64,000 bases of DNA from Streptosporangium becharense (GTDB lineage: Bacteria; Actinomycetota; Actinomycetes; Streptosporangiales; Streptosporangiaceae): NCBI RefSeq assembly GCF_014204985.1, contig NZ_JACHMP010000001.1, positions 4,960,001 through 5,024,000 of the forward strand, given 5' to 3'. Of the stretch, positions 1 through 64,000 are shown piece by piece. The notes under the pieces were generated by a model. That model saw nothing but the letters and a program-made list of their open reading frames with translations. It did no database searches and was not told the origin of the DNA. The stretch's first letter is position 1. Each line of letters opens with the position of its first letter. A program made the translations under genes and the position numbers.

Positions 1-1822
<1,822 letters not shown>

Positions 1823-1920
1823 TTACTCGCCAGTCACATGGATGCCCTGTGCTTACTCGTAATATGCCGTGAATCATCACCGTGTCCGTAGATTCCGGGC
1901 GGTGACCCCTGGACAAATAT

Positions 1921-1934
1921 TAGAATACGTTCTA
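1921..1934. promoter_or_regulatory. KstR-type operator upstream of the igr-like operon
   Basis: TAGAATACGTTCTA is palindromic (arms TAGAA/TTCTA) and matches TnnAACnnGTTnnA except for one C-to-T change. It lies about 130 bp before the first dehydrogenase gene in an unusually AT-rich stretch, consistent with an operator over the operon promoter. Confidence 0.7.
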
Positions 1935-2061
1935 CTTTTCGGATCGGCTGACGTGGGCGTCACGGCTTGCGGCCCCGGTTGCCGGCGACATCGCCCGCGT
2001 CCACGACGAGTTCATCCAGCACGGCTTCATCCGGCACGGCCGACGGCACCCTGGAGCGCCA

Positions 2062-3147
2062 GTGGACTTCGACCTCGACGAGACACAGACCGAACTGCGC
2101 GACCTCGCGGCGAACCTGCTCAGCCGTGAGGCGGCCCCGGCCAGGATCGACGCCCACGAGGCGAGCGGCGCCCCGTACGACGCCGGCCTGTGGGGCTCCC
2201 TCGCCCGCGCCGGGCTGCTCGGCGCCTGCCTTCCCGAGGAGGCGGGCGGCGCGGGGCTCGGGCCGGTGGAGACGGCCGTCATCCTGCGGGAGGCCGGTGC
2301 CCGGGTGGCACCGGTCCCCTTGGAGCAGAGCCTGGTCGCCGCGCAGGTGATCGCCCGCTACGGCTCTTCCGAGCAGCGCGAGGCGCTGGCCCCGCTCGCC
2401 GCGGGCGAGATCGTGCTGGCCGCCGCGCTGAACGAGCCCGGACGCGACCTCGGCGCCGTGCCCACGACCACCGCCCGTGCCCGCGGCGACGGTTGGACGC
2501 TGGACGGCGCCACCGGCACGGTCCCCTACGCCGCCCAGGCCGCGGCGGTGCTGGTCCCCGCCGCCACCGGCGACGGCGTCGGCCTGTTCCTGGTCGACCC
2601 CGCGGCGGCGGCCCCGCGGCCGGTGCCCGTCTCCACGGGAGAGCCCGCCGCGGCGCTCACCCTGCGCGACACCCCCGGACGGCCGGTCGGCGCACCCGAT
2701 GGCCGGGCGGCGGACGGGCTGCGCCGGCTGGCGCTGGCCGGGATCGTCGCCGTCGCCTCCGGCGTGCTGGACGGGGCGCTGGCGCTCACCACGGAGTACA
2801 TCCGGACCCGCAGGCAGTTCGGCCGCGCGCTGGCCGAGTTCCAGGCGGTGACCATGCAGATCGCCGACGTCTACATCGCCGCCCGCGCTCTCGACGTGGC
2901 CGTGTGGTCCGGGGTGTGGCGGCTGGCCCGCGGCGCCGACGAGGAGGCCGAGGCGGACCTGGCCGTCGCCGCCCTGACCGCCGCCGAACCGGCGCTCCGC
3001 GCGCTCTACACCTGCCAGCACCTGCACGGGGGAATCGGAGTGGACGTGACCTACCCGCTGCACCGCTACTTCGCCTGGGGCAGGCACCACGCCCACCTGC
3101 TGGGCGGTGCGGAGGCCCGGCTCGACGCGATCGGAGCGCTCGTCTGA
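2062..3147 (+). CDS. fadE28: Acyl-CoA dehydrogenase, ChsE1/FadE28-like subunit
   Basis: Acyl-CoA dehydrogenase of 361 aa. It likely pairs with the next gene product as the alpha2beta2 enzyme that desaturates the 3-carbon sterol side chain as its CoA thioester. Family features are the N-terminal helical domain, the middle beta domain, and a C-terminal domain with FGRALAEFQAV and the QHLHGGIGVD segment. It lacks the catalytic-Glu motif seen in its partner, as expected of the accessory subunit. The GTG start at 2062 has a TGGAG site upstream. Its stop overlaps the next start (TGATG), implying translational coupling. Gene order from here to 7019 is that of the mycobacterial igr operon, without cyp125. 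Confidence 0.88.
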   Translation: MDFDLDETQTELRDLAANLLSREAAPARIDAHEASGAPYDAGLWGSLARAGLLGACLPEEAGGAGLGPVETAVILREAGARVAPVPLEQSLVAAQVIARYGSSEQREALAPLAAGEIVLAAALNEPGRDLGAVPTTTARARGDGWTLDGATGTVPYAAQAAAVLVPAATGDGVGLFLVDPAAAAPRPVPVSTGEPAAALTLRDTPGRPVGAPDGRAADGLRRLALAGIVAVASGVLDGALALTTEYIRTRRQFGRALAEFQAVTMQIADVYIAARALDVAVWSGVWRLARGADEEAEADLAVAALTAAEPALRALYTCQHLHGGIGVDVTYPLHRYFAWGRHHAHLLGGAEARLDAIGALV

Positions 3148-4301
3148 TGCTGATCGACCTGACCCCCGGGCAGAAGAGGCTCCGCGACGAACTGCGCGAG
3201 TACTTCCGGGCCTGCCTGACCGCCGACGACCGCCGGGAGATCGCCTCCGACCCGTTCGGCCGCACCTACATGGAGCACTGCCGCAGGCTCGGCCGTGACG
3301 GCAAGCTCGGCCTGGGCTGGCCGAAGGAGTACGGCGGCGGCGGGTACGGCCCGCTGGAGCAGCAGATCTTCGCCAACGAGATCGCCCGCGCCGAGGTGCC
3401 GTACCCGATCATCACGGTCCAGACCGTCGGCCCGACCCTCATGCAGTACGGCACCCCGCGGCAGAAGGACTTCTTCCTGCCGCGCATCCTGGCCGGGGAG
3501 TGCCACTTCGCGATCGGCTACACCGAACCGGAGGCCGGGACCGACCTGGCGTCCCTGCGCACCACCGCGGTCCGCGACGGGGACCACTACGTGGTCAACG
3601 GCCAGAAGACCTTCACCTCCGGCGCGCACCACGCCCAGTACATCTGGCTCGCCGCCCGCACCGACCCGGAGGCCGGGAAGCACCGCGGCATCACCATGAT
3701 GATCGTCGACTGCTCCGACCCGGGCTTCTCGTGGACGCCGATCACCACGATGGACGGACGGCACCACACCAACTCCACCTACTACTCCGACGTGCGGGTG
3801 CCTGCGGACATGGTCGTGGGGGAGGAGAACAAGGGCTGGGACCTGATCGTCAACCAGCTCAACCATGAGCGTGTCACCCTCGGCCCGGCGGGCAACATCG
3901 CTCACACCTACGACCGGTTCCTGGCCTGGGCCCGCCGCACCGGCCGGGCCGACGAACCGGCCGTACGCCGGGCGCTCGGCCGGATCCACGCCTACCTCCG
4001 CACCAACGAGCTGCTGAACTGGCAGGTCGCGGCCAACATGGATCTCGGCTGGCTGGGAGCCCCCGACGCCTCGGCCACCAAGATCTACGGCTCCGAGCGG
4101 CTGCAGGAGGTCGGCCGGATCGTCGGGGAGGTCCTGGCCCGTTTCGGCGACCCGTCCGATCCGGAGACCGCGGACCTCATGGAGCGCGTCGACCGCGGCG
4201 CCAAGGGCGGCCTCGTCCTCACCTTCGGCGGTGGCGTCAACGAGGTCCAGCGTGAGCTGATCGCCATGCTCGGCCTCAACCTGCCGAGGCCGCCCCGATG
4301 A
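3147..4301 (+). CDS. fadE29: Acyl-CoA dehydrogenase, ChsE2/FadE29-like catalytic subunit
   Basis: Acyl-CoA dehydrogenase of 384 aa. The ATG overlaps the preceding stop by one base. FAD-binding features include YTEPEAGTDLASL and NGQKTFTSGAHHAQY. The sequence NHERVTL puts a glutamate at residue 241, the position I recall for the catalytic base of the mycobacterial ChsE1-ChsE2 enzyme. It is probably the catalytic half of a heterotetramer with the preceding product, each subunit completing half of the FAD sites. The end overlaps chsH2 by 4 nt (ATGA). A frame open much further upstream shadows the previous gene; the start chosen here is supported by the overlap and the family N-terminus. Confidence 0.9.
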   Translation: MLIDLTPGQKRLRDELREYFRACLTADDRREIASDPFGRTYMEHCRRLGRDGKLGLGWPKEYGGGGYGPLEQQIFANEIARAEVPYPIITVQTVGPTLMQYGTPRQKDFFLPRILAGECHFAIGYTEPEAGTDLASLRTTAVRDGDHYVVNGQKTFTSGAHHAQYIWLAARTDPEAGKHRGITMMIVDCSDPGFSWTPITTMDGRHHTNSTYYSDVRVPADMVVGEENKGWDLIVNQLNHERVTLGPAGNIAHTYDRFLAWARRTGRADEPAVRRALGRIHAYLRTNELLNWQVAANMDLGWLGAPDASATKIYGSERLQEVGRIVGEVLARFGDPSDPETADLMERVDRGAKGGLVLTFGGGVNEVQRELIAMLGLNLPRPPR

Positions 4302-5365
4302 CGGCGACGGCGGGCCGCGGCACCCCGCACGACCGGCTGACCGCGCTGGCCGACCGGCGGATCGCGGAGGGGGAGACCAGGGGACTGCCGGCGGCCGACC
4401 CGGTGAACCTGCCGATGATCCGGCACTGGGCCGACGCCATGGGGGACGCCAACCCGCTCCACACCGACCCGGAGGCCGCCGCGGCCGGGGTGCACGGGGA
4501 GATCACGGCGCCTCCCGCGATGATCCAGGTCTGGACGATGCCCGGCGTGCGGCGGGACGCCCCCAGGGCACCCACGCCGGTGGACGACGTGCTCGCGATG
4601 CTGGACGCGGACGGCTACACCGGCGTGGTCGCCACCGACTGCGAGCAGACCCACCACCGTTACCTGCGGCTCGGCGAGCGGCCGGTCCCGGCCACCCGGC
4701 TGTCCGCGCTGGCCGGGCCCAAGAAGACCGCCCTCGGCGAGGGCTACTTCGTCACCTGGAACGTCACCTGGTACTCCGATGACGAGGCGGTGGCCGAGAT
4801 GCTCTTCCGGGTGCTGAAGTTCCGGCCTCCCGCCGGAGCCGGGAGGCGGACGGCGGCGCGTGAGCCGCATCCGATGGCCGCGGCCGGCACCGGAACCGGT
4901 GGGGAGGCGGCGGCCGGCACCGGAACCGGTGCCGATGGGAATGCGGCGGCCGGCCCGTACCCGCTGCGGCCCGCGGTCAACGCCGACACCGCCTTCTTCT
5001 GGGAAGGCGCCGCCGTCGGGGAGCTCCGCGTCCAGAGGTGCGCGGACTGCGGCCTGCTGCGGCATCCGCCGGGCCCGGTCTGCCCCTCGTGCCGTTCGGC
5101 CGCCCGCACGCACGTGACCGCGAGCGGCCGGGGCGAGGTGTACAGCTACGTCGTCCATCACAACCCGCCGGTCCCGGGGCTGCGGACGCCTTTCGTGGTC
5201 GCCGTGGTGGAACTGCCGGAAGGGGTGCGGATCGTGGGCAACGTGGTGGACTGTCCCCCCGCGGAGGTGAGGATCGGCATGGCGGTGCGGGTGACGTACC
5301 GGCGGATGGACGAGGAGTTGACCCTGCCGGTGTGGGTGCCGGTGCCGGCCCCCGGGGAGGCGTGA
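4298..5365 (+). CDS. chsH2: Enoyl-CoA hydratase/aldolase-partner subunit ChsH2 (MaoC + DUF35)
   Basis: Two-domain protein of 355 aa. Residues 1 to about 180 are a MaoC-like hot-dog domain. A repetitive Ala/Gly/Thr linker follows, containing two near-identical AAAGTGTG blocks at about 195-220. The C-terminal part is a DUF35 domain with a rubredoxin-like zinc ribbon (CADCGLLRHPPGPVCPSC) and an OB fold. In the igr system the MaoC half pairs with ChsH1 to hydrate the 3-carbon side-chain enoyl-CoA, and the DUF35 half binds the aldolase Ltp2. Four-base overlaps on the upstream side and one-base overlap with chsH1 keep the stoichiometry coupled. The duplicated linker motif is longer than needed and looks like recent repeat expansion. 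Confidence 0.9.
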   Translation: MTATAGRGTPHDRLTALADRRIAEGETRGLPAADPVNLPMIRHWADAMGDANPLHTDPEAAAAGVHGEITAPPAMIQVWTMPGVRRDAPRAPTPVDDVLAMLDADGYTGVVATDCEQTHHRYLRLGERPVPATRLSALAGPKKTALGEGYFVTWNVTWYSDDEAVAEMLFRVLKFRPPAGAGRRTAAREPHPMAAAGTGTGGEAAAGTGTGADGNAAAGPYPLRPAVNADTAFFWEGAAVGELRVQRCADCGLLRHPPGPVCPSCRSAARTHVTASGRGEVYSYVVHHNPPVPGLRTPFVVAVVELPEGVRIVGNVVDCPPAEVRIGMAVRVTYRRMDEELTLPVWVPVPAPGEA

Positions 5366-5775
5366 TGCGGACGTTCACCGCGGACCAGGCCGGCGTCGGC
5401 ACCGTCCTGCCGGAACTGGCCGTCGAGCTGACCCCCACCCTGATCATCTCCACCGCGCTGGCGACCATGGACTTCACCCCGGTGCACCATGACGTCGAGG
5501 GAGCCAGGGCACAGGGGGCGAAGGACATCTTCCTCAACATCCTGACCACGATGGGCCTCGTCGAACGCTACGTCACCGACTGGACCGGCCCGGAGGCGAT
5601 CATCCGCGGTATCAAGGTCCGGCTCGGCGTCCCGGCGTACGCGGGTGACCGGCTGACCTTCACCGGGTCGGTGACCGCTCACGAGGGCGACGAGTTCACC
5701 GTCGGAGTCCGCGGCCGGGTCGGTCTCGGCGACCACGCCTCCGGCACCGTCAGGTTCTCCCTCCCCGCCCGCTGA
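5365..5775 (+). CDS. chsH1: Enoyl-CoA hydratase subunit ChsH1 (MaoC)
   Basis: Single hot-dog MaoC domain of 136 aa, the usual ChsH1 length. The hydratase-2-type Asp/His region is visible as DFTPVHHDVEGA near residues 33-44, so this is probably the catalytic hydratase subunit while the ChsH2 MaoC half is structural. The ATG shares its A with the TGA of chsH2 (TGATG). A frame open upstream to 5038 overlaps chsH2 and is not a plausible start. With ChsH2 and Ltp2 it completes hydration followed by retro-aldol release of propionyl-CoA from the sterol side chain. Confidence 0.9.
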   Translation: MRTFTADQAGVGTVLPELAVELTPTLIISTALATMDFTPVHHDVEGARAQGAKDIFLNILTTMGLVERYVTDWTGPEAIIRGIKVRLGVPAYAGDRLTFTGSVTAHEGDEFTVGVRGRVGLGDHASGTVRFSLPAR

Positions 5776-5846
5776 GCCGCCCGCCGGCCCGCGCGCTGAT
5801 CGGCCCGCCCGCGTCACCCCACCATCGTGAGAAAGGACTCACCAGC

Positions 5847-7019
5847 GTGGTCTCCTTTTCGGGTCGCACGGCCGTCGCCGGCATCGGCGCGACCGAGTTC
5901 TCCAAGCAGTCGGGGCGATCAGAGCTCCGGCTCGCCGCCGAGGCGGTGTTCGCGGCCCTCGACGACGCGGGCCTGGCTCCCTCGGACGTGGACGGGCTGG
6001 TCACCTACACCCAGGACGCCAACCAGGAGATCGCCGTCGCCCGTGAGGTGGGCATCGGCGACCTGTCGTTCTTCTCCCGCGTCCACTACGGCGGCGGCGC
6101 CGCGTGCGGCACGGTGCTGCACGCGGCGATGGCCGTCGCCACCGGGGTCGCCGAGACCGTGGTCTGCTACCGGGCGTTCAACGAACGCTCCGGGCACAGG
6201 TTCGGCCGGCCCGACGCCCGGATCGCGGGCGAACCCTCCTCGCAGGGCCTGGAGATGAGCTGGCACGTGCCGTACGGGCTGATGACCCCCGCAGCCTGGG
6301 TCGCCATGTTCGCCCGGCGCTACATGCACACCTACGGCGCCACCTCCGAGGACTTCGGCCGGGTGGCGGTCGCGATGCGCAGGCACGCGGCCGTCAACCC
6401 CGCCGCGTGGTTCCACGGACGCCCGATCACGCTCCGGGAGCACCAGGAGTCGAAGTGGATCGTGGAACCGCTGCACCTGCTCGACTGCTGCCAGGAGAGC
6501 GACGGCGCGGTGGCCCTGGTGGTCACCTCCGCCGAGCGGGCACGGGACCTGCGCAGGTCACCCGCTCTGGTCACCGCCGCGGCCCAGGGGTCGGGCGCCG
6601 GCCAGATGATGATGACCAGCTACTACCGGGACGACATGACCGGCCTGCCGGAGATGGGGGTGGTCGGCCGCCGGCTCTGGGAGCAGTCCGGCCTCGGCCC
6701 GGCGGACGTGCAGACCGCGATCCTGTACGACCACTTCACCCCGTTCGTCCTCACCCAGCTGGAGGAGCTGGGCTTCTGCGGGCGGGGGGAGGCCCGCGAC
6801 TACGTGGCCGACGGCGGCATCGAGATCGACGGCCGCCTGCCGGTCAACCCGCACGGCGGCCAGCTCGGTGAGGCGTACATCCACGGTATGAACGGCATCG
6901 CCGAGGCCGTCCGGCAGGTGCGGGGCACCTCGGCCAACCAGGTCGCGGGGGTGCGCCACGTGCTGGTCACCGCCGGGACCGGCGTCCCCACCAGCGGGCT
7001 GATCTTGTCGGCCGGGTGA
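5847..7019 (+). CDS. ltp2: Steroid side-chain retro-aldolase Ltp2 (thiolase fold)
   Basis: Thiolase-superfamily protein of 390 aa that in the igr pathway cleaves 17-hydroxy side-chain CoA to propionyl-CoA plus the 17-keto steroid, acting with the DUF35 domain of ChsH2. GTG start at 5847 after a GAAAGGA site at 5831-5837. The thiolase nucleophile cysteine is not conserved as in true thiolases. Tyr294 (AILYDHF) and Tyr344 (GEAYIHG) fall at the numbers I recall as catalytic tyrosines in the Thermomonospora curvata enzyme. It is last in the operon and converges on the next gene across a strong hairpin. Confidence 0.9.
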   Translation: MVSFSGRTAVAGIGATEFSKQSGRSELRLAAEAVFAALDDAGLAPSDVDGLVTYTQDANQEIAVAREVGIGDLSFFSRVHYGGGAACGTVLHAAMAVATGVAETVVCYRAFNERSGHRFGRPDARIAGEPSSQGLEMSWHVPYGLMTPAAWVAMFARRYMHTYGATSEDFGRVAVAMRRHAAVNPAAWFHGRPITLREHQESKWIVEPLHLLDCCQESDGAVALVVTSAERARDLRRSPALVTAAAQGSGAGQMMMTSYYRDDMTGLPEMGVVGRRLWEQSGLGPADVQTAILYDHFTPFVLTQLEELGFCGRGEARDYVADGGIEIDGRLPVNPHGGQLGEAYIHGMNGIAEAVRQVRGTSANQVAGVRHVLVTAGTGVPTSGLILSAG

Positions 7020-7032
7020 TCCGGTGTTCCCG

Positions 7033-7060
7033 GCCGCGTCCGCCGGTCGGCGGACGCGGC
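7033..7060. terminator. Bidirectional terminator hairpin between convergent genes
   Basis: Perfect inverted repeat GCCGCGTCCGCCG / CGGCGGACGCGGC with a 2-nt loop, lying in the 52-nt gap between the ltp2 stop and the stop of the convergent sigma-like gene. No clear U-tract on either side, as is usual in very GC-rich actinobacteria. Confidence 0.7.
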
Positions 7061-7071
7061 GGGGCACGGGC

Positions 7072-9210
7072 TCACGGGGTGATGATCATGGGTACCGCGA
7101 AGAAGACGATCATGGCGATCGTCACCGCGATGAGGAAGCCGATCAACTCCCAGGCCCAGTCGTGGTGCCTGGCCTTCGCCCGGTGCTTGCGCCGTGCGCG
7201 GTGGCTCGCCCGCCTGGGGGACGCGGCCCGTCCACCGGAGGCGGCCGCCCGTCTGCCGGACGTCGCCCGCCCGCGTCCGCCGGCCCGGGCGGGGGCCGTG
7301 GGCGGGGCGGGGGGCGGGGTCGCGGGCGTCGACAGGGCGGCGGGGGAGACCTCCACCCCGGCCGGGGGCGGGGAGGTGGACTCGATCCCGGGGACGGGGG
7401 CCGGCCCGGCCTCGGTGCCGTCCCATGATCCGCTGTGTGGTGCGAGGTCGGGTGGGGTGGGGCTGTGTGGTGCGAGGCCGTGCGGGGTGGGGCTGTGCGA
7501 CGGGGGCTCGTCGACCAGGTCGTCCCGCATGACCCACCGGGGCAGGCGCAGCGGGGAGCGGCCGGCCGCGGAGACGGGCGGGGACGGCTGGGCGGTGCCC
7601 GGCCGGGTGCCGTGGGCGGTGCCCGGAGCGGGGTCCTGAGCACCGGAAACGGACGAGTGGTCCCGCTGCTCCGCCGGACGGGAAGGGCTCACCGGGTCGG
7701 GTAGGCCCACCGGGCGGGGAAGGTTCAGCGACTCGGAAGGGCCCACCGGGCGGGGAAGGTTCAGCGACTCGGGAAGGCCCACCGGGCGGGGGAGGTCCAG
7801 CGGGGCCCGATCCTGCTTCCGCTCGCGCTCGGATTCGCGCTCACGCTCGGCGAGGGCGTCCAGTTGGTCGGTCTGCAGTGGCCAGCCGGGCAGGGGGAGC
7901 GCGGAGGGCGGAGCGTCGAGCGCGGTCGCGGGAGACGGCGCGGCAGCCTCATCACGCGGCGGGGCGATCTCATCACGCGGCGGGGCGGTCTCGCCGTCCG
8001 GCGGAGCGGAGCCGTCGCGCGACGAAGCGGCCTCACCGGGTGGCGAAGCGGCCTCACCGGGTGGCGAAGCGGCCCTGTCGGGTGGCGAAGCGGCCTCGCC
8101 GGGTGGCGAAGCGACCTTGTCGCGTGGGGCCGCGGCGACCAGCCTGTCGGTGTGGGGGCGGATGGCCCGCGTCCGCGGGGAGGGCGGGTGGAGCAGGTCG
8201 TCGTGCGGCGCGAAGTCGTCGAGCACGTCCCCGGGGACCGGAGCGGACATCGGCCTCTCCCCGCGCGGCCGGGGACGCTGGGGCCTGCGACGGCGTGGCC
8301 GGACAGCCGCCTCGTCGAGGGCGTCGAGCATCGGGCCGCGGAGCTTGGGCATCGGCTCGGTGCTGGCCTCGTGGGCGGAGACCTCGTCCGGGTTCGGCGG
8401 CGCGAAGGGGTCGGGGAAGCGGTCCTCCGTCGCGGGCTCCGGGAACGCGGCCGTTTCCGGGAACGCGGCCGGACTCTCTGACGCGGCGCCGCCGGCACCC
8501 GGCGCCGGCGACGCGGTCGCGTCCCGCGGTGCGGTGCCGCCGGTGTCGGGGACCGGCCACGCGGGGGTCGTCGGCCACAGCTGCTTGACCCGCGGCGAGG
8601 GGGAGCGCCGGGCGGTGATGACCGGTGCCGCCTGGGGCCCCAGCACGACGGCGCGCAGGCCCGCGGGCGGGGTGGCCCAGGGGGCGAGGTTGAGCACGTC
8701 GCGGACCGGCGCGACGGTCAGGGCGCCGAACACCTCTCTCAGCGGGTCGGGGATCCGCGTCGCCGCCAGGGCGGTGGTCAGCGACCGGGCGAAGCCCCGG
8801 CAGGCGCTCACCGTGAGCTCGTCGGCGGTGTCGGCGGCCACGTCGAGCACCCAGGACAGCTCGGCCGTGTCCAGTTCGCGCACGCCCGACAGGTAGAGCA
8901 CCTCGCGCTGGTGCGGACGCATCTCGCGCAGGACACGGTCGACGAAGGCGACCGCCGGGTCCAGGTCCGTCCGGGGAGGGCAGTAGACGATGTCGCGCAG
9001 GTAGATCTCGCGGCGGGCGAGCGCGTACAGCGCTGCGCGCGGCGGCTCGACGGCCTGGACGCCGGAGAAGACGGCCGCCAGCACCTCCGCGGCGGAGCCG
9101 GCGTCACCCAGCTGGTCGTGGCAGTAGGCGAACAGTCCTGCGGCGTGACGGTCGTAGAGCTCGGCGATCAGTTCGCCGCGCGAGCGCTGACCGAGGAGCT
9201 GTTGGGTCAC
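7072..9210 (-). CDS. Membrane-anchored ECF-sigma-like protein
   Basis: 712 aa in three parts. Residues 1 to about 190 resemble ECF sigma factors: a region-2-like helix set (LIAELYDRHAAGLFAYCHDQL...AAEVLAAVF) and a region-4-like segment (MRPHQREVLYLSGV...). About 450 residues of Pro/Ala/Ser-rich disorder follow, with tandem ASPPGEA and LPRPVG repeats. The C-terminus is very basic (RRASHRARRKHRAKARHH) followed by one hydrophobic helix near residues 690-709 ending in PMIITP. The predicted topology is cytosolic sigma-like head, long tether and tail anchor. No anti-sigma gene is adjacent. Region 4 is degenerate, so it may not be a working sigma factor. Function unknown; the domain reading is by eye. 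Confidence 0.7.
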   Translation of the reverse strand: MTQQLLGQRSRGELIAELYDRHAAGLFAYCHDQLGDAGSAAEVLAAVFSGVQAVEPPRAALYALARREIYLRDIVYCPPRTDLDPAVAFVDRVLREMRPHQREVLYLSGVRELDTAELSWVLDVAADTADELTVSACRGFARSLTTALAATRIPDPLREVFGALTVAPVRDVLNLAPWATPPAGLRAVVLGPQAAPVITARRSPSPRVKQLWPTTPAWPVPDTGGTAPRDATASPAPGAGGAASESPAAFPETAAFPEPATEDRFPDPFAPPNPDEVSAHEASTEPMPKLRGPMLDALDEAAVRPRRRRPQRPRPRGERPMSAPVPGDVLDDFAPHDDLLHPPSPRTRAIRPHTDRLVAAAPRDKVASPPGEAASPPDRAASPPGEAASPPGEAASSRDGSAPPDGETAPPRDEIAPPRDEAAAPSPATALDAPPSALPLPGWPLQTDQLDALAERERESERERKQDRAPLDLPRPVGLPESLNLPRPVGPSESLNLPRPVGLPDPVSPSRPAEQRDHSSVSGAQDPAPGTAHGTRPGTAQPSPPVSAAGRSPLRLPRWVMRDDLVDEPPSHSPTPHGLAPHSPTPPDLAPHSGSWDGTEAGPAPVPGIESTSPPPAGVEVSPAALSTPATPPPAPPTAPARAGGRGRATSGRRAAASGGRAASPRRASHRARRKHRAKARHHDWAWELIGFLIAVTIAMIVFFAVPMIITP

Positions 9211-9507
9211 GGGACCGGCTTCCTCTGGTGGTTCGGCGATCGGTGGTGAGCGGTGCGGCTGTGACGTCGGTGACGCACGGTGCCGGAGGGATCAACTCCA
9301 GCGATGTGGGTAATCATGTCAAGCCGGGGCATCTCCCGCACTACTGAATGCCCATTTGGCGAGAAATACACATGTTGATCTAGCTCATCGATCTTCCAGG
9401 GAAAAGCCAGGAAGACAGATCGGATAAGTGGGACATAGGCTGACTCGTGCGGGATCATGGGGCGGCTGGGCAGGGAGCCGTGGCCCTGCGAAAACAAGAG
9501 GTTGCGC

Positions 9508-10611
9508 ATGATCACATTCAATGGTGTCACCAAGCGCTACGCCGACGGGACCGTCGCCGTGGACGGTCTGAGCCTCGACGTGCACACCGGGGGGATAACG
9601 GTCTTCGTCGGCCCGTCCGGATGCGGCAAGACGACGTCCCTCCGGATGATCAACCGGATGATCGACCCGACCGAGGGCCAGATCCTCCTGGACGGCGTCG
9701 ACGTCACGACGATCGACCCGCCGACGCTGCGCCGGGGCATCGGCTACGTCATCCAGCAGGCAGGGCTCTTCCCGCACCGCAAGATCGTCGACAACGTGGC
9801 GACGGTGCCCCAGCTGCTGGGCTGGAGCAGGAAACGGGCACGTGACCGGGCCATGGAGTTGCTCGAACGCGTCGGCCTCGACCTGAAGCTGGCCGACCGC
9901 TATCCCTTCCAGCTCTCCGGCGGCCAGCAGCAGCGCGTCGGCGTGGCCCGCGCGCTGGCGGCCGACCCGCCGGTGCTGCTGATGGACGAGCCGTTCAGCG
10001 CCGTCGACCCGATCGTGCGCACGAGCCTTCAGGAGGAGCTGCTGCGGCTCCAGTCCGAGCTGCGCAAGACCATCGTGTTCGTCACCCACGACATCGACGA
10101 GGCCGTCAAGCTCGGCGACCGGGTGGCGGTCCTGCGCGTCGGCGGCCGGCTGGCCCAGCTCGACGACCCGGCGACGCTGCTGGCCCGCCCCGCCGACGAC
10201 TTCGTCCGCGAGTTCCTCGGCCGTGACCGCGGCATCCGGCGGCTGTCGTTCATCTCCGCCGAGGGGATCGCGCTCCGCGCCGACCTGCTCGTCCCCGCCA
10301 CCGCCGACGTGTCGGCCGTGCGCGACGCCGGCGAGCCCTGGCTGGCCGTGGTGGACGGCGACGGGCGCCCGCTGGGCTGGGCCGCCGCCAAGGACCTGCC
10401 CGACTCCGGCACCGTGGCCGACGCGGACCTCGTCCCGTCCGGGACGTTCGTCGCCGGACGCGACTCGATGCGCGCCGCGCTGGACGCGACGCTGCTGTCC
10501 CCGGCGGGCAACGCCGTCGCCGTGGACGAGTCGGGCCGGGCCGTGGGCGTCGTCACCCGCGAGGCGCTCGACGAGGCGCTGGCCGGGACGGCGGGAGGCG
10601 CCCGTGGATGA
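9508..10611 (+). CDS. Osmoprotectant ABC transporter ATPase (OpuCA/ProV type)
   Basis: ATP-binding subunit of 367 aa of a glycine betaine/choline/carnitine-type importer. Walker A is GPSGCGKTTSLRMINRM, the signature is LSGGQQQRVGVARAL, and Walker B is VLLMDEPFSAVDP. After about residue 240 comes a CBS-like regulatory region, typical of ProV/OpuCA proteins that sense ionic strength. I prefer the ATG at 9508 (MITFNGVTKRY) preceded by AGAGG over the longer frame from 9457, because it matches the family N-terminus. It overlaps the first permease gene by 8 nt. The operon order is ATPase, permease, permease, binding protein. Confidence 0.9.
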   Translation: MITFNGVTKRYADGTVAVDGLSLDVHTGGITVFVGPSGCGKTTSLRMINRMIDPTEGQILLDGVDVTTIDPPTLRRGIGYVIQQAGLFPHRKIVDNVATVPQLLGWSRKRARDRAMELLERVGLDLKLADRYPFQLSGGQQQRVGVARALAADPPVLLMDEPFSAVDPIVRTSLQEELLRLQSELRKTIVFVTHDIDEAVKLGDRVAVLRVGGRLAQLDDPATLLARPADDFVREFLGRDRGIRRLSFISAEGIALRADLLVPATADVSAVRDAGEPWLAVVDGDGRPLGWAAAKDLPDSGTVADADLVPSGTFVAGRDSMRAALDATLLSPAGNAVAVDESGRAVGVVTREALDEALAGTAGGARG

Positions 10612-11266
10612 GGAGCCGCTGGTCCGCTGGGACTGGATCGGCCGTAACTGGCCCAGGATCCAGCCCCTGCTGGAGGACCACATCGTGATGGCGCTGGTGC
10701 CGGTCGTCATCGGGCTGCTCGTCGCGCTCCCGCTCGGGCTGGCCGGTGTCCGCTGGCGACGGCTCTACCAGCCGACCGTCGGCGTGATGAACGTGATCTA
10801 CTCGCTTCCCTCGCTGGCCGTCTTCATCGTGCTCATCCCGATCACCGGCCTGGCGACCCGTACCACCGTCATGATCCCGCTCACCTTCTACGCCCTGGCG
10901 GTGCTGATCCCGGCGGTCGTCGACGGGCTGACCTCGGTTCCCGACCACGTGCGCCAGTCGGCGGTGGCCATGGGCTTCACCCCGCTGCGGCGACTGCTCC
11001 GGGTCGACCTGCCGATCGCCGTGCCCGTCGTGCTGGCCGGGCTCAGGGTGGCCACGGTCTCCAGCATCAGCCTGGTCAGCGTGGGTGCGCTGGTCGGCAG
11101 AGGCGGACTCGGCTACCTGTTCATCGACGGCTGGCAGCGGCAGTTCTACACCCCGATCGTCGTCGGCATCGTGCTGGTCGTGGTTCTCGCGGGCCTCGCC
11201 GACCTGATGCTGGTGCTGGCACAGCGCCTGCTCACCCCCTGGGCACGGGCGAGGGGGTCCGCGTGA
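10604..11266 (+). CDS. Osmoprotectant ABC transporter permease 1 (OpuCB type)
   Basis: Integral membrane permease of 220 aa with about five to six hydrophobic segments. The EAA-like loop includes MGFTPLRRLLRVDLPIAVPVVLAGLR, where the ATPase docks. The GTG at 10604 overlaps the ATPase stop. The open frame extends further upstream but only inside the ATPase gene. It ends by overlapping the second permease by 4 nt (GTGA). With the other three genes it forms a heterodimeric OpuC-like importer; the solute is inferred from family only. Confidence 0.88.
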   Translation: MDEEPLVRWDWIGRNWPRIQPLLEDHIVMALVPVVIGLLVALPLGLAGVRWRRLYQPTVGVMNVIYSLPSLAVFIVLIPITGLATRTTVMIPLTFYALAVLIPAVVDGLTSVPDHVRQSAVAMGFTPLRRLLRVDLPIAVPVVLAGLRVATVSSISLVSVGALVGRGGLGYLFIDGWQRQFYTPIVVGIVLVVVLAGLADLMLVLAQRLLTPWARARGSA

Positions 11267-11934
11267 ACTGGCTGATCGACTTCTTCGGGGACCCGGCCAA
11301 CTGGTCCGGCCCGGAGGGCATCCCCGTCCGGCTCCTGGAGCACCTGGAGTTCGCCGGGCTCTCACTGCTGCTGGCCATGCTGATCGCGATCCCGCTGGGG
11401 CTGTGGATCGGCCACACCGGGAGGGGTGCCCTGCTCGTGGTGCTCAGCGCCAACGCGGCCCGTGCCCTGCCGACGCTGGGCCTGCTGGTGCTCATCGTGC
11501 TGTTCATGGGCGTCGGCACCATCGTCCCGGTGCTGATCCCGCTGGTGGCGCTGGCCGTGCCGCCCATCCTGGTCAACACCTACGAGGGCATCCGCGGGGT
11601 GGACCCGGACCTGCGCGACGCCGCGTACGGCATGGGACTGCGGGGCGGGCAGGTGCTCGGCCGGGTGCTGGTGCCGGTGGCGCTGCCGCTCATCCTGCTC
11701 GGCCTGCGCCTGGCCGCGATCCAGGTGGTGGCGACCGCGACCGTGGCCGCGTACGTGGGCCTGGGCGGCCTGGGCCGTTACATCATCGACGGCCTGGCGA
11801 CCAAGAACTACCCGAGCACGATCGGCGGGGCCGTCCTCGTGGCGCTGCTGGCCCTGCTCGTCCAGTTCGCGTTCGTCCTGGCGCAACGTGTCACGGTCTC
11901 ACCGGGGGTGAGCGGGCGGCAGGACATCCGCTAA
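11263..11934 (+). CDS. Osmoprotectant ABC transporter permease 2 (OpuCD type)
   Basis: Second permease of 223 aa with five or six membrane helices. The coupling loop is GMGLRGGQVLGRVLVPVALPLILLGLR, parallel to that of the first permease. GTG start at 11263, overlapping the previous stop. It is followed after 36 nt by the binding-protein gene. Paired paralogous permeases are the rule for OpuB/OpuC systems and distinguish them from single-permease ProW systems. Confidence 0.88.
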   Translation: MNWLIDFFGDPANWSGPEGIPVRLLEHLEFAGLSLLLAMLIAIPLGLWIGHTGRGALLVVLSANAARALPTLGLLVLIVLFMGVGTIVPVLIPLVALAVPPILVNTYEGIRGVDPDLRDAAYGMGLRGGQVLGRVLVPVALPLILLGLRLAAIQVVATATVAAYVGLGGLGRYIIDGLATKNYPSTIGGAVLVALLALLVQFAFVLAQRVTVSPGVSGRQDIR

Positions 11935-11970
11935 TCTCCTAAACCCCCCGCTTTAGAAGGGAAATATACG

Positions 11971-12891
11971 ATGAAGCGCCTGCTCAGCACCGCGGCGGTG
12001 ATCCTCTCTGCCGTGTTCACCCTCACCGCGTGCGGCGGTGGTGACCCGCTCACCAGCGCCTCCGCGAGCCCGGCGGGCTCGGGCCCCGCGTCCGCGCCGG
12101 CGGGGGGGAAGGTCATCGTCGGATCGGCCAACTTCCCGGAGAACGTTCTGCTGGCCGAGATCTACGCCCAGGCTCTGGAGGCCAAGGGCGTGCAGGTCGA
12201 GCGGAAGCTCAACATCGGCAGCCGCGAGGTCCTCTACGACCAGATCAAGAGCGGCGGCCTGACCGTTCTGCCGGAGTACGTCGGCTCGCTGCTCGCCTTC
12301 GTCGACAACACGAGCACCCAGAAGAAGAAGGACGAGGTCGTCGCCGCGCTGAAGGAGAAGCTCCCGGCCGAGCTGGAGATCCTGCAGCCCGCCGCGGCCG
12401 AGGACAACAACTCGCTGACCGTCTCCAAGGAGACCGCCGCCAAGGACGGCCTCACCACGATCGAGGACCTCGTCAAGGTCGCCAAGAACTACACCGTGGG
12501 CGGCCCGCCGGAGTTCAAGAGCCGTCAGGAGAAGAACTTCAAGGACACCTACGGCCTGGAGTTCAAGGAGTGGAAGAAGACCGGTGACGCCACCGCCGAC
12601 GCCATCAAGAACGGCACCGTCCAGGTCGGCAACGTCTTCACCACCGATCCGAAGATCATCATCAACGGCCTGGTCTCCCTCCAGGACACCAAGAGCGCCT
12701 TCGCCGCGGAGAACATCACGCCCCTGGTCAACAAGGCGGGGGTGAACGACACCGTGCGGACCACGCTCGACGCCGTGTCCGCCAAGCTCGACACCGCCGG
12801 GCTCGTCGCCCTCATGAAGCGCATCGCGGTCGACAAGGACGACGCCGCCGCGGTCGCCAAGGACTGGCTGAGCCAGAACGGCCTCGGCTAG
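11971..12891 (+). CDS. Osmoprotectant-binding lipoprotein (OpuCC/ProX type)
   Basis: Substrate-binding protein of 306 aa. The signal peptide MKRLLSTAAVILSAVFTL ends in the lipobox LTAC, predicting a lipid-anchored exported receptor. The mature protein opens with KVIVGSANFPENVLLAEIYAQALE, the typical OpuAC-domain start, and contains VLPEYVGSLLAF and AEDNNSLTVSKE. An AGAAGGGAAA site lies upstream of the ATG. It delivers betaine, choline or a related quaternary amine to the two permeases. Which solute depends on aromatic-cage residues I cannot assign by eye. Confidence 0.9.
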   Translation: MKRLLSTAAVILSAVFTLTACGGGDPLTSASASPAGSGPASAPAGGKVIVGSANFPENVLLAEIYAQALEAKGVQVERKLNIGSREVLYDQIKSGGLTVLPEYVGSLLAFVDNTSTQKKKDEVVAALKEKLPAELEILQPAAAEDNNSLTVSKETAAKDGLTTIEDLVKVAKNYTVGGPPEFKSRQEKNFKDTYGLEFKEWKKTGDATADAIKNGTVQVGNVFTTDPKIIINGLVSLQDTKSAFAAENITPLVNKAGVNDTVRTTLDAVSAKLDTAGLVALMKRIAVDKDDAAAVAKDWLSQNGLG

Positions 12892-12939
12892 CCGTCCCGG
12901 TTCCCGGCCGCACACGCCTCCCGTTGGCTCCCGGGCAGC

Positions 12940-13063
12940 CGTCCCGGGTCCGTGCGTGTGACGTGCGGGGTCTGTGCGCGTGACGTCCGCGTGATGTGCG
13001 GGGTTCGTGCGGGATCCGTGCGCGTGGCGTGCGGGGCCCGTCCGGGCCGTCGGTCCGGACGGG
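12940..13063. repeat. Imperfect short direct repeats ending in a hairpin
   Basis: Between the binding-protein gene and the next lipoprotein lie several degenerate copies of GTGCGCGTGACGTGCGGGGTC-like units (about 12950-13040). A hairpin CCCGTCCGG / CCGGACGGG follows at 13037-13063 and could terminate the importer operon. No open frame with gene-like features is present here. Confidence 0.5.
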
Positions 13064-13147
13064 CGACCTCGCCCGGCTACGCACCCGATACGGGATGTTT
13101 CCCCAGATGAGACCGGTTCCCCGCTACGGTGAACCCCGGGGGTCATC

Positions 13148-13561
13148 ATGAGGGCATTCATCGGGGCGGCGGTGCTGTTCATGGCCGCGGGGTGCGGCGC
13201 CACGGCCGAGGAGGCGACGGAACGGGCACCGGCCACCACGGCCGCGGAGAGCCGGGGCCACCTGAGCCCGACTCCCGCGCCGGCGGCCCGTATCCAGGTG
13301 AGCCCGGACCAGCACCGGATCCTGTCCGCCCAGTGTGAGTACGCCGACACCGAGGAACTGCGCGGGGAGTGCCGGTCGGCGGTCGAACGCGGGTACCGGG
13401 TGGGGGAGGAGAACCCCGCACTGGACTGCCGGAGGTACTCCGGGGTCAGCGTGTGCGGACCGCTCCCCCTCAGCGAGCGGGAGCGGCGGTGTGTCACGGA
13501 CGCGGTGGCGGGCGGGACGACCCCGCGACGGGCCGAGGTGGAGTGCTACGTGAACTTCTGA
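13148..13561 (+). CDS. Small cysteine-rich lipoprotein, function unknown
   Basis: 137 aa. The N-terminal signal MRAFIGAAVLFMAAGC is a typical short lipoprotein signal with the lipobox MAAGC. The mature part starts with a Thr/Pro/Ala-rich tether, then a compact C-terminal region with six cysteines after the lipobox Cys, spaced as if for disulfides outside the membrane. No enzyme motif is visible. It has its own start after an intergenic repeat region and is flanked downstream by another repeat block, so it is probably monocistronic. I do not recognise a family. Confidence 0.65.
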   Translation: MRAFIGAAVLFMAAGCGATAEEATERAPATTAAESRGHLSPTPAPAARIQVSPDQHRILSAQCEYADTEELRGECRSAVERGYRVGEENPALDCRRYSGVSVCGPLPLSERERRCVTDAVAGGTTPRRAEVECYVNF

Positions 13562-13585
13562 GCCGGTGAAGCCCGTCCATCCCGC

Positions 13586-13718
13586 CGGGTGCCGCATGGG
13601 CTTCCGGTACGCGGGTGCCCTCCCGGCCGTTGCGTGTCACCTGGGCCTCCGGTACGCGGGGGCCTTCGGTTCGTCGGGTGCCGCCTGGGTTTCCGGTACG
13701 CGGGTGCCCTCCCGGCCC
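13586..13718. repeat. Three degenerate copies of a ~42-bp direct repeat
   Basis: Copies at 13587-13628 and 13676-13717 differ by very few bases (GGGTGCCGC.TGGG.TTCCGGTACGCGGGTGCCCTCCCGGCC, shown in two parts). A shorter middle copy (CACCTGGGCCTCCGGTACGCGGG) lies at about 13638-13661. Located between the lipoprotein and flavin reductase genes. Confidence 0.75.
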
Positions 13719-13753
13719 GATCCGTCGGTCCGTTCTTCGGAATGATGGGCCGC

Positions 13754-14224
13754 ATGAGCGAGTTCATCGAGGCCATGGCCCAGGTGCCGACCGGTGTCAC
13801 GGTCGTGACCGTCAAGGATGACCGTGACGACGTGGGTACCACGGTCGCCACCTTCGGCTCCGTCTCGCTGGACCCGCCGCTGGTGATGGTGAGCATGGAC
13901 AACGCCGGCTACCTCAACGAACTGCTGCTCCGCCGTGACCGGTGGGCGGCCAGTGTGCTGTCGGCCGGGCAGAAGGCGATCGCCAGCCGCTTCGCCACTC
14001 CCGGCCGTCCCGGCGCCAGGTTGCTGCTCGCGGGCACGCCGCACCACCGTGGCGCGCACAGCGAGGCGCTCGTCGTGGACGGCGGCGTCACCGCCGTGGA
14101 GGCCGAGACCGTCAAGGTCGTCCCGGCCGGTGACCACACGCTCTTCGTCGCCCGGGTCCTCGGGGTCGACTACGTCGACTCCTCCGCCCAGCCTCTGACC
14201 CGCTACCGCGGTCGTTACCGCTGA
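13754..14224 (+). CDS. Flavin reductase-like (HpaC/ActVB family) FMN-binding protein
   Basis: 156 aa matching the flavin_reduct fold. It begins MSEFIEAMAQVPTGVTVVTV and contains TTVATFGSVSLDPPLVMVSM, the flavin-binding core, then VSMDNAGYLNELL and a C-terminal DHTLFVARVLGVDY typical of reductases that feed reduced FMN/FAD to two-component monooxygenases. No monooxygenase lies next to it. I chose ATG 13754 because family members start this way; ATG 13742 is an alternative, and neither has a strong ribosome site. The C-terminal residues RYRGRYR run into a short repeat that continues after the stop, suggesting the end has been extended by repeat slippage. Confidence 0.8.
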   Translation: MSEFIEAMAQVPTGVTVVTVKDDRDDVGTTVATFGSVSLDPPLVMVSMDNAGYLNELLLRRDRWAASVLSAGQKAIASRFATPGRPGARLLLAGTPHHRGAHSEALVVDGGVTAVEAETVKVVPAGDHTLFVARVLGVDYVDSSAQPLTRYRGRYR

Positions 14225-14292
14225 CCCGGTACCGCGGTCGTTACCGCGGCGGTTACCGCTGACCCGCTTACCGCTGACCCGCTTACCGCTGA
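14201..14292. repeat. Tandem TTACCGCTGACCCGC repeats after the flavin reductase stop
   Basis: At least four units related to TTACCGCTGACCCGC (for example around 14214, 14252, 14268 and 14283) plus two copies of GGTACCGCGGTCGTTACCGC-like sequence. The array overlaps the last codons of the flavin reductase gene. Confidence 0.7.
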
Positions 14293-14436
14293 CCTGCGCC
14301 TGCACCCCGGAGACCGCTCCGAACCGGCTCCGGCTCGCGCGGCGGGGGAACCGTCGTGCGCGGGCCGCGTGCCATGTTCCGGGGGAGCGTCGCGCGGGCC
14401 GGGTGCCGGGGCGCCGCCGCGTGCCCACCGCGCCGG

Positions 14437-16668
14437 CTACTCGTACACCATCGGACTCGCCTCCAGCGCGTGGTGGGCGACGACGGTGACGTCGACGCCC
14501 GGCCGGGAGGCGAGCGCGGCCATCACCCGCCGGTGGACCATCGCCTTGCGCAGCGGCGGCATGTCGCGGAGGAGAGTCTCCCTGATCATGTCGTGTGCGA
14601 AGGACATCCGGTCACCGCGCGGGACCACCAGCCCGGCTCGGGCGGCCCGGTCCAGCAGGTCGTACGTCTCCACCCCGCTTATCTCGGCGACGAGGCCGGG
14701 ATCGAAGTCCCGGCCGACCACCGCGGCCGTGACCAGCGTCTGCCCGGCTCCCGGCCCGAGGTCGGTCAGACACTGGCGGATCAGATCGGCCACCGCGTCG
14801 GGCACCGTGCCCGCGTCCCGTCCCTGTGCGAGCAGCCGGGCGCTCTCCCGGACGAAGAACGGGTTGCCCCCGGTGCGCTCGGCCAGCCACCGGATCGTGC
14901 ACTCGTCCGCCTCCACCCCCGCGTCCGCCACGATGGCCCGGACAGCGGGCAGGCAGACCCCGGTGAGGCGCAGCCGGAGCAGGTTGTAACGGGCGAGCCG
15001 GCCCAGCAACTTCTCCGCCGCGCAGCCGGACACGCATCCCTCCGTGACGGCGATGTCGCGGAACGCGACGACCAGTGTGAGAGGGACGCTCCGGGCCAGG
15101 CCGTCGGTGAGCATGACCATGTCCCCGAGCAGTTCGAGCGAGGCCGGGTCCGCCCAGTGCAGGTCGTCCAGGATGATCGTCAGGGGCCGGTCTCGCGCCG
15201 CCGTGGCGAGCCAGCGTGAGACGGCCCAGCTCCGGCCGAGCCGGGCCGCCCCGGTGGCGGACGCGGTGCTCCCGTCGGGGCCGTCGGGCGTCTCGATGTC
15301 GGAGAGGCCGGCCAGAACCAGTCCGTCCGGGGGCGGGCAGGTCGATCTGAGCGTGCGCAGCGCCTGGAGCCACGGCCACAGCGGCGGTGTCCTGTCGCTG
15401 TCGTGGCAGCGTCCCCACAGCACCAGGTGGCCGAGACCGGCGCAGTGCTCGCCGAACGTCTCCAGCAGCAGGGTCTTGCCGATGCCCGCCTCACCGCTCA
15501 CGGCGGCCACGGCCGTGCCGTTCCCGGCCGCCCGCGCCGGAAGCGTCGCCAGTTCCGCGAGCTGCTGTTCCCGGCCGTACAGGGGCCGCCGCGGCGGACG
15601 CGGGCTCGCGGCCGGGGCCTTTCCGGTGCCGGCCGCGATGCGGGCCGCGGCGGACGGGAAGCCGGTCGTGACACCGGGTACGGCACCGGTCCCGTGCGTG
15701 GCGCCGCTCACGGGTGCAGCGCCGCTCCCGGGTACGGCACCGGTTCTGGTCGCGGCGCCGCTCACGGGTGCAGCGCCGGTGCCGACACCGGCGTCGGAGG
15801 TACCTCCTGCGGGGTTGCGCACCGGGTTGTCCAGGAGGTCGCGCACCGGTTCGGTGGCGGAAAGCCTCACCGGGTCGGCCGCGGCCTCCGTCTGGGGGAC
15901 GACGGTCGGCGAGTCGACGCCGCGGACGATGTCGTCCTCCAACCTCTTCAGCGCGGCGCCGGGAGGCAGGCCGGACCGGCCGGTGAGTCGGCTCTCCGCC
16001 CGGCGGAGCACCTCCAGAGCGTCGGCCTTCCGCCCGGCCCGATGCAACGCCAGGGCCAGCAGATACCACAACCCCTCACGCCGAGGGTGCGCGATCACCT
16101 CGGCCTCCAGGTCGGCGACGGCGGTCAGCGGCCGGCCCAGCTCCAGCAACGCCCGAGCGCGCCGTTCGATCGCCGTCAGACGCAGCTCGTGCAGACGGCC
16201 GACCTCCGCCGCCGCCCACGGCTCGTCGGCGAACTCGCTGTAGGGCTGCCCGCGCCACAGCCCCAGTGCCTCGTCCAGGCAGGGGAGTGTGCCGTCGGGC
16301 GACCGGAACGCGGAACGGGTGACCAGTTCGGTGAAGCGCGCGACGTCCACGTCCGCCGCGGCGAGCAGGTAGCCGGGCGGCCGGGCGATGATCACTCGGG
16401 ACGGTGCTCGCGGCGCGCGGCCGGGCTCGACGGCCCGGCGCAGATGAGAGATGTACGACTGCAGCGTGGCCAGCGCGCTGGCCGGGGGCGTACTCCCGTA
16501 GACGTCGTCGATCAGCACGTCCACCGGGACGACCGTCCCGCGCGACAGGATCAGCCTGGCCAGTACCGCTCGCTGGCGCGGACCACCGAGATCGACGGGA
16601 ATGCCGTCGTCGTCGGCCTCCACCGGGCCGAGAACCCGGAACTGCACTTCGTCCCCCTGACTCGGCAC
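14437..16668 (-). CDS. SARP-type regulator with AAA ATPase domain (AfsR-like)
   Basis: 743 aa. The N-terminal winged helix (FRVLGPVEADDDGIPVDLGG, RQRAVLARLIL) and bacterial transcriptional activator domain (ARFTELVTRS to about residue 250) define a SARP activator. A repetitive Gly/Ala/Val/Pro linker (GAAPVSGA and GTGAVPG units) leads to an AAA/NTPase region with Walker A VSGEAGIGKT and Walker B ILDDLHWADP. Such regulators usually activate antibiotic or developmental genes. The protein stops soon after HHALEASPMVYE, where relatives normally continue into TPR repeats, so it looks C-terminally short. GTG at 16668 is the longest start; a GTG seven codons in is also possible. The lanthipeptide cluster begins 0.9 kb upstream on the opposite strand and is a plausible target. 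Confidence 0.85.
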   Translation of the reverse strand: MPSQGDEVQFRVLGPVEADDDGIPVDLGGPRQRAVLARLILSRGTVVPVDVLIDDVYGSTPPASALATLQSYISHLRRAVEPGRAPRAPSRVIIARPPGYLLAAADVDVARFTELVTRSAFRSPDGTLPCLDEALGLWRGQPYSEFADEPWAAAEVGRLHELRLTAIERRARALLELGRPLTAVADLEAEVIAHPRREGLWYLLALALHRAGRKADALEVLRRAESRLTGRSGLPPGAALKRLEDDIVRGVDSPTVVPQTEAAADPVRLSATEPVRDLLDNPVRNPAGGTSDAGVGTGAAPVSGAATRTGAVPGSGAAPVSGATHGTGAVPGVTTGFPSAAARIAAGTGKAPAASPRPPRRPLYGREQQLAELATLPARAAGNGTAVAAVSGEAGIGKTLLLETFGEHCAGLGHLVLWGRCHDSDRTPPLWPWLQALRTLRSTCPPPDGLVLAGLSDIETPDGPDGSTASATGAARLGRSWAVSRWLATAARDRPLTIILDDLHWADPASLELLGDMVMLTDGLARSVPLTLVVAFRDIAVTEGCVSGCAAEKLLGRLARYNLLRLRLTGVCLPAVRAIVADAGVEADECTIRWLAERTGGNPFFVRESARLLAQGRDAGTVPDAVADLIRQCLTDLGPGAGQTLVTAAVVGRDFDPGLVAEISGVETYDLLDRAARAGLVVPRGDRMSFAHDMIRETLLRDMPPLRKAMVHRRVMAALASRPGVDVTVVAHHALEASPMVYE

Positions 16669-17573
16669 GGTGGGGGGACCACCGCGGCGGGGCAGGGTGC
16701 CGCGTGTGATCGCCCGGGGACGGTCCCGGAGGACCGCCCATTTCGCGACACCGTGTCCGTCACGGAAAACGTAGATCAGGTTCGCTCGGGGATCGTCCGT
16801 CGCCAGGGCGATTCTTCCTCCCTCTGCCAGGGGACATGATCAGGGTCCCCTCCCGAGCGCCGCTCCTCGGACCGCCATCGCCGACGGGGCCGCCCCGGGG
16901 GAGACACCGCCGCCGTCGGGGAGATCGCTTCCACGCTTCGCCGGCTTCAAACCGTCGCAAGTGATTCTCAAGTCGTTCAACCGTCCGTCACCATCATGAT
17001 CATCTCCGTCCGGCGGCCGGTGCCGTGGAACGCGACCCCGAACCGGCGGAGATCAGCAGTTCGGCGGCCGGTTGAGGGGATGTCTCGGTGCCGATCGCCG
17101 GCGGGTGGAGGGTGGCCGGACCGGAGTCACAAGTGGGCACTCTGCGGGCTCAAGGAGCCAAGAGCGTTCTTCAAGCGGCCTCCGTAGCATTTTCGAGTGT
17201 CAGGGGCGGGAAAGAGCCGCTGAATGTGATGGACCATATGAACGGCGAGACGTTCATCGGACCCGCGGTAATCTCTCGGGTTCTTACGCCTCCGCACGTG
17301 TTTCCGGTGATCCGGTGAGTGTCATCGGAAAAAGGATTACGTGGCCCATCGGCGGTGTGAAAGGGGCTGGGGGAAGGAATCGCGGCACCGTGGGTTTCGG
17401 CGCCGGTGTGTCATTCGAGGCATGTGGTTATGGCAGTATGCGCTGGTCCGTGAGGGCCGGTGTCGGCGGTGGATGACACGAGGGCTGATTCTTCAGGGGC
17501 GGAAGTCAGTCGGTCGGCGCCATGTCGCTCTGATATGCAAGGTCGCCGGGAACGGCGTCGGGGGGAAAGGGAA
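16669..17573. other. Intergenic region between divergent SARP and lanthipeptide synthetase
   Basis: About 900 bp with no convincing gene. The sequence around 17180-17420 is less GC-rich than its surroundings and probably holds the promoter of the lanthipeptide synthetase. Open frames here have no ribosome sites and no recognisable protein features. I could not identify a clear -35/-10 pair. Confidence 0.5.
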
Positions 17574-20417
17574 ATGGGAAAGACCACGGGCGGAGAAACG
17601 CGTTCCGGTGCGGCGGACAACCTGCTGGAGGACGTCGTCAGGGCGATTCTGGAGCGCGAGGCGAAGCAGGCCGCCGGTGTGGCGGATTTCGGCGAGGGCG
17701 ATTCCGGTGCGGTGGGTTCCGGTTCCGGTGAGGTTTCCTCCCAAGTGGATGCCGGTGCGAGCTGGCAGATTCGTCCCAGTGTTCCGTGGACGTACGTGAC
17801 GCCGGTGGATGCGGCCGCCCGTGACCAGGGATGGAAACTGCACCTTTCGGCGACGCCGCTGTCGGCCCCGGTGGTGCTGGCACGGGCGGCCGAGGTGCTG
17901 GCCCGGCACCGGTGTCCGTTCAAGTTCGCCGCCACCCTGGAAGAACTCAGCAAGCTGGTCTCCCGTGAGCAGGACCGGGGCTCGGTGGGCAAGTTCATCA
18001 CCGTCTACCCGCCCGACGACGAGACCGCGGTGGCGCTGGCCGAGGAGCTGCATCAGGCCACCTACGGGCTGTCCGGCCCGCCGATCCTGTCCGACCGCGT
18101 CTACAAGCCCGGCAGCCTGGTGCACTACCGGTTCGGGGTGTTCTCCGCCCCCAGCGAACTGGACAACGACGGCTCCTACGCCTCGCGGCTGACCGCGCCG
18201 GACGGCACCCGGGTGGTCGACGAGCGCAACGCCTGGTACTCCCCGCCGGCCTGGGCACCCTGCCCGTTCGAGTCGGGGCAGGCCCCGGCGCGCACGGTCG
18301 CGCCGCAGGCGGTGCTGTTGGCCGACCGGTTCGTGGTGCGCCGGGCGATCCGGCACGGCGCCAAGGGCGGGGTGTTCCTGGCCGAGGACCGCACGACCGG
18401 CACCGAGGTGATCGTCAAGCGGGCACGGCCGCATCTGGGTGCTTCCTTCGACGGGCGGGACGAGCAGGATCTGCTGCGTCATGAGGCGCGGATGCTGGAG
18501 CTGTTCGGGCCGCTGGGGGTGACCGCGGCCAAGGTGGCGCTGTTCGAGGCCGACGACAACCTGTTTCTGGCGCAGGAACACGTTCCGGGGATGGTGCTGA
18601 GCGGGTGGGTCGGTGAGCGACGCTTCTCGGTCACGGGTGAGGAGTGGCGTGACCTGGTGCTGCGCGTGGCGCGGCGGTTGGTCGCGCTGGTTGCCTCGGT
18701 GCACGCGCAGGGGTATGTGCTGCGGGATCTGACGCCGAACAACGTCATGGTCACCGATGACGGCGACTGCCGGTTGATCGACCTGGAGATGGCCGCGGTG
18801 CCCGGTGCGCTGGTCCGCCGGGCTTTCACCCTGGGTTACGCCCCGCCGGAGCAGGTTCATGCCGCCATGCACGCGCCCGCGCCGGCGGTGACCGCTGACC
18901 TGTACGCGTTGGGAGGGACGTTGTTCTTCCTGGCCACGGGGTGTCAGCCGGCGCTGGCCGCCGACCGGCCGGTCGGAGCACGCTCCCGGAATTCCCGGCT
19001 GGAAACGCTTGTGAACGTCGCGGCTGCTGGAGACGTTGTCTCCAGCGCACTGATCCCGGCCATTCTGGGCCTAATGCAGGAGGATCCCACGCGGCGCTGG
19101 GACCTGGGCCAGGTAGAGCTTTTCCTGGACCGGATGGTCGTCGGTTTTCCTTCTGTCGTCGCGGACGGTTGGCTGCCGGGGGTGGGCGAGCAGGACCGCC
19201 TGCTGCACGACGGGCTGACCCACGTGTTGCGGACGATGTCACCGGCCGAGGTCGCCGACCCCGCACCGCAGGGCGCCCTCTGGCCGACCTCGGGGTTCGG
19301 CGCGACTGCGGATCCGTGCGCGGTGCAGTACGGCGCGGCCGGGGTGCTCACCCTGCTCGCCTCAGTGGTGGAGGCGTCGAATGAGACGTCCGGCATGCCG
19401 GATCTGCGTGCTGACCTGGTGGCGGGGTTGCGGGACGCGGCGGACTGGACGGTGCGGCGGATGGCCGGTGAGCACCGGCCCTCGCCGGGGCTGTACTTCG
19501 GCCGGGCCGGCATCGCCTGGGCCCTGCACGAGGCAGGCCGCGCACTCGACGACCCGGCGCTGCGCACCGCGGGAACCGATCTGGCGCTGGGCCTGCCCAT
19601 CTCCTGGCCCAACCCGGACGTGTGCCACGGCCTGGCCGGCACCGGGCTGGCGCTGCTGCACTTCTGGCACGCCACCGGCGAGGCCCGCTTCCGCGATCGG
19701 GCCGGTGACTGCGCCGACGCCCTGCTCAAGGCCGCCCAGCACACCTCCGACGGGGTGCTGTGGCCGATCCCGAAGGACTTCGACTCCGCGCTGGCCGGCG
19801 TGACGCACTACGGCTTCGCCCACGGTGTCGCCGGGATCGGCGCCTTCCTGCTGGCCGCGGGCACCGCGCTGGGCCGCGACGACTGCCTGGAGACCGCGCT
19901 GGCCGCCGGCGACACCCTGCTGGCCGCCGCCGAGTACCGGGGCGAGGCCGCGTTCTGGTCGGACGGGCCGTCGAGCAAGGGCGGGCTGACGCACTGGTGC
20001 AGCGGCTCGTCCGGGGTGGGCACGTTCCTGGTCCGGCTGTATGCGGCCACCGGGGATTCCCGGTTCCGGGAGGCGGCCGAGGCTGCCGCGGCGGCGGTGT
20101 ACACCCGAAGGCTGAGCGCGGGCACCGCGGCCTGCCACGGCCTGGCCGGGGACGGGCAGTTCCTGTTGGATGCGGCCGACCTGCTGGGCGAACCGGTCTA
20201 CCACGAGTGGGCCGCCGACCTGGCGGCGCTGCTGTGGGCGCGGGCCGCGCTGCGCGACGGGCTGCTGGTGGTGCCCGACGAGAACGGTACCGAGGTGAGC
20301 GTCGGCTGGAACACCGGCCTGGCCGGGGTGCTGGACTTCCTGCACCGGCTGCGCCACGGCGGGCCACGCCCCTGGACGGCCGACGACATCGCTCTTCGCC
20401 CCGCGGGGGCGGTGTGA
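17574..20417 (+). CDS. lanL: Class IV-like lanthipeptide synthetase (lyase-kinase-cyclase)
   Basis: 947-aa fused enzyme. The N-terminal phospho-Ser/Thr lyase region has GKFITVYPPDDETAVALAEE and YKPGSLVHYRFGVF. The middle Ser/Thr-kinase-like domain has VIVKRARPHLG and the catalytic loop VLRDLTPNNVMV (about residue 385) with the metal-binding LIDLE. The C-terminal LanC-like cyclase keeps the zinc ligands Cys809 (HWCSGSSG) and Cys854/His855 (AACHGLAGDG). Retained zinc ligands argue for class IV (LanL) rather than class III (LanKC). It would phosphorylate precursor Ser/Thr, eliminate to Dha/Dhb and add Cys thiols. I chose ATG 17574 because GGAAAGGGAA lies directly before it; the frame is open to 17460. 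It overlaps the protease gene by one base. Confidence 0.88.
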   Translation: MGKTTGGETRSGAADNLLEDVVRAILEREAKQAAGVADFGEGDSGAVGSGSGEVSSQVDAGASWQIRPSVPWTYVTPVDAAARDQGWKLHLSATPLSAPVVLARAAEVLARHRCPFKFAATLEELSKLVSREQDRGSVGKFITVYPPDDETAVALAEELHQATYGLSGPPILSDRVYKPGSLVHYRFGVFSAPSELDNDGSYASRLTAPDGTRVVDERNAWYSPPAWAPCPFESGQAPARTVAPQAVLLADRFVVRRAIRHGAKGGVFLAEDRTTGTEVIVKRARPHLGASFDGRDEQDLLRHEARMLELFGPLGVTAAKVALFEADDNLFLAQEHVPGMVLSGWVGERRFSVTGEEWRDLVLRVARRLVALVASVHAQGYVLRDLTPNNVMVTDDGDCRLIDLEMAAVPGALVRRAFTLGYAPPEQVHAAMHAPAPAVTADLYALGGTLFFLATGCQPALAADRPVGARSRNSRLETLVNVAAAGDVVSSALIPAILGLMQEDPTRRWDLGQVELFLDRMVVGFPSVVADGWLPGVGEQDRLLHDGLTHVLRTMSPAEVADPAPQGALWPTSGFGATADPCAVQYGAAGVLTLLASVVEASNETSGMPDLRADLVAGLRDAADWTVRRMAGEHRPSPGLYFGRAGIAWALHEAGRALDDPALRTAGTDLALGLPISWPNPDVCHGLAGTGLALLHFWHATGEARFRDRAGDCADALLKAAQHTSDGVLWPIPKDFDSALAGVTHYGFAHGVAGIGAFLLAAGTALGRDDCLETALAAGDTLLAAAEYRGEAAFWSDGPSSKGGLTHWCSGSSGVGTFLVRLYAATGDSRFREAAEAAAAAVYTRRLSAGTAACHGLAGDGQFLLDAADLLGEPVYHEWAADLAALLWARAALRDGLLVVPDENGTEVSVGWNTGLAGVLDFLHRLRHGGPRPWTADDIALRPAGAV

Positions 20418-22225
20418 TGACCGCCGGCACGATGAGCCCGGTCCACGCCACGGCCGGGGAGGAGCGCCTTCCGTACATCCGGCGGGTCAACGTCCGCTTC
20501 TCCGGCCGCGGCCGGTACGCGGCCTGCCTGGCCGGCGACGGCCACCGCCTCACCCCGGAGGTGTGGGACCTCACCGGTGACCGGCCGCGGCCCCGGACGC
20601 TGCGCACCCGCGCCGGGGAGACCTTGCAGACCCTGCCGGTGCCCACCGATGACGGCCACCTCCTGCTGTGCCGCTCCGGTGCCGACGGCGTGCACCGGCT
20701 CGTGCTGGTCGTCCCGGCCGCGAACCGCGACGAGACATCCGAAGAATACGAACTGCCCGCCTTCGACGAGGTCGGCGTCAGGCTGACGCCCGGACCGGCC
20801 GAAGGAACGGCCGCCCTGGCCTTCGTGGAGAGAGCCGACGGGAACACGACGGTGTGGCGCCTGTCCGGGCGGGTCGAACCGCCCGAGCAGGTCGTCGAGC
20901 TGCCGGGGTTCGTCTCCGGCGGCGCCTGGCTCGACGACACCGGTGAGCGCCTCGTCCTGTCACCCAGGAATGCGGAACTCGGCACCCTGGTCTTGAACCT
21001 GACGAGCGGTGCCGTCACCCCGCTGGCCGGGCCGGCCGGTGACGAGCACTTCCTGCTGGCCGCGTCCGCCGGGACGCTGCTGTTGGCCGCGCACCGCGAC
21101 GGCGCCTACCGGCTCGGTGTGCGCCACCGTGACGATGCCGGGGCGTCCACCGTCTTCCCCGACCGGTTGAACACGATCGAGGGCACGGTGACCCCGCTGG
21201 CGCTGGACCCGGCCGGAGAACGCTTGGCGCTGGCCGTCACCCACGGCGCTCGCTCCCACCTGCTCGTCCACGACCTGGCCGACGACACCATCGCTGAGGT
21301 CGACTTCCCGACCGGGATGCTGCATCCGGCAGCGCGCTGGACCGCCACCGGCCTGCACCTGGTCCACACGACGCCGGAGCATCCGCCGGGACTGGTGACG
21401 GTGGCGAACTCGGTCTTCTCCGTGCCCGAGTGGAGCCGGGCGCGGTGGGAGTCGGCCCGCATCCGGGACTACGAGGGGCCGGGCGGGAGTATCGAAGCCG
21501 TCGTGTACGGCGACCCCGTGACCAGCCCACAGGTGGTGCTGGCGTTGCACGGTGGTCCAGAGGCCGCCTGGCAGTTCGGGTTCGACCCGCTGTTCCAGCG
21601 TCTGGCCGCGGCCGGCATCGCGGTGGTGGCGCCCAACCAGCGCGGCAGCACCGGCTACGGCGCCGCCCACCGCGACGCGATCCGCGGCGCCTGGGGCGGC
21701 CCGGACCTGGCCGACGTCCTGCATCTGGGCCGCACCCTGGCCGCGACGCGCGGGCCGGACCGGGAGTGTCCAGCCCTGTACGGGATCAGCTACGGGGCCC
21801 ACCTGGCGCTGCTGGCCGCCGCGGCCCAGCCCGATCTGTGGTCCCGCGCCGCGGTGGTCGCCCCGTTCCTGTCCGGGCCGGCGTTGTACGCCGACGGGCC
21901 GCAGTCGGTGCGCAACCTGATCGACCGGCTCGGCGGACGGGAGGAGGTCGGCGACGACCTCGGCCCCCGCGACCTGCTGGCCCTGGCCCCCCGGATGCGG
22001 CTGCCGCTGCTGATCGTCCACGGCGAACGGGACCTGATCATCCCGGTCACCCACTCCCGCCGCCTGCACGACCGGCTGCGCGAGAGCGGGCACCGCGACA
22101 GCACCGGCCTGACCTATCTGGAGGTACCCGGCGGCGGCCACGACCCTCTGGCCGACACTGGAGGGCATCTCCTCCTCGACTGTGTCACGGACTTCCTGCA
22201 CACCGGATCACCACCCGGTCTCTGA
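20417..22225 (+). CDS. S9 prolyl-oligopeptidase-family protease, likely leader peptidase
   Basis: 602 aa. The N-terminal half reads as a beta-propeller of irregular WD-like strands. The C-terminal alpha/beta-hydrolase domain has the nucleophile Ser458 in GISYGAHL, Asp539 in HGERDLIIP and His575 in GGGHDP, with an intact oxyanion segment LALHGGPEAAW. Prolyl oligopeptidases process leaders in some class III lanthipeptide systems (FlaP of flavipeptin). The start codon shares a base with the synthetase stop, so the two are translationally coupled. No signal peptide is visible, so it acts in the cytosol before export. Each precursor in the cluster contains exactly one proline, at residue 12, which fits a Pro-specific cut. 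Confidence 0.85.
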   Translation: MTAGTMSPVHATAGEERLPYIRRVNVRFSGRGRYAACLAGDGHRLTPEVWDLTGDRPRPRTLRTRAGETLQTLPVPTDDGHLLLCRSGADGVHRLVLVVPAANRDETSEEYELPAFDEVGVRLTPGPAEGTAALAFVERADGNTTVWRLSGRVEPPEQVVELPGFVSGGAWLDDTGERLVLSPRNAELGTLVLNLTSGAVTPLAGPAGDEHFLLAASAGTLLLAAHRDGAYRLGVRHRDDAGASTVFPDRLNTIEGTVTPLALDPAGERLALAVTHGARSHLLVHDLADDTIAEVDFPTGMLHPAARWTATGLHLVHTTPEHPPGLVTVANSVFSVPEWSRARWESARIRDYEGPGGSIEAVVYGDPVTSPQVVLALHGGPEAAWQFGFDPLFQRLAAAGIAVVAPNQRGSTGYGAAHRDAIRGAWGGPDLADVLHLGRTLAATRGPDRECPALYGISYGAHLALLAAAAQPDLWSRAAVVAPFLSGPALYADGPQSVRNLIDRLGGREEVGDDLGPRDLLALAPRMRLPLLIVHGERDLIIPVTHSRRLHDRLRESGHRDSTGLTYLEVPGGGHDPLADTGGHLLLDCVTDFLHTGSPPGL

Positions 22226-22399
22226 CCCGGCCCGGTTCCGACCCGCGCTCAGCGAAGGCGCGGGGCCTACAAGCCCGGCCGGCATCACATGGCATCGCGC
22301 TGACACGGAGAGCGACGCCGGAGGCCGGCCGTTCATGGCGGGGCCGCCCACAAGGGGGCGGGTCACCCCGTCGATCATCACAAAGGAAAGGAAATCGCC

Positions 22400-22519
22400 A
22401 TGGAGCTCGACCTCAACGCTCTGGACATGCTTCCCGCTGAGGAGGCTCAGCTGAAGTACTGCGAGTTCACCTGTGGCGAGACCACGAAGAACTGCCGTCG
22501 CAGCACCACCCAGTTCTAA
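22400..22519 (+). CDS. lanA1: Lanthipeptide precursor 1
   Basis: 39-aa peptide, too short for ordinary gene calls. ATG with the ribosome site AAAGGAAAGGAAA about 7 nt upstream. The leader begins MELDLNALDMLPAEE, a hydrophobic L-x-L/D pattern like class III/IV recognition helices. The C-terminal part has Cys21, Cys25 and Cys32 plus Thr24, Thr28, Thr29, Ser35, Thr36 and Thr37. Pro12 is the only proline. No Ser or Thr occurs before Cys21. Shares the MELD..LDMLPAE leader with two other peptides in the cluster, which is strong support that it is a real gene. Confidence 0.9.
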   Translation: MELDLNALDMLPAEEAQLKYCEFTCGETTKNCRRSTTQF

Positions 22520-22574
22520 GAGCCGCACGGGGCCGGGGGTGTGAGAGCACCCGGGGCCTACCGCATGCGGTGAG

Positions 22575-22611
22575 GTGTCGCGCGGCCCGTCCTCATCGGG
22601 CCGCGGGACAC
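22575..22611 (+). terminator. Hairpin after precursor 1 (terminator or mRNA stabiliser)
   Basis: Inverted repeat of 15 bp with one mismatch (GTGTCGCGCGGCCCG / CGGGCCGCGGGACAC) around the loop TCCTCAT. It could end or attenuate transcription so that precursor mRNA exceeds the downstream transporter mRNA, or protect the short message. No U-tract follows. Confidence 0.65.
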
Positions 22612-22741
22612 CGTTCCCGGTCGGCGTCCGGCTCTCTCCTCGGTCATCGGGGTGGGATGCCGGAGGCCGGCCGTTCATGGCGGGGCCGCCCACAAGGGGG
22701 CGGGTCACCCCGTCGATCATCACAAAGGAAAGGAAATCGCC

Positions 22742-22861
22742 ATGGAGCTCGACCTCAACGCTCTGGACATGCTTCCCGCTGAGGAGGCTCAGCTGAAGTA
22801 CTGCGAGTTCACCTGTGGCGAGTTCACGAGGAACTGCCGTCGCAGCACCACCCAGTTCTAG
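22742..22861 (+). CDS. lanA2: Lanthipeptide precursor 2
   Basis: 39-aa paralogue of precursor 1, lying exactly 342 bp downstream in the second repeat unit. The leader and most of the core are identical. The only differences are Phe28 for Thr28 and Arg30 for Lys30 (GEFTRNC against GETTKNC). It keeps Cys21, Cys25, Cys32, Thr24, Thr29, Ser35, Thr36, Thr37 and Pro12. Losing Thr28 leaves Thr29 as the only residue able to form an ordinary ring with Cys32. That the nucleotide copies are close but the two amino-acid changes sit in the ring region suggests core diversification after duplication. Confidence 0.9.
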   Translation: MELDLNALDMLPAEEAQLKYCEFTCGEFTRNCRRSTTQF

Positions 22862-22916
22862 GCGCCGCGGCGGAGCCGGGGTGTGAGAGCACCCGGGTCC
22901 CACCGCATGCGGTGAG

Positions 22917-22953
22917 GTGTCCCGCGGCCCGTCCTCATCGGGCCGCGGGACAC
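22917..22953 (+). terminator. Perfect 15-bp hairpin after precursor 2
   Basis: GTGTCCCGCGGCCCG / CGGGCCGCGGGACAC with loop TCCTCAT, in the second repeat unit exactly 342 bp after its counterpart, here without mismatch. Positioned between the precursor and the ABC exporter gene, it is suited to reduce read-through. Confidence 0.7.
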
Positions 22954-23067
22954 CGTTCCCGGTCGGCGTCCGGCTCTCTCCTCGGTCATCGGGGTGGGAC
23001 GCCGGAGGCCGGCCGTTCATGACGGGGCCGCCCACACGGGGCGGACTCGTGCCGGGAGAGGACAACA

Positions 23068-25020
23068 ATGTCAGACCGTGTGCCACATGTGCCGAGGGAG
23101 CAGGTGACGCACCGGAACAGTGACCGTCTTCTGGGCTCGGTGGCGCGTGGTGCGTGGATGCCGTTGACGGTGTCGGCGGTGTGCGCTCTGGCGACGGCCG
23201 TGGCCGCGCTGGCTCTGCCGGCCGCGCTGGCCGCCGCCGTGGACGCGGTTCTGACCGGCCGGGGAGCGCAGCGCGCCGCGACCGATCTGGCCCTGGTTCT
23301 CGCCGTCGCCGTCTGTGCCGGCATCGCGGACGGGATCGCCGAGGCGTCGGCCACCGCGTCGGCCACGGCGGCCCTGCGCCTGCGGCTGGTTTCCCACGTC
23401 CTCAGGCTCGACGCCGCGGGTGCCCGCCGCTTCCCGGCCGGGGAGCTGACCAACCGCCTGGTGAGCAACACCGTGACCGCCGGATACGTACCGGTGACGC
23501 TGCTCGGTATGGCGATCGAGCTGCTCACCTCCGTCGGCGGCGTCGTCGCGCTGTTCGTGATCGATCTGTGGGTGGGCCTGGCCTTCCTGGCGGGGGTGCC
23601 CGTCGGGCTCGTCGCCATGCGCGTGTTCGTCACCCGTGCCGCGGATCTGTACGGCCGCTACCAGGACGCGCAGGGCCACCTGGCGGCGCGGCTGACCGAG
23701 GTCCTGACCGGGATCCGCACCGTGCGGGCCTCGGGCACCGCCGGCCGCGAGATCACCCGGGTGCTGGCTCCGCTGCCGGAGCTGTCAGAGACCGGGCACG
23801 CCCTGTGGCGGGCACAGGCCCGCAGTGTGTGGCAGATCGCGTTGCTGTTGTCGTTGATCGAGGTGGTCGTGCTCGCCGTGACCGGGCTCGGGGTGGCCGA
23901 CGGCCGTCTGGCGCCGGGGCAGCTGCTGGCCGCGGCCGGTTACACCACGCTGGGGTTGGCCCTGCTCACGCAGACCGATGTGCTGATGGAGGTGACCTAC
24001 GCCCGTTCGGCGGCCCGGCGCGTCTGGGAGGTGCTGGCCCTGCCTGCTCCGATCCCCGGCACCCGCCCGCTGCCCGACGGCCCTGGTGTGCTCCGGTTCC
24101 GTGGTGTCACCGTGGTCCGCGAAGAGGGCCCGGTACTGGACGGTGTCGATGTGGAGATCCCCGCGGGAGCGCTGGCCGCGGTGGTGGGGCGTTCCGGTGC
24201 GGGCAAGAGCACGCTGGCGTCGCTGGCCGGCCGGTTGATCGACCCCGACCGGGGGCAGGTGCTGCTCGACGGTCTGCCGCTGACCGAGATCGATCCCGCC
24301 GTGCTGCGGGAGGCGGTCGCCTACGCCTTCGAGCGCCCGGTGCTGCTGGGCGAGGACCTGGCCACGGCCATCGCCTACGGGCTACCGGCTGCCGGCCCCG
24401 ACACCGTCCGGGGGGCGGCGCGCGCCGCGCACATCGACGATGTGATCTGCCGTCTTCCGCACGGGTATGCCACCGCACCTGACGCCGCCCCCTTGTCAGG
24501 GGGAGAGCTCCAGCGGTTGGGCCTGGCGCGTGCCCTGGTGCGGCGGGCCCGGGTGACCGTGCTGGACGACGCCACCTCCAGCCTCGACACCGCCACCGAG
24601 GCCCAGGTGACCCGCACCCTGACCGAGGGGATGCGCGGGCGGACCCGGCTGGTGATCGCGCACCGGGTCACCACCGCGGCCCGCGCCGATCTGGTGATCT
24701 GGCTGGAGGACGGGCGTGTCCGCGCCATCGGTCCCCACCGGGAGCTGTGGGCGGACCCGGCCTACCGCGCGCTGTTCGCCGCGTCCGACGCCTCCGGCGC
24801 CATCGCCGTTCCCGAAGCGGCGTCCTCCAACGACGCCGTCTCCGGTGCCGTTCCCGCTTCCGGTCCGGCCGGTCCTGCTCCGGCCGGTGCCGACCCGGCC
24901 CGTAACGGCCCGACCGGCATCGGTCCGGTCGCCGAAAGGGCGGCCGAGCCCCGAACCGGTGGTGACACGGGCGTATCCGAGACACCCGAGACGGAGGACA
25001 CGTGCCCCGCCCGCCCCTGA
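23068..25020 (+). CDS. lanT1: Lanthipeptide ABC exporter, subunit 1
   Basis: 650-aa half-transporter. About six membrane helices lie in residues 30-320, with TVRASGTAGREITRV as the coupling region. The nucleotide-binding domain has Walker A GRSGAGKSTLASLAG, signature LSGGELQRLGLARAL and Walker B VTVLDDATSSLD. The usual catalytic Glu after Walker B is Asp here (LDDATSS), which often marks a degenerate ATPase site in heterodimeric exporters. A disordered Pro/Ala/Thr tail of about 60 residues ends the protein. There is no C39 peptidase domain, so leader removal is left to the S9 protease. It overlaps the next gene by 19 nt, and the two probably form one heterodimer. Confidence 0.87.
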   Translation: MSDRVPHVPREQVTHRNSDRLLGSVARGAWMPLTVSAVCALATAVAALALPAALAAAVDAVLTGRGAQRAATDLALVLAVAVCAGIADGIAEASATASATAALRLRLVSHVLRLDAAGARRFPAGELTNRLVSNTVTAGYVPVTLLGMAIELLTSVGGVVALFVIDLWVGLAFLAGVPVGLVAMRVFVTRAADLYGRYQDAQGHLAARLTEVLTGIRTVRASGTAGREITRVLAPLPELSETGHALWRAQARSVWQIALLLSLIEVVVLAVTGLGVADGRLAPGQLLAAAGYTTLGLALLTQTDVLMEVTYARSAARRVWEVLALPAPIPGTRPLPDGPGVLRFRGVTVVREEGPVLDGVDVEIPAGALAAVVGRSGAGKSTLASLAGRLIDPDRGQVLLDGLPLTEIDPAVLREAVAYAFERPVLLGEDLATAIAYGLPAAGPDTVRGAARAAHIDDVICRLPHGYATAPDAAPLSGGELQRLGLARALVRRARVTVLDDATSSLDTATEAQVTRTLTEGMRGRTRLVIAHRVTTAARADLVIWLEDGRVRAIGPHRELWADPAYRALFAASDASGAIAVPEAASSNDAVSGAVPASGPAGPAPAGADPARNGPTGIGPVAERAAEPRTGGDTGVSETPETEDTCPARP

Positions 25021-26957
25021 CCCGCCCGGTGCCCGCCGCCGAACCCGCCTCCACCGCGACGGCGATGGCGGAGAGCCCGCCTGGCCGTCATGCCGGCGCC
25101 GGGGCGGGCCGTCTGCTGCGGGCGTTGCTGCGTCCGCGGCGACGCGCCTTGACCCTGGTCGCGGTCTGGTCGGTGGTCGAGGGGATTCCGGGGTTGCTGT
25201 CGGGGTTGCTCATCGCTGCGGCGGCCGACCGGGGTTTCCTGGCCGGACGGCCGGGGGTGGGTCTGGCCTGGCTCGGGGGCCTCGGATTCGCGTTGCTGGT
25301 GAAGGCCGTTGCCACCCGGGTGATGTTCCCGTATCTGGCCGCAGTGGTTGAGCCGTTGCGGGACGACCTGGTCCGTGCGGTGGTGACCACGACGGTGACC
25401 CGCGCCGCCGACGACACCGCGGCCCCGGATGCGGCTGCGGTGACCCGGTTGACCACGCAGGTGAGCCTGGTGCGCAACCTGGTGGTCGCGCTGTTGCGCA
25501 GCAGCCGTCAGCTGGGCGTCTCGCTGGTGGCGGCGCTGGCCGGGTTGCTGGTGTTGTCGCCGCCGGCCGCGGTGATCGTGGCAGTGCCGGTGCTGGTGGC
25601 GTTGGGGATGTTCGCCTGGTTGTTGCGGCATCTCGTCGCGCGGGAGCGCGTTTTGGTGCTGGCCGATGAGACGTTGACCGTGCGGGCTAGTCCGGTTCTG
25701 GCCGGGTTGCGGGATGTGGCGGCGTGCGGTGCGGATGAGCAGGCGTTCACCACGATGCGGGTCGCAGTGGCGGCGCAGGCGGCGGCGACCCGGGCGGTGG
25801 CGTGGGCCGGGACGGGGCGACGGCTGGTGGTGGCGATCGGTGGGCATCTGCCGATGGTGGTGTTGTTGCTGGCAGCTCCGTCGCTGACCGGTGGCGGTCA
25901 TCTGAGCGCCGGGGAGATCGTGGGGGCGATGACGTATCTGGTGACCGGGCTGACCCCGGCGCTGGGTGCGCTCACCAGCGGTGTCGGCACCTGGGGGGTG
26001 GAACTCGCGGTCACCCTGCGCCGCCTGGCCGAGACCATCGCCCTCCCCACCGCATCCGCCTCCGTCTCTTCTCCGGTGACCGCCGTGCCCCGCCCGATCA
26101 CGGCCGGGGACGGTCACGAGCTGCGCGCCGACCGGCTGAGCTTCGCCTACGCCCCCCAGGCCGCCCCGGTCGTGCACGAGCTGACCCTCACCATCCCCGA
26201 AGGCGAACACGTGGCCGTGGTCGGCCCCAGCGGCATCGGCAAGTCCACCCTGTCGTTGCTGCTGACCGGCCTGCGGCGTCCCATCGCGGGCGAGGTGCGG
26301 CTCGGCGGCGTCCCGCTGGAGGCGATCCCCGAGCGCGAGCTGCGGTCGAAGGTCGCGCTGGTGCCGCAGGAGGCGTACATCTTCGCCGGAACGGTCCGGG
26401 AGAACCTCGCCTACCTCTGCCCGGAGACCGTCGCAGACACCACAGGGACCACAGGCGCCACAGGGACCGCAGGGACCGCAGGGACCGCAGGGACCGCCGA
26501 TGGTACGACGGCCGACGGCGCCACGGTGGCCACCGCCCTCGACGCGCGGTTGCGCGCCGCCGCCGACGCGGTCGGCGCCGCCGCCCTAGTCAACCGGCTC
26601 GGCGGGCTCGACGCGACGATCGACGACCCCGCCGCCCTGTCGGCCGGCGAACGGCAACTGCTCGCCCTGGCCCGGGTGCACGCCTCACCCGCCCGCGTCG
26701 TGATCCTGGACGAGGCCACCTGCCATCTCGACCCGGCCGCCGAGGCCCGCGCCGAGACCGCCTTCGCCACCCGCGAGGGCACCCTCATCGTGATCGCCCA
26801 CCGCATCAGCTCCGCCCGTAGAGCTCACCGCGTCCTGCTCATGGACGGCGCCACCGCCCTCACCGGCACCCACGACGACCTGGTCACCCGGTCGGTCCTC
26901 TACGCCGACCTGGTCGGCCACTGGCAGGACCACGACCACCCGGTGACCAGGAACTGA
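25002..26957 (+). CDS. lanT2: Lanthipeptide ABC exporter, subunit 2
   Basis: 651-aa half-transporter and likely partner of the preceding product. The membrane domain spans roughly residues 35-330. Walker A is GPSGIGKSTLSLLL, Q-loop VPQEAYIFAG, signature LSAGERQLLALARV and Walker B VVILDEATCHLD with an intact catalytic Glu. Together with the LDD version in its partner this suggests one consensus and one degenerate ATP site. Between the Q-loop and the signature the domain carries a Thr/Gly/Ala insertion encoded by a 9-bp tandem repeat (26443-26496). GTG start at 25002 overlaps the upstream gene; ATG 25065 is a possible alternative. Confidence 0.87.
   Translation: MPRPPLTRPVPAAEPASTATAMAESPPGRHAGAGAGRLLRALLRPRRRALTLVAVWSVVEGIPGLLSGLLIAAAADRGFLAGRPGVGLAWLGGLGFALLVKAVATRVMFPYLAAVVEPLRDDLVRAVVTTTVTRAADDTAAPDAAAVTRLTTQVSLVRNLVVALLRSSRQLGVSLVAALAGLLVLSPPAAVIVAVPVLVALGMFAWLLRHLVARERVLVLADETLTVRASPVLAGLRDVAACGADEQAFTTMRVAVAAQAAATRAVAWAGTGRRLVVAIGGHLPMVVLLLAAPSLTGGGHLSAGEIVGAMTYLVTGLTPALGALTSGVGTWGVELAVTLRRLAETIALPTASASVSSPVTAVPRPITAGDGHELRADRLSFAYAPQAAPVVHELTLTIPEGEHVAVVGPSGIGKSTLSLLLTGLRRPIAGEVRLGGVPLEAIPERELRSKVALVPQEAYIFAGTVRENLAYLCPETVADTTGTTGATGTAGTAGTAGTADGTTADGATVATALDARLRAAADAVGAAALVNRLGGLDATIDDPAALSAGERQLLALARVHASPARVVILDEATCHLDPAAEARAETAFATREGTLIVIAHRISSARRAHRVLLMDGATALTGTHDDLVTRSVLYADLVGHWQDHDHPVTRN
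26443..26496 (+). repeat. 9-bp in-frame tandem repeat inside the exporter ATPase domain
   Basis: Six units of CAGGGACCG or close variants encode a run of TGT/TGA/AGT triplets after ETVADT. The last four units are identical. The array lies in frame between the Q-loop and signature motifs. Confidence 0.9.
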
Positions 26958-27058
26958 CCGCGACGGGCGGAGGGCCCAGCGCCCCGCCGCCCGTCGCGGC
27001 CGACAACCGGCTGGCCGTCATCGAGGACGGTCTTGCCACGACCAAGAGAGGAAACACG

Positions 27059-27172
27059 ATGGAACTCGACATCGCCACCCTGGACATGCTGCCGGCCGAG
27101 CGGGAGACCAGGCGGGCCATCTGCATGGTCACCTGCAGCTCGACTCTCAACCAGCGCGTCACCGAGGCCTGA
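27059..27172 (+). CDS. lanA3: Lanthipeptide precursor 3 (divergent)
   Basis: 37-aa peptide with the ribosome site AGAGAGGAAA before the ATG. The leader MELDIATLDMLPAERE shares MELD, LDMLPAE and the lone Pro12 with precursors 1 and 2. The core differs: Cys22 and Cys26 with Thr25, Ser27, Ser28, Thr29 and Thr35, and no third Cys. The C-x-x-T-C spacing (CMVTC) is the same as in the first two peptides (CEFTC). It lies 101 nt after the second ABC gene and before a strong terminator, so it closes the cluster. Not part of the 342-bp repeat, hence an older paralogue. Confidence 0.85.
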   Translation: MELDIATLDMLPAERETRRAICMVTCSSTLNQRVTEA

Positions 27173-27362
27173 CGGGCGTGATCGACGTGGCCTCCCGGGG
27201 CCGTCCCGAAGGACCACCCGTGTCACGGCACGCGGTCCGGCACGGAGGAACGTAGATCGAGTTCTGCCGTGTCCCGTCCGGGGCCGGCCTCGTCCGAGGT
27301 CAGGTCGATCTGCTCTCCACCGGCGGGAGACGCATCAGGAGCCGCCACTGGGCGGCACAACC

Positions 27363-27392
27363 GGCAGGGGCGCCGTCAGCGGCGCCCCTGCC
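27363..27392 (+). terminator. Terminator closing the lanthipeptide cluster
   Basis: Perfect 12-bp inverted repeat GGCAGGGGCGCC / GGCGCCCCTGCC with loop GTCAGC, followed by CATGTTTC. It lies between precursor 3 and the convergent SppA-type gene. Confidence 0.75.
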
Positions 27393-27447
27393 CATGTTTC
27401 TCGTCACCGGCTGAGCCGGAGATCGATCCGGCCTTCCACCCTCCGGC

Positions 27448-29169
27448 TCAGCGGATCATCCACTGGCCCGGCAGCATGAGCGGCCCGTACGACGGCAGGC
27501 CGAGTTCGGCGGCGAGGTGGGCGACGGGGCCCCACGCCTCCAGCCGGACCTGGGCCAGGGCGGCGGCCTTGTCCTCGCTGGACTCCGCGGGACGCAGGCG
27601 CTCCAGCGGGTTCAGCTTCGGGTAGACCCGCACCGGGGCGTCGGCGGCCAGGCCCGCCTTCTTACGTGCCAGGGCCAGGGCGTCCTCCAGGCCGCCCAGC
27701 TCGTCGACCAGGCCGCTGTCGCAGGCGTCGGCGCCGGTCCAGACCCGCCCTCTGGCCAGTTCGTGAGCGCGCTCGCGGGACAGGCCGCGTCCCTCGGCGA
27801 CCTTGTTCACGAAGTCGTCGTAGACCCGGTCGAGCCAGGCGTTGACCCGTGCCCACTGGGCCTCCGAGAAGGCCTGGGTGGAGGAGAACATCCCGGCGTT
27901 GGCGCCCTCTCCGACGGTCTCCGAGGACACGCCCATCTTCTCCAGCAGTCCGCCGATGACCGCCTTGCCGCCGAACACGCCGATGGATCCGGTGAGCGTG
28001 CCCGGCTGGGCCACGATCAGGTCGGCGGCCATGGAGACCATGTAGCCGCCGGAGGCGGCCAGGTCACCCATCGAGATCACGATGGGCTTGCCCGCCTTGC
28101 GGGTCAGCACGACCTCGCGCCAGATGGCGTCGGAGGCCACGTACGAGCCGCCGGGGCTGTCGACCCGGAAGACGACGGCCTTGACGTTGTCGTCGTGGCG
28201 GGCCGCGCGCAGCGCCGCGCAGATCGTGTCGGAGCCCATCGCACCGCCACCGCCCAGCGGGCTGCGTCCGCTGCGGCCGAGCCGGATCGCACCGCTGCCG
28301 CGGACCAGCGCGACGGTCTGCCCACCCGGGTGCGGCAGCTTCCTGGCGATCGACTCCTTGGCGTAACGGCCGACGTACAGCAGCCTGGCGTCGTCGCCCA
28401 CGGACCGCTTGAGCTCGTCGTACACCTCGTCGCGGTAGGCCATCCGGTCGACGAGCCCGGCTTCGAGGGCCTCGGCACCGATGAACGGCCCCCGGTCGAT
28501 GAGTTCGCGGACCTTGGCCGGGTCGATGCCGCGTCCCTCCGCGATGCCCGCGACGACCTGCTCGGTGACCGACTCGGTGATGCGGCTCATCGACTCGCGG
28601 TGCGCCTCGGTCATGTGGTCCTGGGTGAAGGTGTTGGCCGCGGTCTTGTACTCGTGCCGCTGGCCGAGCTGGTACTCCACGCCGAGTTTGCCGAGCGCGC
28701 CGCGCAGGAAACGCTGCTCCATGGCCACGCCGGTCAGCCCGACGTCACCCGACGGCTGCAGGTAGACCCGCTCGAACGCGGTCGCCAGGTAGTAGGGGAC
28801 GGTGCCGGCGCCGAACTCGCCGAAGGTCTCGGCGAACGCGACCGTCGTCTTGCCCGCGGCCCGGAACAGGCTCACGGCCTGGCGCAACTCCTGGACGACC
28901 GCCAGTCCCAGCGGCTGGGTGCCGATCTTGACGATGAGCGCCTTGACGCGGTCGTCCTTGCGGGCGCGCTTGAGCCCGGACAGCACGTCGCTCAGGCTCG
29001 TCTTGCGCATCGCCATGATGGCACCCAGCGGGTCCGCCGGGGGACCTTCGGTGAGGCCCTCGGTGAGGTCGAGTTCAAGGACCAGTGGAGCGGTGCGCCG
29101 CTGCCGGAACCGGTCGACGGTGTCGATGATCACCTTGGTCGCGTCCATGCCCCTCACCCTAAGCGACAC
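27448..29169 (-). CDS. sppA: Signal peptide peptidase SppA-type serine protease (67K form)
   Basis: 573 aa, the long tandem-domain protease IV form that degrades leftover signal peptides or membrane-associated peptides. Two crotonase-like halves are present. The general-base Lys175 sits in RHEYKTAANTF in the first half, and the nucleophile Ser373 in GDLAASGGYMVSM in the second, as in E. coli SppA where the dyad spans the halves. Unlike E. coli SppA, no N-terminal membrane helix is visible, so attachment to the membrane would be peripheral. ATG at 29148 (MDATKV) is an alternative start. The position next to a secreted subtilase may be chance. Confidence 0.88.
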   Translation of the reverse strand: MSLRVRGMDATKVIIDTVDRFRQRRTAPLVLELDLTEGLTEGPPADPLGAIMAMRKTSLSDVLSGLKRARKDDRVKALIVKIGTQPLGLAVVQELRQAVSLFRAAGKTTVAFAETFGEFGAGTVPYYLATAFERVYLQPSGDVGLTGVAMEQRFLRGALGKLGVEYQLGQRHEYKTAANTFTQDHMTEAHRESMSRITESVTEQVVAGIAEGRGIDPAKVRELIDRGPFIGAEALEAGLVDRMAYRDEVYDELKRSVGDDARLLYVGRYAKESIARKLPHPGGQTVALVRGSGAIRLGRSGRSPLGGGGAMGSDTICAALRAARHDDNVKAVVFRVDSPGGSYVASDAIWREVVLTRKAGKPIVISMGDLAASGGYMVSMAADLIVAQPGTLTGSIGVFGGKAVIGGLLEKMGVSSETVGEGANAGMFSSTQAFSEAQWARVNAWLDRVYDDFVNKVAEGRGLSRERAHELARGRVWTGADACDSGLVDELGGLEDALALARKKAGLAADAPVRVYPKLNPLERLRPAESSEDKAAALAQVRLEAWGPVAHLAAELGLPSYGPLMLPGQWMIR

Positions 29170-29178
29170 ATTCCGGGT

Positions 29179-31398
29179 TCATGCCGCGCGTTTGGCGTTC
29201 ACCTTCTTTTTCAGGAGAGAGGTATACGTAGCGGAAGTCGTGCCCTTCAGACGCTTCTGCTCCGCCCGGGTGAGGACCTGCTTGAGCGTGGCGTCCTTGC
29301 CGACCTTCGCGGTGAAGTTGACCCCGCCGTGGGCCCAGTTCAGCCAGGCGGCCAGCAGTTCGCTGTCCAGCTTGGCCCGCGCGGTCTTCTTGGCCGGCTT
29401 GAGCACCCGGTAGGCGGTGCCGAGGGTGGAGGCGCGAGTGAGCTCGGGGAAGACCTTGCTCGCCTTGCCCACCATGCCCAGGTAGCAGCTGAGCGTCGCG
29501 TCCGGAAGCGTGCCCTTGTCCCGGGCGACCTCCGCCGCCCACTGGGCCGCGGTGAGTGTCTTCGGCGACGTGCCGCGCGTGCACACCGCCGCCGGTGGTG
29601 CCGCCGCCGGCGGCGGGCTCGCGGTCACGGTCACGGTGACGGTGACCGTGGGCAGCGGGACCGGCGTGGGCTCCGGGTCGGTCGGCGTGGCGGACGGGGA
29701 GGGGCCCGTGCTCGGCTCTGGGCTCGGGTCGTCGGCGGGGTCGTCCGAAGGATCCTCTGCGGGGTCGTCGGCCGGGTCGTCCGGGGTGGATCCGTCGCCC
29801 GGGGCCGGGTTGTGGGTGACTCCCGGCGACGGGTCGGCGCCCAGCATCGCCGCGTTCAGGTCCAGGCGCGGGGTCGTCACGCCGGCGTAGGTGATCGGGC
29901 GGCCCGCAGCCTTGAGCTTGTCGACCAGCGCGTCCGGAGACTCGGGGAACTTCTCCGCCATCAGCGCCAGGGCACCGGCGACGTGCGGGGCCGCCATCGA
30001 GGTGCCGCTGTAGACCTGGTGACCGCCGCCCGGCGCCGCGGAGTCGATCTCAAGCCCGGGGGCGAACAGGTCGAGCGCGGAGCCGTGGTTGGACCAGGAG
30101 GGGACGGCGTCGTCGTCGCCCGTCGCGGCCACGGTCACCGAACCGGAGAGGCAGCCGGGCGCCCCGGCGGCGGCCACACCCTCGTTCCCGGCGGCGGCGA
30201 CGGCGGCCACGCCCTTGGCGCGCAGAGCCTCGATCCGCGCCTTCAGCTCCTCCAGCCCCGGCTCGGCGTCGCATGCCCCCTCGAAGAGGCCGCCGCCGAG
30301 GCTGAGGTTCACCGCGACGAGACCCGGCCGGCTGTCCTTGAGCTTCGCGACGTGGTCGAGGGCCTGGAGGAGGGAGGACTCGTAGGCCGTCAGGCACACG
30401 CCCCCTTCGTCCGCGCAGTCGTTGACGCGGCTGAAGACCTGGATCGCCACGATCTCCGCCTCGGGTGCGACGGCATGGGCGATGCCCGCCACGTGCGTGC
30501 CGTGATCACACAGGTTGACCCCGTTGTGGACGCAGGCGGGGGTCTCGGCGTCGGCGGAGCCGGGGCCCGTCGTCTTCCCCTCGGGGCACAGCGACTGCGC
30601 GCCGGAGTCCGTCGCGGAGAAACACGCCTCGTCCACGACCTTGCCGCCGAAGTCGGGGTGGTCGCCGTCGATCCCGGTGTCGATGATCGCGATCGTCCTG
30701 CCCCGTCCGCTGATCCCGGCGGCGTGCGCCTTGTCGGCGCCGACCACCTGCAGGCCGGAGGCCAGCGAGGCGGGGGAGAAGGTCCGGTCGCGCCGGATGG
30801 AGCGCACCCGGGGGTCCTCGGCCAGCTTGGCCAGGGACTCGCCGGTGGCCTCGACGACGATGAACGAGGTCTGCGGCGGGGCGGCGACGAGCTGCGCGTC
30901 GGGCAGCCGCTCCGCCTCCCCGGCCACCGGCGCCGCCTCCACGGGGTTGGCCAGCTCGACGATGACCCGGGCCCCGTCGTCGTCGGCGGCGAGCCCGGTC
31001 TCGAGCTTCGGCGCCGGCGGCGGGGTGGCGCCGTCCGCGGGCGGGTCCTGCGCGGGTGGGCTCGCCCCGTCGGCGGGCGGTGCCGCCCCATCGGCGGGCG
31101 GGTCCTGCGCGGACGCGCTCGCGTCGTCCGGCGGCGGGTTCTGCGCGGGTGGTGGCGCGCCGTCCGCGGGCACCGGTTGCTCCTGCCCCTGTGCCGGGGC
31201 GGGGGCCGGTCGCCCGGGGTTCCCCGCGTTCTCCGCCGGGGCGGTGGTCGGGCCCGGATCCGCGGTGGCGGGAGGAGCCGGCGCCGGGCTCGGGCTCGCG
31301 GTGACGGCGGGGAGAACGGGTGGCTCCTCGGCCAGGGCCGGTACGGCGGGAGCCATGGTGAAAGCGATCACCATGGCCGCGAGGGCTCGAAGTCGCAC
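29179..31398 (-). CDS. Secreted subtilisin-like serine protease (S8)
   Basis: 739 aa from the GTG at 31398, which has a GGAGGA site just upstream and gives a clean signal peptide (MRLRALAAMVIAFTMAP...ALA). The frame is open further to 31545. A Pro/Ala-rich stretch with repeated PPADGA units fills residues 30-130. An inhibitor_I9-like propeptide (RVIVELANPVE...TSFIVVEATGESLAKL) follows. The catalytic triad is Asp240 (IAIIDTGIDG), His299 (DHGTHVAG) and Ser467 (YSGTSMAAPH), with Asn405 as oxyanion residue. An acidic Asp/Pro repeat (DDPADDP) and a Pro/Thr/Val stretch lead to a basic C-terminal domain of about 130 residues that I do not recognise. It is probably a calcium-stabilised extracellular protease with a wall- or polymer-binding tail. 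Confidence 0.9.
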   Translation of the reverse strand: MRLRALAAMVIAFTMAPAVPALAEEPPVLPAVTASPSPAPAPPATADPGPTTAPAENAGNPGRPAPAPAQGQEQPVPADGAPPPAQNPPPDDASASAQDPPADGAAPPADGASPPAQDPPADGATPPPAPKLETGLAADDDGARVIVELANPVEAAPVAGEAERLPDAQLVAAPPQTSFIVVEATGESLAKLAEDPRVRSIRRDRTFSPASLASGLQVVGADKAHAAGISGRGRTIAIIDTGIDGDHPDFGGKVVDEACFSATDSGAQSLCPEGKTTGPGSADAETPACVHNGVNLCDHGTHVAGIAHAVAPEAEIVAIQVFSRVNDCADEGGVCLTAYESSLLQALDHVAKLKDSRPGLVAVNLSLGGGLFEGACDAEPGLEELKARIEALRAKGVAAVAAAGNEGVAAAGAPGCLSGSVTVAATGDDDAVPSWSNHGSALDLFAPGLEIDSAAPGGGHQVYSGTSMAAPHVAGALALMAEKFPESPDALVDKLKAAGRPITYAGVTTPRLDLNAAMLGADPSPGVTHNPAPGDGSTPDDPADDPAEDPSDDPADDPSPEPSTGPSPSATPTDPEPTPVPLPTVTVTVTVTASPPPAAAPPAAVCTRGTSPKTLTAAQWAAEVARDKGTLPDATLSCYLGMVGKASKVFPELTRASTLGTAYRVLKPAKKTARAKLDSELLAAWLNWAHGGVNFTAKVGKDATLKQVLTRAEQKRLKGTTSATYTSLLKKKVNAKRAA

Positions 31399-31762
31399 AC
31401 GTCCTCCGGGGAGATCAAAACGGGCGATTCGGAGTCTAGGTAGCCATATGGTCTCGGTGAAGACCTCGTCGTGAATTCGGAGGATCTTCGCAGAAAATGC
31501 TCGACCCCCCGCGGCGTGACGCACACGGAGGGCCGAGTGGGGCAAATATTACTCGAGGCCGCCGAAAGCGCGGTGGCGAACCCCCGTCGACGGCGGTGCC
31601 GGTCTGCCGGAGGGCCACCCGGGGTGGCGAGCCCTGTCGGCGGCGGTGCCGGTCTCCCGGTGAGTCACCCGCCGGGGAGACCGGAATCCGCGCTGCTGGA
31701 ACGTTCCCACCAGTGGGCGGACAGACTCCGAGGCAGGATCATGACCCTCTAGGATCAGTTTC
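31399..31762. other. Divergent promoter region with a short direct repeat
   Basis: Holds the 5' regions of the divergent subtilase and small secreted-protein genes. The part near 31400-31560 is less GC-rich. An imperfect repeat of CGGCGGTGCCGGTCTCCCGG-like sequence occurs at about 31589 and 31640. No gene-like frame. Confidence 0.5.
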
Positions 31763-32305
31763 ATGATCGTTAACCTTGCGCTCAGCGCCGCGCTCGTCCT
31801 GACCGGAGCCCCCACGGAGACCGCCACCAAGACGGTGTCGTTCCGGGGATTCAGCATCCAGGTCCCGGCCACCTGGAAGGTCGACAAGGACCGGGTCGGC
31901 AACCTGTACGTCAACACCGGCTTCTGCCCCAAGAACGCCTGGCGGTGCGCCGGCTTCTCCATCGGCGGGCCCTCGGACATCAAGACCGCCTACGAGGGCG
32001 GCCCGTACCGGCCGAGCGAGCCCTACCACCCCAGCAGCGACATCGGTTACTGCCCGCTCGACAAGCGGTACGCCATCGACCTGCCGCCCGCCAGGCCGGC
32101 CAGGACGGGCGGCGCCCCGTTCGGCACCGGTCACAAGGCGCGCTTCACCGAGTGGCCGCTGAGATGTATGACGGTGACCGGCAAGGCGACCTCGCTCACC
32201 TACACGCAGCGCATCTGGCACCTGTCCGTGGAGAAGGTGATCGTCGTGGACGAGTGGAGGACGCCCGGTCTGGCGGGGATTCTCAGCAAGGCCGTGTGGA
32301 GGTGA
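31763..32305 (+). CDS. Small secreted protein, paralogue of the 38.8-kb gene
   Basis: 180 aa with an N-terminal signal (MIVNLALSAALVLTGAPTETA). The mature protein opens SFRGFSIQVPATWKVDKD. Four cysteines suggest exported disulfides. It is clearly related to the product at 38806-39435: FRGFSIQVPATWKV matches FRGMNLKLPAGWRV, GHKARFTEWPLRCMT matches GHKAKYVAWANRCMT, and both end with a W..PGL..(I/V)L..A.W segment. No catalytic motif is evident and I do not recognise the family. The ORF start at 31763 is the ATG of MIVNL, just after a CTAGGATCAGTTTC segment. Confidence 0.75.
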   Translation: MIVNLALSAALVLTGAPTETATKTVSFRGFSIQVPATWKVDKDRVGNLYVNTGFCPKNAWRCAGFSIGGPSDIKTAYEGGPYRPSEPYHPSSDIGYCPLDKRYAIDLPPARPARTGGAPFGTGHKARFTEWPLRCMTVTGKATSLTYTQRIWHLSVEKVIVVDEWRTPGLAGILSKAVWR

Positions 32306-32413
32306 ACGGAGCGGTCAGGGCTTGCGAGACCGCTCCGTACCGGGGATCCCGCGGTCGGTGAACCGGGTGTCCGGGGCGGGCCGCCGGCACTGAATCCCTC
32401 AGCCGGCAGGCTT

Positions 32414-34768
32414 TCAGGCCGGCTCGGCCTCCCGGGGGTCTTCCGGGTGCTCTCCCGGCCTCGGAACCCCGAGCTCCGTCCTGCCGGGCCCCGTCACACC
32501 CGCCTCCGTCACGCCCGGTTCCTCCCCGGCCCGCCCGTGGGCCAGTTCCTCGGCGATGATCTGCTTCTCCGCGGCTTCGATGATCTCCACCGCCCGCTCG
32601 TCCACGGCGGCCTCCGGCGCACCGGCGTGCCGGAGCCAGAGAGCACCCAACGGCGGGACGCGCAGGGTGGCGGAGTACGGCAGGCCGTGGTGGGGCTCCT
32701 CGACGGCGTCCACGGCGCCGAGGTTGCCCACGCCGCTGCCGGCGTAGTCGTAGGCGTCGGTGTTCATCGCCTCCTCCCACTGACCCGCGTACGGCAGGCC
32801 GAGGCGGTAACCCTCGTGCGGGGCACCGGAGAAGTTGACCACGCAGGCGACGGCCGAACCGTCCTCCGCGTAACGGAGGAAGGAGAACACGTTGCCCTGC
32901 GCGTCGTCGGCGTCGATCCAGCGGAAACCCTCGGGGGAGGCGTCCACGCTCCACAGCGCCGGGGTCTCCCGGTAGATCCGGTTGAGGTCGCGCACCATCC
33001 GCTGGACGCCCTTGTGCAGGTCGAAGTCGAGCACCCACCAGTCGAGCCCGCGCTCCTCCGACCACTCCGAGCCCTGGCCGAACTCCCCGCCCATGAACAG
33101 CAGCTGCTTGCCGGGGTGGGCCCACATGAAGGCGAACAGCGCGCGGAGGTTGGCGAAGCGCTGCCACTCGTCGCCGGGCATCTTGCCGAGCAGCGACCCC
33201 TTGCCGTGCACCACCTCGTCGTGCGACAGCGGCAGCACGAAGTTCTCCGAGTACGCGTACATGAGGGAGAAGGTCAGCTGGTGGTGGTGGTACTGCCGGA
33301 AGACCGGCTCGTGCTTCAGGTAGGCGAGGGTGTCGTGCATCCAGCCCATGTTCCACTTGAACCCGAAGCCGAGCCCGCCCAGGTGCGCCGGCCGGGAGAC
33401 GCCCGGCCAGGCGGTCGACTCCTCCGCGACGGTGATGATGCCCGGCGCCTCGCGGTAGGTGACCGCGTTCATCTCCTTGAGGAACTCCACCGCGTCGAGG
33501 TTCTCCCGGCCCCCGTACTGGTTGGGGGTCCACTCGCCCTCGCGCCGCGAGTAGTCGAGATAGAGCATCGAGGCGACCGCGTCGACGCGCAGCCCGTCGA
33601 TGTGGAACTCGCGCAGCCAGAACAGCGCGTTGGCCACCAGGAAGTTGCGCACCTCCCTACGCCCGAAGTCGAAGACGTAGGTGCCCCAGTCGGGGTGCTC
33701 GCCGCGGGCCGGGTCGGCGTGCTCGTACAGCGGCGTGCCGTCGAACCTGGCCAGCGCCCAGTCGTCCATCGGGAAGTGCGCGGGCACCCAGTCGACCAGC
33801 ACCCCGATGCCCGCCCGGTGCAGGCTGTCGACGAGGTACCGGAAGTCGTCCGGGGTGCCGAAGCGGGACGTGGGTGCGTAGTAGGAGGTCACCTGGTAGC
33901 CCCAGGAGCCGCCGAACGGGTGCTCGGCCACCGGCATGAGCTCCACGTGCGTGAACCCCATGTCGGTCACGTACTCGACCAGCTCGGTGGCCAGCTCCCG
34001 GTACGACAGGCCGGGCCGCCAGGAGCCGAGGTGCACCTCGTAGACGCTCATCGGCTCCCGCAGCGCGTCGGCCTGCGCGCGCCGGTTCATCCACTCCTCG
34101 TCCTGCCAGACGTGCTGTGGCCGGTCGACCACGGAGGCGGTGGCGGGCGGCAGTTCGGTGCGCCGGGCCATCGGGTCGGCCTTGGCCCGCCAGACCCCGT
34201 CGGCGCCCAGGATGCTGAACTTGTAGCGGTCGCCCTCGCCGACTCCGGGGACGAAGAGCTCCCACACCCCCGATCCGCCGAGCGAGCGCATGGGGTGGGC
34301 CGTGCCGTCCCAGTGGTTGAAGTCTCCGATGATCCGGATGCCGCGGGCGTTCGGTGCCCACACGGCGAACGCGGTGCCGTCCTCGTCCTCGTGACGCATG
34401 ACCCGCGCGCCGAGGACCTCCCAGAGCCGCTCGTGCCGCCCCTCGCCGATGAGGTGCAGGTCGACCTCGCCCAGGGTGGGCCAGTGCCGGTAGGGGTCAC
34501 CGGTCTCGTACGGCTCGGCGCCTGGATAGGTGACGCGCAGCCGGTAGTCGGGGATCTTGTCGAGCCCGGGGAGCGTCACCGCGAACACCCCGTGGGCGAG
34601 GTGCTTCATGTCGTGCGGCACGCCGTCGACCACCGCCTGGACCTTCTCCGCCAGCGGCCGCAACGCTCTGACGGTCACGCCTTCCGGCCCTGGGTGCGCT
34701 CCGAGGATCGAGTGCGGGTCGTGGTGCGCGCCGCCGGCCAGGCGGTCGAGGTCCAGGTGCGCGTTCAT
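32414..34768 (-). CDS. glgB: 1,4-alpha-glucan branching enzyme GlgB
   Basis: 784-aa GH13 branching enzyme. It transfers alpha-1,4 segments to alpha-1,6 positions in glycogen, or in the maltosyl polymer of the GlgE pathway. An N-terminal CBM48 region precedes the barrel. The nucleophile is Asp396 ([11 protein letters not shown]), the acid/base Glu449 ([11 protein letters not shown]), and the third Asp is in [20 protein letters not shown] site precedes the ATG. The C-terminus extends about 40 residues beyond the usual end with a Gly/Val/Thr/Pro-rich tail of repeated GVT/GPG elements. Upstream on the same strand, 26.7 kb away, are maltokinase and trehalose synthase, its common operon partners. 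Confidence 0.93.
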
Positions 34769-34956
34769 TGGTCTCTCCCGTAGATCGATATCCCCTACCC
34801 TGCCCTACTCAGGCGCTACAACCCATGCCCTTGTCCGCTATCACCATGCGTGTTGGGAAAACGTGCAGATATGTGGAAGAAGAATGTCCTGATTGTTGCG
34901 CTCTATGCGTTGCGGAGGTTCTCCCGTCCCGACGGGGTGCCGGTGTTCGCCGGAGG

Positions 34957-36216
34957 TCAGCGCGGGTTCTTCGCCGTGACGTCGCGGGGGGTGATGCGGA
35001 ACCCCTGCCAATGGGTCGGCATGGGGTCGGCGTCCTCGTCACGGGCGACGTGGTGGAACCCGACGTTGACCCAGAGGACGGGGTCGGTGAGCCGTTCGCC
35101 GTTGACGTAGCGGTCGACGGAGCGAGCGCACCGCGGGGACGGGTTGGCGCTGGCCAGCCGCTCGCAGGAGCGGTAGTCGGTGACGTAGACGTCGGCGCGG
35201 GTGAACGCCTCGTCGGCGGGGCCGCGGTACTGGGCACTGTCGGAGTTGTTGATCTCCCAGGAGACGCGGTGCCGGTCGGCGTTGCGAACCTTCCGGTCGA
35301 CCACCCGCCACCAGCGCATCGGCCCGCTGACGGCTTTGGCCTCCTGAGTGAAGACGGTCCGCTTGATCTTGCGCTTCGCCGTGCCCGACCCGGTGAAGTC
35401 GTACTGCTCGACGACGTCGTCGGCCCGGCCCGCCACGTCGAAGTCGAGGCGCCAGAAGACGTTGTGGGTGTGGCTCGCCTCGAAATCCGTGTTGCCCACC
35501 CCGATCGGCCAGCCGTGTTCGGGGGTGGTGGTGAACCCGGCCAGCGACCCGGTCGCCCCGACGCGCGGCGTGATCGCGCCGTCGTCGGAGAAGGCCCACT
35601 CGGCGAGGTAGGTGTACCAGCCCACCTGGAAGGCGGCGAAGACCACCAGGTCGCTTCCCTGCGCCGAGGTGTTCCCCAGCTCGGGGTCCGACTTGAGGTA
35701 GGCGTGGCCGCGCGCCCGGGTCGTCACGCAGACGAACTGCTCGCGGCGCTCGCCGAGCGGGCAGTCGGCGGCCCGCAACGGGATGGCGGCGTGGCCCAGC
35801 GCCCCGATGTCGTGGTAGCGGGGCTCACCCCTGTCGTACGGCACGTGGATCTGGGCCAGCGCGGTGCTGCGCAGCACCGCGGCGGGCCGGCCGCCCCGCG
35901 GGGTGTAGACGACCTTGCTGAGGGTCAGGCCCTCGACGGTGCGCATCTCCCAGCAGAGCTGCCAGCGTGCCCCGTTCGGCAGGATCTTGTCGATCAGGTA
36001 CGGCGCGCTGCACGGCGCCGCCGGGGCCTGTGCCGCGGCCCGTGCGGGGGCCTGCCCGGCGGCCGGTGCCGGGATCCGCGCGGCCGGGGCGTGGACGGCT
36101 GACGCCCGGGCGGCGTGGGCCGGGGCGTGGACGGCCGGGGTGAGGCCGCCGGTGAGCACGGCGCAGCAGAGGACGGCGGGAGCGAGGGAGGTCAGGGGGG
36201 TGCGGTGGGGGGACAC
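34957..36216 (-). CDS. Copper amine oxidase-like catalytic-domain protein, secreted
   Basis: 419 aa with a long Ala/Pro-rich export signal region, then a copper amine oxidase catalytic fold only. Matching elements in order are EGLTLSKVVYTPRGG, the catalytic-base Asp136 (RYHDIG, cf. YFDTG), the cofactor region around Tyr201 (FQVGWYTYLAEW), the Cu ligands His249 and His251 (SHTHN), and the third ligand His389 with its MP motif (GFHHVARDEDADPMP). The cofactor consensus is NY(D/E); here the tyrosine is kept but flanked by Trp and Thr. The usual N2/N3 domains are absent and appear to be encoded by the gene 3 nt upstream. If active it would oxidise primary amines outside the cell, giving aldehyde, ammonia and peroxide. 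Confidence 0.75.
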   Translation of the reverse strand: MSPHRTPLTSLAPAVLCCAVLTGGLTPAVHAPAHAARASAVHAPAARIPAPAAGQAPARAAAQAPAAPCSAPYLIDKILPNGARWQLCWEMRTVEGLTLSKVVYTPRGGRPAAVLRSTALAQIHVPYDRGEPRYHDIGALGHAAIPLRAADCPLGERREQFVCVTTRARGHAYLKSDPELGNTSAQGSDLVVFAAFQVGWYTYLAEWAFSDDGAITPRVGATGSLAGFTTTPEHGWPIGVGNTDFEASHTHNVFWRLDFDVAGRADDVVEQYDFTGSGTAKRKIKRTVFTQEAKAVSGPMRWWRVVDRKVRNADRHRVSWEINNSDSAQYRGPADEAFTRADVYVTDYRSCERLASANPSPRCARSVDRYVNGERLTDPVLWVNVGFHHVARDEDADPMPTHWQGFRITPRDVTAKNPR

Positions 36217-36219
36217 GGG

Positions 36220-36894
36220 TCACCACTCCAAGGTGTGGATCTTCTTGGCGGACAGGTCGACGACGATCCGGCTGGTGTCGAGCCAGGTGCCGTCGGGCAG
36301 CCGGACGAACAGCCGCAGACACCGGTGGGTGTCACACCGCCGGGCCGGGCCGTCTTCGCCGGACGGTGTGAAGATCAGGCCGCGTAACCCCAGGTCGGCC
36401 GCGGAAGTGAGGCGGCGGCCCCCCGCCCTGGCGAACGCCTCGCGCACGCCCTTGCCGTACTCGCGGTGGGTCAGCAGCAACTCGGCGGCGGTCGCCTCCT
36501 CCTCCTTCGACGGCGGGGGCTGGACCCCGCGCGTCACGGTCTCCCGTACGACCCTGCCCCGCCCCAGGTCGACGGTCCGCACGATGAGCCGGTCGGAGCC
36601 GTAGTCGTACAGGTAGGCGTCGGCGCGTCGGCGCGCCGGGGTGTCCTTGTCGTCGTCGCGCTCGACGTAGAGCAGTTCGACGCGTCCGGCCGCCATGTGC
36701 GTGCGGGAGCCGGCCGACGCGATCGCGGCGGCCCGGGACACCTCCTGCCCCGTCAGCGGATCCTCCGGCGCGGGTGTCCGCGGGATCACCCCTGCGGCCT
36801 GCGACCCCTGCTCGCCGGGCAGGAACAGCACCGCTCCGGCGACGGCCGCCGCCCCTGCCCCCGCGAGCGCCAGCATGACCAGTCTTCGCCCCAT
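36220..36894 (-). CDS. Secreted protein resembling copper amine oxidase N2/N3 domains
   Basis: 224 aa. The N-terminal signal or anchor (MGRRLVMLALAGAGAAAVAG) is followed by PEDPLTGQEVSRAAAI, like the HPLTxxE start of copper amine oxidase N2. A central LIVRTVDLGRGRVV is followed by RGVQPPPSKEEE, and the C-terminal part reads RLPDGTWLDTSRIVVDLSAKKI. These are the order and spacing of amine oxidase N2 and N3 domains, including the GVQPP motif. Two cysteines (RCDTHRC) lie in the N3-like part. The gene ends 3 nt before the catalytic-domain gene, so the two are co-transcribed. Identification is by pattern recognition and needs a profile search. Confidence 0.65.
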   Translation of the reverse strand: MGRRLVMLALAGAGAAAVAGAVLFLPGEQGSQAAGVIPRTPAPEDPLTGQEVSRAAAIASAGSRTHMAAGRVELLYVERDDDKDTPARRRADAYLYDYGSDRLIVRTVDLGRGRVVRETVTRGVQPPPSKEEEATAAELLLTHREYGKGVREAFARAGGRRLTSAADLGLRGLIFTPSGEDGPARRCDTHRCLRLFVRLPDGTWLDTSRIVVDLSAKKIHTLEW

Positions 36895-37117
36895 GAGAGC
36901 CCTCTTTACTCAATGTTGACTTTCCATTGCGAAGGGTAACCAGCGGCTCGTGTCGGGGCAGGCGAAAGGCGTATTGCGCTCTTGGTGCGTGTTGCCGGGT
37001 TTCCGGGGCGGAGCCGCGCGGCACGCCCCGGCGGGGGGCTTGTCCCGTCCACCGAAGAACTCTCCCGAGATCGAGAAACTTGTGAACCTTTCCCGGTCCC
37101 GGAGCATCAGACCGGGC

Positions 37118-37582
37118 ATGCGTAGATCACTTCTCACCGCTTTCGTCGCCCTGTCCGTCGTCGCCGGAGGTGCGGGTCCCGCCCTCGCCGCGGACACCGC
37201 AGGCGTCACCGCCGGAGCCGTCGCGGTGTCCGCCGCCCCGGGCCAGGCCGTGAACCTCAAGCTCACCGCCCAGGTCCGCAAGGCCCTCGCCGACGCCTAC
37301 TGGCGCAACCCGAGCAGCACCGACCCCTTCCCCCGCGCCAAGGTCGACGGGCCGAAGGACGTCCACTACGGAAAGATCACCGGGTCGACCCCGGCCAGGG
37401 ACGTCTACTGGGCCATCGGTGACATCGGCATCAAGGGCGACCCCGTCAGCTACCAGGGCGGGCCGCACATCTGGCGCAAGGTGGGCAACGGCACTTGGAA
37501 GCACGTCGGCGACACCGGTGGCTGCCTCTCCAAGGTGCCCGCGAAGCTGCTGAAGGTGTGGAAGCAGAGCAGCCACTGCTAG
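37118..37582 (+). CDS. Small secreted protein, function unknown
   Basis: 154 aa from the ATG at 37118, which gives a good signal peptide (MRRSLLTAFVALSVVAGGAGPALAA). The frame is open upstream to 36950 but those residues are not signal-like. The mature part has LTAQVRKALADAYWR and a repeated Trp/Gly pattern (VYWAIGDIG, HIWRKVGNGTWKHVGDTGG), with two cysteines near the end. The pattern suggests a small beta-rich exported domain. I do not recognise a family. It is divergent from the amine oxidase pair. Confidence 0.65.
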   Translation: MRRSLLTAFVALSVVAGGAGPALAADTAGVTAGAVAVSAAPGQAVNLKLTAQVRKALADAYWRNPSSTDPFPRAKVDGPKDVHYGKITGSTPARDVYWAIGDIGIKGDPVSYQGGPHIWRKVGNGTWKHVGDTGGCLSKVPAKLLKVWKQSSHC

Positions 37583-37769
37583 CGGCTTCTCCCCTCCTTC
37601 CGGGCCGGTGAGCCGGAGCTCCGCCTCCGGCGTACGCCGTCGTCGCGGGAGGCGGAGAGCTCGGCGGGTGCGGGGTGTCGGCGGAGGAGGCCGGTGTCCG
37701 GCGGCGAGGTCCAGGCACGATCTTGGCGTGTGACAATCGAGTACTCGCCACGGGATCGGGGGACTGCGA

Positions 37770-38741
37770 ATGCTGCGGCACGGCTCGACGCCGGCGTCCG
37801 GGACGCCGACCGGCTCCGGTCCGCTCCTCCGGACGCGGCCGCGCAGGACGCTCGCCGCGGCCCTGGCCGCGATCTCGGTGGTGGCGGCGTCCGCGTGCGA
37901 CGGTCCGGGCCGGACGTCCCCCGCGCCGGGTGCGCCTCCCGCCGACCGGCAGGCAGGCAGTCCCGCACAGCCGCAGCCGCAGCCGTCCCGGACGGCTCCG
38001 GCCGCGCACACGGTGGTCCGCGACGACCTGCGGTCCGTGTTCCGCGACGCGGGCGTGAAGGGTGCGTTCGCGCTCCTCGACGTGGACGCGGGGCGGACGA
38101 CGGTCGTCGACGCCGACCGGGCGGCGCGGCGGCGGGTCCCCGCCTCCACGTTCAAGATCCCGCACTCCCTGGTCGCCCTGGAGACCGGTGCCGTCAAGAA
38201 CGTCGACGAACCGATCCCGTATGACGGGACTCCGCAGCGCAACAGGGAGTGGGAACGCGACATGAGCCTGCGCGACGCGGTGCGGGTCTCCAACGTCGCC
38301 GCGTTCCAGACCGTCGCGAGGCGGATCGGCCTGCGACGGGAGAAGACGTGGGTGAACCGGCTGGGCTACGGGAACCGCCGGATCGGCACCGCGGTGGACC
38401 GATTCTGGCTGGACGGGCCGCTGAAGATCTCCCCCGTCGAGCAGACGCGGTTCCTGGCCCGGCTGGCCCGGCGGGAGCTCCCGGCCGCCGTCCGCAACCA
38501 GCAGCGGGTGCGCGAGATCCTGAAGGCCGAGCGCAAGGGTGATCACACCCTGTACGCCAAGACCGGCTGGAGCACCGTCGCGCGACCGGGTATCGGCTGG
38601 TGGGTCGGCTGGGTCGAGCGCGACGGCCACGTCTACGCCTTCGCGCTCACCCTGGACGTCCGCGCCGACCGCGACGCCGGGCGGCGGATCCCGGTCGGCC
38701 GGGAACTGCTGCGCCGGCTGGGCGTGCTCCCGGGCACCTGA
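37770..38741 (+). CDS. Class D beta-lactamase-like lipoprotein
   Basis: 323 aa. The signal ends in ASAC with lipidated Cys43, then a Pro/Gln-rich tether. All class D active-site motifs are present: Ser126-T-F-Lys129 (the Lys is carboxylated in active OXA enzymes), Ser174-N-V, Tyr200-G-N, Trp213 (DRFWLDGPLK) and Lys264-T-G. It would hydrolyse beta-lactams at the outer face of the membrane, or serve as a penicillin sensor. Actinobacterial class D enzymes are chromosomal and of variable activity. No BlaR/BlaI-type regulator is adjacent. A weak hairpin (GCCGGAG/CTCCGGC, 37612-37631) separates it from the preceding gene. Confidence 0.87.
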   Translation: MLRHGSTPASGTPTGSGPLLRTRPRRTLAAALAAISVVAASACDGPGRTSPAPGAPPADRQAGSPAQPQPQPSRTAPAAHTVVRDDLRSVFRDAGVKGAFALLDVDAGRTTVVDADRAARRRVPASTFKIPHSLVALETGAVKNVDEPIPYDGTPQRNREWERDMSLRDAVRVSNVAAFQTVARRIGLRREKTWVNRLGYGNRRIGTAVDRFWLDGPLKISPVEQTRFLARLARRELPAAVRNQQRVREILKAERKGDHTLYAKTGWSTVARPGIGWWVGWVERDGHVYAFALTLDVRADRDAGRRIPVGRELLRRLGVLPGT

Positions 38742-38805
38742 GTTCGCGGGTGCCCGGGGAGAGGGGCGGGCCTGCGGCGCGCGGCCGGCGATCGATGGTC
38801 CGCGG

Positions 38806-39435
38806 TCAGCTCCAGGTGGCGTTCCCGAGCACGTTCTCCAGCCCGGGAGTCTTCCAGACGTCCACCACCAGGATCTTCGACGACGGCAGGAACCACTCCC
38901 GCTGGGTGAAGCTCGCCGTCTGCTTCTTGCCGTCGTTCGTCATGCACCGGTTGGCCCAGGCGACGTACTTCGCCTTGTGCCCGGGGCCGGCCGGACGCAG
39001 GCCCTTGGAGGTGGCCTTGCCGGTGGTGTACCAGCTGGTGCCGGCGTTGAAGGGGCAGGGCACCACGCCGCTGAAGGGGTGGAACTGGTACTTGCCCGTG
39101 TAGGTGATGTGGCCGCCCCCGACCGGGACCCGGACGAACTCCTTGGGGCCGAAGACCCAGAAGCTCCGGCAGTTCGCGGCGAAGGGCTCCGGCCGCCGGC
39201 AGCTCCCGGTCGTCACCACGGCCCCGTCCCCGCTGCGGTGCACCCGCCAGCCTGCGGGGAGCTTCAGGTTCATCCCGCGGAAGGACAGGGTCGCGGCCCC
39301 CGCCGCGGACGGGCCCGAGGAGGTCCCACCCGTCGGCGCCTTCACCGGCACCCCCGCCGCGGCCGATGCCGCGGCGGGGACGGCCAGCACGGAGGATGCG
39401 GCGAGGGCGACGAGAATAGAAGATCGTTTCTTCAT
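38806..39435 (-). CDS. Small secreted protein, paralogue of the 31.8-kb gene
   Basis: 209 aa with the signal MKKRSSILVALAASSVLAVPAAA, a Gly/Ser/Thr linker, and a domain opening LSFRGMNLKLPAGWRVHRSGD. Cysteine positions, the GHKAKYVAWANRCM segment and the final WKTPGLENVLGNATW match the 180-aa protein encoded at 31763-32305, so the two form a small exported family. It converges on the class D beta-lactamase gene. No catalytic residues are apparent. Function unknown. Confidence 0.75.
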   Translation of the reverse strand: MKKRSSILVALAASSVLAVPAAASAAAGVPVKAPTGGTSSGPSAAGAATLSFRGMNLKLPAGWRVHRSGDGAVVTTGSCRRPEPFAANCRSFWVFGPKEFVRVPVGGGHITYTGKYQFHPFSGVVPCPFNAGTSWYTTGKATSKGLRPAGPGHKAKYVAWANRCMTNDGKKQTASFTQREWFLPSSKILVVDVWKTPGLENVLGNATWS

Positions 39436-39509
39436 GTCCGTAGGCTATCGGCCCGCACTTGCGGATCATTTGCACCGCTTGTGGATCATTGGCGGACGGG
39501 CGGGTCCGC

Positions 39510-40496
39510 TCAGGCGGGTCCGGCGGGGACGGTGCCGAGGCGGCCCGCCTGGTAGTCCTCGAACGCCTGGACGAGCTCCGCGTGGGTGTTCATCACGAAC
39601 GGCCCGTAGTGCGCGACCGGTTCGCCGATCGGGCGTCCGCCGAGCACGATGACCTCCAGGTTGGGGCTGCGGCTCTCCTGCGTCCCGGCGGCGGAGACGG
39701 TGATGGCCTCGCCGTCGGTGCCCAGGCCGGGCAGCGTTCCGAAACCGTCGAAGACGGCCAGCTGGCCCGACTCGATCGGCTGCCGGTCGGTGCCGGCGCT
39801 GCCCCGCCCGGACAGGACGTACGCGAGCGCGTTGAAATCCTTGCGCCAGGGGAGGGTGAGCCGGGCGCCGGGGCTGAGGGAGGCGTGCAGCAGGGTGATC
39901 GGCGTCCTGGTGGAGCCGGGACCGGTGAAGTCGCCGACCTCGCCGGCGATCAGCCGGACCAGTGCCCCGCCGTCGTCGCTGCTGAGCAGGACGACGTTGC
40001 TCCTGCCGATGTCCTGGTACTTCGGCGCGACCATCTTCTCGCTGCTCGGCAGGTTGACCCAGAGCTGGATCCCGTGGAACAGGCCGCCCTTCTGCACCAG
40101 CCACTCCGGAGGGGCCTCCTTGTGGAGGATTCCACCGCCGGCCGTCATCCATTGCGTGTCGCCGTCGGAGATCGTGCCTCCGCCGCCGTGGGAGTCGGCG
40201 TGGTCGATCACGCCGTCGATCATGTAGGTGACGGTCTCGAAGCCCCGGTGCGGGTGCCAGGGGGTGCCCTTTGGCTCGCCCGGTGCGTACTCCACCTCGC
40301 CCATCTGATCCATCATGATGAACGGGTCGAGGTACTCGGGCTTGATCGTCGCCAGTGCCTTGCGGACCGGGAAGCCCTCTCCCTCGAATCCGCTGGGGGC
40401 GGTGGTGACGGCCAGCACCTGGCGTTCCCGGGTCGCGGTCAGCGGCCGGGGGAGCCGGGGCAGGGTCAACGGGTTCTCCACGGTCACGGCTGGCAT
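39510..40496 (-). CDS. Pirin-family cupin protein
   Basis: 328-aa bicupin. The metal-binding set is complete in the N-terminal cupin: His81, His83 (WHPHRGFET), His125 and Glu127 (ILHKEA). Pirins bind Fe and act variously as quercetinases or transcription cofactors. The signature MMDQMGEVEYAPGEPKGTPWHPH is intact. ATG at 40496. An overlapping frame starting at 40548 is a shadow. It stands alone between a secreted-protein gene and a serine hydrolase. The physiological role cannot be inferred from neighbours. Confidence 0.9.
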   Translation of the reverse strand: MPAVTVENPLTLPRLPRPLTATRERQVLAVTTAPSGFEGEGFPVRKALATIKPEYLDPFIMMDQMGEVEYAPGEPKGTPWHPHRGFETVTYMIDGVIDHADSHGGGGTISDGDTQWMTAGGGILHKEAPPEWLVQKGGLFHGIQLWVNLPSSEKMVAPKYQDIGRSNVVLLSSDDGGALVRLIAGEVGDFTGPGSTRTPITLLHASLSPGARLTLPWRKDFNALAYVLSGRGSAGTDRQPIESGQLAVFDGFGTLPGLGTDGEAITVSAAGTQESRSPNLEVIVLGGRPIGEPVAHYGPFVMNTHAELVQAFEDYQAGRLGTVPAGPA

Positions 40497-40653
40497 CTTG
40501 GGTTCCTTCCTTCGATGTTCGCCCGGGAGAACTCAGTTTATGTTTCAACTATTCCCGGCGGGCAGGTGTACCCGTTTCCCGAGGCGGCCCGGGGCGGCCC
40601 GAATCGGCCTGAATGGGCTCGAATCGGTCAGGGGAAGGCGCTTCCGCCGATGC

Positions 40654-40686
40654 GGGAGGCGCGTCCCGATGCGGGACGCGCCTCCC
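40654..40686. terminator. 15-bp hairpin terminator after the serine hydrolase gene
   Basis: Perfect GGGAGGCGCGTCCCG / CGGGACGCGCCTCCC stem with a 3-nt loop, just past the 40700 stop. Confidence 0.75.
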
Positions 40687-40699
40687 GGAGAGGGACGCC

Positions 40700-42112
40700 C
40701 TACTTCCCGGCGGCCAGCTTGAACCCGCCCCGGCTCAGCGAGATCAGCTCGGGGGCGACCTTCGACTCGTCGAGCGGCTTGGCGGGGTCGTTCGTCAGCA
40801 CGGTGACCAGGTACGTCTTCCCCTTGGCGGAGCGGGCGAAGAACGACATGTCCAGGACGCCGAGCTCGGAGCCGCCCTTGGCCCACACCGTCGGCCACTT
40901 CCTGCGGTTCAGGCCGAGGCCCAGGTCGTTGACCGACATGGCGTCGGCGACCTGCTTGCCGTTCAGCTCGGCCAGCCCGGCGTAGGCGCGGCAGACGTCG
41001 CGCGGCGAGCCGAACCACTCCACCGTGCCGATCTCGCGGGGCCTGTCCCAGGGCTTGATGTCCTTCAGCTCCTGCTTGGCGACGGTCTCCTCCAGGTACA
41101 CACGCTTGCCGGCGACGTCGAGGCCCGCGTAGGTCCGGGCCTGCTGGGGGTGGTTCACGCCCTTGAGCAGGAACAGCTCCTTGGTGGTGAGGAAGGGGAT
41201 GTTCAGGTTCGCGTGCTTGGACCAGCGGCGCATCGTGGTCTCCACGGCCTCGCGGCCGACGGTGTGGATCAGCAGGTCGGTGGCGGTGTTGTCGCTGATG
41301 GAGATCATCAGCCGGGCCGCCTCGCGGACCGTGGTGGTGCTGTCGTCGGGCTGGTTGTTCAGCCCGCCCTCACCCGCGCTCCGCCACTCCGGCTTGATCG
41401 TGAGCTCGGTGTCCCAGCTCAGCTCACCGGCGCGGATCTTCTCGGCCACGGCACCCAGCACGTAGACCTTGAAGATCGAGCCCAGCGGCTGGACCTTGTC
41501 CGGCGCGACCGCGTGCGCCACCCTGCACCGGCCGTCCGCGTCGATCTCGGCGGCCAGGAAGCCCACGTTGGGTGCCACCCTGCGCAGCCGGGCGTCGAGC
41601 TCCTTCCAGCTCTTCGGCGCGGCCGGGATCTTCGGCTCGGGGGGTGCGACCAGGAGCAGCTCGATCTTCCCCTTCTTGTCCACGCCGATCCGGAAGGTGA
41701 AGGTCTCCCCGGCGAGCTTTCCGGTGCCGGCCAGCGCGGTGGGCGTCACCTTGGTGAACGTCGCCAGACGGAACCCGGCCGCCTGCTTCAGGAAGTCGTT
41801 GAACCCCTGGGGCGTCACCGACGCGAGGTAGGCGGCGTTGAAGTGCTCGCGCAGCTCGCTCTCCGCGATCGGGGCTCGCGACAGGGCCTCCAGGAACCAG
41901 CGCAGCTGCCGCCCGGCGGGGCTGTCCGGGATCTCCGGCGCGGCCGAGACCTCCGCCCCCGTGGCGGAGACCCCGGTGGAGACCCCGGTGGAGGCCCCGG
42001 CGGAGGCCGTGGCCGGGGCGGTGAGGGCCGCCGCGGGCAGCGCCATCGCGGGGACGGCCGCCGCCGCCAGGGCGAGGGCGAGCAGACGCTTCGACCGGAA
42101 CGGCAACCGCAT
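40700..42112 (-). CDS. Secreted class A beta-lactamase-like serine hydrolase
   Basis: 470 aa from the ATG at 42112, which follows a strong AAGGAGAA site. The frame is open to 42352. The signal peptide is MRLPFRSKRLLALALAAAAVP...ALPAAALTA. An NTF2-like or uncharacterised N-terminal region (residues 60-165, DFLKQAAGFRLATFTKV) precedes a penicillin-recognising domain with Ser212-I-F-Lys215 in place of STFK, Ser273-D-Asn275 and Lys412-G-G. These are the three class A/PBP motifs, but I see no clear Glu166-type omega loop, so it may be an esterase- or PBP-like relative rather than a true beta-lactamase. It is divergent from the histidine kinase gene. Confidence 0.82.
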   Translation of the reverse strand: MRLPFRSKRLLALALAAAAVPAMALPAAALTAPATASAGASTGVSTGVSATGAEVSAAPEIPDSPAGRQLRWFLEALSRAPIAESELREHFNAAYLASVTPQGFNDFLKQAAGFRLATFTKVTPTALAGTGKLAGETFTFRIGVDKKGKIELLLVAPPEPKIPAAPKSWKELDARLRRVAPNVGFLAAEIDADGRCRVAHAVAPDKVQPLGSIFKVYVLGAVAEKIRAGELSWDTELTIKPEWRSAGEGGLNNQPDDSTTTVREAARLMISISDNTATDLLIHTVGREAVETTMRRWSKHANLNIPFLTTKELFLLKGVNHPQQARTYAGLDVAGKRVYLEETVAKQELKDIKPWDRPREIGTVEWFGSPRDVCRAYAGLAELNGKQVADAMSVNDLGLGLNRRKWPTVWAKGGSELGVLDMSFFARSAKGKTYLVTVLTNDPAKPLDESKVAPELISLSRGGFKLAAGK

Positions 42113-42416
42113 GATGTTCTCCTTCGGGAAAGGGGATCCGGAGAATCCGGGGGACCGGCCGCCCTGCGGCGACCTCACTGAATCGACCGGCCGTCCGGTG
42201 GCTCCGGTCGCCCGGCCCGGCGCTCTCACCCGGCTGGGTGGCGTTCCGGCGGTCCTGGCGACCGGCCACCCGTCCGGCGGCCTTGATCCGAAACTAGGCG
42301 CCGGCTCCGTGCCGGACCACCCGGCCGTCCTCCGTTCCACGGGGTGCGGCAAACTGCACCCGGTGTGCGGACAACCTCATGGACAGCGGGAGGCGGAGCA
42401 GGTCACCCTGCCGTTC
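42113..42416. other. Divergent promoter region, no gene seen
   Basis: 304 bp between the divergent serine hydrolase and histidine kinase genes. I see no inverted repeat or small gene that I can support. Confidence 0.4.
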
Positions 42417-44183
42417 ATGACCTCAACGGCCAGGGCCGGCGTACTGGCCGCATCGATCGCCGGCGTGGCCGCGGCCGGGATCGTCACGGGCTCGCTGCTG
42501 GAGACCGGCCTGCCCGTGCCCTTCACCCAGTGGCTGTTCATCGGGATGTGCCTGGCGCTGCCCGCGGTCGGCTGGCTCATCGCCGCCCGGCGCCCGGACA
42601 ACCCCTACGGCTGGCTGCTGCTGGTCACCGCCCTCTGCCTGGGGATGGGCGGCCTCGGCGCGGGTGCCCTGCTGTCGGCCGCGGTCCAGGGCCCGCCGGC
42701 GGTCGTCGCGGCCCTGCTGGCCTCGCTGTTCCACGTTTTCTACGGGCTGAGCTGGGTCTTCGTCCCGCTGCTCTTCCCCGACGGCCGGCTGCCCTCGCGG
42801 CGCTGGCGCACCGGTGCGCGGGTCGCCGCCGCGGGGATCGCCGTCTGGTGGCTGGGCATCCTGCTGTCGCCCGACCAGGTCTACCTGCCGGTCTTCCAGC
42901 GCGGCAACCCCCTGGGGTTCGACGGCACGGCCGGTCTGCTGGCCGCGGCCGCCGGCGGGCTCGGTCAGACGACGACCTTCCTGGTCGCGCTGGCCGTGCT
43001 GGTCTCCCTCGTTCTGCGCTGGCGACGCGGCACCCCCGCCGAGCGTCGCCTGCTGCGCTGGATGATCGCCGGCTCGGTGGTCACGCTGAGCGGGTTCGTG
43101 ACGCTGACGTTCTTCGAGGTTCCCGCGCAGGGGACGGTGACGCTGGTCATCCTGGTCACCCAGATGGCCGCGCTGCCCGCGGTGATCGCGGCGGCGGTGT
43201 TCCGGCACAACCTCCTCGACCTCCGGGTGGGGATCCGGGGTTCGCGGTTCTTCCTCGTCTTCGACCTGCGTCCGACCGTGGACGAGCTGCTGACCGAGCT
43301 CGGCCCGGCGCTGGAGGAGGCCGAGCCGGTGGAGCAGCTGGGCCGTCTCGCCGAGGCGGTGCGCGCGAGCCTGGAGATCCGGTGGGCGGCGGTCGAGCTC
43401 ACGGACGGCACCCGGGTGGTGGCCGGCAAGGAGGAGGGGGAGGCCGTGCTCACCGTCCCGGCCGGGCCGGGGAGCATCGTGTGCGGCCCCCGCACCGCCG
43501 GGCGGCTCACCGCCGAGGACCGCAGGCTGCTCAGCTCGTTCGCGGTGCCGATCGGGCTGGCGATCCAGAGCGCGGCCCTGGCCGGGCGGCTGGTCAACGC
43601 GCAGGAGGCCGAGCGGCGCCGGATCGAACGCAACATCCACGACGGCGTCCAGCAGCAGCTCGTCGCGCTGATCGCGGGCCTGGAGCTGGCCCGCGCCACC
43701 GGCGGCGGGCCCGACAGCCTGGCGCTGCTGCGCGAGCAGGCCCGGCAGACCCTCACCGACCTGCGGGAGCTCGCGGCGGGTATCCACCCCTCCGTGCTCA
43801 GTCAGGGCGGGCTGGCCGAGGCGATCGAGGAGCGCTGCTCGCGGCTCCCGGTGGCCACGACCGTGGCCGTCGATCCCGGGCTCCGCGCGCGGCGCTTCCG
43901 TGACGAGATCGAGGGAGCGGTGTACTTCACGGTCAGCGAGGCCGTCGCCAACGCGCTCAAGCACGCCGGGGCCTCCCGGATCGAGGTGCGGCTGGCCGAG
44001 GGGACCGGGCGGCTGCGGGCCGAGGTGTCGGACGACGGCAGGGGTTTCGACCCGGCGGTGACCGCCCGCCGTGGCCTGGGGCCGCTGGCCGACCGGCTGA
44101 CCGCCCTCGGCGGCGGCCTCGACGTCTCCTCCGAGCCCGGCGGGGGGACCCGCCTGCGCGCCTGGGTCCCGGTCGCCGCGTGA
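42417..44183 (+). CDS. Sensor histidine kinase, NarL-partner type (HisKA_3)
   Basis: 588 aa. Six or so membrane helices in the first 270 residues form an integral membrane sensor. A GAF-like cytoplasmic segment follows, then the dimerisation and phosphorylation domain with His408 (RIERNIHDGVQQQL). The ATPase has an N-box (SEAVANALKHA) and a G1 box (DDGRGFD). This H-box type pairs with NarL/LuxR response regulators, yet none is adjacent: the next gene is convergent and encodes an AraC-type protein. ATG 42417 is chosen; a GTG at 42363 is possible. The natural signal is unknown. Confidence 0.85.
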   Translation: MTSTARAGVLAASIAGVAAAGIVTGSLLETGLPVPFTQWLFIGMCLALPAVGWLIAARRPDNPYGWLLLVTALCLGMGGLGAGALLSAAVQGPPAVVAALLASLFHVFYGLSWVFVPLLFPDGRLPSRRWRTGARVAAAGIAVWWLGILLSPDQVYLPVFQRGNPLGFDGTAGLLAAAAGGLGQTTTFLVALAVLVSLVLRWRRGTPAERRLLRWMIAGSVVTLSGFVTLTFFEVPAQGTVTLVILVTQMAALPAVIAAAVFRHNLLDLRVGIRGSRFFLVFDLRPTVDELLTELGPALEEAEPVEQLGRLAEAVRASLEIRWAAVELTDGTRVVAGKEEGEAVLTVPAGPGSIVCGPRTAGRLTAEDRRLLSSFAVPIGLAIQSAALAGRLVNAQEAERRRIERNIHDGVQQQLVALIAGLELARATGGGPDSLALLREQARQTLTDLRELAAGIHPSVLSQGGLAEAIEERCSRLPVATTVAVDPGLRARRFRDEIEGAVYFTVSEAVANALKHAGASRIEVRLAEGTGRLRAEVSDDGRGFDPAVTARRGLGPLADRLTALGGGLDVSSEPGGGTRLRAWVPVAA

Positions 44184-44258
44184 CCGCCGGGCCTTCGGGC
44201 CCTCACCCGGGCTCTGGATCGGGCCGGCACCGGGTGGTACGGGGTGGCCGCGGCGCCG

Positions 44259-45242
44259 TCACCGGAACATGCGGCCCTGGCCCGAGCCCGCGTGCCGGCC
44301 GCGGAAGGTGCGCCGGTAGGTGTGCGGCGTGGTGCCCAGGCGCCGGGTGAAGTGGTGGCGCAGCGTGGCGACCGAACCGAACCCGGACCGTTCGGCGATG
44401 ACGGCGACCGGTTCGTCGGTGTTCTCGAGATGCCGCTGGGCCAGCTGGACGCGCTGGTCGGTGAGCCACTGGAGCGGGGTGGTGCCGACCTCCCGCTGGA
44501 AGCGGCGGGCGAAGGTACGTGGTGACATGTGGGCCTGCCGGGCCATGCCCTCCACGGACAGCTCCTCGTGCAGGTTGGCCTGCAACCAGGTCAGCAGCGA
44601 CGCGAGGGGGCCGGCACCCGGCTCCCGCTCGGGTCGCTTGATGTACTGGGTCTGGCCCCCGTCCCGGTACGGGGGCGCCACCATGCGCCGGGCGATGTCG
44701 TTGGCGACGGTGCTTCCCTGTTCCTTGCGCACCAGGTGCAGGCAGGTGTCGATTCCGGCGGCGGTCCCGGCGCCGGTGATGACCGGGTCCTCGTCGACGT
44801 AGAGGACGTCCAGTTCCACCTGGGCCCGCGGGTAGCGGCGGGCGAGTTCCGTGCCGTAGCGCCAGTGCGTGGTGCAGCGGCGCCCGTCCAGCAGGCCGGC
44901 CTCGCCGAGCAGGAAGGCGCCGGAACAGATGCTGAGCACCCGGGCGCCACGCTCCGCCGCGGCCCGGAGTGCGGCGAACAGTTCCTCCGGGTACCGCTTG
45001 TCCGGGTCCGCCGCCGGGACGCCGATGAGGTCCGCGGCCTCCAGCCGCTCCAGCCCGTGCGGGGTCTGGACGTGGAAGCCGTGCCTGGTGGGCACGCTCG
45101 TCTCTCCCGTGGGGGAGACGACCGCGAAGTCGTAGACGGGCAGGCCGTCGTCGCCGCGGTCGATCCCGAAGATCTCGCAGAACACGCCGAGCTCGAACGC
45201 GTGCCCGCCGTCGAGGGCGAGGACGGCGACGTTGCGCAGCAT
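44259..45242 (-). CDS. GlxA-family AraC-type transcriptional regulator
   Basis: 327 aa. Residues 1 to about 185 are a DJ-1/PfpI-like sensor domain with the cysteine elbow SICSGAFLLGEAGLL. The C-terminal AraC HTH has SVEGMARQAHMSPRTFARRFQRE and AVIAERSGFGSVATLRHHFTRR. It is divergent from the proline dehydrogenase gene with a 204-bp shared region, so control of that gene is the natural hypothesis. Members often respond to amines, amino acids or nucleophilic metabolites, but the ligand here is unknown. Confidence 0.87.
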   Translation of the reverse strand: MLRNVAVLALDGGHAFELGVFCEIFGIDRGDDGLPVYDFAVVSPTGETSVPTRHGFHVQTPHGLERLEAADLIGVPAADPDKRYPEELFAALRAAAERGARVLSICSGAFLLGEAGLLDGRRCTTHWRYGTELARRYPRAQVELDVLYVDEDPVITGAGTAAGIDTCLHLVRKEQGSTVANDIARRMVAPPYRDGGQTQYIKRPEREPGAGPLASLLTWLQANLHEELSVEGMARQAHMSPRTFARRFQREVGTTPLQWLTDQRVQLAQRHLENTDEPVAVIAERSGFGSVATLRHHFTRRLGTTPHTYRRTFRGRHAGSGQGRMFR

Positions 45243-45446
45243 GGGGCTTCTCCTTGCACGGGGACGGGCGTGGCGCGAGGTACTGGCAGGAATTTCAGCT
45301 TAATAGGCATTTCTGCCACTTTCACGGCAGATGGGCGTCTGAAAGGCTGGCGCCGTAGGCCGATGGCCTCTTACCGGATCACCGGTTTCCCGGCGGGCCG
45401 GCACGGCCGGCCCCTGATCGCTTCACCTTCGACAGCTAGGCACACC

Positions 45447-46406
45447 ATGACGAGCAATTCCTTCACCGGTACCGAGGACGTGTCCACGCAGGCGGCCCAG
45501 GTCCTGCGTAGGCTCGCGCTCGACGAGGACCTCAAGTGGCGGGTGCCCGCGGACCCGGTGCTCGGCCCCATCGCCCGGCGGGTGGCCCGGCGCTTCGTGG
45601 CCGGCGAAAACCTCACCGACGCACTGGAGCGGGTGGCGGAGATCATCGCTGCCGGACACCGGGCGAACGCCGAATACATGGGGGAGAGCTGCCGCGACCC
45701 GCGGCTGGCCATGACGGAGACGGACGTGTTCGTCGACGCCGCCCACCGGCTCCCGCCGGGGTGCTCGCTCTCCCTCGACCTGTCGCACATCGGTCTTGCG
45801 ATCGACGAGGACCTCGCGCTGGAGAACGCCGTCCGGATCGCCCAGGCCACCGCCGGCGCCGGGCGGGAAATGATGATCTCCGCGGAGGGTTCCGACCGCA
45901 CCGACGCGATCCTGACGACGCACCGCAGACTGTGCGAGCGCTTCGACCACGTCGGGGTCACGGTCCAGGCGCGGCTGCACCGCACCGAGGAGGACCTGCA
46001 GGCGCTCCTCGTCCTGCCGGGCCGGATCCGCCTGGTCAAGGGCGCCTTCCTGGAGCCGGAGACCGTCGCCTACGCGCGGGAGGACGCGGCGCTGCCCGCG
46101 GCGTACCTGCGCTACGCCGAGGTGCTGATCGACGCGGGGCACCTGTGCTCGTTCGCCACCCACGACTGGGGGCTGATCCGCCGCATCGACGAGCACCTCG
46201 GCGGGGAGGGACGCGACGACGCGCCGTGGGAGTTCGAGACCCTGCTCGGTCTCGGTCCCGACCGCCTCGCCGCGATGGCCGAGCGGGGCCACCCCACCCG
46301 CGAGTACGTCGTCTTCGGCACTGAGTGGTGGCTCTACGTGTGCAACCGGTTGGCCGAGGACCCCCAGCGCCTGCTCCAGGCGCTCGTCGACGCAGCCTCC
46401 TGCTGA
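45447..46406 (+). CDS. Proline dehydrogenase (short monofunctional PRODH)
   Basis: 319 aa, the size of monofunctional FAD-dependent proline dehydrogenases that make pyrroline-5-carboxylate. Motifs along the TIM barrel are RLVKGAFLEPE, CSFATHDWGLIRRID (FAD and substrate region), EFETLLGLGPDRLAAMAERGH and the substrate-binding WWLYVCNRLAEDP. The usual Arg-Arg pair before LAE is replaced by Cys-Asn-Arg, so only one of the two substrate-carboxylate arginines is retained. A longer frame upstream to 44529 is antisense to the regulator; ATG 45447 is the family start. No P5C dehydrogenase gene is next to it. Confidence 0.82.
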   Translation: MTSNSFTGTEDVSTQAAQVLRRLALDEDLKWRVPADPVLGPIARRVARRFVAGENLTDALERVAEIIAAGHRANAEYMGESCRDPRLAMTETDVFVDAAHRLPPGCSLSLDLSHIGLAIDEDLALENAVRIAQATAGAGREMMISAEGSDRTDAILTTHRRLCERFDHVGVTVQARLHRTEEDLQALLVLPGRIRLVKGAFLEPETVAYAREDAALPAAYLRYAEVLIDAGHLCSFATHDWGLIRRIDEHLGGEGRDDAPWEFETLLGLGPDRLAAMAERGHPTREYVVFGTEWWLYVCNRLAEDPQRLLQALVDAASC

Positions 46407-46436
46407 GCATCGGCGCCGGTTCCGGCGCCGATGCTC
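46405..46436. terminator. Bidirectional terminator, convergent PRODH and SDR genes
   Basis: Perfect 13-bp stem GAGCATCGGCGCC / GGCGCCGATGCTC with loop GGTTCC. It begins inside the PRODH stop codon and lies before the convergent SDR stop. Confidence 0.85.
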
Positions 46437-46466
46437 CCGCGGCCGGGAAGCGGCGGAGTCCGGACC

Positions 46467-47249
46467 CTAGGGTCGCAGCAGGGCCTCGGCGCCGCCGTCG
46501 GCGTAGAGGATCTGGCCGGTCATGAACGCGTTGCCGGGACTCACCGTCCAGGCGAGCAGCGAGGCGACGGCCTCCACGGGGCCGGGGAAGCCCAGCGGCT
46601 GCGGCATCATGGTCTCCACCAGTTCCCGGGCGGCGGGGTCGCCGAAGACGAACTTCCTGGCGGTCTCGGTGTCCACGACGCCCGGGGCGACGGCGTTGAG
46701 CGGGATGCCGGCCCCCGCCCAGTCGGGGCTGACGGCGGCGCTACGCAGCCACCGGTTGAGCGCCAGCTTGCTCGACGGGTAGACGGTGTGGCCGTACCCG
46801 GCCGCGACGACCTTGGCCGCCGCCTCGGCCGCGGCCTCCTCGTCCAGCGACAGGCAGGCGGCGGCCAGGCTCTCGTCTGCCGCGACGACGGCGCTCAGCG
46901 AGGAGACGACGACGGCCCGGGGCCGGTCGGAGCGGGCCAGGAGCGGCCGCACCGCGTCGAGAGTGGCTAGGGTGCCGAAGAAGTTCACCCGTACGGGGGC
47001 CGGGCTCAGGTCACCGACCCCGGCCACGGCCACCAGCCCGTGCACGGTGCCGCCGGAGGCGGCGGCGACGCCTTCGGCCAGCCGCTCGCGGCCTTCCCGC
47101 GTGCCCAGGTCGGCGAGCACGTCGGCGTCGCGCAGGTCACAGCGGATCACCCGGTCGCCCCCCGCGGCGAGGAGATCGGCGGTGGCGGCACCGATGCCGG
47201 AGGCGGCGCCTGTGACGACGTAGGTACGCGGTTCGCTCTTCATGATCAC
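46467..47249 (-). CDS. SDR oxidoreductase, 3-alpha-hydroxysteroid dehydrogenase-like
   Basis: 260-aa short-chain dehydrogenase. The cofactor motif is TGAASGIG, with the acidic CDLRDADVLADL afterwards, favouring NAD(H). The catalytic Tyr and Lys lie in VYPSSKLAL, and the Ser in VVVSSLSA. The combination DLRDA.V.ADL.T.EGR, VNFFGTL, a long insert before YPSSK and the C-terminal DGGAEALLRP follow the pattern of the Comamonas 3-alpha-HSD/carbonyl reductase. Substrate assignment is tentative; it is 40 kb from the sterol operon. GTG 47249 is the longest start and ATG 47243 equally plausible. Confidence 0.82.
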   Translation of the reverse strand: MIMKSEPRTYVVTGAASGIGAATADLLAAGGDRVIRCDLRDADVLADLGTREGRERLAEGVAAASGGTVHGLVAVAGVGDLSPAPVRVNFFGTLATLDAVRPLLARSDRPRAVVVSSLSAVVAADESLAAACLSLDEEAAAEAAAKVVAAGYGHTVYPSSKLALNRWLRSAAVSPDWAGAGIPLNAVAPGVVDTETARKFVFGDPAARELVETMMPQPLGFPGPVEAVASLLAWTVSPGNAFMTGQILYADGGAEALLRP

Positions 47250-47304
47250 GGTGAATACACCCGATGCGTTATATCGTCAATGCGGACGCCCTGCCGCAGG
47301 TGCA

Positions 47305-48246
47305 TCACGAACGCGGCGCCGGGACGTCCCACAGCCGTATCCCGTAGTCCCAGTCCCCGTCGGCGGTGGCCAGCAGGTGTCCGTCCGGATGGAAGGCCGC
47401 AGACCAGACGGCGCCGGTGTGGCCGGTGAACAGCGCGATGAGTCTGCTGGTGGCGACCTCCCACAGCCGTATCCCGTAGTCCCAGCCGGCGGTGGCCAGC
47501 AGATGGCCCTCGGGATGGAAGACCGTCGTGTAGACGGACCTGATGTGGCCGGCGAGCGGCCTTCCGGCGGGCAGGCCGGTGGCGGTGTCCCACAGCTGGG
47601 CCGAGTCGTCCGAGCTCGCGGTGGCCAGCAGGCGGCCCTCGGGGTGGAAGGCCACCGACCAGACGGTGTCGGTGTGGCCGGTGAGCGGGGCTCCGACGGG
47701 CAGGCCGGTGGCGGTGTCCCACAGCCGCACCGTGCGGTCGTCTCCGGCGGCGGCCAGCAGGCGGCCCTCGGGGTGGAAGGCCACCGACAGGGCCCGGCCG
47801 GGGAGGAAGACGCCGACGGGCCGGCCGGTGACCGTGTCCCACAGCCGCGCCGAGTCGTCCCAACCGGCGGTGGCCGACGGATGGCCGTCGGCGGGGGAGG
47901 TCGTCACACGGGCGGACGGTGAGGAGCCGTGCTCGATGAAGGCGACGTGCTCCCGGACGCCGTCCGGCGGAGCGTCCCGCAGGGACATGCACACGTCGGG
48001 CTCGGCGAGTTTCCGCTTGATGTCCTCGACCCTCCCGGAGTCGATGCCCTCGATCGCCAGCAGGTCCCGTTCACTGCGGGCGGTCAGCTCGCCGCAGGTG
48101 TCGATGCCCGCGCGTTTGAGGAGGTTGTACGACCGGACCGTGAGGTTGAGCTCCTCGATGGGCAGGGCCGGATCCCAATCCCCCGGCCCCGGAGGGGGCA
48201 GGCACAGTGGTTCGTCGTCCGTCGTCCATGAATGGCGTAGCGACAC
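47305..48246 (-). CDS. RNA polymerase alpha-CTD-like domain fused to WD40 repeats
   Basis: 313 aa. Residues about 27-82 (LPIEELNLTVRSYNLLKRAG...LLAIEGIDSGRVEDIKRKLAE) are a clear RNA polymerase alpha C-terminal-domain fold. Arg38 and Asn41 match the DNA-contacting Arg265/Asn268 of E. coli alpha; the second DNA-contact loop (LGKKS) is changed to IDSGR. After a linker come five WD units, each ending RLWD, RLWD, QLWD, RLWE or RLWD and containing SVAFHPEGRLLA-type strands, from about residue 120 to the end. Five is fewer than a usual seven-blade propeller. GTG start with GAGGAAGG upstream. Probably a DNA- or transcription-associated scaffold; function unknown. Confidence 0.82.
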   Translation of the reverse strand: MSLRHSWTTDDEPLCLPPPGPGDWDPALPIEELNLTVRSYNLLKRAGIDTCGELTARSERDLLAIEGIDSGRVEDIKRKLAEPDVCMSLRDAPPDGVREHVAFIEHGSSPSARVTTSPADGHPSATAGWDDSARLWDTVTGRPVGVFLPGRALSVAFHPEGRLLAAAGDDRTVRLWDTATGLPVGAPLTGHTDTVWSVAFHPEGRLLATASSDDSAQLWDTATGLPAGRPLAGHIRSVYTTVFHPEGHLLATAGWDYGIRLWEVATSRLIALFTGHTGAVWSAAFHPDGHLLATADGDWDYGIRLWDVPAPRS

Positions 48247-48296
48247 CGCGAGCCTTCCTCGTCCACGCGACCACCCCCTGAGTGATCAGGGGCCGC

Positions 48297-48998
48297 TCAT
48301 CGTAGCGCCGGTGACACGTCACCGGCAGATCCGTCACGGTCGAGGCCCGGCCCCGCGGGAAACCCCCTCACGATGAGCAGCACCCCCAGCGCGACCTCGA
48401 ACAGCCCGCCCGGAACCGACAGGGCCACGCCGATGCCGTAGCCGAGGACCTCGGCGATCGCCCCGATCAGGAAGACGGCGTAGCCGGCCAGTCCCCACAG
48501 CGCCATGAACGCGGGCACCAGCCGGTCGCGCAACAGGACGCGGCAGAACAGCACGCCGCTGATCCCCAGCGCGATCATGGCGATCTGGTAGCTGTAGCGG
48601 TTGCCCTCCTTCGCCACCTGCCCCAGCGCCTCCAGGACGGCGGCCGGGGCGCCGCCGTCGGCCTGCTCCCGGGCGAGCGGCACCACGAGCAGCAGCAGGA
48701 CGACCCCCACGGCCAGCATCACGGCCTCGACCGCCCTGCCGACCAGGTACGCGTAGGCGGAGATCTCGTGGCGCGGCTTCAGCACGGGGAGCACCAGCAC
48801 TCCGATGCCGGCCACCGCGACGGAGTTGACCAGCATCAGCAGCGCTCCCGCCGATATCCGCAGCTGGTGGTCGAGCACGCCGGACAGGGCACCCGCGGTG
48901 CCCGGGCCGGACTCGACCAGGGCGTTGCCCCCGCCGTAGGCGACGAACGCCAGCAGCAACAGGGCACCCACGGTCCGTCCGATGGTTCTTCCTGACAT
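48297..48998 (-). CDS. DUF4386-family membrane protein
   Basis: 233 aa with about six hydrophobic helices and the features of DUF4386: an N-terminal GRTVGALLLLAFVAYGGGNAL helix, LISAGALLMLVNSVAVA-type second helix region, and the central RAVEAVMLAVGVVLLLL. The ATG at 48998 is preceded by AGAGGAG; longer frames upstream add no membrane-protein features. The gene is divergent from a TetR gene over two identical operator palindromes, so it is the likely regulated target. The biochemical role of the family is not known to me. Confidence 0.82.
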   Translation of the reverse strand: MSGRTIGRTVGALLLLAFVAYGGGNALVESGPGTAGALSGVLDHQLRISAGALLMLVNSVAVAGIGVLVLPVLKPRHEISAYAYLVGRAVEAVMLAVGVVLLLLVVPLAREQADGGAPAAVLEALGQVAKEGNRYSYQIAMIALGISGVLFCRVLLRDRLVPAFMALWGLAGYAVFLIGAIAEVLGYGIGVALSVPGGLFEVALGVLLIVRGFPAGPGLDRDGSAGDVSPALR

Positions 48999-49066
48999 GG
49001 CTCCTCTTCCCGCACGAGGGGTGGCGGGACACGGCCGGTGTCCTTCCGCCATGACGAACCCCTCTT

Positions 49067-49101
49067 CGTACTTAGTACGGGAAGGTATCGTACAAAGTAC
49101 G
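49067..49101. promoter_or_regulatory. Two identical TetR operator palindromes
   Basis: CGTAC-TTA-GTACG at 49067-49079 and CGTAC-AAA-GTACG at 49089-49101. The centres are 22 bp apart, about two helical turns, so two TetR dimers could bind the same face. They lie between the divergent DUF4386 and TetR genes and just before the TetR start. Confidence 0.8.
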
Positions 49102-49126
49102 AAATGGCTATCGTCCGGGAGATGAA

Positions 49127-49810
49127 GTGTCGAAGACGGTCAGCGGCGGTTCTCAGGAGCGCGCTCCGCTCAACCGGGAACGGGTGTTGCGCGCCGCGGT
49201 CGCGGTCGCCGACGCGGGAGGGGTCGGGTCGTTGACGATCCGCTCGCTCGCCGGGGAACTCGGCGTCAAGCCGATGTCGGTCTACCACTACGTCGCCGGC
49301 AAGGAGGAGATCCTCAACGGCATCGTCGACCTCGTCTTCGGCGAGATCGACCTGCCCTCGGCCGACGGCGACTGGCGGTCGGAGATGCGCCGGTGCGCGG
49401 CCTCGGCCCGCCGCGTGCTGCGGCGTCACCCCTGGGCACTCGGGCTCCTGGAGTCGCGGGCCGCCCCCGGTCCCGCCACGCTGCGGCATCACGACGCGGT
49501 CGTCGGCGTCCTGCGTCGGGCGGGTTTCTCGGTGGAGATGACCGCCCACGCCTACGCCCTGATCGACAGCTACGTGTACGGCTTCGCGTTGCAGGAGGCC
49601 GCCCTGCCCTTTCACGGTCCGGACGGCGCCGCCGGCGTCACCCGGCCGATAATGCAGAACTTCTCCGCCGACGAGTACCCCCATCTCGTCGAGATGGCGA
49701 CCGAGCACATCCTCCGGCCCGGCTACGACTTCGGCGACGAGTTCGAGTTCGGGCTCGGCGTGATCCTCGACGCCCTGGCGCGGTCGATCCCCGGGCCTGC
49801 GATCCGGTGA
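49127..49810 (+). CDS. TetR-family repressor with TetR_C-type ligand domain
   Basis: 227 aa. GTG start at 49127; a GGGAGATGAA stretch lies upstream. The HTH is LTIRSLAGELGVKPMSVYHYVAGKEEIL, where the MSVYHYVAGKEE helix places it with classic tetracycline-repressor-like regulators. The C-terminal region (HPWALGLLESRAAPGPATLRH, DSYVYGFALQEAALPF) is the TetR_C_1 fold, which senses small hydrophobic ligands. Two palindromes immediately upstream suggest autoregulation and control of the divergent DUF4386 gene. Confidence 0.87.
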   Translation: MSKTVSGGSQERAPLNRERVLRAAVAVADAGGVGSLTIRSLAGELGVKPMSVYHYVAGKEEILNGIVDLVFGEIDLPSADGDWRSEMRRCAASARRVLRRHPWALGLLESRAAPGPATLRHHDAVVGVLRRAGFSVEMTAHAYALIDSYVYGFALQEAALPFHGPDGAAGVTRPIMQNFSADEYPHLVEMATEHILRPGYDFGDEFEFGLGVILDALARSIPGPAIR

Positions 49811-49919
49811 CAGCGATGGCGTACGGGCCGTCGCGGCTCCGGTAGGTCACCGTGAGCTGTTCGCCGAGCAGTTCGTGGTGCGGGGCCGGGGGGGATCCTC
49901 GGTGCTTGGACGGCGACGG

Positions 49920-50789
49920 TCAGACCCCGTGAGAAGGCAGCCACCAGCGGGCCCAGACGGTTTTTCCAGGGCCGTGGGGGAGCGGGGTGACGCCGCAGGC
50001 GTGGGCGAGGGCCTCAACGATGGTCATGCCCCGGCCGTGGACGGCTTCGAGGTCCAGGTCGAGACGGCGGGGCCGCCCGGGGCCGTGGTCGGTGACCTCG
50101 ACGCTCAGCTCGTCCATGCCCGTGCCGGGATCGCTCGCGCTGAGATTACCCGTGCTGGGATCGCTCGTGCCGGGACCGCTCATGCTGGCCCGCAGCCGGA
50201 GGCCGACCGGGGGGCCGCCGTGGGTGATGGCATTGGCCAGCAGTTCTCCGACGACCAGGACCACGTCGTCCGCGAGGTGCCGCAGCGACCAGGCGGTGAG
50301 GGTCTCGTGCACCAGACCGCGGGTCTTGCCGACGATCGACAGGTCGTGCGGCAGGTCCCAGCAGACGACGCGCGGGGCGTGCGGGTCGTATGGGTCGTGC
50401 GGCGGTGCCGGGGAGGCGGGCGGGCCGGAGGGCCGGTTTCGGCGGGGGACGCGCGGGTCGGCGGGCCGGTCCGGGGTTTCGGGCATCGGGACTCCTGGGA
50501 GCGGGGGTACGGTGCGTTCGGTCTCGCGCATCAGAGCGCGCAGTTCGTCGGCGGCGCGGGCCTGGAGGATCAGGGGCTCGGACGCGGGCCAGGCGGCGAC
50601 GGCGTGGAAACGTCGTGTTCCCAGGCCGTACCAGACGATCCACCCGGGTTCGAGCCGGTCGAGCTGCTCGGCGGCTGCCCGTTCGGCGGCGTCCCACCGC
50701 CGGGGGCGGACCCACGTCGCGGGAACGCCCCGCCGGTGCCGCCCGCCGGGCTGTCCGCCCGGCCGTTCCTCGGTGCCGTGGCCGGTCAC
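49920..50789 (-). CDS. GHKL ATP-binding protein (RsbW/anti-sigma-like)
   Basis: 289 aa. The C-terminal half is a histidine-kinase-like ATPase of the serine-kinase anti-sigma type, with the N-box VVGELLANAITHGGPP, G1-like VTDHGPGRP and GRGMTIVEALAHACGV. A Gly/Thr/Ser/Asp-rich insert of about 20 residues breaks the fold between strands. The N-terminal half is a region found with this ATPase in actinomycete regulatory clusters (WIVWYGLGTRRFHAVAAWP). The start overlaps the upstream His-rich gene by 4 nt. XRE and DUF397 genes lie nearby, the usual company of such ATPases in developmental regulatory loci. Confidence 0.8.
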   Translation of the reverse strand: MTGHGTEERPGGQPGGRHRRGVPATWVRPRRWDAAERAAAEQLDRLEPGWIVWYGLGTRRFHAVAAWPASEPLILQARAADELRALMRETERTVPPLPGVPMPETPDRPADPRVPRRNRPSGPPASPAPPHDPYDPHAPRVVCWDLPHDLSIVGKTRGLVHETLTAWSLRHLADDVVLVVGELLANAITHGGPPVGLRLRASMSGPGTSDPSTGNLSASDPGTGMDELSVEVTDHGPGRPRRLDLDLEAVHGRGMTIVEALAHACGVTPLPHGPGKTVWARWWLPSHGV

Positions 50790-51307
50790 GCCGTCACCCC
50801 GGCCCGGTGCGGCTCGCCTTCACGGCGGGCTCCGTGTCCGTGGCGCGGCCCGTGACCGTGCGCGGGGCCGTGATGCGGTTCGTGTACGGGGTCGTGGTGC
50901 GGCTTGTGCCCGTGCGCGAGTCCGTGGTGCGGTTCGTGTCCACCGGGCGGGACGGACCGGCTGCCCGGTGGTCCGCCGCGCCGATGCGGCACGGCGGACG
51001 TCGGCGAGGAGTGCTCCTGCCGCCGGTGCCGTCCGGGGAGGACAGGGAGGACGGGGAAGGCGGGTGGAACGGCCGGGGAGGCCGGCGGCAGGAGCGGACG
51101 CACCGGTGTGGGGACCGGCGGCCGGTTGCACAGCCCGAGACGCCGCCGCGCGGTCATCCGGGCGTGAACCTGCTTGGGAGTGGGCTGTTCCCAGTCGTGG
51201 TGGGCCCGGTGCGGGAGGCTCGCGGCCTCGTGCGCGTACGGCGGGTGGCCGCACCAGCGGCAGCCGAGCGGCATCGGTGGCCGGTTAGCGTGCCAACGCA
51301 CCCTCAT
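50786..51307 (-). CDS. Histidine-rich protein coupled to the GHKL ATPase
   Basis: 173 aa from the ATG at 51307 (MRVRWHANRPP); the frame is open to 51376 and the start is uncertain. Near the N-terminus is CRWCGHPPYAHEA, a CxxC plus His element that could bind metal, then QPTPKQVHARMTARRRLGLCNRPP. The C-terminal 45 residues are a His/Gly/Pro repeat (EPHHG, AHGHK, PHHDP, AHGHG) with roughly every third residue His. It overlaps the ATPase gene by 4 nt, implying co-translation. Possibly a metal-sensing or metal-storing partner; I do not recognise a family. Confidence 0.6.
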   Translation of the reverse strand: MRVRWHANRPPMPLGCRWCGHPPYAHEAASLPHRAHHDWEQPTPKQVHARMTARRRLGLCNRPPVPTPVRPLLPPASPAVPPAFPVLPVLPGRHRRQEHSSPTSAVPHRRGGPPGSRSVPPGGHEPHHGLAHGHKPHHDPVHEPHHGPAHGHGPRHGHGARREGEPHRAGVTA

Positions 51308-51867
51308 CGACCTGGGATTTCCACTACGGTGGTGCATCGGGTCGGACCTCCAGTGTCCGGTCAAGGGGCTTGTCACGGCGTGCGGTGCCGTGACGAGCCC
51401 CGCTTTCGTTCACGGGACGGAGACGGCTCCGGGTGGGGTTTCGGCGCGGGGTTCTTCCGGGTGGATGGCTCCGGATAGGTGTTCCAGGAGCGGGTGGCGG
51501 TGCAGGCCGGCGTCCCGGGAGGATGACTTTGGCCCCGGTGTGCCGGGCTTACCGAGGGGCGACAGATCCGTATCGGCGGAGGCGGGGAGTGCCCGTCGAA
51601 ACTGTGCTTTACGGGCCCTTTGGTTAGCGATTTGAGGGTTGTTATCCGGACATATCTATTCGACTCCTTGATGGTTCCAGAGGACTTCCCTCTGCATGCG
51701 TGAGGGGCGTTCAGCCAAGGGCCATCTTGTTTACCTTGACCCTTCACAGGGTGCCCTTTCCCGGCTACGTTGTGCACCCAAAGACTCTGCACATCGATGA
51801 GACAGTTTGTATTTATGCTGTGCTCTTCTGTGCTGCTGGGGTGGCGTCCCGGAAAGAAGGAGCTGAA
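51308..51867. other. Divergent regulatory region with a long hairpin and AT-rich leader
   Basis: 560 bp between the divergent His-rich and XRE genes. A nearly perfect 15-bp inverted repeat (GGGGCTTGTCACGGC / GCCGTGACGAGCCCC) lies at 51365-51401. From about 51600 to 51867 base composition drops well below the surrounding GC level, as around the XRE gene itself. A TTGAC occurs at 51736-51740 but without a well-spaced -10. No gene I can support. Confidence 0.5.
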
Positions 51868-52689
51868 ATGTCCATGTCTCCCGGATCGGACAGAACTATG
51901 AAGCCTCTGACTGTTTTCGGCGCTGAAGTACGTAAGTATCGAAAAATGGCTGGCCTGTCACAAGACCGCCTCGCGGAGATCATTCAGTTCAGTCAGAGCC
52001 TGATCGGCTTCATCGAGCGGGGGGAGCGCACACCCAGTCACAACTTCGCGCAACGCTGTGACGATGCCTTGCAGGCGGGCGGGGAGTTAGTTCATCTGTG
52101 GGCACAGGTGACCCGGGCGGCGAGTCCCCGTTGGTTCCGTGGCTGGCTCGACATCGAGCAGGAGGCGCACACCTTGCACACCTGGCAGCCGCTCGTAGTG
52201 CCGGGCCTTCTCCAAACTGAGGAGTATGCGCGGGTAGTGATTCGAGGGGAGCCCGGTATATCCGATGAACAGGTTGAAAGAGCTGTTTCTGCTCGTATGG
52301 AGCGACAGAAGATCTTAGCCCGTAATGCGCCACCGATGCTTCGGGTGGTGTTGGACGAAGGTGTCCTGCATCGCCCGATCGGTGGCAAGGAGATCATGCG
52401 TCGCCAGCTCAAACACCTTATAGAGACGCTGGAATCCCCGCGGGTCGGCATTCAGATCGTCCCTCTGGTGCTCGGAGCAACCACGGGAACCTCGGGAGGA
52501 TTTACTATCGCGCAGCTTCCGGGGGGCGGAGATACGGTATATATCGAATCTGCTAATTGCGGACAGGTGACAAGTCGGTCAGAGGATGTCGAGGCCATCT
52601 GCACTAGATACGACACCATCCGTGCTGACGCGCACCCTCAGCATGTCTCGGTTGAGTTGATCAGAGAGGCAGAGAAGTCATGGACCTGA
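51868..52689 (+). CDS. XRE-family regulator with DUF5753 domain
   Basis: 273 aa. ATG at 51868 with a near-perfect AAGGAG site. The HTH reads FGAEVRKYRKMAGLSQDRLAEII, FSQSLIGFIERGERTPS. The C-terminal DUF5753 region contains WQPLVVPGLLQTEEYARVVI and IQIVPLVLGATTGTSGGFTIAQLP. This is the common actinomycete architecture paired with a DUF397 gene, as in WhiJ-type loci that modulate development or antibiotic production. It overlaps the first DUF397 gene by 10 nt. Codon use and base composition are less GC-rich than in neighbouring genes, hinting at separate acquisition. Confidence 0.87.
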   Translation: MSMSPGSDRTMKPLTVFGAEVRKYRKMAGLSQDRLAEIIQFSQSLIGFIERGERTPSHNFAQRCDDALQAGGELVHLWAQVTRAASPRWFRGWLDIEQEAHTLHTWQPLVVPGLLQTEEYARVVIRGEPGISDEQVERAVSARMERQKILARNAPPMLRVVLDEGVLHRPIGGKEIMRRQLKHLIETLESPRVGIQIVPLVLGATTGTSGGFTIAQLPGGGDTVYIESANCGQVTSRSEDVEAICTRYDTIRADAHPQHVSVELIREAEKSWT

Positions 52690-52892
52690 GTGACGAACTG
52701 AAGGCCGCAGCCTGGCGTAAGGCCACCAGAAGCGCATCGAACCAAGGCGACTGCCTGGAGGTCGCTCCGTTGTCCGGTGGTCGGGTGGGTCTGCGTGACA
52801 CCGAGGCTCCGGAGAAGGCACCGTTCGTGGTGAGCGCCAGCGTGTGGGCGGCGTTCGTCGACGGGGTGAAGAAGGGCGAGTTCGACTTCTGA
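52680..52892 (+). CDS. DUF397 small protein, copy 1
   Basis: 70 aa, typical DUF397 length. The start MDLSDELKAAAWRKATRS is followed by NQGDCLEVAPLSGGRVGLRD and VSASVWAAFVDGVKKGEF. ATG at 52680 inside the end of the XRE gene (10-nt overlap), so the two are translationally coupled. DUF397 proteins usually act with the adjacent XRE/DUF5753 protein, possibly as an antagonist. Confidence 0.9.
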   Translation: MDLSDELKAAAWRKATRSASNQGDCLEVAPLSGGRVGLRDTEAPEKAPFVVSASVWAAFVDGVKKGEFDF

Positions 52893-53072
52893 TCCCTACC
52901 CGGGAGGCGGGCTCAGGGGGTGGAGAAGCTCCGGTCAGATGGTAGAGCTTCTCCATCCGCCCGATGCGGCGCGTCCCACCGTTTCTGCGTCCGGGCAGAG
53001 CCGGGGTGTCCCGCGACCTGAAGCGTTTCCTCGGCACACGTCCATCGCGTTGATCAGAGAGGCGGAGAAGCT

Positions 53073-53285
53073 GTGGACCTGAGCGATGAGTTGAAGAACG
53101 CGGCCTGGCGCAAGGCCGCCAAGAGCGGTCCCAACGGCGGCGACTGCCTGGAGGTCGCCCCGCTTTCCGGTGGTCGGGTGGGTCTGCGTGACACCGAGGC
53201 TCCGGAGAAGGCGCCGTTCGTGGTGAGCGCCGGCGTGTGGGCGGCGTTCGTCGACGGGGTGAAGAAGGGCGAGTTCGACTTCTGA
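53073..53285 (+). CDS. DUF397 small protein, copy 2 (tandem duplicate)
   Basis: 70 aa, about 90 percent identical to copy 1 by eye. Changes cluster in the first 25 residues (KNAAWRKAAKSGPNGG against KAAAWRKATRSASNQG), while the rest is almost unchanged. It begins with GTG instead of ATG. The sequence in front is a copied fragment of the XRE gene end and still provides the AGAGAGGCGGAGAAG ribosome region. Its lack of frame damage suggests that it is expressed. Confidence 0.87.
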   Translation: MDLSDELKNAAWRKAAKSGPNGGDCLEVAPLSGGRVGLRDTEAPEKAPFVVSAGVWAAFVDGVKKGEFDF

Positions 53286-53351
53286 CAGCGCGGCGGCGAC
53301 GGCGACGGAGGAGCCGCCGCGCCGGCTCCCTCTGGTGCCTGCCTGGCCTGG

Positions 53352-53741
53352 CTACTCGAAGAAGGCGTACCAGGCCATGATCACCGTCCACATGACGGGG
53401 AGGATGAGCGAGAACAGGAGTTGGAACCTCGACTCCGCCTCCGCTTCGCCCTCGATCCACGCTGTCGTGGGGCTCCCCGGCAGGTAGCGCACCTTCACCG
53501 CCGAGCCGGGATCGGTGCGCCTGCGCATGACGTGCGCCGAGCGGGTCTCCACCTTTTCGCCGGTCGAGGTGGTGAACTCCAACACGGCATGGGTCCTTTT
53601 CGGGGAGCTCTTCAGGGAGACCAGCGACCCGTGCGTCCCCCGTGACGCCTCTATGTTCCGCTGAGTGCGCAGCCAGGCCTTGATCCCCCAGTACATGATC
53701 AGAACCGGTGCGATTTCAAGGATCAGGAACGGCAGCCACAT
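53352..53741 (-). CDS. DUF3592-like membrane protein
   Basis: 129 aa. One hydrophobic helix at each end (FLILEIAPVLIMYWGIKAWL and LLFSLILPVMWTVIMAWYAF) flanks an extracytoplasmic or cytoplasmic beta domain with AVLEFTTSTGEKVE and VKVRYLPGSPTTAWI. This two-helix layout and the V.V.YLP..P motif are those of DUF3592. Function unknown. Its neighbours are unrelated. Confidence 0.78.
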   Translation of the reverse strand: MWLPFLILEIAPVLIMYWGIKAWLRTQRNIEASRGTHGSLVSLKSSPKRTHAVLEFTTSTGEKVETRSAHVMRRRTDPGSAVKVRYLPGSPTTAWIEGEAEAESRFQLLFSLILPVMWTVIMAWYAFFE

Positions 53742-53877
53742 ACCGTCGAGGGTAGAGGCGGCTGCTTGCGGCCGGCTTGGAGCTCAATGATCTCGTACGG
53801 AGACACGATGAGGGCAGGTGAGGGCATCACGGTGCCCGCAGCCTCCGGATGCCGCCGGGGACGGCTTTGGGGGAGCG

Positions 53878-54210
53878 ATGACGAACGGTGAGACGACCAG
53901 CGGGGTCGTGGTGTCGTGGAGCGACGACGAGGGATGGGGTTCCCTCAGGTCCGCCGACGTCCCCGGCGACGTCTTCGTCCACTTCTCCATGATCGTTGAC
54001 GTGGCGGGTCACCGGTCTCTCACGCCGGGGCAGCACGTCCGCTTCACCTGGGAGCGCTTCCCGCAGGACGGTTTCGACTTCCGGGCGATCGAGGTGTTCG
54101 GTGGTGACGGCTCCGTCCCGGAGGCGGCGAAGAGCGAGGCCGGGAGTGGTGACGGCGCCTACGCCAGCGGTCTCCGGATCTCCCTGGACGAGGAGACCGG
54201 CTCCCCGTGA
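53878..54210 (+). CDS. Cold-shock-domain protein, divergent
   Basis: 110 aa from the ATG at 53878 with GGGGGAG upstream. Residues 8-70 match the CspA fold: GVVVSWSDDEGWGSL in place of GTVKWFNxEKGFGFI, then DVFVHFSMI for DVFVHFSAI, and PGQHVRFTWERFPQDGFDFRA. The RNP1 aromatic pattern is altered (Trp for one Phe) and a C-terminal acidic/Ser tail of about 40 residues is added. It is probably a nucleic-acid-binding relative rather than a standard Csp. It converges on the giant secreted-protein gene. Confidence 0.8.
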   Translation: MTNGETTSGVVVSWSDDEGWGSLRSADVPGDVFVHFSMIVDVAGHRSLTPGQHVRFTWERFPQDGFDFRAIEVFGGDGSVPEAAKSEAGSGDGAYASGLRISLDEETGSP

Positions 54211-54277
54211 CCACGGGCGGTCACCTGCCCTGCTGTGTTCCCCCACCTCCAGGCCCTGTTCCCCCGCCCTCGACCGT

Positions 54278-54356
54278 GAACTGCTCCCGACCGACTGCTC
54301 CTGACCGACTGCTCCCGACCGGTGCGGACCAGGGACGGGCCGGTCGGGAGCAGTTC
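54278..54356. repeat. 16-bp inverted repeat with an extra half-copy
   Basis: GAACTGCTCCCGACCG (54278-54293) is repeated in inverted orientation at 54341-54356 (CGGTCGGGAGCAGTTC). A further direct copy GACTGCTCCCGACCG lies between them at about 54307-54321, allowing two alternative hairpins downstream of the cold-shock gene. Confidence 0.8.
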
Positions 54357-54433
54357 CCACCGTAGGTGTGGGTTTTTCATCCCGATGGTCGTGGTCTCGC
54401 CGGTGTCGTCACCGACGAGCTCTTGGGATGGGG

Positions 54434-54482
54434 GGCGGGCCCGCGGGGCCCGGCCTGGAGGGCCGGGACCCGCGGGCCCGCC
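54434..54482. terminator. Very strong 21-bp GC hairpin
   Basis: A 14-bp perfect stem (GGCGGGCCCGCGGG / CCCGCGGGCCCGCC), one mismatch, then 7 more pairs around a 5-nt loop. It lies 16 bp from the stop of the giant minus-strand gene and in the gap between convergent genes, so it probably serves both as terminator. Confidence 0.85.
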
Positions 54483-54497
54483 GGGGCCTGCCGGAGG

Positions 54498-57400
54498 TCA
54501 GCCGGTGACGCGGATGACGCCGATCACGGGTGTGGCCGGTCCGGTGCGCCGGCTGTCGTAGACCAGCTCGCCCTTGCCGTCCCACACCTTGAGCCGGAGC
54601 CGGTCGGTGCGCGTGCCCGGCCGGGCGGCGTCGGTCGCCGTGACCTCGAAGGTGACCGCGCCGGCGCCGGTGACCTTCCCGGTGCCGCGCAGGGTCGCCG
54701 TGCCGTCCACCACGGTCAGCAGCGTGTAGGCGGTCTCGCGCAGCTCGAACCCGGGGGCCCGGTAGTGCAGCCACCCGACGGGGGCACCGGCCGTGCCGCC
54801 CGCGGCGGTCCTGTCCGCCGTGGCGTCCCTGCCGCCCTCGCCGCCGTTCTCGCCGTCCTCGTCGCCGTTCCTGCCGCCGTGCTCGCCGGTCGCGGCCGGT
54901 CGAGCGCCGGGGAGGTGGTGGGCCTTCAGGGTGAAGAGGGCCATGCCCGGCCCGGCGCAGGCCGCATTCAGGGTGCACGCCCCGGCGGGGACGGCCAGCG
55001 TGCCCGCGCCGACGACCGCGCCGTGCGGGTTGTAGACCAGCACCCGCACCTTGCGGCCGTCGGCCAGGGTGTCGGAGGTGGTGGCGGCGCCGTCGTCGTC
55101 GGTCACCGTGACCGCCACCTCGTACTGGCCGGGGGTGGCGAAGGTGTGCACGCCGGTCACCGTGCCCTTGCCGCCGGTGCCGGTGACCACGCCGGGCAGG
55201 GTCTGCCCGGCCACCGACCAGGTCGCGGTGTGGGTGTCGGCGGTGCCCGGGTCGGTGAAGGTGGCCCCCAGGGTGACCGCGGTGCCGACCGGCACCACCA
55301 CGTCCGCCGGAGAACCGGTGAGCGACACCTTCGGCGCCGCGTTGGTCACCTTCACCTTCACCTGCACCGTGCCGGTGGCGCCCTTGTCGTCGGTCACCGC
55401 CAGGGTGACGGTGTATTCACCGTCGTCGGCGAAGGCGTGCTCCATCTTCGGCTGGCGGCCCACCAGCGGCACCGGATGCGTCCCGGTGCCGTCGCCGTAG
55501 TCGGCGGTGGCGGTCCAGGAGGTGGAGTCGGGGTCGGAGAAGGTGCCCGCACCGATCCACACCGTGCCTTCGGCGATGGTCTCCCGTGCGTTGACCTTGA
55601 CCTGGGGGGCCTGGTTGGGGGTGGGGGCGGTGGTGACGGTGGCGAAGAAGACCGCGCTGGTCTGCAGGCCGCCGTCGTCGCGGACGGTCACCGTGACCGG
55701 ATACTTCCCGGCCGTGGCCCAGGTGTGTTCCAGGGCGACGTTCTGCCCGCTGACCGTGACCGGTTTCGGCCCGGTGCCGTCGCCGTAGTCGACGGTCGCG
55801 GTCCAGGACGTGGAGCCGGGGTCGGTGAAGGTCACGGTGCGCTGGAGCTTCTCCCCGGTGGTCAGTTCCACGTCCGGGCCGGCGGTCACCACCGGGGCGG
55901 TGTCGGGCGCGGTCTCGGTGATGACATAGGGGATGGGCTGCATGACGCTGCCCTGTTTGCTGTCGGTCACCATCACGATCACTCGGCCCTCCGGGACCGG
56001 GGCGGTGAAGGTCTTGGTCACGGTGACGGTGCCGCCGCCGGGCCGCTGAATGACCGATGCGTCTTCCATGCCGCCGTCCCAGACCACCCAGGCTTCGTGG
56101 GTGTCGGTGGTGTCGGCGTCGGTGAAGTCGACCTTCAGCGTGAACGGCCGGCCCACCTGCCCGCGCAGCGGTTCGGCGGGCAGGGTGATGACCGGTTTGG
56201 CATTGGCCGCGACTCCGGTCCCGGTCAGGGCCACGGTGTACGCCGGCGCGGTGCCGTCCCCGGTGGTGAAGGTCAGCTTGCCGGTCGCCGGTCCGACCTG
56301 GGTCGGGGTGAAGGTCACCTGTGTGGTGCACGCCTTGCCCACGGCCAGCTCCGGCGGGCAGCCGTTGGTCTGCCCGAACGGGCCCTCGGTGGCGATGACC
56401 GTGATCGGCATCGGAGCGTTGCCCCGGTTGGTCAGCGTCACCTCCACCGGGTAGCTGCTGGCGCCGACCTGGACCGTGTCCGGCCAGTTGACGCCGGTCT
56501 TGTCCAGGGCGTGGCGGACCGTGGCGGTCACCTCGGCGGTGTTGTCGCCGGGTTCGGGGTCGGCCACCGCGATGCTCGCCGTGCTCGCGGTGCTCTTCAG
56601 CACGGTGCCGTCGGCCAGACCCGCCGGCAACGTCGCGGTGATCTCGACGGTGGCCGACGATCCGGAGGGCAGCTTCGCGGTGGTGTTGCGGAACCCGTCC
56701 TTGACCGCGGTGCAGACGCCCCGCCAGGTGTCACAGGCGGCGCCGGTGACGGTCTGGGGGATGAGCACGTCCAGGCGCACGTCGGTGGCGGTGTCCGGGC
56801 CGGTGTTGGTCACCGTGGCGGTCCAGGTCACCGTCGAGCCCGGGCCGGGCTCGGTGGCCGACACGGTGTGGGTGACCTTCAGGTCGGCCCGCGCCGTGGT
56901 CGGGGTCAGCACGAACGACCGGTCCCGCTGATCGAACCCGGGCTGCGTGGCCGACCGGTCGCGGACGAAGCCCTGCGCCACGATCTGCCCGGACGCGTTG
57001 ACGTCATACAACGTCGTCAGGTGCATGCACGGCTCGGTGGTGTCCTCCTTCTTCTCCGGGCACATCGGCCGGGGCAGCAGGTCGGCCAGCTCGTACTTCA
57101 CCCCCGCCAGCCATAGCGCCGGCTTCCAGGCCGCGAACCGCGACGATCCCTGGGCGTGGCCGGCCACCAGGCCGTGGTCGTTGACCGCGCTCGCCCGGCC
57201 CACGCCCAGCACGGTGGGTGTGCCGTCGTCCCAGACGACCGCGTGCGGGTCGCTGCGGAGGCCGCAGAGCACCTCACCGGCCGGCATCCCGCCGGTGGCG
57301 ACGTCGTGCACCCGCCCGACGTTGGGCACGCAGGTGCCGGGCTCACCGCCGCCGGGCTCGGCCGGCAGCGGCAGCGTGCCGGGCATGGCCAGTTTGGTGG

Positions 57401-60400
57401 TCGTCCCGCCGTCGTGGGTAGCCGGCGCCCACGACATGGGGACGCCGTCCACGCCCCGCTCGGTCACGTACGCGCCGCCCACCACACCGCGGGCGTTGAT
57501 CCGGGAGGCCAGCGGGCTGCAGCACTCGGGTTTGTAGGTGCCGATCTCACCGTGGAAGGCCGGCTCGGCGGGCAGCTGCACCGGCGGCCCCTGGTCCCAC
57601 AGCACGTACTTGCCGCCCAGCATGCCGAAGGTCTGGCCGTTGTCGTTGACGTCCAGCGCCCAGCTGTCCACGCCCGCCGCACCTGAGGCCGGATGCAGGT
57701 CGGTCACCGTGCCGTCGCCGAACAGCGCGGCGTGTTTCTCCGGCGTGCCCTCGCGGGTCACACTGGACCAGCCCGACACCCGCCCGGTCTCGGTGATGCC
57801 GCTAGCCACCGCCGCACACGGGTGGGAGGAGGTGTCGGCGCACGGCAGGGTGCCCAGGTCGGTCAGCTTCCCGTTCTCCCAGCGCGCCGCCCGGGTCCTG
57901 CCGCCGGGCAGCTGTGCCGTGGCCGCGACCTGCCCGCGGTCGTTGATCGCCGTCGCCCGGGTCTTGGCCGCGTCTCCGCCGGGCGGCGCCCCGAGCTCGG
58001 TCACCGTGTAGGACCCGAACCGGGCCACCACGGTGTGTTCGCCGTCCATCACCAGCTCCAGCGGGCCTCCGCCGGGCCGCTCCTGCCCGTCCACGACCCA
58101 GCCCTGCGGGACGCGTCCGGCCTCGGCCTTGGGGGTGAGCGTCACCTTGGTGCCGGAACGGTATCTCTCCTGCGCCGGGGAGGCCGACACCGACCCGCCG
58201 GGCTGTGCCGACAGGGTCAGCGTGAACTCCCGCAGGTCCGGCTTGGCGACCTCCACGACGGTCTGAGCGGTCCGCAGGCCCTTGGCCGTCTCGGCCCGGA
58301 CCACCACGCTGTGGAGGCCGTCGGCCGGCGCCTCACCGGTCGTCGCGGTGTAGACACCGGTGTCGCCGTCCTCGGTCAGCGTCAGCTCATGCTGGGTGGC
58401 GTCCTTGGTCACCAGGGTCAGGGTGGCCTTCACCGTTGCCCCGGTGACCGGTGCACCGTCGTCGGTCACCGTCGCGGTCACCTTCACCCGGCCGTCGTCA
58501 CCGGTCTGCTCGGCCGTGGCCGTCGCCTTGACCGGGTTGCCGGCCAACCAGGCGCTCAGGTCGGCGGTGACCGGCTGCGTTCCGGTGTTGGTGATCTCCA
58601 CCTTCCACGCCCCGGCCTGCGGGGTGGCGACGCTCAACCCCTGGATGGTCTGCTTGGCGGTCTTGTCTCCGGCCGTGTAGGAGGCGGCCACCTTGCCGGA
58701 CGGGTCGCGCAGCAGCACGCCCACCGTCTCCGGCAGTGTCCCGACGAGACCGAACACGGCCGCCGCCGGGACCTGCAACGGCACGCTCGCCGTCGTGCCC
58801 GCCTCCACCGTCGCCGACGGCGTGGCGAACACCGACACCGCACCGGTTCCGCCGTTCTCGCCGTCCCCGGCATCGGTGCCGGCGGCTGCGGTGACCGCGC
58901 CGGACTTCGCGCCGTCCTTGCCGGACTTCGCGCCGTCCGTGTCGGGCTTCACGGTGGCGTCCTCCGCCAGGGGGGAGACCCCGCCGCCGGAGGTGCCGTC
59001 CGACGCGAGCCGCGGCAGCAGGTAGTCGCGGAACTCCACCGGTGACATGAGTATCTCGTCGTGATGCGCCTTCGTGGTGGGGACGTCCTTGTAGTTGTGC
59101 CGTGCGCTGTTCGCCGGAACGAAGCCGTCTCCGTCCACAAGGGTGGGATGGCTCAGATCGGGGGAGGGCACGGACCTGCCCACACCCACCAGGCTGGAGA
59201 TCCTCGTACCTCTCAGGTCCGTGACGTTCCTGTTGAAGCTGCCGGCGAAGTACGTGGTGTTGTACTCGATGGACGGGTACCAGGCCAGGAGGGCGGGATT
59301 CGCCGTCGCCGCGATCACGGCCATGTCCGCCAGCGGAGTCCCCCGGTTGGGGGTGCCCGCCTGAAGCAGTCTGCTCACCATCGGCTTGTGGCTCGGTGTC
59401 TTCTCCAGGCGTCCCTGGATGAGGGAACGGGTGAACAGGCCGCCCATGCCCTTGGCCAGGATGTTGACGTGCCACGCGCCGGTGAGGGTGCGCACGTTCT
59501 TGACGTACTTCTCCAGCTCGGCGGTGTTCTCGACGAAGTTCTTGGTTCTCAGGAAGGGCAGGAGTTTCACGCCGGTGTCCATCGCGCCGGTGACCTTCCC
59601 GTCACCGACCGCGTACCCCTCCAGGAGCGGGTGCACAGCCTCCAGGTAGGGCCCGTAATCGCCCCACGCCTCCGCGTTGCTCGCGAGGCCGTGCACCATG
59701 ATCAGAGGCTTCGGCCGGACGACGACGGGCTGCTCGCGGGTGGCGTCCTCGACGTCGCCGACGGCGAGCTTCACGACCACGGCGCGTTCCGAACGGCCCT
59801 GGCCCTCGTGCCAGGCGAAACCGTCGGTGTCCCAGATCACGCGTTTCGTGACGGTCTCCTGCCCCGGGACCACCATGTCGGACTTCTCGTAGGACAGGCG
59901 CCTGCCGGAGACCTTGTCGAACAGCTGAAGGTCCCAGGTCCTGGAGTACGGGTTCGGGTTGTTCACCGACACGGTCACACGGACCCGGTTGCCTTCGATC
60001 ACCCCGTCATCGCCCACCGGCACCCAGTTCTCGGAAGGATACTTCTGCGTCTCCAGGGTGAGCTCTGTGATGACGGGCCCGCCGCCGCTCAGGTCGAGCA
60101 GGAAGGCGTGATCCGTGATCGACCCCTCCTGCCGGCCGACGACGGCGATCTGGTTGCGGTCGTTGATGCCGGTGGCCTTCGTCAGGGTGACCGTCGAGCC
60201 CGGCGGACGCAGCGTGTTCAGGTCGATTTCGACGCCGTCGACGAACATGGTGGCGTAGGGCTTACCGCTGGCGTCGCGGCTCCATCCCACGGCGACGCCC
60301 GCCTCGTTGATGGCGTTCAGCATGCCGCCGGTCCTGGTCGCGAGCATCCGCGGCACGCCGTTCTCGTCCCAGATGACAGGGACGTACCCGCCGCCCTCAT

Positions 60401-61136
60401 CCGTCGCGTAGCCCGCGACCAGACCCCGGTTGTTGACGTCGACGGCCGCGGTGCCGCCGCTGTACTCCAGGCGGTCCTCTTCGATGTTCAGGGGCTCGCC
60501 GGGCTTGGTGCGAAAGGCACGGAACACCTGTTTCTCCGGATCGGGGTCCATGTCGGCGGTGCCGACGACCGATCCGTGATCGTTCAGGGAGGCGGCCTCC
60601 ATGTACTGGCCCTTGAACGCGGTGATCTTCGTCACGGCTCCGTCGGGGTCGCGGAGCCAGTAGTAGCCCGCCACCTCTCCGTGCTTGTTGATGGCCATCG
60701 CGTCGTTCGGGGTGATGCGCTGGAGTTTGCCGTCCTTGAAAAGGTAGGAGTAGTTGTTGTTGGTGTAGTTGCCGACCACGGTGCCGTCGTCGTTCACGTC
60801 CAGCGCGATGCTTCCGAGGGGTTCTCCGAACGCCTCGGCGATGTCGGTGAACGATTCGCGGGAGAACAGGGCGGCGTGGTGGGTCGCGCCGTCCATGACG
60901 CTTCCGACGACCTGACCCCTGTTGTTGATCTTTCCGAGGTAGCCCTGCGAGGTGTTGAGGGAGCCCAGGTCGATGAGCTCGGTCTCCGGTGCGGTGCGTG
61001 CCGCCTTCTCGTCCCGCGGCGGTGCCGGGGAAGGCGCGGCGTCCGCGGGCAGGGGTGTGATGAGGGAACCGGCCACCGCGGCGAGCACGGGAAGCGCGAT
61101 CCGCCGCGTGAAGGCGCGGCTGAATAACCAGGCCAA
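54498..61136 (-). CDS. Giant secreted multidomain protein (HAF repeats, degenerate lipase, PKD)
   Basis: About 2212 aa. I prefer the TTG at 61136, preceded by CGGAGAT and giving a clean signal peptide (LAWLFSRAFTRRIALPVLAAVAG); ATG 61238 is the longest start. Domains in order: HAF-type propeller repeats (INNRGQVVGSVMDG, VNNRGLVAGYA) to about 350; an alpha/beta-hydrolase (MVHGLASNAEAWG at 480) whose nucleophile elbow is ILAKGMGGL, with Gly563 where Ser is expected; Ig-like domains; a second HAF propeller (about 1010-1330, AINDRGQVAATA); DUF11-like (VTWTATVTNTGPDTA); an anchor-D-like segment; three or four PKD domains (VDYGDGT, ADYGDGT); and a C-terminal beta domain. Probably an extracellular binding scaffold. 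It carries its own low-complexity acidic stretch (GENGGEGG) near the end. Confidence 0.85.
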   Translation of the reverse strand: MAWLFSRAFTRRIALPVLAAVAGSLITPLPADAAPSPAPPRDEKAARTAPETELIDLGSLNTSQGYLGKINNRGQVVGSVMDGATHHAALFSRESFTDIAEAFGEPLGSIALDVNDDGTVVGNYTNNNYSYLFKDGKLQRITPNDAMAINKHGEVAGYYWLRDPDGAVTKITAFKGQYMEAASLNDHGSVVGTADMDPDPEKQVFRAFRTKPGEPLNIEEDRLEYSGGTAAVDVNNRGLVAGYATDEGGGYVPVIWDENGVPRMLATRTGGMLNAINEAGVAVGWSRDASGKPYATMFVDGVEIDLNTLRPPGSTVTLTKATGINDRNQIAVVGRQEGSITDHAFLLDLSGGGPVITELTLETQKYPSENWVPVGDDGVIEGNRVRVTVSVNNPNPYSRTWDLQLFDKVSGRRLSYEKSDMVVPGQETVTKRVIWDTDGFAWHEGQGRSERAVVVKLAVGDVEDATREQPVVVRPKPLIMVHGLASNAEAWGDYGPYLEAVHPLLEGYAVGDGKVTGAMDTGVKLLPFLRTKNFVENTAELEKYVKNVRTLTGAWHVNILAKGMGGLFTRSLIQGRLEKTPSHKPMVSRLLQAGTPNRGTPLADMAVIAATANPALLAWYPSIEYNTTYFAGSFNRNVTDLRGTRISSLVGVGRSVPSPDLSHPTLVDGDGFVPANSARHNYKDVPTTKAHHDEILMSPVEFRDYLLPRLASDGTSGGGVSPLAEDATVKPDTDGAKSGKDGAKSGAVTAAAGTDAGDGENGGTGAVSVFATPSATVEAGTTASVPLQVPAAAVFGLVGTLPETVGVLLRDPSGKVAASYTAGDKTAKQTIQGLSVATPQAGAWKVEITNTGTQPVTADLSAWLAGNPVKATATAEQTGDDGRVKVTATVTDDGAPVTGATVKATLTLVTKDATQHELTLTEDGDTGVYTATTGEAPADGLHSVVVRAETAKGLRTAQTVVEVAKPDLREFTLTLSAQPGGSVSASPAQERYRSGTKVTLTPKAEAGRVPQGWVVDGQERPGGGPLELVMDGEHTVVARFGSYTVTELGAPPGGDAAKTRATAINDRGQVAATAQLPGGRTRAARWENGKLTDLGTLPCADTSSHPCAAVASGITETGRVSGWSSVTREGTPEKHAALFGDGTVTDLHPASGAAGVDSWALDVNDNGQTFGMLGGKYVLWDQGPPVQLPAEPAFHGEIGTYKPECCSPLASRINARGVVGGAYVTERGVDGVPMSWAPATHDGGTTTKLAMPGTLPLPAEPGGGEPGTCVPNVGRVHDVATGGMPAGEVLCGLRSDPHAVVWDDGTPTVLGVGRASAVNDHGLVAGHAQGSSRFAAWKPALWLAGVKYELADLLPRPMCPEKKEDTTEPCMHLTTLYDVNASGQIVAQGFVRDRSATQPGFDQRDRSFVLTPTTARADLKVTHTVSATEPGPGSTVTWTATVTNTGPDTATDVRLDVLIPQTVTGAACDTWRGVCTAVKDGFRNTTAKLPSGSSATVEITATLPAGLADGTVLKSTASTASIAVADPEPGDNTAEVTATVRHALDKTGVNWPDTVQVGASSYPVEVTLTNRGNAPMPITVIATEGPFGQTNGCPPELAVGKACTTQVTFTPTQVGPATGKLTFTTGDGTAPAYTVALTGTGVAANAKPVITLPAEPLRGQVGRPFTLKVDFTDADTTDTHEAWVVWDGGMEDASVIQRPGGGTVTVTKTFTAPVPEGRVIVMVTDSKQGSVMQPIPYVITETAPDTAPVVTAGPDVELTTGEKLQRTVTFTDPGSTSWTATVDYGDGTGPKPVTVSGQNVALEHTWATAGKYPVTVTVRDDGGLQTSAVFFATVTTAPTPNQAPQVKVNARETIAEGTVWIGAGTFSDPDSTSWTATADYGDGTGTHPVPLVGRQPKMEHAFADDGEYTVTLAVTDDKGATGTVQVKVKVTNAAPKVSLTGSPADVVVPVGTAVTLGATFTDPGTADTHTATWSVAGQTLPGVVTGTGGKGTVTGVHTFATPGQYEVAVTVTDDDGAATTSDTLADGRKVRVLVYNPHGAVVGAGTLAVPAGACTLNAACAGPGMALFTLKAHHLPGARPAATGEHGGRNGDEDGENGGEGGRDATADRTAAGGTAGAPVGWLHYRAPGFELRETAYTLLTVVDGTATLRGTGKVTGAGAVTFEVTATDAARPGTRTDRLRLKVWDGKGELVYDSRRTGPATPVIGVIRVTG

Positions 61137-61431
61137 GGGGGATCTCCGAGACTGAGGCTGTGCCGTATGGGCACGGGTGTGCCGATGGGACCCGGTCCTG
61201 GGGCTGAGTTCTCCCCAGGCGCGGGTACGGGTCCGCATGGGAGTGGGGTCGTCAGCCGTTCCACGGTTGCGGGCGGGGATCGTTCCGTACGACCGGCCCG
61301 CGCGATCGACGGCCTCTCTTGCGGAGGACTGGGGAGAGTGGACTGGCTGCGAGACCTCAGTGTGGCGGAGCGACCTTGCCGGTCTCTTTAAACCTCTTGG
61401 TCGGGTCGGACCCGGTCGATACGCGGCTCGC

Positions 61432-61451
61432 GCGGGGGCCTTCGCCCCCGC
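61432..61451. terminator. Terminator after maltokinase
   Basis: GCGGGGGC-CTTC-GCCCCCGC hairpin with a stable TTC-type loop, 19 bp from the maltokinase stop. The rest of the 61137-61469 gap shows no gene. Confidence 0.75.
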
Positions 61452-61469
61452 TCCGGCGGTGCCGGGCCG

Positions 61470-62783
61470 CTACCGGTCCAGTTGGAAGGCGGCCATCGGG
61501 ATGGGCAGCCAGGCCGGGCGGTTGCGCGACTCGTAGACGACCTCGTAGGCGGCCTTGTCCAGCTCCAGCGCGCGCAGCAGGACCGCGTCCTCGGCGCGCA
61601 GGTGGCCGCCGCCGGCGGAGTAGCCGGCCAGGAAGGACGAGCGGTTGAGCTCGGCCCACTCCACCGCGCGGGGACGCAGATCCTCGGCGTCGGAGTGGTC
61701 GGCCAGCAGGTGGCGGGCGGCGTAGTCGAAGGAGCGGAGCATCCCGGCCACGTCGCGCAGCGGGGAGGCGAGCGCCCGCCGCTCGGCGATGGGCTGGCCC
61801 GGCTCGCCCTCGAAGTCGAGGATCACCCAGTCGGTGGGGGTCCGCATCACCTGGCCGAGGTGGTAGTCGCCGTGCACGCGCTGCACGTGGATCTCCCGGG
61901 CCACGTCGGCGACCCGCTGGTACGCCTCCTCGGCGACGTGGGCGTACTCGCCCAGCTCGGGCACCTCGGCGACCGCGTTGGCCAGGCGGCGGCGGAACTC
62001 CTCCGTCATCCGCTTGACCTCCTGCGACTCGACGACCTCCGTCGGGAAGGCGGCGGCCAGCTCGTGGTGGACCTGGGCGGTGGCCTTGCCCAGGCGGAAG
62101 GACTCGCCGCTGAAGTCGCCGCCCGCCTCGGAGGCGGAGGGTTCGAAGGAGGCGTACAGGTCGCGGACGCTGGCCAGCGCCAGGGCCCAGCCGTCGCTGG
62201 CGTTCGACAGGAACTCCTGGGTCATCGCCAGGGTGGTGGGCTCACCGTCGAGGTCGGTCTCGATCCAGCCGTACGGCTGCGCGATGTGGTGCGTGCCCCG
62301 CAGGGCCAGGGCCGTGACGATCTCCAGCTCCGGGTTGATCCCCGGGATGAGCCGGCGGAACAGCTTGCAGATGTAGGTGTCGCCGTACACGAGCGAGGTG
62401 TTGGACTGTTCGGCGCCGAGCACCAGGCTCCGCAGGGAAGTGTCGATCTCCACCCCGTCCAGGTGACGGAAGCGGAGCGGGCCGAGGTCGCGGTCGGCGG
62501 CCATCGCCTCCAGCAGGGTGCCGGTGAGGCAGGCGTCGTAGGCGGCGTCGTAGTAGCCGTCGCCGATGTGGGCCGGTTTGAAGCGGGCGGACTCGTCGGC
62601 GTCGCTGCCCAGCAGGAGCTGGTAGCGGTCGCGTGCCCCGGCCTGACGCACCGAGATGATCAGGTGGCGCAGGCCGGGTGCGAGCTCGACGTCGGAGTCG
62701 ATCGTGAGCTCGTCTATCGGACGCCCCTTACCGGCGAACCATCGTTGGTGCCTGATCCAGCCGGTAAGGAACTCCGTCAACAC
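61470..62783 (-). CDS. mak: Maltokinase (Mak/Pep2)
   Basis: 437 aa, kinase-like fold, phosphorylating maltose to maltose-1-phosphate for GlgE. Recognisable parts are HQRWFAGKGRPIDEL at the N-terminus, VLGAEQSNTSLVYGD, the catalytic HGDYHLGQVM and the metal-binding VILDFEGEP. The GTG at 62783 lies 4 nt past the treS stop with GGAGG upstream; the frame is open further but overlaps treS. TreS and Mak normally form one complex. The end lies before a hairpin, so the operon stops here rather than reading into glgB. Confidence 0.92.
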   Translation of the reverse strand: MLTEFLTGWIRHQRWFAGKGRPIDELTIDSDVELAPGLRHLIISVRQAGARDRYQLLLGSDADESARFKPAHIGDGYYDAAYDACLTGTLLEAMAADRDLGPLRFRHLDGVEIDTSLRSLVLGAEQSNTSLVYGDTYICKLFRRLIPGINPELEIVTALALRGTHHIAQPYGWIETDLDGEPTTLAMTQEFLSNASDGWALALASVRDLYASFEPSASEAGGDFSGESFRLGKATAQVHHELAAAFPTEVVESQEVKRMTEEFRRRLANAVAEVPELGEYAHVAEEAYQRVADVAREIHVQRVHGDYHLGQVMRTPTDWVILDFEGEPGQPIAERRALASPLRDVAGMLRSFDYAARHLLADHSDAEDLRPRAVEWAELNRSSFLAGYSAGGGHLRAEDAVLLRALELDKAAYEVVYESRNRPAWLPIPMAAFQLDR

Positions 62784-62787
62784 GGCT

Positions 62788-64000
<1,213 letters not shown>

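Follow-up and report, generated by a model that had tools for sequence, protein, structure and literature searches.

What kind of peptide is specified by a compact run of genes in Streptosporangium becharense, in which direction are its rings closed, and which enzyme takes off its leader? The window, by which is meant the whole 64,000-nucleotide stretch of DNA analyzed, carries at 17574-27172 a lanthionine synthetase, an S9 peptidase, two ABC half-exporters and three precursors with a common leader, in one run on the + strand. A first-pass annotation had proposed a lanthipeptide cluster with three precursors here, and each of its elements was found at its place and on that strand. The features are listed below, a slash marking the inferred leader/core break ahead of the first Cys.

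14437..16668, - strand: SARP/AfsR-like regulator, divergent from lanL (Trans_reg_C, BTAD and AAA_16 domains); candidate cluster member
17574..20417, + strand: lanL, predicted class IV lanthionine synthetase, 947 aa, with lyase, kinase and zinc cyclase (NF038150, 1086.6 bits)
20417..22225, + strand: S9 peptidase, 602 aa, proposed leader peptidase (Peptidase_S9, 73.5 bits, cut-off 22.6)
22306..22605, + strand: copy 1 of a tandem duplication; partner 22648-22947, 94% identity over 300 bp, spacing 342 bp
22400..22519, + strand: precursor 1, 39 aa, MELDLNALDMLPAEEAQLKY / CEFTCGETTKNCRRSTTQF (NF038157, 29.1 bits, cut-off 19)
22574..22612, + strand: hairpin 3' of precursor 1; 16-nt arms, 94% complementary; fold z -4.98
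22742..22861, + strand: precursor 2, 39 aa, like precursor 1 with CEFTCGEFTRNCRRSTTQF; its tandem duplicate (NF038157, 29.0 bits)
22916..22954, + strand: hairpin 3' of precursor 2; perfect 16-nt arms; fold z -6.84
23068..25020, + strand: ABC half-exporter 1 (ABC_membrane and ABC_tran)
25002..26957, + strand: ABC half-exporter 2 (ABC_tran); 19-nt overlap with exporter 1
27059..27172, + strand: precursor 3, 37 aa, MELDIATLDMLPAERETRRAI / CMVTCSSTLNQRVTEA (NF038157, 18.4 bits; leader model, 37.3 bits)
27363..27392, + strand: terminator-like hairpin 3' of precursor 3; 13 pairs, T-rich tail; fold z -5.99

Gene organization

The family scores given above for LanL, the S9 peptidase and the precursors rule out a chance assembly. 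The start codon of the S9 gene overlaps the lanL stop. Precursors 1 and 2 form a 342-bp tandem duplication, a third remnant of which (52 bp) lies at 22990-23041. The hairpins behind these two precursors are possible attenuators, and that at 27363..27392 is probably the end of the operon; the region holds seven terminator-like sites where 2.3 were expected. Peptidase families were sought in the exporters: none was detected at E 0.01 in the first and no peptidase domain was found in the second, in which ABC_membrane fell short of E 0.01.

Related genomes repeat the gene order of the window, homologs of exporter 2 coming after exporter 1, and some strains carry several precursors per operon. Since its query consisted of just six short patterns of the window LanL (P0001), the related-locus scan reaches close relatives only. 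The exporter pair is absent from some regions with LanL and S9 (L010, L095, L096, L102, L135, L137, L138 and L140). Besides the LanL of the window, the host genome codes for three further LanL proteins and for three LanKC proteins of class III.

Class of the synthetase

LanL is a single chain with an N-terminal lyase (RamC_N, residues 59-239), a central kinase (Pkinase, 256-511) and a C-terminal cyclase (LANC_like, 581-934), and its predicted structure has a pLDDT of 90.1. C809, C854 and H855, which by motif we take to be the zinc ligands, are present by alignment, in keeping with the earlier description of a zinc-ligand-bearing lyase-kinase-cyclase. The ligands were found in 29/29 LanL proteins versus 0/4 class III proteins; in a wider alignment C809 and C854 occur in 36/36 and H855 in at least 90%. 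The protein passes the cut-off of the class IV model NF038150 (1086.6 against 650 bits) and stays under that of the class III model NF038151 (444.6 against 575). In a tree of 39 rows, three of them class III and one of these (L016_III) flagged as a long branch, class III splits off at 100/100 and LanL falls apart from it rather than grouping with it. On its HMM score, its zinc ligands and its place in the tree, the synthetase is almost certainly a class IV LanL, as the first-pass annotation had it.

A class III LanKC that had retained its zinc ligands and made labionin-type products would have the same three-domain layout, which is common to classes III and IV, and might be expected to score against the class III model as LanL does. 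That score is, however, below the class III cut-off and far under the class IV score, the tree separates class III, and in the fetched loci a narrow regular expression returned no Ser-x-x-Ser..Cys precursor with a class III type leader. This explanation is very improbable. By its NF038151 score and its zinc ligands the protein does not qualify as a LanKC, and a class III/IV hybrid was also discarded on HMM, zinc ligands and tree. Zinc ligands are described as missing from class III synthetases in the excerpted text of PMC7268733.

Precursors and leader

The leader motif MELD..LDMLPAE, noticed in the first pass, is common to the three peptides, as MELDLNALDMLPAE in two and MELDIATLDMLPAE in the third. 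The same annotation had found them to resemble no lantibiotic; they do in fact match a named NCBIfam precursor family, NF038157 ('ALQxL family class IV lanthipeptide'). Precursors 1 and 2 pass its curated cut-off, and precursor 3 misses it by 0.6 bit (18.1 in a second scoring) but looks like a member, since the leader motif and the core pattern are shared. The nine leaders that built our own leader model include four from the host genome, two of those from the window; precursor 3, which scores 37.3 bits, is itself among the nine. NF038157 comprises 17 positions, all in the leader, and its listing is silent on the cores and on S9. What appears to be new here is the set of variable cores that tile as Cys-x2-6-Ser/Thr.

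Core pattern and ring direction

Leader matches were accepted at >=6 bits, so that the lowest-scoring rows may be non-genes, and rows were chosen by leader and not by core. From a first set of 50 rows the over-long L099 was dropped, and the remaining 49 were collapsed at 80% similarity to 39 non-redundant cores. In these, Ser/Thr stands immediately before 94 of 108 later Cys (shuffle mean 30.4; 0/2000 shuffles reach it), and 82 of 147 Cys have one at +3 (mean 38.1). Positions -3 and -4, where forward rings usually have their Ser/Thr relative to Cys, hold 15 and 13 (means 26.9 and 25.1). Comparison with shuffles overstates the certainty throughout, since the cores, being related, are not independent. 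A low -3 count in a strict C-x-x-T repeat is a consequence of the repeat itself.

The 29 non-redundant cores from S9 loci differ greatly, yet tile as Cys-x2-6-Ser/Thr: 109/110 Cys have a Ser/Thr at +2 or further ahead of the next Cys, and the last Cys has one at +3 in 21/29 (tail shuffle mean 7.8; 0/5000). For a hold-out, 33 of 42 rows were dropped, 31 for their similarity to rows used earlier or to others, and two, from L130, as lacking the motif. In the nine cores kept, a Ser/Thr stands immediately ahead of 13/18 later Cys (shuffle mean 4.7) and the last Cys has Ser/Thr at +3 in 8/9 (mean 1.9). The -3 deficit was not repeated (5, mean 4.2; at -4, 2, mean 4.0), and for this reason the confidence placed jointly in class IV and ring direction was lowered slightly. 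The pattern is not followed by one held-out row (L131, CGCACTLPSFITGVVVP) or by the distant class IV precursors L017, L018, L033 and L029; one dropped L130 row, CAPYTCYYYTCGPNHTWV, suits the plan, its Ser/Thr being at +4 or +5 instead of +3. As a control on direction, class III precursors were sought with a narrow regular expression; it found no candidates, which leaves the statistic without a forward-ring positive control.

The best reading of these cores is a product of small tandem non-overlapping rings, in which Cys would lie N-terminal to its dehydroamino partner; that the system is class IV and closes its rings in this direction is, as one joint statement, somewhat favored. Forward rings are the common direction in lanthipeptides, which counts for the opposite arrangement. 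The same enzymes would then join each Ser/Thr to the Cys after next (i to i+5 in C-x-x-T); the last Ser/Thr would stay unpaired, and a Ser/Thr at the leader end would serve the first Cys. The first Cys does have a Ser/Thr at -5 in 20/29 S9-locus cores, and so do 20/61 Cys within cores, but in eight of the 29 the first Cys has no Ser/Thr anywhere from -2 to -6. Forward closure also leaves unexplained the +3 Ser/Thr of the last Cys, in the main set as in the held-out one. Eleven later Cys (in 38 cores) lack a preceding Ser/Thr; nine of them nevertheless have Ser/Thr at +3 and all 11 at +2 to +6, whereas -3, -4 and -5 are occupied in 3, 4 and 2 cases. Forward rings would moreover interlock, and one would span the leader cut if the cut precedes the first Cys. 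They are considered unlikely. Venezuelin offers precedent for both directions: three of its four rings are Cys-first (Cys34-Dhb39, Cys45-Dha49 and Cys32-Dhb43), while Cys50-Dhb31 is forward (PMC2843593, in excerpt).

The S9 peptidase

The S9 protease and the two half-exporters reported in the first pass are confirmed by their domains. S458, D539 and H575 of the peptidase, presumably the catalytic triad by motif order, are invariant in 25/25 homologs, and the solved folds nearest to its predicted fold are acylaminoacyl-type S9 peptidases. In the fetched regions, S9 was scored as present at >100 bits to the window protein (P0002). It lies directly 3' of LanL in 11/11 loci of the P0001 clade, and adjoins LanL in 11/25 class IV places of a class-wide sample. 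The class search with NF038150 took in no more than two candidates from each genome, and its counts are lower bounds. The pairing of S9 with class IV, first taken for a hybrid feature, is thus no one-off, and a review ties S9 proteases to both class III and class IV. That S9 arose once and marks a single LanL clade was not supported: its label requires seven changes on the tree, at least four of them forced by well-supported branches.

Since the exporters have no recognized peptidase domain, leader removal was assigned to the S9 enzyme, which is likely to be the leader peptidase. It might instead serve self-protection or turnover, with LanL modifying the peptides and an unlinked protease maturing them, an arrangement that fits either ring direction. 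Relatives without S9 exist, a second S9 homolog of the host lies in a region (L145) that has no LanL by genome search and gave no leader match, the fold points to acylaminoacyl peptidases, and no residue ahead of the core is invariant. SflA, too, loses its leader to an enzyme whose gene lies elsewhere than in its cluster (PMC10885120, in excerpt). Against this stand the constant position of S9 after LanL in the P0001 clade, the invariant triad residues, the exporters in which no peptidase domain was found, and the class III precedent FlaP (same excerpt). An S9 enzyme with another role is judged rather unlikely.

Pro precedes the first Cys in relatives (LWPC, LYPC, LRPC) and is missing there from the precursors of the window; within some operons Pro occurs alongside other residues at this position. 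As a mark of the S9 cut it was rejected (18/29 S9-locus versus 4/10 other cores, Fisher p 0.28) and is kept as a lead only. The observations that bear on strict Pro specificity are Pro(-1) in 18/29, its absence from the window, and a fold nearest the acylaminoacyl type.

Comparison with known systems

Venezuelin (VenA/VenL) of Streptomyces venezuelae is likewise made by a class IV LanL that combines lyase, kinase and zinc cyclase; its rings overlap to give a globular peptide, unlike the non-overlapping rings proposed here, and no protease was identified in its cluster (PMC2843593, in excerpt), whereas the window locus encodes S9. The VenA-like precursors fetched here have an ..ALPE.. leader motif that recalls the window leader, but by inspection their cores (L023-L028, L030, L032 and L034-L036) show no Cys-x-x-Ser/Thr tiling. 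SflA is a class IV peptide with nonoverlapping rings, according to the title of its report, and in this resembles the window product as proposed; its leader is taken off by an AplP-like enzyme from outside the cluster (PMC10885120, in excerpt), while that of the window has an S9 gene within. Such an in-cluster S9 protease, a prolyl oligopeptidase, is found in the class III flavipeptin system (FlaA/FlaP), where FlaP acts on the modified peptide and cuts its leader after Pro(-12) (PMC10885120, in excerpt). The flavipeptin synthetase belongs to a class described as without the zinc ligands (PMC7268733, in excerpt) that the window LanL has. The window S9 is closest by predicted fold to acylaminoacyl peptidases, and Pro stands ahead of the first Cys in only 18/29 S9-locus cores.

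Proposed pathway and significance

The operon would make a class IV lanthipeptide of the ALQxL family. From homology, LanL would bind the leader, phosphorylate Ser/Thr of the core, eliminate the phosphate to give Dha/Dhb, and with its zinc cyclase add the Cys thiols to them. The rings would be CEFT, CGET and CRRS in precursor 1 and CMVT and CSST in precursor 3. The S9 enzyme, presumably cytosolic, would cut close to the first Cys or right at it, taking off the leader, and the product would leave through the two ABC half-transporters. The hairpins behind precursors 1 and 2 may keep precursor mRNA in excess over exporter mRNA. For the whole proposal, the balance is about even: a class IV subfamily, mostly of Streptosporangiaceae, with hypervariable cores in which all rings are reverse and non-overlapping, (Cys-x2-6-Ser/Thr)n where n reaches at most five, with operons that in some strains hold several precursors, one tolerant LanL and a dedicated S9 that frees the cores.

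Characterized class IV products are few: a 2022 paper counted two and then added two (PMC9576775, in excerpt). The family of the window is little studied, and what its sequences point to is small rings in a row that all close in the less usual direction. What governs ring direction in class IV can be tested directly here, as one enzyme meets many natural cores. Should the proposal be true, the sequences of this subfamily would suffice to predict where its rings lie and which way they close, LanL would lend itself to stringing small rings on varied cores, and the gene-linked S9 would answer how the leader is removed in the S9-bearing branch of class IV.

Organization of the gene cluster

The cluster forms a single run of seven genes, in the order lanL, S9 peptidase, precursor 1, precursor 2, ABC exporter 1, ABC exporter 2 and precursor 3. 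The features are as follows:

14437-16668, - strand, SARP/AfsR-like regulator, upstream of lanL
17574-27172, + strand, seven-gene run
22306-23041, precursor duplication region, including a remnant copy
27363-27392, terminator-like hairpin, 3' of the run ending in precursor 3
27448-31545, - strand, SppA-like S49 peptidase and subtilase (S8), directly downstream of the cluster

The S49 and S8 peptidase genes are probably unrelated to the cluster. A tandem duplication (342-bp spacing, 94% identity over 300 bp) comprises precursors 1 and 2, each together with the DNA upstream of it, and a third copy persists as a 52-bp remnant ahead of exporter 1 at the same 342-bp spacing; this precursor gene family is caught mid-expansion. 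A strong hairpin with 16-nt arms follows each of precursors 1 and 2 (fold z -4.98 and -6.84).

The lanthionine synthetase

The lanL product, P0001, contains RamC_N, Pkinase and LANC_like domains. Against NF038150, the class IV model with a cut-off of 650, it scored 1086.6 bits; the class III model, with a cut-off of 575, gave 444.6 bits. Its zinc ligands, which we take from their motifs to be C809, C854 and H855, have counterparts by sequence comparison in 29/29 LanL proteins and in 0/4 class III proteins; in a 36-row LanL alignment both cysteines are invariant and the histidine is at least 90% conserved. In a 39-row tree, for which the program warned of a long branch in one class III row, the three class III rows split off at 100/100, and P0001 fell within an 11-row clade (100/100), all 11 loci of which carry S9. 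The predicted structure of P0001 has a mean pLDDT of 90.1. At its N-terminus (17574-17700), residues 13-33, with LLEDVVRAILERE, are predicted to form a helix that precedes the lyase; a similar stretch occurs in about a dozen of the 36 LanL rows, some of which were trimmed there.

Four LanL proteins in the 7.8-Mb genome of this strain exceed the class IV cut-off (1086.6, 1090.2, 1022.8 and 946.8 bits), and with three LanKC they make seven class III/IV lanthionine synthetases (L001-L007); an S9 gene follows three of the four lanL genes. In the class-wide sample of 394 genomes, where at most two candidates were scored per genome, the cut-off was exceeded at 25 or more places, spread over 21 genomes. 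The surroundings of these 25 places were examined (23 from other genomes, two from this one), and S9 adjoins LanL in 11. The search with P0001 gave 25 named loci, five of which have S9: those of Sphaerimonospora mesophila, Nonomuraea zeae, Sphaerisporangium fuscum, Nonomuraea spiralis and Streptosporangiaceae bacterium NEAU-GS5. In Planotetraspora sp. (locus L016, 5075-10910) class III and class IV synthetase genes adjoin in opposite directions.

The S9 peptidase and exporters

Residues S458, D539 and H575 of the S9 peptidase are invariant in 25/25 homologues. Its model has a pLDDT of 85.1, falling below 50 at residues 379-383 and 409-427, and by both sequence and fold the peptidase is closest, among solved proteins, to acylaminoacyl peptidases and to a carboxypeptidase of family S9, not to classical prolyl oligopeptidase. 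Since a domain search found no peptidase domain in the ABC exporters, the simplest reading is that the linked S9 enzyme would remove the leader. The exporter pair is not constant among regions with LanL and S9, being absent from eight fetched regions that carry both (L010, L095, L096, L102, L135, L137, L138 and L140).

A further S9 homologue, of 813 aa, is encoded in the same genome (region L145, 8788-11229; C1 about 4480.8-4483.2 kb), with 70% identity to the cluster peptidase in the hydrolase part. No leader match was found in this 19-kb region, nor did the genome search place a LanL there. Nearby genes encode a NaeI-type restriction endonuclease and a DNA methylase of the C5 type.

Precursors and their core pattern

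The precursors belong to a family that is already named, "ALQxL family class IV lanthipeptide": its model, NF038157, with a cut-off of 19, matches all three, at 29.1, 29.0 and 18.4 bits. No paper under that name was found in the literature searched. With E at most 0.01, the model hits 30 of 341 genomes of the family to which the strain belongs and 8 of the 394 sampled across the class. At least three precursors per locus are present in L013, L014, L073, L098 and L101; overall, 83% of class IV precursors are reported to be the sole precursor of their cluster (PMC7268733).

The cores are almost wholly different between operons, yet share a common plan: a Cys is followed, as a rule after two to five residues, by Ser/Thr, and in most cases the next Cys comes immediately, as in CWVT-CFVS-CNYS-CLVT-I (L013), CVIT-CFVS-CESS-CLIT-I (L098) and CGTEST-CSGT-CTNT-CKNS-CRIT-NR (L016). 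In a set of 39 non-redundant cores, 94 of the 108 Cys after the first in their core are directly preceded by Ser/Thr, against a shuffle mean of 30.4 (sd 4.3). Of all 147 Cys, 82 have Ser/Thr at +3, where shuffling gives 38.1 on average. Forward rings commonly have spacings of -3 and -4, and Ser/Thr is rarer than expected at both (15 and 13; means 26.9 and 25.1). S9-bearing loci contribute 29 cores with 110 Cys. All but one of these Cys (109) are followed by Ser/Thr at +2 or further on, ahead of the next Cys, and the last Cys has one at +3 in 21 cores (7.8 in shuffled tails; 0/5000).

Nine hold-out cores from further loci, less than 80% similar to the first set, come from the same bacterial family and therefore represent new sequence, not an independent lineage. 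In these, Ser/Thr immediately precedes 13 of 18 later Cys (mean 4.7). The +3 position is Ser/Thr for 20 of the 27 Cys (mean 6.6), and for the last Cys in 8/9 cores (mean 1.9). The -3 shortage was not repeated in the nine (5, mean 4.2); at -4 the count was 2 (mean 4.0).

Ring direction

Where the Ser/Thr-Cys contact is broken (e.g. CVST-WL-CDWT-CYAT-FTS), the +3 rule is kept at 9 of 11 Cys in 38 joined cores. These cases and the terminal Cys-x-x-Ser/Thr fit rings in which Cys would lie N-terminal to Dha/Dhb. Two observations speak against the Cys-first reading. In 20 of the 29 S9-locus cores the first Cys has Ser/Thr at -5, which would suit a forward i to i+5 lattice, and distant precursors (L033, CSCCSTF; L017, CSCCCYE; L018; L029) depart from the rule.

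In the mainly open-access literature searched, no description of the S9-linked subfamily or of its core rule was found; class IV LanL, ALQxL precursors and S9 proteases near lanthipeptide genes are already known. SflA is described as non-overlapping in the title of its paper. The Cys-first direction is itself known to LanL, since three of the four rings of venezuelin, the first LanL product, have Cys N-terminal to its partner (PMC2843593); the difference from venezuelin is the predicted tandem, non-overlapping ring layout of the present subfamily.
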